Source of the DNA: Candidatus Dormiibacterota bacterium
GTDB lineage: Bacteria > Chloroflexota > Dormibacteria > Aeolococcales > Aeolococcaceae
Assembly: GCA_003142035.1 (NCBI GenBank)
Contig: PLOF01000112.1
Coordinates: 8,377 to 55,613 of the forward strand
Direction of reading: 5' to 3'
Length of the DNA: 47,237 nucleotides
Of this stretch, positions 1 through 47,237 are shown piece by piece. Under the pieces are notes generated by a model that did not search any database, had not been told where the DNA came from, and was given only the letters and a program-made list of their open reading frames with translations. The translations under genes were made by a program, and so were the position numbers. Each line of letters opens with the position of its first letter. Position 1 is the stretch's first letter.

Positions 1-543
1 CTAGTCGGCGGGGTCGGTGCTGTGGTCCTTCTCTGTGCCTCCGCCTGCGGGGCCTCCAGCACCCCATCGTCGTCCGCGGGCGCCCCGACCGGGGCAGCCT
101 CCTCCTCCTCGGCGGCGTCGACGGCCGCCGCGAGCGGTGGCCATGCGTTCACCGCCACCCTCAAGGTCACGGGAACCGTCACCCAGTCCGCGACCTTCAC
201 CGAGGACCTCAGCGTCCTGCCGGCCTGCGCGGTGCTCGCCAAGAGCGGCATGGCCAACCAGACCTGGAGCATTCCCCAGCCTCTGACGGACCAGAGTTTC
301 GCCCTCAACTGGAACATCACCCCCTACACCGGTCCAGGGACGTACACCGACGCGACCGCGTTCCAGGACTCGGTCGACCTCGACGCCCCCTACCAGGGGA
401 CGGCCGACGAGTTTGACCAGGTCTCGGGAACCACCCTCTCGATCACGGTGAACAGCAACGGGTCGGGTTCGGCCACGTTCTCCAACCTCCAGGACGGGGA
501 TCAGCTGCCGGTCGCCGGCAGCGAAACCTGGACCTGCAGCTGA
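1..543 (+). CDS. Putative secreted lipoprotein, Ser/Ala/Thr-rich (5' end probably outside the window)
   Basis: Frame is open from base 1 (LVGGVGAVVLLCASACGASSTPSSSAGAPTG), a hydrophobic stretch followed by a lipobox-like Cys and a low-complexity linker; stop at 541-543. The track starts at GTG 22. Confidence 0.6.
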   Translation, partial: LVGGVGAVVLLCASACGASSTPSSSAGAPTGAASSSSAASTAAASGGHAFTATLKVTGTVTQSATFTEDLSVLPACAVLAKSGMANQTWSIPQPLTDQSFALNWNITPYTGPGTYTDATAFQDSVDLDAPYQGTADEFDQVSGTTLSITVNSNGSGSATFSNLQDGDQLPVAGSETWTCS

Positions 544-578
544 GCCTCCGGCTGCCACAACGCACCTGACCCGATGCC

Positions 579-629
579 GGGCCGGCCCCTCGCACCTAAT
601 GTCTACCAATGAGGTGCGGGGGCCGGCCC
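579..629. terminator. Long hairpin between the lipoprotein gene and rrf2
   Basis: GGGCCGGCCCCTCGCACCT (579-597) pairs with AGGTGCGGGGGCCGGCCC (612-629) with one bulged T; followed by TTT. Confidence 0.6.
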
Positions 630-648
630 TTTGGTCACAATGTGCGAA

Positions 649-1296
649 ATGCGCGTATCGGTGAAGGCTGACTATGCCGTCCGGGCGGCGATCGAGCTGG
701 CGGCCCATGGGCCGGGCACGGTCAGCGCGGAGCACATCGGCGAATCCCAGAACATCCCGCTCAAATTCCTCCAGAACATCCTTGCCGAACTCAAGGAGGA
801 GGGGCTGGTCATCAGCCACCGGGGGGTGGGGGGCGGATTTGAGCTGGCGCGGGATTCCGCCACCATCACCCTGGGTGACGTCATCCGGGTCATCGACGGG
901 CCGCTCGCCCGAGTGGGCGACTACCGCCCGGACCAGCTCGCCTACGTCGGGCACACGGAGGCGCTCCGCGACGTATGGGTCGCGGTCAGGTCCTACATCC
1001 GGGACGTGCTCGACGAGGTCAGCCTGGCCCAGGTGGTCCGCGGCGACCTTCCCCCGGTCGTGACCAGCCAGACCGCGCTCCGGGATGCCTGGGTGCCGCG
1101 GATCAAGATCGACCCCCGCCAATCGCCCCACCTGGGGGTCCCGGGCCACGGTGGCCGTCATGGTGCGAGCGGTGCCGAACATGCCGGCCCGGAGCTCTCC
1201 CGAGCCCCCCTCGCTGCCACCGCCGTGCCGGCCACCGCCTGCCAGCCGGGCGGCTCCAGGTGCGCTGCCGAGAGGGTACCCACACCCCCGAGGTGA
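649..1296 (+). CDS. Rrf2 family transcriptional regulator
   Basis: MRVSVKADYAVRAAIELAAHGPG...IPLKFLQNILAELKEEGLVISHRGVGGGFELARD is a typical Rrf2 winged HTH; no Cys cluster for an Fe-S centre. Confidence 0.85.
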   Translation: MRVSVKADYAVRAAIELAAHGPGTVSAEHIGESQNIPLKFLQNILAELKEEGLVISHRGVGGGFELARDSATITLGDVIRVIDGPLARVGDYRPDQLAYVGHTEALRDVWVAVRSYIRDVLDEVSLAQVVRGDLPPVVTSQTALRDAWVPRIKIDPRQSPHLGVPGHGGRHGASGAEHAGPELSRAPLAATAVPATACQPGGSRCAAERVPTPPR

Positions 1297-1351
1297 GCCG
1301 CAGAGGCGCCGCTCCCTGCCGTCTCCATCCGGCGCCGGATCCATGACGAAA

Positions 1352-1367
1352 CCCGCTGGCGAGCGGG
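1352..1367. terminator. Terminator-like hairpin between rrf2 and the helicase gene
   Basis: CCCGCT-GGCG-AGCGGG, followed by CTTCTGTT on +. Confidence 0.4.
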
Positions 1368-1528
1368 CTTCTGTTACCGTCAATGGCAGTCGACCACGTC
1401 GACGGCATCTTGGCGAACCCTCTCCCCCGCTTCCGGCGGGGTCCTCAAGAACGCTTCCCACCCCCGAGAGGGGCCAGCGCGGTCCAGCCGCCACTGCACG
1501 GCCAGGCTGGTGTGCGCCCGGAGAACCC

Positions 1529-2791
1529 ATGACATCGTTTGCAGAACTCGGAGTGCGTGCGCGCACCCTCGAATCGCTCACCCGGCAGGGCATCGACGCC
1601 CCCAACGAGGTGCAGCGCGAGGCACTTCCCCACATCCTGGCCGGCCATGACACCGTCATCGCGGCCCCCACGGGATCGGGGAAGACCCTCGCCTTCGCCG
1701 TCCCCATGATCGAACGCCTTCAGGGCCACCGCGCCGGGGGCCCTCGCGCCCTGGTGGTCGGGCCCACCCGCGAGCTCTCGCTGCAGGTCGCCACCGTGAT
1801 CGCCGGCCTCGACCGGGCGCTGCGGGTCGCCGTCCTCTACGGGGGCGTCGGCTACGGGGCGCAGTACCAGGCGCTGGCCGGAGGTCCCGACATCGTGGTC
1901 GGATGCCCCGGGCGGATCCTTGATCTCGTGGGGCAGGGTCGGGTGCACTTCTCCGCGGTCGAGTACCTGGTGCTGGACGAGGCGGATGAGATGCTCGACG
2001 CCGGCTTCGCCCGCGAGGTGGAGCGGATCATGAGCCTCTGCGCGGTCGGAGCCGCGCGTCAGACCGTGCTCGCCTCGGCGACCATGCCCGACTGGGTGCA
2101 GCGGATGATCGACCGCCACCTCCGCGAACCACGGCGGGTGCAGGTTGCCGCCGACGCCGAGCCCACCCTCGAGCACGGCGTGCTCCACGTCGACGACGAG
2201 CAGCGCATGGACTCGCTGGTGACGCTTCTCAGGCTCCAGCCGGCCGGCTCCGGGACGATCGTCTTCACCCGTACCAAGCACGGTGCCAAGAAGCTCGCCC
2301 GCAAGCTGGAGACCCTCCATCTGCGCGTGGCCGAGCTCCAGGGCAACCTCTCCCAGAACGCCCGGGAGCGCTCCATCGGCAGCTTCCGCGATGGCGACGT
2401 GGACGTCCTGGTGGCGACCAACGTGGCCGCCCGCGGCCTCGACGTCCCCCACGTCGGCCTGGTCGTCAACTACGAGCTGCCCGAGACCGCGCAGTGGCTG
2501 ACCCACCGGATCGGCCGCACCGCGCGCAACGGCGCCGCGGGCCGGGCCATCACGCTCCTCTCGACCGCCGACGCCGAGCAGTGGCACAAGCTCCAACGCG
2601 GAGGCGCGCCCCACCTGCCACGTCTCCACGCCGAACCACTCCTCGCGCGGGGCGAATGGCTCTACCTCGCCGAAAGCGAGCACCCGGAGCCGGCATTCCG
2701 GCCGGCCCAGCCGGTCCGGACGGGCCTCCCGCGCCGCCCCGCCGGGTCTTTCCGGCGCCGGCGCCCGGCTCCCCATCGCACCGCCGCCTGA
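1529..2791 (+). CDS. DEAD/DEAH-box RNA helicase
   Basis: Q-motif FAELGVRARTLESLTRQGIDAPNEVQ, Walker A APTGSGKT, LDEADEMLD, SATMP, HRIGRTAR. Confidence 0.95.
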   Translation: MTSFAELGVRARTLESLTRQGIDAPNEVQREALPHILAGHDTVIAAPTGSGKTLAFAVPMIERLQGHRAGGPRALVVGPTRELSLQVATVIAGLDRALRVAVLYGGVGYGAQYQALAGGPDIVVGCPGRILDLVGQGRVHFSAVEYLVLDEADEMLDAGFAREVERIMSLCAVGAARQTVLASATMPDWVQRMIDRHLREPRRVQVAADAEPTLEHGVLHVDDEQRMDSLVTLLRLQPAGSGTIVFTRTKHGAKKLARKLETLHLRVAELQGNLSQNARERSIGSFRDGDVDVLVATNVAARGLDVPHVGLVVNYELPETAQWLTHRIGRTARNGAAGRAITLLSTADAEQWHKLQRGGAPHLPRLHAEPLLARGEWLYLAESEHPEPAFRPAQPVRTGLPRRPAGSFRRRRPAPHRTAA

Positions 2792-2878
2792 GCATCGACG
2801 GGCCTCGCCCTGGAGGTGGGTCTCGGCAGCTAGCATCATTTGATTCAGCCTCGGCTCACGTCCATCGGGGGAAGCCAG

Positions 2879-3958
2879 ATGCCCGTTCCAGAGTCCGGGA
2901 AGGGGGGAGCCCGCGCGGTCGGCCCTCCCTGGCGACGCGCTCACTTGGGCCGCTTCGAGCAGTCGGTGATCGAGAGCGCCGCCCTGCGAAACAATGCACT
3001 GGGTGACCCGTGGGTGCGTCCCATCGAGGTCTACCTCCCACCCGGCTATGACGACCATCCCGAGAAGCGTTACCCCTCCGTCTACATGATCCAGGGGTAC
3101 ACCGGCCAGCTCGACATGTGGCATGGGCGGAGCGCCTTCCGTCCCAACTTCCCCGAGCTCTGTGACGCCCTCTTCAGCGGCGAGGACGCCCCACCCCCGG
3201 TGGTTGTGGTGTTCGTCGACTGCTGGACCTCCGTGGGAGGCAGCCAGTTCCTGGACTCGCCGGCGACCGGGATGTACCACACCCACCTCTGCGAGGAGGT
3301 GGTGCCCTGGGTGGACGGCCAGTACCGAACCCTTGCCGCCGCCGCTCACCGGGGCATCGCCGGCAAGTCGAGCGGCGGGTACGGCGCCATGGTCACCTGC
3401 ATGCTCCGCCCCGACCTCTTCGGAGGGATGGCCGACCACGCCGGCGACGCCGTCTTCGAGAACTGCTACCTGCCTGACTTCCGCAAATGCGCCCGGGTGC
3501 TGCGCGACCGCTACGAGGGCAGCTACGACCGCTTCTGGGCGGACTTCCGCTCCCGGCCGGCGATGAGCCGGGACGGCGACGGTGAGCTGGCCAACGCCTG
3601 GGCGATGGCCGCCGCCTACTCCGCCGACTCCGACGGCACCGTCCGGCTGCCCTTCGACACTGCCACCGGCATGCTGATCCCCGAGGTGTGGGAGCAGTGG
3701 CTGCAGTGGGACCCGGTGCGCATGGCTCCCCGCTACGCCGACGCACTCCGCTCGCTCCGCGCCATCTTCATCGACGGCGGCCGGAGCGACGAGTGGTACC
3801 TCGACCTCGGGGGCGAGGCCTTCCGGCGGGCTCTGGAGCAGATCGGGGTGACCGACGTCCGGTTTGAGCTCTTCGAGGGAGGCCACATGTCGATCGAGTA
3901 CCGGTACCCGATCGCGCTGCGCTACCTCGCGGAGCGTCTGTCGCCCGCCGTCCGCTGA
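2879..3958 (+). CDS. Alpha/beta-fold putative esterase (enterochelin esterase/esterase D-like)
   Basis: RPIEVYLPPGYDDHPEKRYPSVYMIQGYTGQ; nucleophile elbow GKSSGGYGAM; GGHMSIEYR near the C-terminus; GGGGAAG-like SD before ATG 2879. Confidence 0.8.
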   Translation: MPVPESGKGGARAVGPPWRRAHLGRFEQSVIESAALRNNALGDPWVRPIEVYLPPGYDDHPEKRYPSVYMIQGYTGQLDMWHGRSAFRPNFPELCDALFSGEDAPPPVVVVFVDCWTSVGGSQFLDSPATGMYHTHLCEEVVPWVDGQYRTLAAAAHRGIAGKSSGGYGAMVTCMLRPDLFGGMADHAGDAVFENCYLPDFRKCARVLRDRYEGSYDRFWADFRSRPAMSRDGDGELANAWAMAAAYSADSDGTVRLPFDTATGMLIPEVWEQWLQWDPVRMAPRYADALRSLRAIFIDGGRSDEWYLDLGGEAFRRALEQIGVTDVRFELFEGGHMSIEYRYPIALRYLAERLSPAVR

Positions 3959-3991
3959 GCCAGGTTGCCCACGCCGGACGCGGCGGGGGGA

Positions 3992-4477
3992 TCAGCTCGC
4001 CTTGTACCCGAAGCGGCGGAGCATCTGCTTGCGCTCGGCGATCTCGGCCTCGCCCTCGATGCCGCGGCTGCGCACACCGTCGGCCACTCCGAGGATGGCT
4101 CGGCCTTGGTCGGTCTCGGCGACGATGACCTCCACCGAGTTGGCGGTGGCGCAGTAGATCCCGCAGACCTCCTGGACGGCCCGCACCGCCGGAAGCACGT
4201 TGATCGGAAAGGCGTTGCCGAGCAGGATCAGGAAGGCGTGGCCCGTGCCCAGCCTCAGCATGGTGCCGCGGGCCAGGTCCGTGAGCTCGTCGTCAGTGCC
4301 GCTCCAGCGGACCAGCGCCGGCCCGGAGGCCTCGCAGAAGGCGAGCCCGAACTTGATCCCGGGCACCGCTCCCACCAGCGCCTCGTGAAGATCCTCCACC
4401 GTCTTGATGAAGTGGCTCTGACCGAGGATGAGGTTGACGTCCTCCGGCTTGTGGATGGCGACCGAGGTGATCTCCAT
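3992..4477 (-). CDS. Adenosine-specific kinase family protein
   Basis: MEITSVAIHKPEDVNLILGQSHFIKTVEDLHEAL...GIKFGLAFCEASGPALVRWSG...NVLPAVRAVQEVCGIYCATANSVEVIVAE matches the characteristic family pattern. Confidence 0.85.
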   Translation of the reverse strand: MEITSVAIHKPEDVNLILGQSHFIKTVEDLHEALVGAVPGIKFGLAFCEASGPALVRWSGTDDELTDLARGTMLRLGTGHAFLILLGNAFPINVLPAVRAVQEVCGIYCATANSVEVIVAETDQGRAILGVADGVRSRGIEGEAEIAERKQMLRRFGYKAS

Positions 4478-4620
4478 GAGCTGCTCCTGACATGGCGGCG
4501 GGACGGCACGGGGGGACGGCGCAGTGGGGACCGCCTGGCGGCACTCTACGCCGCGGTGGGTGGAGTGGTTGCCGCCCGGCAGAACCGCCCCGTATCTCTC
4601 CTCTCACCTCGCCCGTTCCC

Positions 4621-5460
4621 ATGAGCAGAGTGCTCGAGACCCCGCCGGTGGAGCCGGTCGACCGGCCCCAGCCCGATCCGGCCGCGACGGCGGCCGCCCA
4701 TCCTGAGGGCGCCACCCCGGAGCCCGAAATACCGCCGCGCCCATCGCCGGCGACGGGCCGGTCGCGGTTGCCCCGCTGGCGGCACCTGCTTCGCGCCGGG
4801 CTGGCGTTCCTCCTCGTCCCCGGGACGGTGCTGGCGGGAGCCGCCCTGGTCACTCCACCGGTCGCCGGGGCCCCGGCGCTGGTCGCGGCCATCGACCGCG
4901 AGCACGGCTCTGTCCCGGTCCCGGCCGAGCCCTCCTGGCGCGTTTCCGAGGCCATCGTGGCGGCCGAGGACGGCACTTTCTACAGCAACGACGGGATTGA
5001 CGTGGCCGGAGCCGGCCGGGCGCTTTGGGGATGGTTCACCGGAGTGGACGGGGGGGGCAGCACCATCACCGAGCAGCTCGCCAAGGTGATCTACACCGGC
5101 GGCCGGACCGGGGTCCCCGACCGGATCGCCCAGGTCGCGCTCGCCCTCAAGCTGGACGGCCACTACACCAAGCCGGCCATCCTCAGCATGTACCTGAGCG
5201 CCGTCTACTTCGGCAACGGCTACTTCGGGGTGCTCGCCGCCAGCGAGGGGTACTTCGGCGTCCCCCCGGGCCAGCTGAGCTGGGCCCAGGCGTCGCTCCT
5301 CGCCGGGCTCCCCCAGGCACCAAGCCTGCTCGACCCCCTCCAGCACCTGGCACTTGCCGGGCAGCGGCAGTCGTATGTCCTCGACCGCCTGGTGGCCACC
5401 GGGGTGCTCACCCGGGCCCAGGCGGCGGCCGCCGCCGCGGCGCCCCTCGGCCTGCGCTGA
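4621..5460 (+). CDS. Monofunctional peptidoglycan glycosyltransferase (GT51), membrane-anchored, no transpeptidase domain
   Basis: TM segment RAGLAFLLVPGTVLAGAALV; AIVAAEDGTFYSNDGID; GGGSTITEQLAKVIY; YLSAVYFGNGYFGVLAASEGYFG. Confidence 0.85.
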   Translation: MSRVLETPPVEPVDRPQPDPAATAAAHPEGATPEPEIPPRPSPATGRSRLPRWRHLLRAGLAFLLVPGTVLAGAALVTPPVAGAPALVAAIDREHGSVPVPAEPSWRVSEAIVAAEDGTFYSNDGIDVAGAGRALWGWFTGVDGGGSTITEQLAKVIYTGGRTGVPDRIAQVALALKLDGHYTKPAILSMYLSAVYFGNGYFGVLAASEGYFGVPPGQLSWAQASLLAGLPQAPSLLDPLQHLALAGQRQSYVLDRLVATGVLTRAQAAAAAAAPLGLR

Positions 5461-5488
5461 GCACAACCGCCGTTTGCCCTCGCTCGGC

Positions 5489-5516
5489 GCACTCCCGCCA
5501 GGACCGGCGGGGGTGC
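5489..5516. terminator. Strong hairpin between the GT51 gene and pspA
   Basis: GCACTCCCGCC (5489-5499), loop AGGACC, GGCGGGGGTGC (5506-5516): 11-bp stem with one G-U pair. Confidence 0.55.
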
Positions 5517-5618
5517 AATTCGGCCAGCCTCGTCGAGTGGCAGAGCGGGGCGGTCAGCCAGTGCATAGAATTCGCAACGTCCCCATAGTCCGGCTGCCAC
5601 CCCGAAGGAGACCCCCCG

Positions 5619-6644
5619 ATGAGCGTGTTCCGACGCTTCAGCAACATCGTCCAGCAGAAGTCCAATGCCGCTCTGGACAAGATGGAGGACCCCTCCCAGG
5701 CGATCGATCTCTCGTACCAGCAGCTGCTGGAGCAGCAGCAGAAGCTCCGGACCGCGCTGGTCGAGGCGACCACCGGCCAGAAGCGGGTCGAGAATCAGGC
5801 CAAGACGATGGACACCCGGATCGCCTCGCTGAACGACGCCGCTCAGAAGGCCGTCTCCGCAGGCAAGGATGACCTGGCCACCCAGGCATTGACCCAGGCC
5901 GAGGTCCTCCAGCAGCAGCGCCAAGCGCTGGACCCGCAGATTGAGACGCTCAGAGCCCAGGTCGAGAAGCTGCAGGTGGCGCTCCAGAAGTACCAGGCCA
6001 AGGTGCAGTCGTTCGCCACCCAGCGGGAGTCGCTCAAGGCCTCGTACGAGGCGGCCAAGGCGACCAGCACGGCCGGGGACACCCTGGCCGGCATCGGCGA
6101 GCACACGAGCGACGCAGCCATGATGATGCAGCGCGCCCAGGACAAGATCGCCCGCACCCAGGCGCACGCCGACGCCGTCGACGCTCTACTGGAGAGCGGG
6201 ACCCTGGACACCCCGCTGCTCACCGGCGGCACCTCCACGCTCGAGGATCAGATCAGCGCGACCGTCGTGGACAGCAGCGTGCAGGCGAAGCTGGCCGCGA
6301 TGAAGCAGCAGGCGGCACTGCCCGCGCCGGCCGCGCCGGCCCCCGCGGCGATCAGCGCGCAGGGGATCGTGGTCCGCATCCACGGTGATGATCAGTACCG
6401 CCTGGAAGCGTCGCTCCAGTCCGACCTGGACATGTACGACCGCCGGCTGGTCGCCGCCGTCGAGGCCAACGACGATGCCGCCTACCACTCGGTCCTTCGC
6501 GACGTCACCACGTTCGTCAAGACGAAGGGCGTCGTCCTTGGGGGTGCGGATGTCACCAAGAGCGACATCATCCTGCCGAGCGACGACATGCCCCTGAACG
6601 AGGTGGCCGGCATCCTCCATCCCGCCGACGGCGCGGCCGCCTAA
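5619..6644 (+). CDS. pspA: PspA/IM30 family protein
   Basis: MSVFRRFSNIVQQKSNAALDKMEDPSQAIDLSYQQLLEQQQKLRTALVEATTGQKR coiled-coil N-terminus typical of PspA/Vipp1; GAAGGAG SD. Confidence 0.85.
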   Translation: MSVFRRFSNIVQQKSNAALDKMEDPSQAIDLSYQQLLEQQQKLRTALVEATTGQKRVENQAKTMDTRIASLNDAAQKAVSAGKDDLATQALTQAEVLQQQRQALDPQIETLRAQVEKLQVALQKYQAKVQSFATQRESLKASYEAAKATSTAGDTLAGIGEHTSDAAMMMQRAQDKIARTQAHADAVDALLESGTLDTPLLTGGTSTLEDQISATVVDSSVQAKLAAMKQQAALPAPAAPAPAAISAQGIVVRIHGDDQYRLEASLQSDLDMYDRRLVAAVEANDDAAYHSVLRDVTTFVKTKGVVLGGADVTKSDIILPSDDMPLNEVAGILHPADGAAA

Positions 6645-6662
6645 CCGCTCCCGGTCACGTCC

Positions 6663-8297
6663 ATGAGCGGAGCTGCGGCTGCGATACCGGAACCGCTGGT
6701 ATTGGTGGTACCCAACTTCAGCGAGGGTCGCCGTGCCGAGGTGATGGACGCCATCGTGGCAGCGATGACGTCCGTCCCCGGCATCACGCTGCTCAACCGC
6801 CAGTCGGACCCCGACCACAACCGGCTGGACACCACCCTGATCGGCTCGCCCGAGGCCGCTCGTGCCGCGGCGATGGCGGGAGCTACCAAGGCGGTCGAGC
6901 TGATCGACATGGAGCAGCAGCACGGCAGCCATCCCCGCATGGGGGCGGTCGACGTGATCCCCTTCATCCCCATCCGGGGAGTGACGATGGACGGCTGCGT
7001 GGAGCTGGCCCGAAGCTTTGCCCGCGAGCTCGCCGAGACCCTCTCGCTCCCTGTCTACCTGTACGAGCGCGCCGCCGCGACCCCGGACCGGGCCAGCCTG
7101 GCCGATGTCCGCCGCGGCGAGTACGAGGGTCTCCGGGCAGATGTGGCCGAGGGAAGGCGGCTGCCGGACATGGGCCCCCACCAGCTCGGCAAGGCTGGAG
7201 CCACCGCGGTCGGGGCGCGGCCACCGCTCGTCGCCTTCAACGTCTACCTGAGTGGCAGCGACGAGCGCGCCGCCAAGGAGGTGGCCAAGCGGGTGCGGGA
7301 GCGATCCGGCGGCCTGGTGCACGTCCGCGCCATCGGCTTCGCTGTCCCCGAGCGCGCCTGCGTCCAAGTTTCGATGAACCTGCTCGATCCGCTGGCCACC
7401 CCGCCGTACCGGGCCCTCGAACTGGTCCGGCTGGAGGCCGCCCGCTTCGGCATGCGGGTGCTGGACACCGAGATCGTCGGCCTCATCCCCCAGGCAGCGC
7501 TCGCGGAGTCCGCCGCCCACTACCTGCAGCTGCGCGGCTTCAAGGCCGACGCCCAGGTGATCGAGACCCTGGTGGCCAGCCACGGGAGCGCCGCCCCGGC
7601 CGCCGGGACAGATGGGGCACCAGCCGGAGGCGCCGGTGCCCCCTCCGTGGCTCCGGGCAGCGGCATCGGGACGATGACGGTGAATGGCTTCCTGGATGCC
7701 CTCGCCTCGGAGCGACCGACCCCCGGCGGGGGTGCGGCGGCGGCCGTGAGCGGTGCCGCGGGCGCGGCGCTGCTCGGCATGGTGGCGCGGCTGACCACCG
7801 GACGGAAGGGTTATGAAACCCTCGAGGGCCGCATGGCCGAGGTGGCTGCCCTGGCCGACGCGGAACGTGGCGCCCTGATCGCTCTCGCCGACCGGGACAC
7901 GGCCGCCTTCGACGCCGTGATGGCGGCGTACCGCCAGCCCCGCCGTACCGACGGGGAGCGGGTGGCCCGCAGCGCGGCGGTGCAGTCGGCGTTGACCGGG
8001 GCGGCGGAGGTGCCGCTGGAGGTGGCCCGACGCGCGGCGGCCCTCCTGCCCACGGCGCGGGAGCTGGTCGAGACGGGCAACTCCAATGCGGTCTCCGACG
8101 CCTACTCGGCCGGCCAGCTGCTCCACACCGCTGTGGCCGGCGGCCTGGCCAACGTCAGCATCAACCTCGCGGCGATGAGCGACTCGTCACGCGCCGACGT
8201 GCTGCGGAGCGATGTGCAGAGGGTCCGGAGGGGAGCCGCCGCGCAGCTCGCCGCGGTGGAGGCGGCGTTCGCGTCGCGGCTCTCCAGGACGGGCTGA
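6663..8297 (+). CDS. Bifunctional glutamate formimidoyltransferase / formimidoyltetrahydrofolate cyclodeaminase
   Basis: N-terminal VPNFSEGRRAEVMDAIVAAM...DPDHNR...HPRMGAVDVIPFIP; C-terminal FLDALASERPTPGGGAAAAVSGAAGAALLGMVARLT. Confidence 0.93.
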   Translation: MSGAAAAIPEPLVLVVPNFSEGRRAEVMDAIVAAMTSVPGITLLNRQSDPDHNRLDTTLIGSPEAARAAAMAGATKAVELIDMEQQHGSHPRMGAVDVIPFIPIRGVTMDGCVELARSFARELAETLSLPVYLYERAAATPDRASLADVRRGEYEGLRADVAEGRRLPDMGPHQLGKAGATAVGARPPLVAFNVYLSGSDERAAKEVAKRVRERSGGLVHVRAIGFAVPERACVQVSMNLLDPLATPPYRALELVRLEAARFGMRVLDTEIVGLIPQAALAESAAHYLQLRGFKADAQVIETLVASHGSAAPAAGTDGAPAGGAGAPSVAPGSGIGTMTVNGFLDALASERPTPGGGAAAAVSGAAGAALLGMVARLTTGRKGYETLEGRMAEVAALADAERGALIALADRDTAAFDAVMAAYRQPRRTDGERVARSAAVQSALTGAAEVPLEVARRAAALLPTARELVETGNSNAVSDAYSAGQLLHTAVAGGLANVSINLAAMSDSSRADVLRSDVQRVRRGAAAQLAAVEAAFASRLSRTG

Positions 8298-8337
8298 GCC
8301 GCCGCTGCGGGTCGTTCGGCGGATGGGGCCGGCTCAG
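8294..8337. terminator. Bidirectional terminator-like inverted repeat spanning both stops of the convergent pair
   Basis: CTGAGCCG (8294-8301) and CGGCTCAG (8330-8337), each containing one gene's stop codon; additional inner CGCCG/CGGCG pairing. Confidence 0.45.
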
Positions 8338-10007
8338 TCCCCGAACTCGCGCATCGGCAGCCGCAGCCCCTTCTCGGCCGCCACCCGCTCGGCCTCCGGG
8401 TAGCCGGCGTCGGCGTGGCGCACCACTCCGCTGCCGGGATCGTTGGTGAGCACCCTCTCGAGCTTCTGAGCCGCCAGAGCAGACCCATCCGCGACCGTCA
8501 CCTGGCCGGCGTGAATCGAGCGTCCGATGCCGACTCCACCGCCGTGGTGGATCGACACCCAGGACGCCCCCGACGCGGTGTTGAGCAGGGCGTTGAGGAG
8601 CGGCCAGTCGGCGATGGCGTCGGACCCGTCGCGCATCCCCTCGGTCTCGCGGTACGGCGATGCCACCGAGCCGGTGTCGAGGTGATCCCTGCCGATGACG
8701 ATCGGCGCCTTGAGGTCGCCGCGCGCCACCATCTCGTTGAAGCGGAGGCCGAGCCGGTCGCGCTCTCCGTAGCCGAGCCAGCAGATGCGGGACGGAAGGC
8801 CCTGGAACTTGACCTTCTTCCCGGCCATCCGGATCCAGCGCGCCAGAGGCTCGTTGTCGGGGAACTCGTCGAGCACCGCCTGGTCGGTGGCCGCGATGTC
8901 GGTCGGGTCGCCGGAGAGGGCGACCCACCGGAAGGGGCCCTTGCCCTCGCAGAAGAGCGGGCGAACGTAGGCGGGGACGAAGCCGGGGAAATCGAAGGCG
9001 CGCGCACAGCCTCCGAGCTTTGCCTCGGCGCGGATGGAATTGCCGTAGTCGAAGACCTCGGCACCGCGATCGAGGAAGCCGATCATGGCGTCCACGTGGG
9101 CCGCCATCGACTCGCGGGCACGGGCGGTGAGGGCCACCGGGTCGGTGAGACGGAGCTGCGCCATCTCCTCCACCGTGGCGCCGCGGGGGACGTACATGAG
9201 GGGGTCGTGCGCCGATGTCTGGTCGGTAACCACATCGATCTCGGCCCCGCTCGCGAGCAGCTCCGGCACCACGTCCGCCGCGTTGCCGAGGACCGCGATG
9301 GAGAGCGGCGTGCGGTTCCGCTTGGCCTCCAGCGCCCGGTCCAGGGCGTCGTCCACCGAGTCCGCGACGACGTCCAAGTAGCCAGTCTCCAGGCGGCGCT
9401 GGATGCGCGAGGGATCGATCTCGACACAGATCGCCACCCCCTCGTTCATGGTCACCGCCATCGGCTGGGCGCCGCCCATGCCGCCGAGCCCGGCGGTGAG
9501 GGTGATGGTGCCGGCCAGCGTGCCCCCGAAACGCTTGGCGGCGATCGCCGCAAAGGTCTCGTAGGTGCCCTGCAGGATGCCCTGGGTCCCGATGTAGATC
9601 CAGGATCCCGCGGTCATCTGGCCGTACATGGTCAGCCCGAGGGCGTCGAGCCGCCGGAACTCCGGCCAGTTGGCCCACTCCGGCACCAGGTTGGCGTTGG
9701 CGATCAGCACCCGCGGCGCCCACTCATGGGTACGGAAGATGCCGACGGGCTTGCCCGACTGCACCAGGAGCGTCTCATCGTTCTCCAGGTCCCGGAGGGA
9801 GGCGACGATGGCATCGAACGCCGCCCAGCTGCGCGCCGCCTTGCCCCCGCCGCCGTAGACGATGAGCTGGTCGGGATGCTCGGCGATCTCCGGGTCCACG
9901 TTGTTCATCAGCATCCGCATGGCGGCCTCCTGCGGCCACGCCTTGCAGGAGAGCTGGGTGCCACGCGGAGCGTGCACCACGCGGGGCCCGTGCACGGCCC
10001 CGGCCAT
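8334..10007 (-). CDS. hutU: Urocanate hydratase
   Basis: [48 protein letters not shown]...[26 protein letters not shown]-type motifs; [20 protein letters not shown]. Confidence 0.96.
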
Positions 10008-11437
10008 CAGGACGTTCCCTCGGCGACCGCGGCCGGCACCGCCGGCGCAACCGCACCCGAACCGGCGCGAAGCGAGCGGTGCAGGAAGAAGTAGAGGCCC
10101 GAGGCGACGATGAGTCCGAGGATCCAGGAGATGTCCCCGCCGCCCAGGTGGCTCACCATCGGCCCGGTGTAGAAGGTCGTGTTCATGAAGGGGACCTCGA
10201 CGGCGATGGCGACCAGGTAGGCGACCATGGTCCGCCAGTCGATCCGTCCGTAGATGCCCTTGATGTCGAAGATCGAGGCGATGTCGTACTTCTCGCGGCG
10301 GATGAAGTAGAAGTCCATCAGGTTGATCGCGGTCCAGGGCACCAGGAAGTAGGCGAGGAAGAGGATGAAGTTCTCGAAGTCGTTGAGGAAGTTCGAGGTC
10401 GCGGCCACGGCCAGCACGGTGCCCACCACACCCGCGCCGACGACGAATCCGGCCCGCATCGAGCTGTGCACCCGGATCTTGGCCAGGGCGGTCACCGTGG
10501 TCGTCGTCGACATGAACATGCCATAGAGGTTCAGCACGTTCACGGCGACGATGCCGAGGATGATGACCAGCGAGATCGCCCAGCCGATCGCCTTGTCATT
10601 GCCGAGTCCGACGATGAAGGAGACCGATCCGCTGTTGAAGGCGTTGGCGGCCACCGCCACCGCCACCGCGCCGAAGGCCATCATCCAGACCGTGCCGATC
10701 ACCGACCCGGCAGCCGTCCACCAGAAGGTGGCCGCCTTGCTGGTGTTCTCGGGCAGGTAGCGCGAGTAGTCGGCGACGTAGGGCGCGTAGGTGATCTGCC
10801 AGGTCGCGGCAAAGGTGATGGCGAGCAGGAAGGTGCCGAAGGTCAGGCCGCTGTTAACCCAGACGGCTCCGAGCGAGTGGACCGTGAGCAGCCGGATGGT
10901 GAGGTAGAGGAAGCCGAGGCCCGACACCAGGGCGATCCACCGCTCGTACTGGTGGATCATCCGGTAGCCGTAGACGGCGAGCACCGTGCAGACGATCGAG
11001 ACGATGATGGTGGCGAGAGTCTGGTTGAGACCGAGCCAGCCGGCGAGGGCGGCGCCGCCGAGCACCGCGCTGGTCGCAAAGAAACCGACGTACATGAGCA
11101 GAACGAGGATCAGGGGCAGGATGGCGCCGTAGAAGCCGAACTGGGCCCGGCTCTGGATCATCTGGGGAATGCCCAGCTTGGGGCCCTGCGCCGAGTGCGC
11201 CGCCATGAAGACGACGCCGACGAGGTTGCCGATCACGATGGCGAGCAGCGCCCACGGCAGAGAGAGCCCGATGATCACGGCCAGAGCGCCCGTCACCGCC
11301 GCGGTCACCTGCATGTTGGAGGCGAACCAGATGTTGAAGAGGCTCCGCGGCGTGCCGTGGCGCTCCTCCGGCGGGATGTACTCGATCGAGCGGCGCTCGA
11401 CCTGCAGGCTGCTCGTGTAGCCGCAATCCGTGCTCAT
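10007..11437 (-). CDS. NCS1 family nucleobase/hydantoin-type permease
   Basis: [35 protein letters not shown] is a typical NCS1 N-terminus; about 12 TM segments; SD GGGGAGG before ATG 11437; stop overlaps hutU ATG (TGATG). Confidence 0.88.
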
Positions 11438-11581
11438 CGGAACCTCCCCAGGGGGCGACCTTCCCCGGCATGCTCGGGCGCGCCGGTGAGGCCGGCCGCG
11501 CCGGTCGAGTGGCCAGATGTTCGAACGCGCGAGAGCGATCAACCAGTGACGAAAGGCACCGATTGGGCAGGGACCATCCGG

Positions 11582-12433
11582 TCAGCCCTCGGCAGCACCC
11601 CCCGCCGCGGGTGCGGCGTCGGTGACCGGCACCATCTCGTCGTCGAGGCTCACCGACAGCTCGGGAGCGATCTTCCGGTGCTCGGCGGCCACCAGCCTGA
11701 CCGAGGTCCCGATGGCCAGGAACTCGATGACATGACTTCCCCACATGTGAGACTTCTGCTCGATCCGCATGGCCACGATGCCGTGGGCGCGCGACCGCTG
11801 CGCCTCCTGCTGCATCCGGGTCATGGCCAGCTCGCGGGCCTCGTACAGGGCCGAGGTGTAATTGCCGAGCTCGACGTTCTGGCTCTGCTGGCCGACCCAA
11901 GCACCGAGCCGCTGGTGGGCGACGTGGTAGACGCAGGCCCCGAAGGCGAGGCCGATGGGCTGGTAGCCGGCGCGGATCAAGAGGTAGAGGTCCTGCCCGG
12001 AGAGATCGCTGACCCAGATGCCGCTCGACTTCACGTTGGGATTTGCGACCGCCGTGCCCATGGCGACGAACTCGGCGAGGGGGTGGTTCCCCTGATGGAT
12101 CTGGACCTCGAGCTTGAGACCGACCACACCCTGGCCGCCGACCTGCTGGGCGTGGCGCTCCATGGCGGTGAGCGCCTCGGTACGGGCCTGGTACATGGCC
12201 TGGGTCAGGTCGCCCATCTCCTGGTTGGTAGTCCAGTTGGCGTACTGGATGCCGATGTGGTAGACGGCGCTGCCGACCACCAGCCCCTTGGGCTCGTAGC
12301 CGATCTCCTTGAGCAGCACCGCCTCGTCGACGGAGAGATCGCTGCTGAAGGCGCGACCCTGATGGCGCTCACTGCTCTTCCCGGCCAGACAGGCGAGGGC
12401 GGCGTCGGCGCGGGGGTGGGGCATGACCGACAT
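11582..12433 (-). CDS. Tandem-domain YbjQ/UPF0145-like protein (copy 3 of the operon)
   Basis: Two YbjQ-like domains: FSSDLSVDEAVLLKEIGYEPKGLVVGSAVYHIG and WVSDLSGQDLYLLIRAGYQPIGLAFGACVYHVAHQ; ALYEARELAMTRMQQEA. Confidence 0.75.
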   Translation of the reverse strand: MSVMPHPRADAALACLAGKSSERHQGRAFSSDLSVDEAVLLKEIGYEPKGLVVGSAVYHIGIQYANWTTNQEMGDLTQAMYQARTEALTAMERHAQQVGGQGVVGLKLEVQIHQGNHPLAEFVAMGTAVANPNVKSSGIWVSDLSGQDLYLLIRAGYQPIGLAFGACVYHVAHQRLGAWVGQQSQNVELGNYTSALYEARELAMTRMQQEAQRSRAHGIVAMRIEQKSHMWGSHVIEFLAIGTSVRLVAAEHRKIAPELSVSLDDEMVPVTDAAPAAGGAAEG

Positions 12434-13380
12434 CAGCGCAGCCTCATGATCGGCAACGGAGGCTCATCGAGGGGCTCCTTGGCGTAGCGCCGCACCGCGG
12501 TGCCGAGCAGGAAGAGCTCGACCAGCATGGACTCGCCGCCCAGCTCGTAGGTGGAGAGATCGGTCTCGACGCCGACCGCGCCGTCGGCGTCGACGGTCGC
12601 CACCTCGGCCTCGAGGTGGTTGATGCCGAGCATCCGGGCCTCCTCGATGCCGTCGCTGATCTGCTGGATGCGCGTGTTCGACCACGAGCGCAGCGCCCAC
12701 TCGGTGCCGCAACCGGGGTCGATCTCCATCGCCCCGATGCCCATCACCAGCGCCACCGGGACGTAGCCGCCGTGGAGCAGCTTGCTGAAGGCGACACCGT
12801 CGAGGTGGGACATGAACGGGGAGCGGAGCTTCGGGCCGCCACGGCGGCGCACCGCCGTGCCGATGCACGTGAACTCCAGTGAGTTGCCGACACCCTCCAG
12901 GTGGCGGCGGAGGATGCGCACCCCGACCACCCCGTGAGCGCCCAGGCCCTGTGCCTCCTCGAGGATCCGGCGGAGCGCGGCGTCGCGGGTCTCGGTGATA
13001 CCGGCCTCGTAGAAGCGGTGCTCCCAGTTGTACCCGGTGCGGTGCTCGCTGCCGACCCCGTAACCGTAGAAGCCGTGTGGGCAGGGGTAGGTGCGCACCC
13101 TGCCTCCGCCGGTCGCGCCGCCCAGGCCGTAGACGGTGGTGTACCCCCATTGAGCCGCGATCCGGTAGACGCTCGAGCCCATCACCATCCCCACCGGCTC
13201 GAAACCGGCGTGCTGTATGGCCGCCATCTCGGACACCGAGAGGTCGCTGGTCCAGGCAGACTTGCCCTCGCGCAGCTCCTCGATACGCTCCTGGGCCGCG
13301 AGCGGCAACCCGCCTCGCTCGAGGGACGCGATGCTCGCCAACTGGCGCTGCTGGGCGGCTGCGGCAGCCTCGTCGCTCAT
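12433..13380 (-). CDS. Tandem-domain YbjQ/UPF0145-like protein (copy 2, divergent second domain)
   Basis: WTSDLSVSEMAAIQHAGFEPVGMVMGSSVYRIAAQ; GAHGVVGVRI; second domain begins SPFMSHLDGVAFSKLLHGGYVPVALVMG. TGATG junctions with both neighbours. Confidence 0.7.
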   Translation of the reverse strand: MSDEAAAAAQQRQLASIASLERGGLPLAAQERIEELREGKSAWTSDLSVSEMAAIQHAGFEPVGMVMGSSVYRIAAQWGYTTVYGLGGATGGGRVRTYPCPHGFYGYGVGSEHRTGYNWEHRFYEAGITETRDAALRRILEEAQGLGAHGVVGVRILRRHLEGVGNSLEFTCIGTAVRRRGGPKLRSPFMSHLDGVAFSKLLHGGYVPVALVMGIGAMEIDPGCGTEWALRSWSNTRIQQISDGIEEARMLGINHLEAEVATVDADGAVGVETDLSTYELGGESMLVELFLLGTAVRRYAKEPLDEPPLPIMRLR

Positions 13381-14219
13381 CAGCGGTCCAGCGACAGGAC
13401 CATGCGCGGCGTGGCGATCTCGCGGTCGGGCAGCTTGCGAACCGCGGTTCCCATCGCGAAGAACTCGATGGTGTGGCTGCCCCAGACGTGCGACTTCTCC
13501 TGGATCTGAACCCCCACGATGCCCTCGGCGCCGACCTTCTTGGCCTCGTCCTGCATCCGCTCCATGGCCAGCTCGCGGGCCTCGTAGAGCGCCTGGGTGA
13601 AGTTGGGCATCTCCTTGTTCTGCCCTATGTTGCCCATCGCCTGGAACATCCCCTGGTGGGCGACGTGGTAGACACAGGTGCCCATGACCAGCCCGAGCGG
13701 TGCGTGCCCGGCCTGCAGCAGGGTCCAGAAGTCCTGGCCGGAGAGGTCGGACGTGAACGGCTTGCCGGCCGGCGTCTTCCAGTTGCCGCCATCCTCGGCG
13801 CTCACCGCCGTGCCGAGGGCGAGGAACTCGGCCGTGCCCCGGCCCCACTCGTAGAAGCCCACATCGAGACGGACCCCGACGACTCCGTCGGCACCCAGCA
13901 CGGCGGCCTCCTCCTCCATCCGGCTCATGGCGAGCTCGCGGGCCGCGTACATCGCCTGGGTCAGGGTCTGCACCTCACGGCTCGTGCTCCATCCCTTGGA
14001 GCTGAAGCCGATGTGGTAGATGCTGCTGCCCACCACCAGACCGCGCGGGTGGAAACCGGCCTCCTTGACCAGCAGGAACTCGTTGACCGAGAGGTCGCTG
14101 GTGAAGAGGGCGTCCTTGCCCTGCAGTTCGGCGAGGCGGCGGAGCGCATCCTTGGGGAGCCCCTCGAGGGGCGCCGGGGGAGCCTCGACCGGCTGAGGGG
14201 GATCCTCCTGCTGGGTCAT
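13380..14219 (-). CDS. Tandem-domain YbjQ/UPF0145-like protein (copy 1)
   Basis: FTSDLSVNEFLLVKEAGFHPRGLVVGSSIYHIG and FTSDLSGQDFWTLLQAGHAPLGLVMGTCVYHVAHQ; ALYEARELAMERMQDEAKKVGAEGIVGVQI; AGGAGG SD. Confidence 0.75.
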   Translation of the reverse strand: MTQQEDPPQPVEAPPAPLEGLPKDALRRLAELQGKDALFTSDLSVNEFLLVKEAGFHPRGLVVGSSIYHIGFSSKGWSTSREVQTLTQAMYAARELAMSRMEEEAAVLGADGVVGVRLDVGFYEWGRGTAEFLALGTAVSAEDGGNWKTPAGKPFTSDLSGQDFWTLLQAGHAPLGLVMGTCVYHVAHQGMFQAMGNIGQNKEMPNFTQALYEARELAMERMQDEAKKVGAEGIVGVQIQEKSHVWGSHTIEFFAMGTAVRKLPDREIATPRMVLSLDR

Positions 14220-14262
14220 GACGGGCGCGCCTCCTGTGGGGATGGACGGGCGGTGGGGAAGC

Positions 14263-14655
14263 TCAGGTGACTTCGGAACGCAGCCCTGCGAGGGCCTCGG
14301 AGCTGACCTGGGCCTGAGTGCCCAGGACGACGACCAGCGCTCGACGCCAGGCCTCGAAGCCCAGATCCTCGGAGCGGAGAACGATACCCCGCACCGCGTG
14401 AGCGTGCCGGCACGCAACCGAACCACGGCTCAATTCGGCCTCGAAGACGTCCTCTCCCGCCCGGACTGTGATCTTCCGGATGGGATGATCCTTCTTGAAG
14501 AGACCTCCCTCACGCTGGACCTGGACAGCACCCGGCACGGTGGCAAGCAGCTTGCCGCAGAACACCTGGAAGAAGACCGCGATATCCGCGGCATCCATGT
14601 GCAGGGAGGCGGCGACAGAGTCGAGGTCCGGCTCGGGCGTGGGGGCGTCGTTCAT
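14263..14655 (-). CDS. Hypothetical protein, first gene of the YbjQ operon
   Basis: MNDAPTPEPDLDSVAASLHMDAADIAVFFQVFCGKLL...FKKDHPIRKITVRAGEDVFEAELSRG; 43 nt upstream of copy 1; TATACT box 10 nt before ATG. Confidence 0.65.
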   Translation of the reverse strand: MNDAPTPEPDLDSVAASLHMDAADIAVFFQVFCGKLLATVPGAVQVQREGGLFKKDHPIRKITVRAGEDVFEAELSRGSVACRHAHAVRGIVLRSEDLGFEAWRRALVVVLGTQAQVSSEALAGLRSEVT

Positions 14656-14829
14656 CTGGGGATCGAGTATACGAACGCCCTCAGGGCGACGGGGGGCGCG
14701 GCTTCGTGGAGGGCCCAGACCGCGATGGCGGCGGCACCGTTGGCGGTCGGAGGGGTCGGGTAGCATGGGGTCAATCCCCGCATCCCCGATGCCGAGGGAG
14801 CCGATCCGGATGAGGAGGGCCCACCCACC

Positions 14830-15234
14830 GTGGTGTTCACCGATTTCGAGCTCGAATACCTTCGTTCCCAGCGGCTGGGCCGTCTGGCGACTCTGAGCCC
14901 ACGTGGGACGCTCCAGAACAGCCCGGTCGGCTTCCAGGTCGACGAGGAAGCGGGTGTCATCGCCATCTGGGGGCGGGACATGGGCAACACCCGCAAGTTC
15001 CACAACGTGGCCGCCAACGGTCAGGCGGCCTTCGTGGTCGACGACCTGGTCTCGGTGAGCCCCTGGGTGGTGCGCGGCCTCGAGATCCGCGGAAGCGCGG
15101 AAGCCCTGTCGGGGCAGACGCCGCCGAACGGGTACTGGAGCGCCGAGGTGATCCGCATCCACCCTCGGCGGATCATCACCTGGGGCGTCGGCCCCGAGGG
15201 AATGCGCGCCTCCCGAGCAGTCCCGGCGGACTAG
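14830..15234 (+). CDS. PPOX-class, probably F420-dependent, oxidoreductase
   Basis: FTDFELEYLRSQRLGRLATLSPRGTLQNSPVGFQVDEEAGVIAIWGRDMGNTRKFHNVAANGQAAFVVDDL. Confidence 0.8.
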   Translation: MVFTDFELEYLRSQRLGRLATLSPRGTLQNSPVGFQVDEEAGVIAIWGRDMGNTRKFHNVAANGQAAFVVDDLVSVSPWVVRGLEIRGSAEALSGQTPPNGYWSAEVIRIHPRRIITWGVGPEGMRASRAVPAD

Positions 15235-15266
15235 CAGGGAGAGGTCTGATGGGCCCGCGGGTCGCC

Positions 15267-15581
15267 TCAGTCGAGGTCGTCCTCGCTGGGAAGCATCAGC
15301 GTGTCCTGGAGGTCGTACAGGGCCTCCATCCAGTCGGCGATGGGGATCTCGTCGCAGGGCCGCTTCACCAGAGGGTGGGCGGCGGCGACGATGAACCGGT
15401 TGGCGCGGTGCTTCAACTCTCCGGGAACGTCAACCTCCTCGGCGAGGTTGAGCATCTCGAAGTCATTGATGAGCTGGTCGATGGCGCGGATCTTTTTCCG
15501 GCGCGCGTACCTGACGTCCCGGTCGGCCTCAGCGCGCTCCTGCAGCTCGCTGATGGTCATGCAGGTGGTCTCAATCAGCAA
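15267..15581 (-). CDS. Hypothetical protein (about 104 aa), probable TTG start
   Basis: LLIETTCMTISELQERAEADRDVRYARRKKIRAIDQLINDFEMLNLAEEVDVP...; AGGAGG SD 8 nt before TTG 15581; alternative ATG at 15560. Confidence 0.6.
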   Translation of the reverse strand: MLIETTCMTISELQERAEADRDVRYARRKKIRAIDQLINDFEMLNLAEEVDVPGELKHRANRFIVAAAHPLVKRPCDEIPIADWMEALYDLQDTLMLPSEDDLD

Positions 15582-15744
15582 CCGCTCCCCCTCCTGAAGG
15601 ATGGGTTGACGTTTCGCCCTCCCCGAGGGCCAGTCGAAATCCGCCGCGGAACACACTTCCCCCGACGGATCGCAAAATCCTAAACATGAAAGGACGGGGT
15701 GGTCAAGACTCGGAATTCCCGCCTCCCGGCGTGAGGTGCGGGGG

Positions 15745-16527
15745 ATGAATCGAACCCCCGAAAGCAACTCCGTCGCCGCCGTCAGGCGGGCGGGAGAGGC
15801 CGTCTTCCCGGGCTTCCAGCTGCGCCGGCTGGCCCGGACGCCGAGCACCCAGGAGGTGGTGCGCGAGGCCGCCGGGGCCGGTGCCCGCGAGGGGTTCTGC
15901 TGCGTGGCGGCGGAGCAGACGGCGGGTCGCGGCCGGTCCGGCCGCCAGTGGCTGGCGCCGCCGGGCACCGCGCTGCTGATGAGCCTGCTGCTCCGGCGCC
16001 GCCCCGAGGTGGCCGCGGCGGTCCCGCTCCTGACGGGCCTGGCCGTCGCCGACACCGTGGACGGCCTGACCGGCGTCAGCTGCCGGTTGAAGTGGCCCAA
16101 CGACGTGCTCGCGGGTTCAGCCAAGCTGGCCGGCATCCTCACCGAGCTCGAGGGGGGTGGCGGGATCATCCTGGGGCTGGGCGTCAACCTCACCGTCCCC
16201 GCCTTCCCACCGGACGTCCCTGGGGTCAGCCTGGACCGGCTCGCCGGCGCCGCGTACGGCTGGGACGCGTTCCTCAGCGCGCTGCTCCCCCAGCTGGGCC
16301 GCCGGCTTCAGCAGGTGGAGGCAGGTGGCATCGGGAGTCTGCGGGCGGATTGGACCGCACGCGCGGCGGGGCTGGGCGGGCCGGTGCGAGCGCAGCTGGG
16401 GATGTCGACGGTGGAGGGCACGGCGCTCGGCATCGATGATGATGGCGCGCTCCTGGTCGAGACCGTGCACGGCCGGGTCCGCCTGGTGGCCGGCGAGGTG
16501 CACCTCCTCCCGCGGCAGGACGGCTGA
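15745..16527 (+). CDS. birA: Biotin--[acetyl-CoA-carboxylase] ligase
   Basis: TPSTQEVVREAAGAGAREGFCCVAAEQTAGRGRSGRQWLAPPGTALLMSLLLR; LKWPNDVLAGSAKLAGILTE; GLGVNL. Confidence 0.93.
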   Translation: MNRTPESNSVAAVRRAGEAVFPGFQLRRLARTPSTQEVVREAAGAGAREGFCCVAAEQTAGRGRSGRQWLAPPGTALLMSLLLRRRPEVAAAVPLLTGLAVADTVDGLTGVSCRLKWPNDVLAGSAKLAGILTELEGGGGIILGLGVNLTVPAFPPDVPGVSLDRLAGAAYGWDAFLSALLPQLGRRLQQVEAGGIGSLRADWTARAAGLGGPVRAQLGMSTVEGTALGIDDDGALLVETVHGRVRLVAGEVHLLPRQDG

Positions 16528-16629
16528 GCGGGGGGCCATGCGATTCGTGGGTTCGCTTGTGACCTGGCATCGGTGTTCCGTGACGGCTCCATCTCTGGAA
16601 GACACGCGCGCCCTCCTTACGCTCCGGGC

Positions 16630-16818
16630 ATGGTCACACCTGCCGACATCGACCAAGCCCTCCGGCTCTCGGATGGCTCGCTGATCCTGGAGCGCGCCGA
16701 CAGCGACGACGAGCGCGCGGCTGACGAGGAGCAGCTGGGAAACGCCGGCTGGCAGGTGATCGCCCGGTGTGAGCGTCCCGGCCAGCCCACCGTCGTCACC
16801 TGGGCCAAGACACCGTAG
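16630..16818 (+). CDS. Small hypothetical protein
   Basis: 62-aa ORF MVTPADIDQALRLSDGSLILERADSDDERAADEEQLGNAGWQVIARCERPGQPTVVTWAKTP; composition looks coding. Confidence 0.4.
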   Translation: MVTPADIDQALRLSDGSLILERADSDDERAADEEQLGNAGWQVIARCERPGQPTVVTWAKTP

Positions 16819-16828
16819 CGACGTCCCG

Positions 16829-16847
16829 CGGGGTGCGCGGCGCCCCG
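16829..16847. terminator. Hairpin in the convergent intergenic region
   Basis: CGGGGTGC-GCG-GCGCCCCG (8-bp stem, one G-U). Confidence 0.35.
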
Positions 16848-16871
16848 GCTGACAGGTGCTGAAAAACCCTG

Positions 16872-17429
16872 CTAACGCTCGGAGAAGGAGAGGATGGCGG
16901 CCGGGTTGAGCAGCGCGAAGACGCGCTGGACCGCGCTCGTCTCCGCGGAGAGAGCGGTCACCCAGAGCGCCGAGACGTTGGTGAGCGGGAGGAAGTCGCC
17001 GGGATGGGCCTCGAGCTGCTGCTCGAGGGTCTGACGCGGCTCCAGATGGATGTCCCCCACCAGCGAGAAGGCGACGCTGTTGAAGACGGCCTGGTGGGAG
17101 AGCTTGGCGCGGTGTGCGCTGGGAATGCGCTCGCGCTCGGCCTCCTCGAGCGGGCAGATGAGGATCACCGCCGACTTGGCGATGGTGGTGCGCGGCTCCA
17201 CCCGGCTCAGCACCGGGTAGTTGACGGAGAGCGGCTCCGCCCGGGTGTCGCGGAGCGAGAGGTAGCGCCCGCTGCCGTTGACCACGTCGCTCAGGCGATC
17301 GGAGCCCGTCACCTCCACCTCACCGGTCAGCTTCATGTAGGTCGCGTAGACCTCGACCTCGGTCCACCTGCTGGCCACCACGCCCTCCACCCGGATCGAC
17401 ATCCCGGGCAACGCTCCGGTTTGCGCCAT
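16872..17429 (-). CDS. Hypothetical protein (185 aa)
   Basis: Continuous coding-like sequence MSIRVEGVVASRWTEVEVYATYMKLTGEVEVTGSDRLSDVVNGSGRYLSLRDTRAEPLSVNYPVLSRVEPRTTIAKSAVILI; GGAG before ATG 17429. Confidence 0.6.
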   Translation of the reverse strand: MAQTGALPGMSIRVEGVVASRWTEVEVYATYMKLTGEVEVTGSDRLSDVVNGSGRYLSLRDTRAEPLSVNYPVLSRVEPRTTIAKSAVILICPLEEAERERIPSAHRAKLSHQAVFNSVAFSLVGDIHLEPRQTLEQQLEAHPGDFLPLTNVSALWVTALSAETSAVQRVFALLNPAAILSFSER

Positions 17430-17621
17430 CCACTCCGGCTGAGATCGCAGGCCCTGCGGACGCAGGCTCGCTCCAATCGGGTCAGGCGGAGGGGACCAGG
17501 TGCAAGGCTACCAGGCCGTCTCGCCGGATCGCGACGGGCCGCCCCTCGTAACCACGCCGGGCGGCCCGCGCTTCTGGGCTGAGATGTCCACACCCTCTCC
17601 GCCACCGTCTCATCGGGCGAC

Positions 17622-18590
17622 GTGACCGCACGGGAGCGCCGGGCCGGCATCCTCTCCATTGCCGCCCACCTACCCGATGGCATCCTGAGCAACGCCGACC
17701 TCGAGTCGATGGTCGACACCTCGGACGCCTGGATCATGGAACGCACCGGGATCCGGCTCCGGCACCGCGCCGTCCCTGGGGAGACCACCTCCGAGATGGG
17801 CGCCAAGGCGGCCCGCCGGGCCCTGGAGAAGGCGGGCTCGCCCAAGGTCGACGCCATCGTGGTGACCACGGTCACTCCGGACACCCTCTTCCCGTCGACC
17901 GCCTGCCTGATCCAGCGCAAGCTGGACATGGGTGGCATCCCGGCCTTCGATGTCAACGCGGCGTGCAGCGGATTCACCTACGGCCTGATCGTCTCCGAGG
18001 GGCTGATCCGGAGCGGGGTCGCGGAGCACGTCCTGCTGGTCGCCGCCGAGTCCATGACTTCCCTCGTCGACTGGGGGGACCGCGGCACCTGCGTCCTCTT
18101 CGGCGACGGCGCGGGTGCAGCCGTGCTCGGAGCCGCCTCTGAGGGCGGGATCGTGGCAAGGCGCTGGGGTGCGGATGGGACCAAGGGACACCTGATCTAC
18201 TACGGGCCCAAGCCCGACGACGCCGACAGCCCCGACCGGCTCCGGATGGCCGGCAATGGAACCTTCCGGATGGCGGTCGAAACCTTCTGCGACGTCACCG
18301 CCGGGGTCTGCGCCGACGCCGGCTGGGACCCGGCCAGCATCGACCACTACGTCCCGCACCAGGCCAATCAGCGCATCATCGAGGCCGCCGCAAAACGGAT
18401 GGGCATTCCGATGGAGCGAGTGGTGGTCAACATCACGGAAACCGGCAACACCAGCTCCGCCTCGATCCCCCTCGCCCTGGCCGGCGCCGCCGCCCAGCGG
18501 CGCTTCAAGCGGGGTGACAGGGTGGTGGTGGCGGCCTTCGGCGCGGGCGCGACCTGGGGCGCCGTCGCCTTGGAGTGGAACGCGGACTGA
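17622..18590 (+). CDS. fabH: Beta-ketoacyl-ACP synthase III
   Basis: SDAWIMERTGIRLRHRAVPGETTSEMGAKAARRAL; VNAACSGFTYGL active Cys; VPHQANQRIIEAAAKRMG; ITETGNTSSASIPLAL. Confidence 0.95.
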   Translation: MTARERRAGILSIAAHLPDGILSNADLESMVDTSDAWIMERTGIRLRHRAVPGETTSEMGAKAARRALEKAGSPKVDAIVVTTVTPDTLFPSTACLIQRKLDMGGIPAFDVNAACSGFTYGLIVSEGLIRSGVAEHVLLVAAESMTSLVDWGDRGTCVLFGDGAGAAVLGAASEGGIVARRWGADGTKGHLIYYGPKPDDADSPDRLRMAGNGTFRMAVETFCDVTAGVCADAGWDPASIDHYVPHQANQRIIEAAAKRMGIPMERVVVNITETGNTSSASIPLALAGAAAQRRFKRGDRVVVAAFGAGATWGAVALEWNAD

Positions 18591-20473
18591 TGCTGGGACG
18601 CTTCACCGCTGCGGGGGCACCCCGCGAGCGGCCGCTTCAAGCACCCGGTCCCCGGCTCAAGCCGGTCGCGCGGTCGGGAAGCGTCGCCTGCAAGGGGTGT
18701 GGCCGCCGCTTTGTCCTGGAGAGGTACGAGGGGGCACTCCGGGTCTGCCCATGGTGCGGGCACCACGGCCAGCTGCCCGCCGCGGCCCGGGCGGCCCAGC
18801 TCGCCGACCCGGGGAGCGTCCAGCCGATCGAGATCCAGCTCGCCGACCGTGACCCGCTCGGTTTCGACGACGGGCGCCCGTACCCGGCGCGCGTCGCCGA
18901 GGCCCGCCAGAAGACCGGGCTGGACGAGGCCTTCCTGATCGCCCGGGCGAGCATCGGCGGCGTCCCGGCCATCCTCGCCTGCATGGACTTCGGTTTCCTG
19001 GGCGGTTCGCTGGGCTCCGCGGCGGGGGAGATGTTTGCCCAGGCTTGCGAGTTGGCGGTGGCCGAGCGGCGCGCCCTGGTGGCCGTCTCCAGCAGCGGCG
19101 GCGCCCGGATGCAGGAGGGGATCGCCTCGCTGGCTCAGATGGCCCGCTGCACGGCCGGGGTCAGCACAGTCGCCGACGCGGGCCTCCCCTACATCTCCGT
19201 GCTCGCCGACCCGTGCTTCGGGGGCGTCACCGCATCCTTCGCCGCCCAGGGCGACGTGATCCTGGCCGAGCCCGGCGCCCGGATCGGCTTCGCCGGGGGA
19301 CGGGTCATCGAGCAGGCGGCCCACGAGGCGCTGCCGGAGGGTTTCCAAACCGCCGAGTTTCTGCTCAGCCACGGCATGGTGGACCAGGTCGTCGACCGGC
19401 GGGAGCTGCGGGAGCTGGTCGCCGGCCTCCTCCGGGCGCTGACGGCGGGGGGCGCCGACCGCGATCTCCGGAGCCTGCCGGCAGCCGCGGCGGGGGCGCA
19501 TGGCGGCGATGTCGCGGCAGCGGCGGCGGAGGGAGCTCTCCGAGCGTCCACCAGCGGCGACGCGCGGCACGCGCCAGAGGCGCCGGCTACCGGCGTCGGT
19601 GAGCGCGTCCCCGCCGGACCGGGGCCGTCGGTCGCCGACACCCTCTCCACCGCCGAGCGGGAGAGACAGGCCTTCACCGCGGTCGAATTGGCCCGCAACC
19701 CGGGACGGCCGCGCACGCTCCAGCTGCTGAGGACCCTCTTCCACGACTTCACCGAGCTGCGCGGAGACCGGCTCTTCGGTGACGACCGGGCCGTGATCGG
19801 CGGGACCGCGCAGCTGGGCGGGTCGGGGGCCATGCCCGCTGACGACGTCTGGGTGATGGTGATCGGTCAGGAGAAGGGCAATGACGCCACCTCCCGGGCC
19901 ATCCACAACTTCGGGATGCCCCACCCCGAGGGGTACCGCAAGGCCACCCGGCTGATGCGCCTCGCCGAGAAGTTCGGGCTCCCGGTCATCTGCCTGGTGG
20001 ACACCCCGGCCGCCGCACCCGGCGTGGGCGCCGAGGAGCGCGGGCAGGCATGGGCGATCGCCGATTCGCTCTTGACACTGCTGCGGCTCCGCACCCCGGT
20101 CATCTCCTGCGTGCTCTCAGAGGGGGGATCGGGAGGTGCCTTGGCCCTCGGCATCGCAGATTGCGTGCTGGCCCTGGAGAACGCCATCTATTGCGTGGCC
20201 CCTCCCGAGACGGTGGCCGCCATCCTCTACCGCGACGCCGCCCAGAAGGCACGTGCCGCCGCCGCCCAGCGCCCGTGGGTCGGCACCGCCTACCGCCTCG
20301 GGCTGGTGGACGAGCTGATCCCCGAGCCCGCCCCCGGCGCCCATGCGCATCCGCAGGTGGTGGCGGGAGCTCTCCGGGGCGCCCTGCTCCGCCACCTCGC
20401 CGCCCTCCGCCCGCTCCCACTCGATGTGCTGCTGCAGCGCCGCGCCGAGCGCTACCGCAGGGTGGGGGACTGA
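18590..20473 (+). CDS. Fused acetyl-CoA carboxylase carboxyltransferase beta-alpha (AccD-AccA)
   Basis: N-terminal zinc ribbon CKGCGRRFVLERYEGALRVCPWCGHHG and AccD core (SSSGGARMQEGIASLAQMARC); C-terminal AccA (GDRLFGDDRAVIGG; NFGMPHPEGYRKATRLM; SEGGSGGALALGIAD). TGATG overlap with fabH. Confidence 0.92.
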   Translation: MLGRFTAAGAPRERPLQAPGPRLKPVARSGSVACKGCGRRFVLERYEGALRVCPWCGHHGQLPAAARAAQLADPGSVQPIEIQLADRDPLGFDDGRPYPARVAEARQKTGLDEAFLIARASIGGVPAILACMDFGFLGGSLGSAAGEMFAQACELAVAERRALVAVSSSGGARMQEGIASLAQMARCTAGVSTVADAGLPYISVLADPCFGGVTASFAAQGDVILAEPGARIGFAGGRVIEQAAHEALPEGFQTAEFLLSHGMVDQVVDRRELRELVAGLLRALTAGGADRDLRSLPAAAAGAHGGDVAAAAAEGALRASTSGDARHAPEAPATGVGERVPAGPGPSVADTLSTAERERQAFTAVELARNPGRPRTLQLLRTLFHDFTELRGDRLFGDDRAVIGGTAQLGGSGAMPADDVWVMVIGQEKGNDATSRAIHNFGMPHPEGYRKATRLMRLAEKFGLPVICLVDTPAAAPGVGAEERGQAWAIADSLLTLLRLRTPVISCVLSEGGSGGALALGIADCVLALENAIYCVAPPETVAAILYRDAAQKARAAAAQRPWVGTAYRLGLVDELIPEPAPGAHAHPQVVAGALRGALLRHLAALRPLPLDVLLQRRAERYRRVGD

Positions 20474-20529
20474 CCGGGGAGCTGCCCGTCGGGGTCGCGA
20501 GGGCGGCCCTCCACCGTAGGATCGCCGGC

Positions 20530-21246
20530 GTGAAGGCAGAGACCAGCGGTGCCACAGGCGCGCTGCCGGAGAGCACCAACCACGTCATCTGGGACTGGAA
20601 CGGCACCCTCCTGGACGACGTGGGGGCAGTCCTCGAGGCGACTTCGGTCGCCTTCCGCCAGGCCGGCATCCGGGTCGAGGTGACCGGGGAGAGCTACCGG
20701 CGCAACTTCACCCGCCCGATCCGCGTCTTCTACGAACGGCTGCTGGGGCGGCCGATCGGCCACGACGAGTGGGTGCGGCTGGACCACGCCTTCCACCTCG
20801 AGTACGCGCGGCTGGACGCTCGGTGCACGCTCGCCACCGGAGCCCGGGAGGTCCTCGACGAGATCCGGGAGTTGGGCTGGAGCCAGTCCGTCTGCTCGAT
20901 GCTGCCCGAGGAGTACCTCCTCCCCGCGGTCGAGCGCCAGGGCATCGCCGGCCATTTCGTGCGCATCGACGGGCTGCGCGGGGCGGAGCGGGGCGGGGCC
21001 AAGCTGGAGAACCTGATCGCCCACCTCGACCATATCGGCGTGTCTCCCACGCGCACGGTGATGGTCGGCGACACCGTGGATGACGCGGTGGCCGCTCGCG
21101 GCGCCGGCATCGCCTGCATCCTCCTCGACAGCGGGGCCGGTCTCCACGACTCGGAGACCATCCGCGGTGCCGGGGTACCGGTGGCGGCGGACGTGCCGGA
21201 GGCGCTGGCGCTGCTGCGCCCCGGGTCTGCCGGCCCGCGACGGTAG
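20530..21246 (+). CDS. HAD family hydrolase (phosphoglycolate phosphatase-like)
   Basis: VIWDWNGTLLDDVGAVLEA; VMVGDTVDDAVAARGAGIACILL. Confidence 0.85.
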   Translation: MKAETSGATGALPESTNHVIWDWNGTLLDDVGAVLEATSVAFRQAGIRVEVTGESYRRNFTRPIRVFYERLLGRPIGHDEWVRLDHAFHLEYARLDARCTLATGAREVLDEIRELGWSQSVCSMLPEEYLLPAVERQGIAGHFVRIDGLRGAERGGAKLENLIAHLDHIGVSPTRTVMVGDTVDDAVAARGAGIACILLDSGAGLHDSETIRGAGVPVAADVPEALALLRPGSAGPRR

Positions 21247-21314
21247 GGCTCATCCGCGGTCGCGGTGCCGCCGACAACGACGGCGGCGCGTACGGGCGCG
21301 CTAGATTGAACCTG

Positions 21315-21764
21315 ATGAAAGAGGGTGATCTGGTCAACGACTTCGAGCTGGAGGACGAGACCGGCACGCCCCGCCGTCTCTCCGAGTTCCTCGCCAAGGG
21401 TCGGGTGGTGCTCTTCTTCTACCCGGCGGCGATGAGCGCGGGCTGCACCCGGGAGAGCTGCCACTTCCGCGACCTGGCCGGCGAGTTCGCTGCCGCCGGG
21501 GCTCAGCGGATCGGCATCAGCCACGACACCGTCGCCAAGCAGCGCCAGTTCGCCGAGCGCCACTCGCTGGGGTATCCCCTCCTCTCCGACCCCGACGGCA
21601 CGGTCGCCCGGCAGTTCGGGGTCAACACCCGCTTCGGCATCATCCCGGTCAAGCGCTGGACCTTCGTCATCGGCGGCGATGGCCGCGTCCGCGAGGTGAT
21701 CAAGAGCGGGGTCAACATGAGCGTCCACGCAGACCGCGCCCTGGAGGTGCTGAGGCAGTCATGA
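21315..21764 (+). CDS. Peroxiredoxin (AhpC/TSA, BCP-like)
   Basis: GDLVNDFELEDETGTPRRLSEFLAKGRVVLFFYPAAMSAGCTRESCHFRDL. Confidence 0.88.
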   Translation: MKEGDLVNDFELEDETGTPRRLSEFLAKGRVVLFFYPAAMSAGCTRESCHFRDLAGEFAAAGAQRIGISHDTVAKQRQFAERHSLGYPLLSDPDGTVARQFGVNTRFGIIPVKRWTFVIGGDGRVREVIKSGVNMSVHADRALEVLRQS

Positions 21765-22417
21765 GGATCGGGATCATCGGCGCCGGCAACATCGGAGGCA
21801 ACCTCACCCGGAGGCTGACCGTTCTGGGCCACGAGGTCGTGGTCTCCAACTCGCGCGGTCCCCAGACGCTCGAGGATCTGGCCGAGGAGACCGGCGCCAC
21901 CGTCGCGCTCGCAGCGGTCGCCGCCGAGGGCGCGGAGCTGGTGATCGTGACCATCCCGGAGCGGGCGATCCCCCTGCTGCCCGCCGGCATCCTCGACGGC
22001 GCCGCACCCGGCGCTCCGATCATCGACACCGGCAACTACTACCCGCAGCGTGACGGGCGGATCGCCGAGATCGAGGACGGCATGACCGAGTGCCGCTGGG
22101 TGAGCAACCAGCTCGGGCGCCCGGTGATCAAGGCGTTCAACGGCATCCAGGCCCAGCACCTGCTGGAGCGGGGGCTGCCTCCGGGGACGCCGGGCCGGAT
22201 CGCGCTGCCCGTGGCCGGCGACGAGCCAGAGGCCAAAGCGGTCGTCATGCGCCTGGTCGACGAGCTCGGATTCGACCCGGTGGACGCCGGGGGCATCGAC
22301 GATTCCTGGCGGCAGCAGCCGGGCACCCCGGTCTACGGCGCCGACCTCGACGCGGTGGGGGTGAGGGAAGCGCTGCGCCAGGCCAGTCCGGAGCGGCCGC
22401 CCGGGTTCCGGGCCTGA
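21761..22417 (+). CDS. NADPH-dependent F420 reductase-like NAD(P)-binding protein
   Basis: MRIGIIGAGNIGGNLTRRLTVLGHEVVVSNSRGPQTL Rossmann start; ATGA overlap with the peroxiredoxin gene. Confidence 0.8.
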   Translation: MRIGIIGAGNIGGNLTRRLTVLGHEVVVSNSRGPQTLEDLAEETGATVALAAVAAEGAELVIVTIPERAIPLLPAGILDGAAPGAPIIDTGNYYPQRDGRIAEIEDGMTECRWVSNQLGRPVIKAFNGIQAQHLLERGLPPGTPGRIALPVAGDEPEAKAVVMRLVDELGFDPVDAGGIDDSWRQQPGTPVYGADLDAVGVREALRQASPERPPGFRA

Positions 22418-22518
22418 TCCCACGACCCACGACCCACGACCCCAGCCGGGGCATCCTGCAGGTTGACCGCAGCCGCCGCCCCTGGTAGGGTCAATCGCGA
22501 ACTGACGTTCGCCACCAG

Positions 22519-23694
22519 ATGACGTACCGGCTTCTCCACCTGGCCGACCTGCACCTCGATCGCCCCTTTGCCCAGATGGGCTGCCACGGGGAGCTGGCAC
22601 GGCGCCGCCGCCAGGGGCTGCGCGACGCCCTTCGCCGCGCCGGCGAGGCCGCCCAGGAGCACGACTGCGACGTGGTGACCATCGCCGGCGACCTCTTCGA
22701 GCACGAGCGGGCCGGCGCCGATACCGCCCAGTTTCTGGTCGAGACCTTCGCCGCCTGGCAGCCGATGCGGGTGCTGCTCGCCCCTGGCAACCACGACCCG
22801 CTGGTACCGGGAAGCCTCTACCTGCGGGCCCGGTGGCCCGCCAACGTCCACCTCTTCGAGGGCACCCACCTGGAGCCCTACGAGCTCGCTGACGGGCTGA
22901 CCGTCTGGGGGCTCGGCCACCATGAGCCCGCCTGGACGGGCAACCCGCTGGAGGGCGGCCTGGGGGCCGACGGCGGCGGGCGCCACAGCAGGAGGAGGGA
23001 CGGCATCCACCTCGCCCTCTTCCACGGGGCCGAGATCGGCAGCCGCCCGGCGGGCAAGGGGGTGCACGGCCCGTTCGCGGCTGCCGAGATCCGGGAGCGC
23101 GGATACCACCTCGCCCTCTGCGGCCACTACCACGCCCGCCGGATCGATCTCGGCGCCCGGCTCATCTATCCGGGCAGCCCGGAGCCGCTCGCCTTCGACG
23201 AGAGCGAGCCGCGAGGCCCGGTGGTCGTCGAGATCACCGACCGCGGCGATGTCCGCTGCGCGGCCCTGGAGACCAACCGGTGGCACGCCCGCATCATCGA
23301 ATGCCCCATGGACGAGGTCACCAGCCTCACCGCGACCGTCGACCGGGTGAGCGCCGAGGTGCTGACCGCCACGGCCGGATTGCCCCTGGAACGGACGACG
23401 CTGCGCGTCGACCTGGTCGGGACTGTGCCCCCCAGCCTCGGGGTCGACGTCTTCGACTGCGAGAGCGCGGTGCGGGACGCGACCGGCGTCGCCGCCGTGC
23501 GGATCCGCGACCTCACCACTCACGAGACCGATCTCGAGACGCTGGCCCAGGAGGGGACCACTCGGGGCGCCTTCGTGCGGGTGGCCCTGGCCGAGCTGAC
23601 CGCGGCCGACAGCCCCGCGGCGAAGGCGGTGCTGAGCGATGCCCTCCGGTACGGGCTGGAGGCCTTCGCGGGTGGCGAGGTGGGTCTCCGATGA
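22519..23694 (+). CDS. Metallophosphoesterase / DNA repair exonuclease (YhaO/SbcD-like)
   Basis: LLHLADLHLDRPF; VVTIAGDLFEHE; LLAPGNHDPL; LALCGHYHARRID; LIYPGSPEPLAFDESE. Confidence 0.9.
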   Translation: MTYRLLHLADLHLDRPFAQMGCHGELARRRRQGLRDALRRAGEAAQEHDCDVVTIAGDLFEHERAGADTAQFLVETFAAWQPMRVLLAPGNHDPLVPGSLYLRARWPANVHLFEGTHLEPYELADGLTVWGLGHHEPAWTGNPLEGGLGADGGGRHSRRRDGIHLALFHGAEIGSRPAGKGVHGPFAAAEIRERGYHLALCGHYHARRIDLGARLIYPGSPEPLAFDESEPRGPVVVEITDRGDVRCAALETNRWHARIIECPMDEVTSLTATVDRVSAEVLTATAGLPLERTTLRVDLVGTVPPSLGVDVFDCESAVRDATGVAAVRIRDLTTHETDLETLAQEGTTRGAFVRVALAELTAADSPAAKAVLSDALRYGLEAFAGGEVGLR

Positions 23695-26609
23695 GGCTGG
23701 AGCGGCTGGAGGTCAACGGGTTTGGGCGGCTGCACCAGCGTCGCTTCGACTTCGGGGAGCGGATCACGGTCGTCCTCGGGCCCAACGAGTCCGGCAAGTC
23801 GACCCTGCACCGCGCCATCCGCGCCGCCCTCTACGGCCTGGAGGCGGGCGGGCCGGGGCACCCTCGCGACCGGAGCGACTGGGCGCGCTGGCTCCCCTGG
23901 ACGTCCGGGCGCTTCGGGCTGACCCTCACCTACCGGCTGGACGGCGGGCGGCGCCTGCGCGTGGCCCAGACCTTCGACCGGGACAGGGTGCAGGCCCAGG
24001 TCCAGGAGCTGGGCGGCGGTGACGTCACCCAGCAGTTCCGGGTCGGGCGCACCGTGTGCCCAGGCCGATTCCACCTCGGGGTCGACGAAGCGGTCTTCTG
24101 CGCCGCCGCCTGGCTGGGCGAGGAGGGCCTGCAGCTCTCCTCGACCGAGGCCGCGCCCCAGCAGGCGGGGCGCCTGCGTGAGGCGCTGGAGCGGCTGGTC
24201 GACGCCGGCGCCGAGGGAACGACGGCCGCCGAGGCGACCAAGAAGCTGACCGATGCTCTCCAGCGGGTCGGATCGGAGCGTCGGGTCACGAGCCCCCTCG
24301 GGGTCGCCATCGCCCAGGCGCGCCGCCTCGAGGGGGACATCGAGGCGGCCGAGCGCCGGCTCGCCTCGTTTGCCGGCGAGGAGGCGCGACTCCGCGAGCT
24401 GGAGATGGAGGCGCGGCTCTCCGCGGAGACGGCCGTGGCAGCCCAGCGCGAGTGGATCCGTGGCCGCATCGCCCAGCTGGACGCCCAGGAGGTGGAGATG
24501 CGAAGGGCCACCGAGGAGGCGGCCGAGCTGTCCGGGGCGCTGGAGGCCGAGGCGGCGTACGCCGGCTTCCCCGCCGAGAGCGAGGCCGCGGTCATCGCCC
24601 TCGGGGGAGAGCTGCATCAGGCGGCGCGCGCCGCGGCCGAGGCGGAGGCGCGCTGGACGGCGGTCCAGGAACCGCTCGGCGCCCTCCGCCGCCGGCGCAC
24701 CGAGATCTCCGCCGGTCTCCAGGCGATGCCGGAGTCGAGCCCGATCGGCGAGCGGGAGACCGCCGCTGCGAGCGCCCTGCGGCGCCGGGTCGACGTTTCG
24801 GCGGCGATCGCCCATCGCGACGAGGAGATGGCCGCCACGGCCCGTGGCGAGGCTCTCCGGCGCGAGATCGCGGTCACCGGGCTGGGCGGCGTCGAACCGA
24901 GCGAGCTGGAGGCCGTGGTGCCCCTCGTCACCACGGCGCGGACCGCCGGTGCGCGCGCCCGGGCGGCTCTGTGGTGGCTCGCCGCGGTGGCGGTGCTGGG
25001 CGGAGCGGCGACTGCCGCCCTGGCCGCGACCGGCCGGCACGGGCCTGCCGCCCTGCTCGGAGCCGGCTGCCTGCTGGTGGTGGCAGCTCTGGCGGGCCTG
25101 GGCATCTTCGCCTTCCGGAGCGCAGGCACGGCGAGGTCCGAGCTGTCCGGCCGCCTCCCGGGGATGGACCTCAGCCCCTCCGGCCTGGAGCGGTTGGGAG
25201 CCAGCCTCCCGGCTGCCCGCAGCCTCCACGCCGAGAGCCGGCAGCAGGCCGCGATCGTTGAGGTGCATCGCGCCGAGCAGATGCGCGCCCGCGGGGAGCT
25301 GGAGGCGGCGGTTGACAGCTGCCTGGCCCTGGCCCGCGAGTCGGGTCTGAGCGCGCCCGCACGGCCGCCCGCCGGATGCCGTGTCGAGGTGCTGCTCGAA
25401 ACGGCGGCTGCGGCGCTCGCGACCGTCGACGAAGCAGCCCGGCTCTCCGTCCGGCGGCGGGAGCTGGAGGTGGAGGACGCGCGCCTGGCCGATCGGGAGA
25501 CGCAGTACGCCGAGCTGGGGCAGAAGGCGGACCGTGACCGGGCCTCCGCCCAAGCCGTGGAGGCCCGGATCCACGGGGCCACCGCGGCGGGAGGCCTCGC
25601 CGCCGGGCTGCCCCCGCTCGAAGCGGTGGCGGCGTTCCGCGACGCCTGCCGCCACCGGCACGAGTACGACCGCCTCGCCGCCGGCCTGGCCGAGGCCCGC
25701 CGCCGCCAGCGCCTCGGCGGCTCCGACATCGAGACGCTCAGCCATCGGCGGGCCGAGCTGGTGGCCGACCTCCGACGCCGCGGCGGCGACCCCGAGAAGG
25801 CTGCTGGGAACGTCCCGACCGACGCCGCCGGCCTGGCCAGGCTGGAGCGGGAGGCCATGGCCGCCCAGGAGCGGGCCGCCGGGGCAGCCTCCGCCATCCA
25901 GGGTCTCGGGGCCCGGATCGAAGGGCTGACCGGCAGTCTCCCCTCCCTCGCCGATCTCGAGGACGAGCGGCTGACCGTGACCGCCGCCCGGGATCGGGCG
26001 CTCCACCAGCAGGAGGCTCTGCAGCGGGCCATCGTCATGATCGAGACCGCAGGTCGGGATGTCCACGGACGGCTCGCACCCCGCCTGGCGGCGTCGGTGT
26101 CGGAGCGCCTGGCCCTCCTGACCGGCGACCACTACTCGGAGGCCAACGTCGACATGGACCACTTCGCGATCGCTCTGGCTTCGGCCGATCGCGACCAGCT
26201 GGTGTCCCTCGACCTCGTCTCCCACGGCACCCGCGACCAGGTCGCCCTGCTCCTCCGGCTGGCCCTCTGCGACGTGCTCGGCGACGCCGGCGAGTCGATA
26301 CCCCTACTCCTCGACGAGCCCCTCGCCTCCGCGGACCCGCGCCGCGGTCGCGGGCTCCTCGAGTTCCTGGCACAGCTGTCAGCAACCAACCAGGTGGTCG
26401 TCACGACCAGCGATCCAGGCATCGCCGCCACCCTGGTGGGACTGGGCGATCCGGCCACGACGGCCGTCATCGATCTCGGCACCGGGGACGAGGCGGCCGG
26501 CCCGGACGTCGCCGTGCCCGACGACCCGGCTGGCAGGGTGCAACAGAAACCTGTCAGAGCGCCGCGGCCACCTGCACGAGGCCTTCGAGGGCACTCACCG
26601 GAGCGGTGA
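23691..26609 (+). CDS. AAA family ATPase, YhaN/SbcC-like, with central TM hairpin
   Basis: MRLERLEVNGFGRLHQRRFDFGERITVVLGPNESGKSTLHRAIRAALYG; long coiled coils; C-terminal LVSHGTRDQVALLLRLAL...PLLLDEPLASADPRR; ATGA overlap with YhaO-like gene. Confidence 0.9.
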   Translation: MRLERLEVNGFGRLHQRRFDFGERITVVLGPNESGKSTLHRAIRAALYGLEAGGPGHPRDRSDWARWLPWTSGRFGLTLTYRLDGGRRLRVAQTFDRDRVQAQVQELGGGDVTQQFRVGRTVCPGRFHLGVDEAVFCAAAWLGEEGLQLSSTEAAPQQAGRLREALERLVDAGAEGTTAAEATKKLTDALQRVGSERRVTSPLGVAIAQARRLEGDIEAAERRLASFAGEEARLRELEMEARLSAETAVAAQREWIRGRIAQLDAQEVEMRRATEEAAELSGALEAEAAYAGFPAESEAAVIALGGELHQAARAAAEAEARWTAVQEPLGALRRRRTEISAGLQAMPESSPIGERETAAASALRRRVDVSAAIAHRDEEMAATARGEALRREIAVTGLGGVEPSELEAVVPLVTTARTAGARARAALWWLAAVAVLGGAATAALAATGRHGPAALLGAGCLLVVAALAGLGIFAFRSAGTARSELSGRLPGMDLSPSGLERLGASLPAARSLHAESRQQAAIVEVHRAEQMRARGELEAAVDSCLALARESGLSAPARPPAGCRVEVLLETAAAALATVDEAARLSVRRRELEVEDARLADRETQYAELGQKADRDRASAQAVEARIHGATAAGGLAAGLPPLEAVAAFRDACRHRHEYDRLAAGLAEARRRQRLGGSDIETLSHRRAELVADLRRRGGDPEKAAGNVPTDAAGLARLEREAMAAQERAAGAASAIQGLGARIEGLTGSLPSLADLEDERLTVTAARDRALHQQEALQRAIVMIETAGRDVHGRLAPRLAASVSERLALLTGDHYSEANVDMDHFAIALASADRDQLVSLDLVSHGTRDQVALLLRLALCDVLGDAGESIPLLLDEPLASADPRRGRGLLEFLAQLSATNQVVVTTSDPGIAATLVGLGDPATTAVIDLGTGDEAAGPDVAVPDDPAGRVQQKPVRAPRPPARGLRGHSPER

Positions 26610-27735
26610 TGAGTGGCACCTGGACGGCGACGACATCGGCGAGGCGCTCCAGCCGGGCGAGCTGGCGGGCCTCCCGTTGGGCGAGCTCAAAGAAGAGCCG
26701 GTAGCTGCGCCCCAGAGCCGCGGCGGCGGCGGCGTCGACGGGGGCGCCGATGGCGCGGCCCAGCGCCTGGATGCCGCGGTGGTCGTCGGCGAGCACGTCC
26801 GCGGCCCGGATCGCCGCCTCGTCGGCGAGGAAGCCGGGGAGAACCCGGTTGACCACGATGCCACGGAGCGGCATCGCCAGCTCCCGAAGCTTGCTGGCGA
26901 AGTGCTCCGCCTCGGCGAACGCGGCCGGCTCCAGGGTGGTGACGACGACGAAGCCGACCCGGGGGCTGCGGAGCAACCGGCCGACGGCCCGGGCACGCCG
27001 CTGGACCCCGTCATAGAGGGTCTGGAGGTCGCCGACGAAGTCGCCGAGCTCTCCCAGCACCTCGCCGCCAAGCAACCGGTCGGCGATGTGCAAGAGCGGT
27101 GCGGCGGCGAAATTCATGGCGTGGAACCCGGCCCGCGAGGGGTGGGCGAGCCATGAGAGGAGCCGCGCCCCCACGAAGTCCGAGATTCGCTCCGGAGCCT
27201 CCAGGAAGTCGATGGCGCTGCGGGACGGCGGCGTGTCGACGATCAGACAGTCGTACTCACCCTCCTCGTGAAGCTCGTACAGAGCCTCCATGGCGGCGTA
27301 CTCGTGGCTGCCGACGAAGGAGTCGCTGATGCCCTGGTAGAAGCGGTTGTCGAGGATTCGCTCGGCGACGTGACGGTTGGGGGCATAGCGCTCCACCATG
27401 CGGTCCCATACCGACTTCTGGTCGAGCATGGCCGCGACCAGCTCGCCACGGAGCGGGAGGCCGGCCTGGCGCAGGCGCGAGGCGGACACCGTCACCGGGT
27501 CGGCTCCGATCCCGGTCATTCCCAGCGCGCTGGCAAGGCGCCGGGCCGGATCGATGGTGAGCACCATCACCCGCCGTTCGGCGGTCGACGCGATGGCCGC
27601 CGCCAGGGCGGCGCTGACCGTGGTCTTGCCCACCCCGCCGCTCCCGCAGCAGATGACCACGTCGAGGCCGCCGAGCACCTCGGCAAGGCGCTGCCCGCGA
27701 GCGGCACGCACCAGCTCCTCCGGCGCCTTCCTCAC
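26554..27735 (-). CDS. ArsA/GET3-like ATPase, subunit 2 (GSGGVGKTT Walker A)
   Basis: LDVVICCGSGGVGKTTVSAALAAAIASTAERRVMVLTIDPARRLASALG; YDCLIVDTPPSRSAIDFLEAPERI. Confidence 0.88.
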   Translation of the reverse strand: MRKAPEELVRAARGQRLAEVLGGLDVVICCGSGGVGKTTVSAALAAAIASTAERRVMVLTIDPARRLASALGMTGIGADPVTVSASRLRQAGLPLRGELVAAMLDQKSVWDRMVERYAPNRHVAERILDNRFYQGISDSFVGSHEYAAMEALYELHEEGEYDCLIVDTPPSRSAIDFLEAPERISDFVGARLLSWLAHPSRAGFHAMNFAAAPLLHIADRLLGGEVLGELGDFVGDLQTLYDGVQRRARAVGRLLRSPRVGFVVVTTLEPAAFAEAEHFASKLRELAMPLRGIVVNRVLPGFLADEAAIRAADVLADDHRGIQALGRAIGAPVDAAAAAALGRSYRLFFELAQREARQLARLERLADVVAVQVPLITAPVSALEGLVQVAAAL

Positions 27736-27736
27736 C

Positions 27737-28786
27737 TCAGCCCGCGGCCTCCAGCGCCGCCGCGATCGCCCGGGTGGTCGCCAGCCCCGGCCGGGCGGCG
27801 ACGAGAGGGACGGGCACGACCGGGACGGACATCCGCGTGGAGAGCCGGCGCGCGAAAGGCTGGGCGAGGCGGCTCAGGTCGTCGGCGAGCCGGATCCCGG
27901 CGAGCAGCCCGTCTATCCCCTCCCCGAGCACCGGCGCGGCCGCCCGCGCGGTGGCGGGGGCGGCAAGCAGCTCCACCAAACGGCGCTGCCGTGGGGCGGA
28001 CACCGGGGCGATGCAGCGGTTGAGGAAGCACGGGCCGAGACCGATGTGGGTGTCCTCCACCACCTCGTCGTGAAGCTCGAGTGCCTCGGCGACGGCCATC
28101 TCCTCAGCGAGGGCGCAGATGCAGAGTGCCGTCTTGCGGTGGTTGGTGACCATGGCGTCGACGAAGTCCACCTGGGAACGGAGCATCCCGCCCCGCACCA
28201 GTCGCCGCATCGACCGGGCCGCGGTGAGCTGGGGCAGAATCTGGCCGCTGGAGTTCGCATCGACCACGATCAGGTCCCAGATCGGCTCCCCGTCCGCCTC
28301 CCGGCGCCGCTCCTCGTGGGCGATCTTGCCCACCATCAGCATGTCCCGCGGACCGGGGACCCCGGTCGCGACGAAATCGAAGACTCCGGCCAGGGGGGTG
28401 AGGCGGGTGAAGCGGGGGACCTTGAAGAAGATCGCCAGGTATTCCTGGAAGGAGTCCTCGGGATGGAGGGCGAGGACCGAGAGGTTGCGTTGGACGACCA
28501 CTGGTTGGAAGCCGACCGGGGGATGGCCGAGTGCCTCGGGAAGGTCTCCCTTGGCGTCGACCTCGACAAGAAGGACCCGGATGCCGCGGCGGGCGGCGAT
28601 CAGCGCCAGGGCCGCGGCGATGGTGGTCTTTCCCGTGCCCCCCTTGCCGGTGACAAAGATGACCCGCTTGCCGAGGAGGTCATCGAGGCGCGGGCGCCCG
28701 CCCGGACGCTGGGGCGGGGTCAGGGCTCGCCCTGGACGGCGGCGAGGACCTGGCTGGCGTGCCCCTGGGGTTGGACCTTTCGCCAT
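27737..28786 (-). CDS. ArsA/GET3-like ATPase, subunit 1 (GKGGTGKTT Walker A)
   Basis: KRVIFVTGKGGTGKTTIAAALALIAARRGIRVLLVEVDAKGDLPEALG; WDLIVVDANSSGQ. Start uncertain; 67-bp overlap with the upstream peroxiredoxin gene. Confidence 0.85.
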   Translation of the reverse strand: MAKGPTPGARQPGPRRRPGRALTPPQRPGGRPRLDDLLGKRVIFVTGKGGTGKTTIAAALALIAARRGIRVLLVEVDAKGDLPEALGHPPVGFQPVVVQRNLSVLALHPEDSFQEYLAIFFKVPRFTRLTPLAGVFDFVATGVPGPRDMLMVGKIAHEERRREADGEPIWDLIVVDANSSGQILPQLTAARSMRRLVRGGMLRSQVDFVDAMVTNHRKTALCICALAEEMAVAEALELHDEVVEDTHIGLGPCFLNRCIAPVSAPRQRRLVELLAAPATARAAAPVLGEGIDGLLAGIRLADDLSRLAQPFARRLSTRMSVPVVPVPLVAARPGLATTRAIAAALEAAG

Positions 28787-29190
28787 TCACGCTGGACCCC
28801 GCAGTCCGGCCCGATCAGGAACGTCGAGCGTTCCACGCCCATGTAGCTGCGACCGTACTTCTCCTTGGTGGTCCAGAGTTCGAAGAAGTCGATCAGGAGG
28901 TGGCCGGGATCGCTGACCAGGGGGATGCCCAGGTCGCACTTGGCCGCGAAACGATCGTGGCTCTCACCGGAGTCGGGCGAGACCCCGTACACGAGCACGC
29001 CGGCACGTTCGAACTCGGGCAGCAACCCGGTGAACTCCCGACCCTCCAGGGTGCAGCCGGGGGTGTCGTCCTTGGGGTAGAAGTAGAGGACGGCCCGGCC
29101 GCCCAGGAGGTCGGAGCGCCGGAGCCGTCCGCCCCCGCTCACGGCCAGATCGAAGTCGGGCAACTCTGTCGTCGTCTCGCCCATCGGCAC
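28720..29190 (-). CDS. bcp: Thioredoxin-dependent peroxiredoxin (BCP type)
   Basis: LPDFDLAVSGGGRLRRSDLLGGRAVLYFYPKDDTPGCTLEGREFTGLLPEFERAGVLVYGVSPDS. Confidence 0.92.
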   Translation of the reverse strand: MPMGETTTELPDFDLAVSGGGRLRRSDLLGGRAVLYFYPKDDTPGCTLEGREFTGLLPEFERAGVLVYGVSPDSGESHDRFAAKCDLGIPLVSDPGHLLIDFFELWTTKEKYGRSYMGVERSTFLIGPDCGVQREWRKVQPQGHASQVLAAVQGEP

Positions 29191-29269
29191 TCCTCCTGAC
29201 CGCAGGTACGTGCCACCTACTCTACGAGGCGGATCGTCCCGCGCGGCGGTCGGCCAGGGTGCCTGTGCG

Positions 29270-30061
29270 TCAGTTCAGGAAGGAGCGAAGTCTCCCCACC
29301 ACCTCGTTGACGTGCCCGCGGTCGGGGGCCTCCGGCGCCGCCCGGGCGAGGTAGTCTCCGAGGTCCTGGAGCGCTCCCTGGGGGCGCCCCATCTGCCAGA
29401 GCAGCAGCCCCCGGTCCCGGCGCTCACCGGGCTCGTCGGGGAGGAGGTCGACGCAGCGATCGGCGGCCTGGAGCGCCAGCGGCCAGTTCTCCAAGCTCGC
29501 GTAGCAGCCCCGGAGGTTGCGGGACATCCGGGCCAGGATGCGACGCGGTGAGGCCGGCTCCAGCCACCGCGGCTCGACGCGCTCCGGCTCACGGCCGAGG
29601 TGGCGGGCCGCGGCCTGGCGGACATCCTCGTCCTCGAGCGGCTCTCCGGAGTAGGCGTCGACCACCAGTCCCTCGACACGCACCGCGAAGTGCCCGGGGA
29701 GGGCGATGCCCTCGACCCGTATGCCGGCCCGCCGGCCCACCCCCATCCAGATCGCGCCGCAAGCGATCGGCGTGCCCACCCCACGCTCCAAGACCGAGTT
29801 CAGGTAGTGGGCCCGGGGGTCGCCACCCCCCGCTCCCCGCAGGTTGAGGCGGGAGCGAAGCAGGGAGGCGACTGCCTCGGAGGGCCGCTCCGCCGCAGTG
29901 CGGTCCACCTGGCCGGCGAGGTCGTCGAGCAGACCCAGCCAGGGCCCGGGGTCCATCGAGGGGGAGTCCTCGACGGCGATCCAGAGGGCCGCCTCGGCGA
30001 TGTCGGAGGCGGGGTCCGCCGCGGCGGCGAGGACGAGGTTGCGGGCGTCTGCGCGCTCCAT
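29270..30061 (-). CDS. SirB1 family transglutaminase-like/TPR protein
   Basis: YLNSVLERGVGTPIACGAIWMGVGRRAGIRVEGIALPGHFAVRVEG...VDAYSGEPL; C-terminal TPR-like repeat. Confidence 0.82.
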   Translation of the reverse strand: MERADARNLVLAAAADPASDIAEAALWIAVEDSPSMDPGPWLGLLDDLAGQVDRTAAERPSEAVASLLRSRLNLRGAGGGDPRAHYLNSVLERGVGTPIACGAIWMGVGRRAGIRVEGIALPGHFAVRVEGLVVDAYSGEPLEDEDVRQAAARHLGREPERVEPRWLEPASPRRILARMSRNLRGCYASLENWPLALQAADRCVDLLPDEPGERRDRGLLLWQMGRPQGALQDLGDYLARAAPEAPDRGHVNEVVGRLRSFLN

Positions 30062-30136
30062 GGCCGGGTATGATGCCCGGCCGGGCACCCCGCACCGCCC
30101 GGAGGGCGGGATCAGAGCGAATACACTGGGCTAGGG

Positions 30137-32017
30137 ATGCTGCTGGACGAGATCACCTGTCCCGACGACCTGCGCGGGCTCAGCCCCCAGGACCTGAACC
30201 GGCTCTGTGCCGAGATCCGGGAGTTCCTGGTGGCCGCGGTCGCCCGAACCGGGGGCCACCTGGGGCCGAACCTCGGGGTGGTGGAGTTGACCGTGGCCCT
30301 CCACCGCACCTTCCACTCGCCGCGCGATGCCCTGGTTTTCGACACCGGGCACCAGGCCTACGTTCACAAGATGCTGACCGGGCGGCTGGCGGCCTTCGGC
30401 CAGCTTCGCCAGCGAGGCGGCCTCTCCGGCTATCCCAACCGAGCCGAGTCCGAGCACGACATCGTCGAGAACTCCCACGCCTCCACGGGCCTCAGCTACG
30501 CGGTGGCGCTGGCCACCGCCCGCCAGCTGACCGGGGAGCCCGGCAAGGTGGTCTGCGTGGTCGGTGACGGCGCGCTGACCGGCGGGATGGCCTACGAGGC
30601 GCTCAACAACATCGGCCACCTTCAACCCGAGCTGATCATCATCCTGAACGACAACGGACGTTCCTACGCCCCTACCATCGGCGGCCTCGCCGCGAACCTG
30701 GGCCAGCTCCGCCTCTCCCCCACCTACGAGGCGGCCAAGGACGCCACCGGCCGCACCCTGCGGCATCTCCCCCTGGTCGGCGACTCCGCCTACCAGGCCG
30801 CCAAGCGGGTCAAGGCTTCGCTCAAGCAACTGGTCGCCACCACCTCGCTGTTCGAGACCCTCGGGCTCAAGTACGGCGGCCCCATCGACGGGCACGACGT
30901 GGCCGCCTTGGAGCGCGCCATGCGCGACGCCGCAGCATACCGTGGACCGGTGGTCATCCACGTCGTGACCAACAAGGGCAACGGTTATGCCCCCGCAGTT
31001 CAGGACGATATCGACAAATACCACGGGGTTTCGACGTTCGATCCCAAAGACGGGAGCTTCGCCGTCAAGGCTCCGTCCTGGACCGATCTCTTCGGCGAAG
31101 CTCTGCTGGAGGCGGCCGAGAAGGACGCCCGGATCGTCGCCATCACGGCGGCGATGGCATCATCCACCGGCCTGCTCGCCTTCGCCGAGCGCTTTCCGGA
31201 CCGCTTCTTCGATGTTGGCATCGCCGAGCAGCACGCCGTCACCTTCGCCGCCGGACTGGCGATGAAGGGGCTCCGGCCCGTGGTGTGCATCTACTCCTCA
31301 TTCCTGCAACGCGCCTTTGACCAGATCGCATGCGACGCCTGCCTCCATCAGCTCCCGGTCACCTTCGTGCTCGACCGCGCCGGCATCACCGGCGACGACG
31401 GGCCCTCCCACCACGGGATGCTCGACCTCGCCTTCCTGCGCTGCATCCCCAACCTGGTGGTGGCGGCGCCGAGCAGCCCCGACGAGATGCGCAGGATGCT
31501 GGCCACCGCGCTGGCCCACGACGGGCCCTTCGCCTTCCGTTACCCGCGGGGGACGGCGCCGACGGCCGGGACGGCTCCGCTCAAACCGCTCGTGATCGGG
31601 CGGGCGGTGGTCCGGCGCGAGGGGACGGACATCGCCATCATGGCCGTGGGGAAGATGGTCCGGGTGGCCCTCGAGGCGGCCACTCAGCTCAAGGCGGAGG
31701 GCGTGAGCGCCACGGTGGTCGACGCCCGCTTCGTCAAGCCGCTCGACCCCCACCTCGCCGATATCGCCGCGGCGCACCGCGCCGTCCTGACCGTCGAGGA
31801 CGGGACGCGCGTGGGAGCGTTCGGGAGCGCCGTCGCCGAATTGTTGGGGGACTGCGGGGTGACGGTGCCCCTGCACCGGCTGGGCATCCCCGACCGTTTC
31901 GTCGAGCACGGCAACCAGGCGCTGCTGCTTCGCGAGCTGGGACTGGACGCGGACGGCGTCGCCCGGTCGGCGCGTGAGCTGCTGGCCATGGTGCGGCCCG
32001 CCCACGCCCTGGCCTGA
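30137..32017 (+). CDS. dxs: 1-deoxy-D-xylulose-5-phosphate synthase
   Basis: GGHLGPNLGVVELTVALHRTF; VVGDGALTGGMAYEALNN; DRAGITGDDGPSHHGMLDLAFL; PIDGHDV. Confidence 0.97.
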   Translation: MLLDEITCPDDLRGLSPQDLNRLCAEIREFLVAAVARTGGHLGPNLGVVELTVALHRTFHSPRDALVFDTGHQAYVHKMLTGRLAAFGQLRQRGGLSGYPNRAESEHDIVENSHASTGLSYAVALATARQLTGEPGKVVCVVGDGALTGGMAYEALNNIGHLQPELIIILNDNGRSYAPTIGGLAANLGQLRLSPTYEAAKDATGRTLRHLPLVGDSAYQAAKRVKASLKQLVATTSLFETLGLKYGGPIDGHDVAALERAMRDAAAYRGPVVIHVVTNKGNGYAPAVQDDIDKYHGVSTFDPKDGSFAVKAPSWTDLFGEALLEAAEKDARIVAITAAMASSTGLLAFAERFPDRFFDVGIAEQHAVTFAAGLAMKGLRPVVCIYSSFLQRAFDQIACDACLHQLPVTFVLDRAGITGDDGPSHHGMLDLAFLRCIPNLVVAAPSSPDEMRRMLATALAHDGPFAFRYPRGTAPTAGTAPLKPLVIGRAVVRREGTDIAIMAVGKMVRVALEAATQLKAEGVSATVVDARFVKPLDPHLADIAAAHRAVLTVEDGTRVGAFGSAVAELLGDCGVTVPLHRLGIPDRFVEHGNQALLLRELGLDADGVARSARELLAMVRPAHALA

Positions 32018-32033
32018 CTGGAACCGGGCCCCC

Positions 32034-32729
32034 ATGGGCACCGTGCTCGTCACCGTCGCCGGTCCGACGTCGCGGATGGACCTCTCCCTCCCCACCGACG
32101 CAGCGGTGGGGGAGCTCGTACCGGCTCTGGTGGAGCGCTGCGAGCCCGAACCGAAGCCCTGGAGCCGCTGGGCGCTCGGGCCGGCGGAAGGCGCTCCGTT
32201 CGCACCCCGGCAGACGCTCGCCGAGCTGGGTGTGGTCGAGGGGGCGGAGCTGCAACTGCGCGACATGGTCGCCGGCGGCGACGCCAGGGGTGAGCCGCTG
32301 GACACCGGGCCCGCGGGAGCGGCGGCGGCGGCCGACCAGCGGCGGCGGAAGATCTCCGACCTGACCGAGCGGTTGATCGACGACATCGGCCGCCTCCGCG
32401 CCGGGAAGAACCCGCTGCTCGAGTACGCCGCCCCCGAGGCTCGGCGGTGTCTCCGAGCCCTGGTTCCGGGGCCCTTCGACCGCGCGGCGAATGGTGGTGC
32501 CTCCGATCTCAGCCTGGCAGTGAGCTGGCATCGCGACCCGCGAGCACCGGTGGAGGCGCTCGCCGGCTTCACGGAGATCGCAGCGGACGCCGGGGGGCCG
32601 GGCGGCTCACGACGCGAGCCCCTCTCCAACGCGACGCCGGGCCGGCGGGTGAGCGTCAGGATGACCGTCGACGCTCACTGCCGCCACCTTCTCGACGTCA
32701 GCGTCGCCGCCGACCCGCCGCCACGCTGA
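32034..32729 (+). CDS. YukD/EccD N-terminal ubiquitin-like domain protein (soluble)
   Basis: GTVLVTVAGPTSRMDLSLPTDAAVGELVPALVERC...WSRWALGPAEGAPFAPRQTLAELGVVEGAELQLRD resembles the type VII secretion ubiquitin-like domain; no TM region follows. Confidence 0.65.
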   Translation: MGTVLVTVAGPTSRMDLSLPTDAAVGELVPALVERCEPEPKPWSRWALGPAEGAPFAPRQTLAELGVVEGAELQLRDMVAGGDARGEPLDTGPAGAAAAADQRRRKISDLTERLIDDIGRLRAGKNPLLEYAAPEARRCLRALVPGPFDRAANGGASDLSLAVSWHRDPRAPVEALAGFTEIAADAGGPGGSRREPLSNATPGRRVSVRMTVDAHCRHLLDVSVAADPPPR

Positions 32730-32743
32730 CACGGTGGTGAAGA

Positions 32744-32766
32744 ACGCCCTGTGGCGGGACGGGCGT
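32744..32766. terminator. Hairpin between the convergent YukD-like and DUF11-like genes
   Basis: ACGCCC (32744-32749) and GGGCGT (32761-32766), 11-nt loop. Confidence 0.3.
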
Positions 32767-33713
32767 CAGGTCACCTGGACCGGCGCGCTCTCCGAGATGA
32801 ACACGCGCTCCTGGCCGAGGTCGCCAAGCACCTGGACACCGACCGGGTAGGTGCCCTGCGCCCCGGCAGAGGAGAGTACCTGGGCATCGAAGTCGATGGT
32901 CAGCTTGCCGGGGCTGGATCCGCTCTGGGCGGGGACCACGAAACCGTCGAAGAAGGGGAGCGTGGAACCCTCCAACGGGTTGGTGCCGCCGACGCGGCCG
33001 GAGTTCCCGGTGATCGTGACCGAACCGTCGAAGATGAAGACGGGCGGCAGAGTCACCAGCACGCTGACGTCGTTGGCGGGGCCGGTGCCCTGGTTGATGA
33101 CGCTCACCCTGTACGTGACGTCCTCGCCTGGCACCGCCAGGCTGGGGCTGACCGTGACCAGCGCCGAGAGCTGGGGGGCAGCGGTCAGCTTGATGGGCAG
33201 TGGGTTGCTCTGAGTGGTCGACGCCGTCGACGCGGAGGCGCTCGCCGTCATGGTGTAGGTATTCGGACTTCCCAGGGCGAGAGCGTCGAAGTCGATGGTC
33301 ACGTCGTCCTTGTAACCGCTCAACTCCCAAACTCCCCAGGCCGGCTGGTGGCTCTGACCCTGGGCGTCGACCGGCGAGGTTCGCACCGCGCTGCCGCCCA
33401 GGCCCGGGGTATCCGTGTAGCGGAAGTCCGCCGGCAGGTTGGCGGTGACGGTGAGCCCGGCCGTGCCCGCCGTTCCGGTATCGATGACCGTGATGACGAA
33501 CTCGATCGTCTGGTTGGCGGCGACGGTCGTGCTCGGGTCAACCGTTCCCAGGGTGACGCTCAGCGACGTGTGGTTGGCTCCACAACCGGCCGCCGCCATC
33601 GCGCCGAGGATGGCGGGAAGGACGAGCAGGCGGGAGAGCTTCGGCAGCCACGCGGCACGCCCACCGCCAACCGGACGGCGCCCCCGGCCTGCCGGCCCCC
33701 CCTCGGATGTCAT
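32766..33713 (-). CDS. Secreted lipoprotein with two DUF11/CARDB-like beta-sandwich repeats
   Basis: Signal LLVLPAILGAMAAAGC; repeats VAANQTIEFVITVIDTGTAGTAGLTVTANLPADFRY and VPGEDVTYRVSVINQGTGPANDVSVLVTLPPVF. Confidence 0.8.
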   Translation of the reverse strand: MTSEGGPAGRGRRPVGGGRAAWLPKLSRLLVLPAILGAMAAAGCGANHTSLSVTLGTVDPSTTVAANQTIEFVITVIDTGTAGTAGLTVTANLPADFRYTDTPGLGGSAVRTSPVDAQGQSHQPAWGVWELSGYKDDVTIDFDALALGSPNTYTMTASASASTASTTQSNPLPIKLTAAPQLSALVTVSPSLAVPGEDVTYRVSVINQGTGPANDVSVLVTLPPVFIFDGSVTITGNSGRVGGTNPLEGSTLPFFDGFVVPAQSGSSPGKLTIDFDAQVLSSAGAQGTYPVGVQVLGDLGQERVFISESAPVQVT

Positions 33714-33751
33714 CCGGCCCTGCGAGACCCGCAGGCCCACACCGGGGCGGG

Positions 33752-34498
33752 TCACACCCTCTGGGCGGCGCGCATCGGCGCCAGCGGACGGCGCTCGCGT
33801 CGCGGCGGCGTCAGCGGGACATCGGTGGCTCTGGGAAGCGGATCCGGATAACCGGCCTCGGCGAGGAGGCGCAGGGTGAGGGCGACATCCAGCCCAACGA
33901 CGGTGTCGACCCGACCACTCACCGCCTCGACAAAGTCTCCGCCGGCCCCCTGCACCGCGTACGCGCCGGCCTTGTCGAGGGGCTCGCCGCTCGCGACGTA
34001 GGTGATCAGGTCCTGTTCGGAGAAGTCGCGCATCTTGACCAGCGAGCGCGAGACCGCGAGCGCCTCGACATCGGTGCCAGACCTCAGGACGCAGATCCCG
34101 GTGAGGACCGTGTGGCGCCGGCCACGCAGGTCGGTCAGCATCCGGAGTGCCGCCTCCGGCGTGCCCGGCTTGCCGAGGGGGCCGCGCGGCCCCACCACGA
34201 CGGTGTCCGCCGCCACGACGAAGCTGCCGGGCTCGACGCGCTCCGCGACCTCCACCGCCTTCTGACGGGCGATGAGCTGACAGCCGAGGTCCGCACACAT
34301 CCCGGGGGGAAGTGGCGGATCCGGTGAAGGCTCGACGACGGCGAAGCGGATCCCGGCCCGGACCAGCAGTTCGCGCCGGCGGGGGCTGGAGGAGGCGAGG
34401 ACGATCCGTACCAACGGTGCGCTGGACACCCGGGGTGCAACGTGCCTGAACGAGGACGACGCCCGAACGCCGGGAAGTTGCTCGTCTGAGTCGGTCAT
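33752..34498 (-). CDS. maf: Maf-family nucleotide pyrophosphatase
   Basis: RIVLASSSPRRRELLVRAGIRFAVVEPS; VVAADTVVVGPRGPLGKPGTPEAALRMLTDLRGRRHTVLTGICV; YVASGEPLDKAGAYAVQG. Confidence 0.93.
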   Translation of the reverse strand: MTDSDEQLPGVRASSSFRHVAPRVSSAPLVRIVLASSSPRRRELLVRAGIRFAVVEPSPDPPLPPGMCADLGCQLIARQKAVEVAERVEPGSFVVAADTVVVGPRGPLGKPGTPEAALRMLTDLRGRRHTVLTGICVLRSGTDVEALAVSRSLVKMRDFSEQDLITYVASGEPLDKAGAYAVQGAGGDFVEAVSGRVDTVVGLDVALTLRLLAEAGYPDPLPRATDVPLTPPRRERRPLAPMRAAQRV

Positions 34499-34660
34499 GC
34501 GCCCCTCAGCAACGTGCGTGATATCTCGGTCCTCTCCCCCGCGTACGACCCCACCCCGCGAACGATCGTACCATCGTCCGAGGGCTGAACCGAAGCCGAG
34601 CGTCCCGATTGCGCTGATTGAATCACTTATTCTGCCACTGTCCCCGTGCGCTCTGCTGGC

Positions 34661-35374
34661 TCAGTGGAGCACGACCGCGAGCGAGATCGAGGCGGGCACC
34701 AGGGCGAGCAGTCCCAGGGCCGGCGCGACGACCACCACCAGGCGGCGGCTCACCCCGATGAGACCGGTGTAGGCGACCACGGAGAGGGCACCGAGGACAG
34801 CCACCACGGGAGCGGAGACGCCGGCGAGAGGCGCGAACCCGGCCAGAGAGAAGCAGGCCAGGCCGATGGCGGCAACCAGTGCCGCCCGCCCCATCCGCGC
34901 GGTGTGGGGGTCGAAGGGACGGACGAGGGTAGGCAGCGCCATCAGCACGGCGACGACGGCCCAGGGCCGGGCTGCGCCCACCGATCCCCCGGCGGCCGCA
35001 ATGGTGCCCAGGTCCAGCGTCGTCGCCACCGAGGCAAGTCCGAGGAGGGGGGCGATCGCTGCGGCGACCGCCGCCAACCGCTGCCAGGGCCACCTCTCCG
35101 CGCTGCCCCAGGCGATGCCCGCGGCCAGGGCCGTGACGAACACCACCAGGCTCACGCCCGTGGGCAGTCCGAAGAGGGGGGAGCCCGGGAAGGCCAGCAA
35201 CCCACAGGCGGCGCTGACGCCGACGGCGACCATCAGTTCGTCGAGCTGGGCGGGGCGGAGCCCGGCGGGGATGCGACCGCCGAGGGCGACCAGGGCCGCC
35301 ACCAGGCCCGCATAGGCCACGCCGGGGAATACGGCCACGGCCACGATCGCGCTCAGCACCGCCAGCGGGTTCAT
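34661..35374 (-). CDS. Membrane protein, degenerate NuoH/HyfC-like
   Basis: Multi-TM; TTLDLGTIAAAGG...VVAVLMALPTLVRPFDPHTAR resembles the NuoH/HyfC ...RTPFDxPEAE segment with acidic residues lost; ATGA overlap with the preceding gene. Confidence 0.5.
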   Translation of the reverse strand: MNPLAVLSAIVAVAVFPGVAYAGLVAALVALGGRIPAGLRPAQLDELMVAVGVSAACGLLAFPGSPLFGLPTGVSLVVFVTALAAGIAWGSAERWPWQRLAAVAAAIAPLLGLASVATTLDLGTIAAAGGSVGAARPWAVVAVLMALPTLVRPFDPHTARMGRAALVAAIGLACFSLAGFAPLAGVSAPVVAVLGALSVVAYTGLIGVSRRLVVVVAPALGLLALVPASISLAVVLH

Positions 35375-36597
35375 GCGCCAGGTCCGAAGACGAGGTGAAC
35401 CGCTCCCATCGGGAGCAGGCCCACGGCCAGCGCCACCGCGGCAATCAGCCAGGCGGCGACGACCCGGTGGTGGGGCGCCGGCGCCCCCTCACCGGGTTCG
35501 CCCTGAGCGACGGTCAGGACGGCGGTCACCGTCACCAGCCCCCCGGCGAGCAGGCAGGCGGCGGCGACGCTGGAGTTGAAGGCGACGCACGCCTGGAGGA
35601 TGAGGAACCGTCCCCAGAACGCCGGGGAGGGGGGGAGCCCGCAGATGGCGAGCCAGACCAGGCGGCGGGGTGGGCCCAGACCAGGTCGCGGCGTCTGCAG
35701 GAGGATCGGGGCGACGACCAGGTGGGTGAGGATGAGCAGCAGCCCGCCGGCGACGGCGGCTGTCTCCCCGGTGCCGATGGCGGCGGCGACGAGGCCGAGG
35801 TCACCGAGAGCCACCCGGCCGTAGCGGGTGGGCCCGGCGCGGAGGCTCATCACCCCGGCCCAGAGCGCACTGATCAGACCGCAGGTGAGGATGGTGTGGT
35901 CGAAGGCGAGCCTCGCGAGAAGGGGGAGCGGGCCGGGGATCGCGAAGGCGGAGAGCAGGACGGCGGGCGCAAGCAGCACCAGCCAGGTGGCGATCTCGGG
36001 AGCGGGCAGGTCCACCAGGGCGCCGGCCGCCCATCCACCGAGCGGCACGACCGCGGCCAGGGCGAGCACCCCGACCACCAAGAGGCCGCCGACCATACCC
36101 GGCTCGCCACCGGAGGCGGCGGCGGGCAGGAGCAGGCTGACCGCGAGCAGGGCGGCCGCCCCCGTGCCGGCGACTCGGGCGGCGGCAAGGCTGGCTCGCC
36201 CCGGCGCCACCGAGATCCAGCGAAGGCTGAGGGCGGCGACGGCAAGCATGGCCGCGACCCCGAAGAGGAGGGGGGACCCCGTCGAGAGGAGGAGCACCAC
36301 AGCCCCCCCGACGGTCCCCATCCCGATGATCTCGCGGCCGTCCAGGCGGTCGGCGAGAAGCAGGCACAGCCAGAGGGCGGTGGCCGACGCGGAGAGGAGG
36401 CCGCCGGCTTCGCGGGGCAGCGCCGGACCAGCACCGCCCAGCCCGTCCGGTCGCGCGCCGACCTGCACCGTGGCGATGGTGAGAGCGACGAGCACGAGGG
36501 GCGCGATCAGGGCGATCGGACGGCGAAAGCGAGCCGGGCCGAGCCCGGCGATGATTCCGATGCCGGCCCAGGCGGCGGCCAGCCACACAGCGTTCAT
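35371..36597 (-). CDS. Membrane protein, degenerate NuoN/HyfF (antiporter-type) family
   Basis: Multi-TM; LAICGLPPSPAFWGRFLILQA matches the NuoN/M/L-type GxPPxxGFWxKFxIF motif; PLGGWAAGALVDLPAPEIATW matches PxxxWLPDAxxGxPTPVSA. Confidence 0.65.
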   Translation of the reverse strand: MNAVWLAAAWAGIGIIAGLGPARFRRPIALIAPLVLVALTIATVQVGARPDGLGGAGPALPREAGGLLSASATALWLCLLLADRLDGREIIGMGTVGGAVVLLLSTGSPLLFGVAAMLAVAALSLRWISVAPGRASLAAARVAGTGAAALLAVSLLLPAAASGGEPGMVGGLLVVGVLALAAVVPLGGWAAGALVDLPAPEIATWLVLLAPAVLLSAFAIPGPLPLLARLAFDHTILTCGLISALWAGVMSLRAGPTRYGRVALGDLGLVAAAIGTGETAAVAGGLLLILTHLVVAPILLQTPRPGLGPPRRLVWLAICGLPPSPAFWGRFLILQACVAFNSSVAAACLLAGGLVTVTAVLTVAQGEPGEGAPAPHHRVVAAWLIAAVALAVGLLPMGAVHLVFGPGA

Positions 36598-37226
36598 CGA
36601 CCCGCCTCGGGGGCCACGGGCCGGTGGCGGGCGGCCAGCCACCCCTCCAAGGCCGCCGCGACGGGAACGAGGGCGATGACACCGGTCACATCCGGAAGGG
36701 GGCCGCTCCCTCCCCGGAGCAGCCAGCCCACGCTCACCGCGAAAGCGAGGGCGACCACGCCCACGGAGAGGTCGGTGACGGTGCGGGCGAGGAGGACGCG
36801 GAGCACACCGCAGGTGAAGATGAAAGCGACCGGGAAGAGCGCGCCCTGCACGGGGGCGACCGACCCGACCGGCACGTTGAAACTGACCCACGAGGCCGCG
36901 ATCAGGGCAATGACGCCGGCCGCCACGCGAGCGCTGCGAGGCCCGAAGAGCCCCTCGTGCTGCGTCGCGACCGAGTGGAGCGGGTCGATCCCGGAGCGCG
37001 GGCCGAGCCGCCCGGCGATGGTCCCGGCCAGCGGGCCGGCGGCGGCACCGGCCGCACCGGCTCCGAGAACGATGACCGCCGCCCAGCCGCCGCCATAGAT
37101 CGCGGCCGCAGGAGAGAGACCGAGAGCGACCGCGATGCAGGTGACGAGGACGGCGCGCCGCCGGTCGACCGTGACAACGACAGCCCCGGCGGCGAAGGCG
37201 ATGAGGTCCAGAAGCGGCTGGTTCAC
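36594..37226 (-). CDS. Multi-TM membrane protein (HyfE/NuoK-like position)
   Basis: About 6 hydrophobic segments; GTG start overlaps the preceding stop (GTGA); weak resemblance only. Confidence 0.5.
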   Translation of the reverse strand: MNQPLLDLIAFAAGAVVVTVDRRRAVLVTCIAVALGLSPAAAIYGGGWAAVIVLGAGAAGAAAGPLAGTIAGRLGPRSGIDPLHSVATQHEGLFGPRSARVAAGVIALIAASWVSFNVPVGSVAPVQGALFPVAFIFTCGVLRVLLARTVTDLSVGVVALAFAVSVGWLLRGGSGPLPDVTGVIALVPVAAALEGWLAARHRPVAPEAGR

Positions 37227-38992
37227 AGGTAGTGGAAACCGAGGAGAGCGGCGAGGGCCACGACCACCGTGAAGACGAGGCCGGGCTGGGTCACCAACCA
37301 CGAGTCGAGACGGGCCAGCCCGCGTCCGAGCCCGCGGGTGGGAGGTCCGAGAGCCCGGCGGGCCCCGACGACGGCGACCCAGGCGGGCCGCGGCCGCGGC
37401 CCCCGCTCGCCGTGCGCGGGGTGGGGGAAGGGGACCCCGAGGGCCAGCCCACCGCTCACGACCGCGAGCAGGACGACCAGGAGCGCCAGGCTGAGGTAGC
37501 CGCCCGGCCAGGGCCCTCCCGGCCCGTGCAGGGTGGCGGCGTCGATGGCGACGGGGGCCCCGCTGCCCACCAGGGGACCCAGCAGCACCGCGCCCACGAC
37601 ACCGGGGAAGAGCGCAGCAGCAGCGCCCAGCACAAGAGCCACGGCGGCATCGGGCCGCGGCAGCACGGCGCGCCGAAGCAGCCTCGGGGGCAGCACCCCC
37701 CCTCCGACAGGGGAACTCTCACGGAGGGGTGAGACCTCCCCGTCGCCGGATGGCGGGGACGCCGCCGCGGCCTCCCCGGAGGTGAGGGCGGCGAGCCCGA
37801 TCGCCTGCCGTGCCGCGACCACCCCCCCACCGGCGGCGATGACGGCGGCCATCCCCAGGGCGAGCAGGAGCGGCGCGTACGGACGGCCCAGGGAGGAGAC
37901 CGCGCCGAGTTCGAGAACCATGGCCGTGGTCCCGAACCCGATGGGCAGCCCGCCTGCGGCAGCCAGTGCGGTCGCGGCGAGTGCGCGGCCGCGGCGGGTG
38001 GGCAGGGTCGGCCTGCTCCAGGCGGGCGCCGCCAGCAGGGCCAGCTCGAGGGCCACCACCCCGGCCGCAAACCCGCCGGCACCGCCGGGAAGCCCGGCGA
38101 TGGCGACCAGAGTGCCCGCCGAGGCGGTGAGCAGCGCCCTGCCCGCACGGCGCGACTCGTGCTTCCACCGCCAGGCAGCGACGGCACCCCAGAGGGCGGC
38201 GGCGGTCCCGAAGGTGGCGAGAATCACCGTGAAGCCGGGGTCCGCCGCGCCCCCGGTAGCCGCTCCGAGCCGGAGCAGGGTCGCCGCGCCGCACGGGACC
38301 GCCCCGATGGCGAGCCAGCTCCTGGTCGACCGCCCTCCGGCGGCTCCAGGCCACCACCCCGCGGCGAGCAGACGCCCAGCCCCGGCCAGGCCCCAGGGCA
38401 GCGCCACCAAGAGGCCGGCCGCACCCGGGGGAACCGCGTAGGGATCGCTCGTCCCGGTGGTCACGATGAGCTCCACGGCGGCCACCAGCAGGCCCAGGGC
38501 GAAGACGTGCTGGATCGTGAAGGCGGCGGCGGCCCCCCGGCTCACCCGCTCTCGACCCGCTGTCGCCAGCAGCAGGCCGCCGAGGCTGGCGATCTCCGCA
38601 CCGGCGAAGAGCATCACCGCATTGCCGGCCAGAGCGGCGAGCACCGCGCCGGCGGCGGTGACCAGGAGCGCCGCCTCCTCGCCGGGCCGGCGGTCGGCCG
38701 CACCGAGGGCAAAGAAGGTGGCCACGAGGGCGAGCAGAGCCAGGGCCAGACCCGTTTGATCGGCACGGAGCGTGAGCTGGACCCCCGATACCGCCTGTCC
38801 AAAGGTCGTGACAATCGGACCGTTGGTGGTGATCGCGGCGATGCTGAGGGCTGCCCACCCGGTGAGGAGCAGGATCCCGGCGCTGAACAGCCGGCGCGTC
38901 TGCCGCCACGGAGCGGGCAGGAGGTAGGCGACGAGCGCCCCGGCGAGGAGTAGGGCGAGGACCAGGGCGGACCGGTTTCCCACGCTCAACAA
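37223..38992 (-). CDS. Membrane protein, degenerate NuoL/M/HyfB-like
   Basis: About 14 TM; LFAGAEIASLGGLLLA corresponds to the FxxWELxSLxSYLLI region; LAGAGRLLAAGWWPGAAGG to the KSAQxPLHxWLPDAMxG region. Confidence 0.6.
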   Translation of the reverse strand: MLSVGNRSALVLALLLAGALVAYLLPAPWRQTRRLFSAGILLLTGWAALSIAAITTNGPIVTTFGQAVSGVQLTLRADQTGLALALLALVATFFALGAADRRPGEEAALLVTAAGAVLAALAGNAVMLFAGAEIASLGGLLLATAGRERVSRGAAAAFTIQHVFALGLLVAAVELIVTTGTSDPYAVPPGAAGLLVALPWGLAGAGRLLAAGWWPGAAGGRSTRSWLAIGAVPCGAATLLRLGAATGGAADPGFTVILATFGTAAALWGAVAAWRWKHESRRAGRALLTASAGTLVAIAGLPGGAGGFAAGVVALELALLAAPAWSRPTLPTRRGRALAATALAAAGGLPIGFGTTAMVLELGAVSSLGRPYAPLLLALGMAAVIAAGGGVVAARQAIGLAALTSGEAAAASPPSGDGEVSPLRESSPVGGGVLPPRLLRRAVLPRPDAAVALVLGAAAALFPGVVGAVLLGPLVGSGAPVAIDAATLHGPGGPWPGGYLSLALLVVLLAVVSGGLALGVPFPHPAHGERGPRPRPAWVAVVGARRALGPPTRGLGRGLARLDSWLVTQPGLVFTVVVALAALLGFHYL

Positions 38993-39029
38993 CGGCGCAG
39001 TCTCCCGTCAGCGTCCCGCAGGGCACGCA

Positions 39030-39521
39030 CTAGTGCGGTGCGGGCGCCCTGGGGGGAGCCGTGGGCAACGCGTGGGCACCGACCTCGGTGGCGCAGTACG
39101 GGCAGACCGGCCAGCCCAGCCGCAGCCTCCGCTCACAGACGGTGCACCTGCGGGCGAACTGGGTGCGGCAGTACGGGCAGATGACGAAGTCCTCTTCGAT
39201 GTCGCGCCCGCAGGTCGGGCACGGGCGGGTGTCCGGCGTGCCGGTGGGGGGCTCCTCGAGGATCTGCTGCTCGAGAGCCAGGGAGCGCTCCTCCGCGAGC
39301 GTCCTCGGCGGACGGATCACCAGGTAGATGAGGGCCCCCAGGAAGGGGGGTACGAAGGCGAGCAGGAAGGCGAAGATCGCAAAGGGGATCGACGCGGAGC
39401 GCCGCCTGGCGTCCCGCACCACGTTGTAGGCCAGCGCCACCAGGAGCAGGGCCACATAGACGATGAGCAGGAGGACGCCGAGGAAGATGAGCGAGCCGCT
39501 GGTATCGGCGAGAAGCTTCAT
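39030..39521 (-). CDS. TM protein with double zinc ribbon
   Basis: Two N-terminal TM helices, then four CxxC knuckles: CPTC, CPYC, CTVC, CPYC; ATGA overlap with valS. Confidence 0.75.
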   Translation of the reverse strand: MKLLADTSGSLIFLGVLLLIVYVALLLVALAYNVVRDARRRSASIPFAIFAFLLAFVPPFLGALIYLVIRPPRTLAEERSLALEQQILEEPPTGTPDTRPCPTCGRDIEEDFVICPYCRTQFARRCTVCERRLRLGWPVCPYCATEVGAHALPTAPPRAPAPH

Positions 39522-42139
39522 TCGGAGATCCCTAAGCGACGGCGCAGGGTCTGCGCCTGCAGCTCCACCTCGCGGAGCTGGTCGGTGGCCTTCTTGACCA
39601 CGCTTTCGGGGGCACGCTCCCGGAACGCGGTGTTGGCGAGCTGCGCGCGGAGCCGGGCGATTTGGCGCTCGACGTCGTCGAGCTGGCGGCGCAGCTTCTC
39701 CTCCCCTCCGCCCCCGAGGTGCAGCTCGGCCTCGAGGCTGCCGGCGATCACCAGCTGGGCCTCGCCGCCGTCATCGCCATCGGCGACCCGAACGCGGACC
39801 AGGGCCTCGAGAATGCGACGGCGGTCGACGGCCGAGAGGGAGGGGTTGCCGCCCCGGATGACGACGGGAGAGAGGGTCTTGTCGGCCGCGCTGATGCCCG
39901 CCTCCTGGCGTCGGGCGCGGAGCTGTCCGACCAGCAGGAGCAGCTCGTCAACACCGTCACGAGCGCCGGCCCATTCCGGTGCGCCCCACTCGGGCAGGAC
40001 GGTAGGCCAGGAGCGGTGCTGGAGGGTCGGAGCGGGGTCGGGTAGCCGCTGCGCGCACTCCTCGGTGACGAAGGGCATGAACGGGTGGAGGAGGCGCAGC
40101 GCGGAGTCGAGCACGGTGACCGCGGTCGCCGCCGCCGCCTCCCTCCCCTGCCCGTCCTCGCTGTTGCGCAGGCGCACCTTCACGATCTCCATGTAGTCGG
40201 AGCAGAAATCCTGCCAGATCACGCTGTAGAGGCGGTCCATGGCGTCGTGAAAGCGGTACTGGGTCATGGCCTGATCGACGGTGGCCACCGCATCGGCGAG
40301 ACGCTCGAGGATCCAGTGGTCCTCGGCGAGGAGCGCCGCGACCGGGACCGCCGGCGGCCGCACCACGATCCGATCACCGTCACCGATGGCCGTGACCAGG
40401 AGCCGGGTGACATTCCAGAGCTTGTTGGCGAATCGCTGGTAACTGGCGACCCGCTCCTCGTCGTAGCGGACGTCCTGACCGCTCGTGCCAACCGCTCCGG
40501 CCCAGGCACGGACGGCGTCGGAGCCGTAGCGCCCGATGATGTCCAGAGGGTCGACCGCGTTGCCCCGCGACTTCTGCATCCGGGTGCCGTCGCGGGCCAT
40601 GATCGTGGACGTGATGATCACGTCCGCGAAGGGCGTGCGGCCGGTGAACCTGAGACCGGTCATGATCATCCGGGCCACCCAGAGGTAGATGATCTCGCGC
40701 GCCGTCACCAGCACCTGGGTGGGATAGAAGCGACTCAGATCGCGGGTTTGCTCCGGCCAGCCGAAGATGGCGAACGGCCAGAGGGCGCTCGAGAACCAGG
40801 TGTCGAGGACATCGGGATCGTGCTCCAGCCGGTCGCTGCCGCAGCTGGGGCAGATCTCCGGTGTGTCCACCCAGGCGAAGCGATGGCCGTTGCCGCACCG
40901 GCTCACCGGGATCGCGTGGCCGAGCCAGATCTGGCGGCTGATGCACCAGTCCCGAATGCCATGCATCCAGGTCAGGTACTGATCCCCATAGCGCTCGGGA
41001 TGGAAGGAGACATCCCCCCTCTCGACCGCGGCGATGGCGGGCTCGGCCAGGGTCGTCATGCGCACCCACCACTGCTCGCTCACGAGCGGCTCGATCACGT
41101 GGTGACAACGATCGCAGTGGCTGACCTCGTGAACGTAGGGCTCCTCACCGCCCACCGCCCCCTGCTCGCGGAGGGCCTCGGTGACCTCGCGACGAGCGGC
41201 CTCCACCGTGAGACCGTGGAAACGGGGGAGATCGGGGACGTCCATGGTCCCGTCCAGCCCGATCACGTTGACGATCGCGAGACCGTGGCGGACGCCGATC
41301 TCGTAGTCGGTGGGATCGTGGCCCGGGGTGACCTTGAGTGCACCGGTGCCGAAGGCCACGTCGACCGCCGCGTCGGCGACGATCGGGACGCGCCGGCCGG
41401 TGAGGGGAAGGATGACGTGACGGCCCACCAGGTCCCGGTAGCGGGGATCGTCGGGATTCACCGCCACCGCCGAGTCCCCCAGCATCGTCTCGGGACGGAC
41501 CGTGGCCACGACCACCTCGCCGCCGCCCTCCACGGGGTAGCGCAGGCGGGTCAGGGTGTCGTGGTGCTCGATCCACTCGACCTCTTCATCGCTGATGGCG
41601 CTGCGATCGTGGGGGCACCAGTTGACGATGCGGGGGCCCCGATAGATCAGGCCCTCGTCGAAGAGGGCCTTGAAGACGGTGCGGATGGCCCGCACGTAGG
41701 CCTCGTCGAGGGTGAATCGCGAGCGCGACCAGTCGCACGTGAAGCCGAGCCGGCGCATCTGCTCGTAGATGCGGCCGCCACATTCCTCATACCAGGCGTC
41801 CACCCGAGTCTGGAAAGCGGCGCGTCCGATCGCCTCGCGGCTGGTGCCCTCCGCGACCAGCTGGCGCTCGATCACCGCGTTGGTGGCGATGGCGGCGTGA
41901 TCGGTGCCGGGGCACCACTCGACCTCGGCGCCACGCATCCGCCAGTGGCGGGCCAGGATGTCCTGGACCGAGAAGCCCATGGCGTGGCCCATGTGGAGCG
42001 GGGCGGTGATGTTGGGAGGCGGCAGGGCGATGGTGAAGCTGGGACGGTCCGACGTGGCCTCCGCCCGGCCCACCTCCAGCTCCTCCCACCGGAGGCGCCA
42101 GCGGGGTTCGACCTCCGCCGGCTCGAACTTCGATTCCAT
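39518..42139 (-). CDS. valS: Valyl-tRNA synthetase
   Basis: PPPNITAPLHMGHAMGFSVQDILARHWRMRG; GTDHAAIATNAVIE; KMSKS-equivalent KSRGNAVDP; C-terminal coiled coil. Confidence 0.96.
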   Translation of the reverse strand: MESKFEPAEVEPRWRLRWEELEVGRAEATSDRPSFTIALPPPNITAPLHMGHAMGFSVQDILARHWRMRGAEVEWCPGTDHAAIATNAVIERQLVAEGTSREAIGRAAFQTRVDAWYEECGGRIYEQMRRLGFTCDWSRSRFTLDEAYVRAIRTVFKALFDEGLIYRGPRIVNWCPHDRSAISDEEVEWIEHHDTLTRLRYPVEGGGEVVVATVRPETMLGDSAVAVNPDDPRYRDLVGRHVILPLTGRRVPIVADAAVDVAFGTGALKVTPGHDPTDYEIGVRHGLAIVNVIGLDGTMDVPDLPRFHGLTVEAARREVTEALREQGAVGGEEPYVHEVSHCDRCHHVIEPLVSEQWWVRMTTLAEPAIAAVERGDVSFHPERYGDQYLTWMHGIRDWCISRQIWLGHAIPVSRCGNGHRFAWVDTPEICPSCGSDRLEHDPDVLDTWFSSALWPFAIFGWPEQTRDLSRFYPTQVLVTAREIIYLWVARMIMTGLRFTGRTPFADVIITSTIMARDGTRMQKSRGNAVDPLDIIGRYGSDAVRAWAGAVGTSGQDVRYDEERVASYQRFANKLWNVTRLLVTAIGDGDRIVVRPPAVPVAALLAEDHWILERLADAVATVDQAMTQYRFHDAMDRLYSVIWQDFCSDYMEIVKVRLRNSEDGQGREAAAATAVTVLDSALRLLHPFMPFVTEECAQRLPDPAPTLQHRSWPTVLPEWGAPEWAGARDGVDELLLLVGQLRARRQEAGISAADKTLSPVVIRGGNPSLSAVDRRRILEALVRVRVADGDDGGEAQLVIAGSLEAELHLGGGGEEKLRRQLDDVERQIARLRAQLANTAFRERAPESVVKKATDQLREVELQAQTLRRRLGISE

Positions 42140-42225
42140 GGGTGGCCCGAAGTATACGGGCCACGCTCGGGGCTCCACGGCCCACCCTGGATGCCAGGCA
42201 CCCGGCGGCGGCCGGGGCGCCGCCT

Positions 42226-43521
<1,296 letters not shown>

Positions 43522-43544
43522 GTCCTCACCCGCATCGCGTGCCC

Positions 43545-44237
43545 CTAGCGGGCGGCAGCGCCGCCCCCGGTCTCGGGCCCATCCGCGGACTCACCGCGAG
43601 CCGGCCTCGGACCGCCACCCACTCCCCGCGGGGAGGAGCCGTCACCGGTGCTCTTGGTTCGGCCCTGGATGATCTCGTCAACGATGCCGTACTCCTTGGC
43701 CTCGTCGGAGCTCATGAAGAAGTCGCGATCGGAGTCCCGGTGCACCACCTCGATGGGCTTGCCGGTGTGGTGCGAGAGGATCTCGTCGATCCGGCGGCTG
43801 ACCCGGAGGATCTCCTGGGCGTGGATCTGGATGTCGGCGGCCTGGCCGCTGAATCCGCCACTCGCCTGGTGGATGAGGATCCGGGTGTTGGGCAGGGAGT
43901 ACCGGAGTCCGGGCGCGCCCCCGGCCAGCAGGACCGCCGCCATGGAAGCGGCCAGGCCCATGCAGATGGTGCCGACCCGCGGCTCCACGTACTGCATGGT
44001 GTCGTAGATGGCGAGGCCGGCGTAGACCGACCCCCCGGGCGAGTTGATGTAGAGCCAGATGTCCTTCTCGGGGTCCTCGCCGGCCAGGAAGAGGAGCTGG
44101 GCCATGACCACGTTGGCCACCTGGTCGTCGATGGGGGTGCCGATGAAGATGATCCGGTCCTTGAGCAGGCGGGAGTAGATGTCCATCCCGCGCTCACCCC
44201 GGTTCGTGGTCTCGATGACGTAGGGGATCAGGGTCAT
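43545..44237 (-). CDS. clpP: ATP-dependent Clp protease proteolytic subunit
   Basis: [87 protein letters not shown]. Confidence 0.96.
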
Positions 44238-44376
44238 TGCCAGGCCAGTATACCCACGGGCCGTGGCCGCGCCCTCGGGGGGGGGCCGAGGCTCGGACTG
44301 CCCCTCTGGGGAGATCGGGCGCCCCCCGGTCGGACCGCCTCGGCCAAGCACCCGAACCGTGCCCAAACCGAAGGTA

Positions 44377-44405
44377 TTGCTGATACTGACAGTATCAAGT
44401 ATATT
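44377..44405 (+). promoter_or_regulatory. Sigma70-like promoter with palindromic operator in the spacer
   Basis: TTGCTG (44377-44382), 17-bp spacer, TATATT (44400-44405); palindrome TGATACTG-A-CAGTATCA at 44381-44397. Confidence 0.55.
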
Positions 44406-44444
44406 GACAATCCTGGCTGAGAGACAGGGTGGAGGGAGACGGCC

Positions 44445-44642
44445 ATGGCCCGAAAGTACAAGCCCGTCGAGCTATCCCTTCGCACGGTCCCGGTGGACCT
44501 CGCGAAGGAGCGCGCCCGGTGCCCGCTCTGCGATAACCACAACTCCGGTGTGATCGGCCGCCTCGGTCTCCGCCTCGTGTTCCGCTGCGAGCAGTGCCGG
44601 GTCCGCTTTTACCGTCCCTCGGCAGCCCTGCGGTTCGGCTGA
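44445..44642 (+). CDS. Small zinc-ribbon protein
   Basis: [65 protein letters not shown] with two CxxC; GGAGGGAG SD. Confidence 0.7.
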
Positions 44643-44643
44643 T

Positions 44644-45930
44644 TCAGGCGCCGCCGGCGGCGATCTCGTAGGCGCGCTCGGCCGCCGCCCTGCGGAGGAG
44701 GTCGACGTGCGCCGCAGCGTGAAGGCGGCGGCGGTCCTGCCCGGAGAGGCGGCGTCCCGCACCGATCCGATCGACCTCATGCTCGACCTGCGACTCGTCG
44801 ACATCGAGCTGCTCGGCGGTGGCCAGGGCCCCCAGGGCCAGCTCCAGCCGGACGCTGTCCGCTGCCGCCGGGCGCCGCTCCGCGCGGAGCTTCTCGAGGC
44901 TGCCCCCGGTGTACTCCAGGTAGCGGTCGAAGCGAAGGCCCAGCTCCGCGAGCCGGACCTCCATGTCGGCGAGCTCGCGGTCCAGCTCGCGCTCGACCAT
45001 GGCCGCCGGCAGGTCCACCTTGACCCGGTCCCGGAGGGCCTTGAGAACGTCGGACTGGAAATGCTCCACGTCGCTTTCGGCGGCGGCCTCGACCAGCCGG
45101 ACCCGGTAGCGGTCGCGCATCTCCTCGAGCGTCTCCCCGCTGCCGTCGCGCTGAGCCAGGGCGTCGTCGAGAGGCGGGAGCGCCCGCTCGCGAATGGCGA
45201 GGATGTGGGTGTCCGCCTCAACCGTCACCCCCCGCAACTCCTCCTGCGGGTAATCGGCGGGAAGAGCGAGGGGAAACTTCCTCTCCTCGCCAGGCGTGAG
45301 CCCGAGGAGGGCGTCGACCAGCCCGGGGACGAGGCGCTCACGATCCAGCTCCAGGTCGCGCTCCTCTCCTCCAGAGAGCACCTCCTCGCCGCGCCGCATC
45401 ACCAGGGTGCAGCGCAGGACATCACCGGCCTGGGCCGGCCGGCTCACCTCGGCCAGGTCGGAGAAGCGCCGCCGGACCTCCTCCAGGGCGGAGTCGACGT
45501 CCGAGTCGCCGATCTCGGTGTGGGGTCGGTCGATGCGCAGGGTGCGATAGTCGGCGAGGTCGACCACCGGGCGGACGGTGACCTCGGCCGTGAACTTCAC
45601 GGGCTGGCCGCGCTCGACCGTCTCGAGGGTGACCGAGGGGTCGCCGACCGGGTCGAGGTCCTCCTGATCGATGGCACGAGCGTAGAGCTGCGGGATGAGC
45701 TCCTCGGCCGCGGCGTTGCGCAGAGCCTCCCAGCCCACGGCACGCTCGACCAGCCCGGCGGGCGCCTTGCCCGGCCGGAACCCCGGGATGCGGAGCCGGG
45801 CTCCCAGCTTCCGGCCCGCCACCTCGAGCGCCCGGTCCAGCTCTTCGGGCGGGGCCTCGACGGTGAATTCGACAATCCAGCCCGGCTTGCGCTCGACGAA
45901 GACGGACAGCTCGGAGGTTGCGGTGGTCAC
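44644..45930 (-). CDS. tig: Trigger factor
   Basis: GWIVEFTVEAPPEELDRALEVAGRKLGARLRIPGFRPGKAPAGLVERAVG; position tig-clpP-clpX. Confidence 0.95.
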   Translation of the reverse strand: MTTATSELSVFVERKPGWIVEFTVEAPPEELDRALEVAGRKLGARLRIPGFRPGKAPAGLVERAVGWEALRNAAAEELIPQLYARAIDQEDLDPVGDPSVTLETVERGQPVKFTAEVTVRPVVDLADYRTLRIDRPHTEIGDSDVDSALEEVRRRFSDLAEVSRPAQAGDVLRCTLVMRRGEEVLSGGEERDLELDRERLVPGLVDALLGLTPGEERKFPLALPADYPQEELRGVTVEADTHILAIRERALPPLDDALAQRDGSGETLEEMRDRYRVRLVEAAAESDVEHFQSDVLKALRDRVKVDLPAAMVERELDRELADMEVRLAELGLRFDRYLEYTGGSLEKLRAERRPAAADSVRLELALGALATAEQLDVDESQVEHEVDRIGAGRRLSGQDRRRLHAAAHVDLLRRAAAERAYEIAAGGA

Positions 45931-46005
45931 GTGGTCTCCTCAGGTGTCACAGGCCCGCCATTCTGAACGACGGGACGGCTTGGGCGGAGGCGCCGGCCGC
46001 CCACG

Positions 46006-46087
46006 TGCGCGGGCCGAGACTCGAACTCGGACGGGTCACCCCACGGGATCCTAAGTCCCGCGCGTCTACCGGTTCCGCCACCCGCGC
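46006..46087 (-). tRNA. tRNA-Leu(TAG)
   Basis: Minus strand GCGCGGGTGGCGGAACCGGTAGACGCGCGGGACTTAGGATCCCGTGGGGTGACCCGTCCGAGTTCGAGTCTCGGCCCGCGCA; anticodon stem CGGGA/TCCCG, loop CTTAGGA; variable arm; CCA not encoded. Confidence 0.93.
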
Positions 46088-46109
46088 CGGTCCTGGCAGG
46101 CCCGGGGCG

Positions 46110-46115
46110 AGTGTA
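46110..46115 (-). promoter_or_regulatory. Extended -10 box for tRNA-Leu
   Basis: Minus strand TGCTACACT upstream of the tRNA 5' end; no clear -35. Confidence 0.4.
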
Positions 46116-46324
46116 GCACCGCCATTTGAGGCGATCGGGAGGCAGACGGAACCGGGCGCCGGCCGCCGCCCCGAGGGGTCGACGGCGGGCCGGCGCCTCA
46201 CCCTGGTCGACCCTCGGCCCCGGGCGACCAACAGCCCTGGACATGGCCCGCGCAGACCCGTAGGCTTGATCACAATCCGGCCAGCGGCCGGTTCACCGAT
46301 CGCCATCCGCACGGAGGTCGACGT

Positions 46325-46549
46325 ATGGAGCCGAGCCAGTCAACCGCAGCGGTCGAGGCCCCGCAGGAGATCGTCGCCAAGATCGATCAGAAGGCTGTGA
46401 GACTTTCTGCGCTGCTGCGGGACATCGACAACCACCCCATCGAGCTGTCGGCGGACCTGGTCGAGCGGCTCGATGAGATCCTCGAGATGCTGGGCTGCCG
46501 GATCTCCGCGACCCGAGCCCTCCTCCGCCAGCCGGCGTACGTGACGTAA
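46325..46549 (+). CDS. Small hypothetical protein (74 aa, helical)
   Basis: MEPSQSTAAVEAPQEIVAKIDQKAVRLSALLRDIDNHPIELSADLVERLDEILEMLGCRISATRALLRQPAYVT; GGAGG SD. Confidence 0.6.
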   Translation: MEPSQSTAAVEAPQEIVAKIDQKAVRLSALLRDIDNHPIELSADLVERLDEILEMLGCRISATRALLRQPAYVT

Positions 46550-46582
46550 GGGATGAGCGTGGCCTGAGCCGGCACCGCCGTT

Positions 46583-46600
46583 ACCCGGGGCTGCCCGGGT
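46583..46600. terminator. Hairpin downstream of the 74-aa ORF
   Basis: ACCCGGG-GCTG-CCCGGGT. Confidence 0.4.
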
Positions 46601-46828
46601 GAGGGCTGGTGGCGTTCACGTGATGGGCCGTCCCGTCCGCGGCGGCGGCGACCACGGGCTGCTCGGCAGCGGGCATGGCGTGCGCCACCTCCCCGGGGGT
46701 CCGAGCCCGGCGGTACAGTGACGCGTGAGCAGCCACCGTCCGGAACCTGGCGGCCGCACTCTCGCCTCCTCGCCAGCCGCGCCGGTGGCGTATCACCCGA
46801 CCGATCGCCTCGACAGGAGAGACGCCCC

Positions 46829-47200
46829 ATGGCCGCAAAGGAGCACTGGAAGACCGAGCCCGACGATCACGATTACCCCGCCGCCTCTGACTACCTGAGC
46901 CTGATCATGGACAAGGGAGAGGTCACCAACGCGGTGGCGGCACTGCGCAAGGCCTCGATCACCCACTACAAGGCCAAGGATCTGTTGAGGGCCAGCCGCC
47001 TGGAGCTGCTGCCGCCCGACAACGTCCATGTCAAGAAGGATCTCGGCAAGGTCCAGGCTGGGAACCTCCTCTCGCCGGTCCTGCTGCTACGTGGCCGGGT
47101 GGATGCCGACGTACCGCTGACGGTCGCCGACGGGTTCCACCGGATCTGTGCCAGTTACCGCCTGGACGAGGACGCGGACATCCCCTGCCGGATCGTCTGA
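46829..47200 (+). CDS. Small standalone ParB-like domain protein
   Basis: DNVHVKKDLGKVQAGNLLSPVLLLRGRVDADVPLTVADGFHRICASYRLDEDADIPCRIV resembles the ParB/Srx DGxHRxxAxxxL...IPCxV region; AGGAGA SD. Confidence 0.6.
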   Translation: MAAKEHWKTEPDDHDYPAASDYLSLIMDKGEVTNAVAALRKASITHYKAKDLLRASRLELLPPDNVHVKKDLGKVQAGNLLSPVLLLRGRVDADVPLTVADGFHRICASYRLDEDADIPCRIV

Positions 47201-47237
47201 GGGCGGTAATCCAGGGGCTGGCCCCGGCTCACGCGTC

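Follow-up and report, generated by a model that had tools for sequence, protein, structure and literature searches.

The four-gene cassette described here appears to encode an orphan membrane arm of the complex-I type that is spread through the class Ca. Dormibacteria, a group of uncultured bacteria from soil, and is dead as a pump; this reading is well supported for the two antiporter-like subunits, s1 and s3, and moderately supported for s4. The cassette lies in a window of 47,237 nucleotides (the whole stretch of DNA that was analysed) from a genome of 2.55 Mb that is about 90% complete. An earlier note on this DNA had proposed a repurposed membrane arm, and the proposal gains support from the loss of pump residues, a locus fixed across the class, purifying selection and the lack of an adjacent soluble subunit. 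As to what the arm has become, we lean, with a confidence just short of even, towards a non-redox, non-pumping assembly derived from a complex-I-type arm that now serves as a scaffold in the cell envelope. We found no description of this cassette in the published literature. Relatives were sampled from four families of Ca. Dormibacteria, here called f1 to f4, with f1 being the family of the window itself. The genes of the locus are the following:

valS, 39518 to 42139, minus strand: upstream border of the s1-s4 locus in all families.
ZR, 39030 to 39521, minus strand: 163 aa, N-terminal hydrophobic segments followed by a double zinc ribbon (Pfam DZR, E 1.9e-8).
s1, 37223 to 38992, minus strand: 589 aa, TTG start, NuoL/MrpA-type antiporter-like subunit.
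s2, 36594 to 37226, minus strand: 210 aa, GTG start, predicted 7-helix membrane protein.
s3, 35371 to 36597, minus strand: 408 aa, NuoM/N/MrpD-type antiporter-like subunit.
s4, 34661 to 35374, minus strand: 237 aa, NuoH/HycD-like predicted fold.
maf, 33752 to 34498, minus strand: downstream border in f1-f3 (Pfam Maf, E 1.1e-50).
DUF11 putative lipoprotein, 32766 to 33755, minus strand: Pfam DUF11, E 2.8e-11, lipobox recognised by eye.

The s1/s2, s2/s3 and s3/s4 junctions are overlaps of 4 nt each, and the coordinates and lengths of the four minus-strand reading frames agree with the earlier description. For the start of s1, a codon model favours the GTG at 38983 over the TTG. Synteny places ZR in the same operon as s1-s4; it is found in f1 and f3 and was not seen in f2 or f4. 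The content of Ala, Gly, Leu and Val in s1-s4 is very high.

The profile of each protein family was searched against all PDB sequences. Every match of the s3 profile (19 of 19, best 5e-4) was to an antiporter subunit of complex I, Mrp or MBH, and the same holds for all 24 matches obtained after the f4 members had been added (best 1.1e-7), MrpD being matched at 1.1e-7. The s1 profile likewise found members of this family only, with the best match to 6u8y_X (E 5.4e-11) and a match to MrpA at 1.9e-7 that spans positions 12-558. The two proteins align with each other in hhalign (7e-8 across 407 columns), and s3 aligns with M2 (2.4e-10) from a second nuo set of these genomes and, full-length at low stringency, with NuoM. 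Searches with NCBIfam returned PRK08668 (subunit M, E 2.5e-5) for s1 and MrpD (1.6e-5) for s3, both far below the family cut-off, and single-sequence Pfam searches gave almost no matches for s1-s4. The GxPPxxxFWGRF motif, which had been noticed in s3 by eye, is present and conserved. The observation that PDB-wide profile searches match this superfamily only bears out the complex-I/Mrp homology that had been suggested for the two proteins, and is strong evidence for placing s1 and s3 in the NuoL/M/N-Mrp antiporter superfamily. In a tree of antiporter subunits, L2, M2 and N2 of the second nuo set group with the canonical NuoL, NuoM and NuoN (support 100 each) and HyfB groups with HyfF (97), whereas s1 forms a separate clade, s3 does not form one clade, and neither falls inside the NuoL/M/N or Hyf groups. 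The alignment is poor at such distance, and we therefore limit the statement on origin to this: recent duplication of the nuo or hyf genes of the same genome does not appear to be the source of s1 and s3.

The case for s4 comes from its predicted structure. The AlphaFold2 model (pLDDT 83, pTM 0.81) retrieved HycD of the E. coli formate hydrogenlyase (7z0t_D) as the top Foldseek match (prob 1.00, TMq 0.57, E 0.039), followed by NdhA, NuoH and ND1 chains, so that nearly all top ranks belong to a single family. The E-values are weak, and for this reason the support for a NuoH/HycD-like ND1 fold is moderate. HycD has a Glu-lined E-channel in which substitutions strongly affect hydrogen production (PMC9474812). 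None of the acidic residues of s4 reaches 80% conservation (n=35 sequences), and the probable ND1 fold would be one without conserved E-channel acids. A sequence-level identification as NuoH was rejected: s4 has no significant PDB profile match, and hhalign to NuoH found nothing, also with f4 members added. The RPFD motif to which the earlier note had drawn attention is conserved among close relatives only; it is a local feature of s4 and not a family motif.

The remaining subunit, s2, has a confident model of its own (7 helices, pLDDT 82, pTM 0.80) that found no Foldseek match among solved PDB structures (best E 0.2), and its profile has no PDB match below E 1. An identification as HyfE by sequence was dropped, since hhalign gave no profile match, also with f4 members. 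As for a HyfE-like fold, s2 has the 7 predicted helices, and no HyfE structure was seen among the Foldseek matches. A full-length alignment with the cassette-2 NuoJ is insignificant (E ~0.02 among ~20 comparisons), and we make no claim from it. Judged by these searches, s2 is a new protein and a class-specific marker of the cassette. The tie to complex-I-type arms is made for s1 and s3 by profile and for s4 by predicted fold, but s2 is without demonstrable complex-I homology by sequence or fold, and the term Hyf-like is therefore unproven for the whole set.

The residues that carry protons through antiporter-like subunits were located by mapping NuoM onto s3 both directly and via two intermediate families, with the same result. 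Among 43 aligned s3 sequences from f1, f2 and f4, the TM8 Lys is replaced by Pro211 and the TM12 Glu by Arg330 in all 43, the axis His is replaced by Asp266 in 42 (the remaining one reads X), and the TM5 Glu and TM7 Lys are absent; a His is kept in 28 of the 43. In s1 the TM8 Lys position is Pro233 in 39 of 41 sequences. The AEIA segment singled out by the earlier note carries its Glu in the window's own family only; over the 41 sequences the TM5 position reads Glu 17, Gln 8, Thr 8 and Ala 5 times. With the residues of the proton wire lost, the canonical proton path, on this mapping, cannot operate in s3 and is most probably inoperative in s1 as well. Asp266 and Arg330 could close the axis of s3 as a fixed ion pair. 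Still, the TM5 Glu of s1 in the window's family and the His of s3 mean that some ion movement by another route may occur.

In an alternative reading, the complex continues to move an ion or small solute in a non-canonical way, for example with the new Arg residues lining a path for anions or lipids. In its favour, the fold belongs to a transporter family, conserved Arg and Asp residues remain (R141, D266 and R330 in s3, R100 and R143 in s2), and the TM5 position of s1 is still Glu or Gln in f1-f2. However, Pro stands in place of the TM8 Lys in both paralogues across the class, s3 has neither the TM5 Glu nor the TM7 Lys, s4 lacks conserved acids, and neither MrpB/C/E/F/G nor DabA was seen beside the cassette in the neighbourhoods read. 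We consider altered transport unlikely, though to be taken seriously.

A second alternative, that s1-s4 form the membrane part of a redox complex and that the genes for its soluble module lie elsewhere, depends on what else these genomes hold. The absence of soluble subunits from the window, claimed from the sequence earlier, agrees with our searches: genome-wide searches with the NuoD (PF00346), NuoH (PF00146) and NuoK (PF00420) models had no match on the window's contig, and among 28 of the window's proteins scanned with Pfam there was no soluble Nuo, Hyf or hydrogenase subunit. Nor did any of the approximately 50 cassette neighbourhoods in relatives contain a recognisable soluble Nuo, Hyf, Mrp or hydrogenase gene. 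The check for separate nuo/hyf loci that had been suggested revealed a canonical nuo operon and a separate Hyf-like set in the window's genome. These could lend subunits to the cassette, and s4 is similar to the subunit onto which soluble modules dock. However, NuoD, the 49-kDa/large-subunit family, is present as a single copy, in the canonical nuo, in near-complete relatives from f1 (G010, which is 98% complete, G011, G012 and G017), and s4 (235-270 aa) is shorter than HyfC/NuoH in these genomes (306-364 aa) and has no conserved E-channel acids. A shared soluble module is thus improbable and was rejected, and the earlier suggestion that the arm partners an unknown soluble module is unlikely too. 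The same genomes also carry the second nuo set mentioned above (mnmA-J2-K2-L2-M2-N2), an orphan arm whose pump residues are degraded in most of the genomes. The sole genome seen in which this set is accompanied by NuoABCDHI has retained most of the pump residues; in the orphan sets most of these residues are gone.

A concern at the outset was that the cassette might be restricted to one genome; it is in fact conserved across the class. The named relatives, among them Ca. Changshengia and Ca. Amunia, are Ca. Dormiibacterota; the Amunia lineage belongs to the class Ca. Dormibacteria, order Ca. Aeolococcales. A survey of homologous neighbourhoods revealed the shared locus valS-[zinc ribbon]-s1-s2-s3-s4-[maf-DUF11 lipoprotein or mreBCD-pbp2-rodA]-rplU-rpmA-obg, with the four-gene cassette in three of the four sampled families and a two-gene version in f3. 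Since s2 has no Nuo relatives, its profile is not confused in a distribution search; it has clear matches in all 12 genomes of f1, all 12 of f2 and 14 of 23 of f4 and, outside the class, no full-length match in ~344 genomes of the same phylum, where the best partial match has 4.5e-4. Full-length homologues of s1 were found in f1, f2, f3 and two f4 genomes. The s3 profile alone had pointed to one order only, a picture that was overturned when the s1 and s2 profiles found f4. The order s1-s4 is kept throughout f1 and f2, with junctions of -4 or -1 nt in most cases. All 12 f4 loci that were read have s1, s2, s3 and s4 in order (the s2 of locus L223 being taken from the ORF listing), downstream of valS, except that one contig starts at s1, and upstream of rplU/rpmA; in six of the 12, mreB and the subsequent cell-shape genes (mreBCD-pbp2-rodA) adjoin s4. 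In seven f3 loci, some of them cut by contig ends, two genes of ~520 aa occupy the position of the cassette, and this form was seen in maf neighbourhoods. The first gene matches s1 (1e-17); the C-terminal part of the second matches s3 (5e-7), and its match to s2 is weak (0.015).

Within the genus, s1-s4 have pairwise dN/dS values of 0.16-0.38, and against a more distant relative (L081) of 0.38-0.47; these are comparable to or somewhat above the values of neighbouring genes. The four genes are under purifying selection. They are not chance reading frames, since orthologues, including those in relatives with 55-63% GC, share their order and mostly their junctions and since dN/dS is low. The idea that the cassette is left over from a lost complex I and is decaying might seem to fit the missing pump residues and the related decay of the lineage's second nuo set, but we rejected pseudogene decay as very improbable given the within-genus dN/dS, the intact frames, the invariant new residues across families and the position fixed across the class. 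Equally hard to credit, and also rejected, is a compositional artefact uniting four unrelated hydrophobic proteins, to which the amino acid composition and the lack of sequence-level matches for s2 and s4 might point: the PDB-wide matches of s1 and s3 point specifically to one superfamily and align in register with the TM7-TM12 motifs, while s2 and s4, similarly hydrophobic, do not match that superfamily by sequence.

Returning to the envelope scaffold, we propose that s1-s4 would assemble into one membrane complex derived from a complex-I-type arm, with a NuoL/MrpA-type s1, a NuoM/N/MrpD-type s3 whose axis the ion pair would close, a NuoH/HycD-like s4 and the 7-helix s2 of its own. The redox module and the proton wire would have been lost and the complex kept for a different, non-redox job, possibly as a structural element or scaffold of the cell envelope that is expressed along with growth and cell-shape genes. 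The DUF11 lipoprotein is its likely outside partner in three families: it was found in 39 of 40 genomes from f1-f3 and in none of 21 from f4, and therefore can have no partner role in f4. This co-occurrence could also stem from a single gain or loss. The envelope proposal is drawn from the neighbourhood alone (mreBCD-pbp2-rodA and DUF11), by guilt by association, and the conservation of the surrounding housekeeping cluster in many bacteria counts against it. A bolder version, possible but doubtful, is a class-defining machine in which closed-path complex-I parts and a new 7-helix subunit serve envelope growth or cell shape beside mreBCD-pbp2-rodA and not energy conversion.

One energy-converting membrane module is considered common to complex I, Mrp, group 4 hydrogenases and related systems. 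If our reading is correct, the cassette is a case in which this module was reused for a job other than energy conversion. It would then be a natural mutant that separates the residues needed by the fold from those needed by the pump, with the second nuo set of the same bacteria as an added comparison for the loss of pump residues.

The arm of respiratory complex I (NuoH/J/K/L/M/N) resembles the cassette in its two antiporter-like subunits and a NuoH-like fold. However, the cassette is without a quinone or NADH module, NuoJ and NuoK are not recognised, s2 is an extra subunit, and s3 has lost the TM5 Glu, the TM7 and TM8 Lys and the TM12 Glu. The arms of formate hydrogenlyase, Hyf and MBH-MBX are similarly small and combine ND1-like and antiporter-like subunits; HycD is the best match of s4, an archaeal NuoM-like chain (6u8y_X) that of s1, and by eye the C-terminus of s1, where a hydrophobic helix follows a short linker, is like that of HycC. 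Here too the cassette differs: hydrogenase and ferredoxin subunits are missing, E-channel acids are not conserved, and s2 gave no match to HyfE. With Mrp the cassette shares the matches of s3 to MrpD and of s1 to MrpA and the lack of a redox partner, whereas Mrp keeps its charged axis, includes MrpB/C/E/F/G, none of which was seen with the cassette, and has no NuoH-like subunit. The second nuo set is likewise an orphan arm in which pump residues are degraded in most genomes, but its L2, M2 and N2 are clear sisters of the canonical NuoL, NuoM and NuoN, whereas s1 and s3 branch outside these groups.

A second orphan membrane arm, which follows mnmA and a gene for a 126-residue protein and consists of NuoJ-, K-, L-, M- and N-type genes (J2 to N2), lies on another contig, and a two-gene form of the cassette occurs in family f3 of the Dormibacteria:

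L075 (G000:C102), 3713-10183: second orphan membrane arm, mnmA-126aa-J2-K2-L2-M2-N2; relatives at L205-L219
L194-L201 (family f3), between the zinc-ribbon membrane protein gene (ZR) and maf/DUF11: two-gene cassette

Among the loci read, the mnmA-linked arm is present in most relatives. A single genome, G014, carries an 11-subunit set (NuoABCD-HI-JKLMN) at this locus (L205), and this set retains most of the pump residues, whereas they are mostly gone from the orphan sets, with L212 intermediate. The comparison of the full set with the orphan arms comes near to a natural experiment on the loss of the redox module.

The f3 two-gene cassette comprises an s1 homologue and a gene whose product resembles s3, the other antiporter-like subunit, in its C-terminal part and may be fused to an s2-like part. 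In L039 (G006:C22) a single 796-aa open frame spans s1 and s2, reflecting either a true fusion or an assembly indel.

Elsewhere in the window, a small protein encoded beside dxs (31974-32729) has a YukD domain (type VII secretion, ubiquitin-like); such a gene lies near the cassette locus only in the window's genus and G018. Three adjacent genes (11582-14219) each encode a YbjQ_1 domain (putative heavy-metal-binding).

At six loci of family f4 (L224, L225, L230-L233), the cassette is immediately followed by the cell-shape genes mreB-mreC-mreD-pbp2-rodA, whereas in other families it is followed by maf and DUF11, or by rplU.
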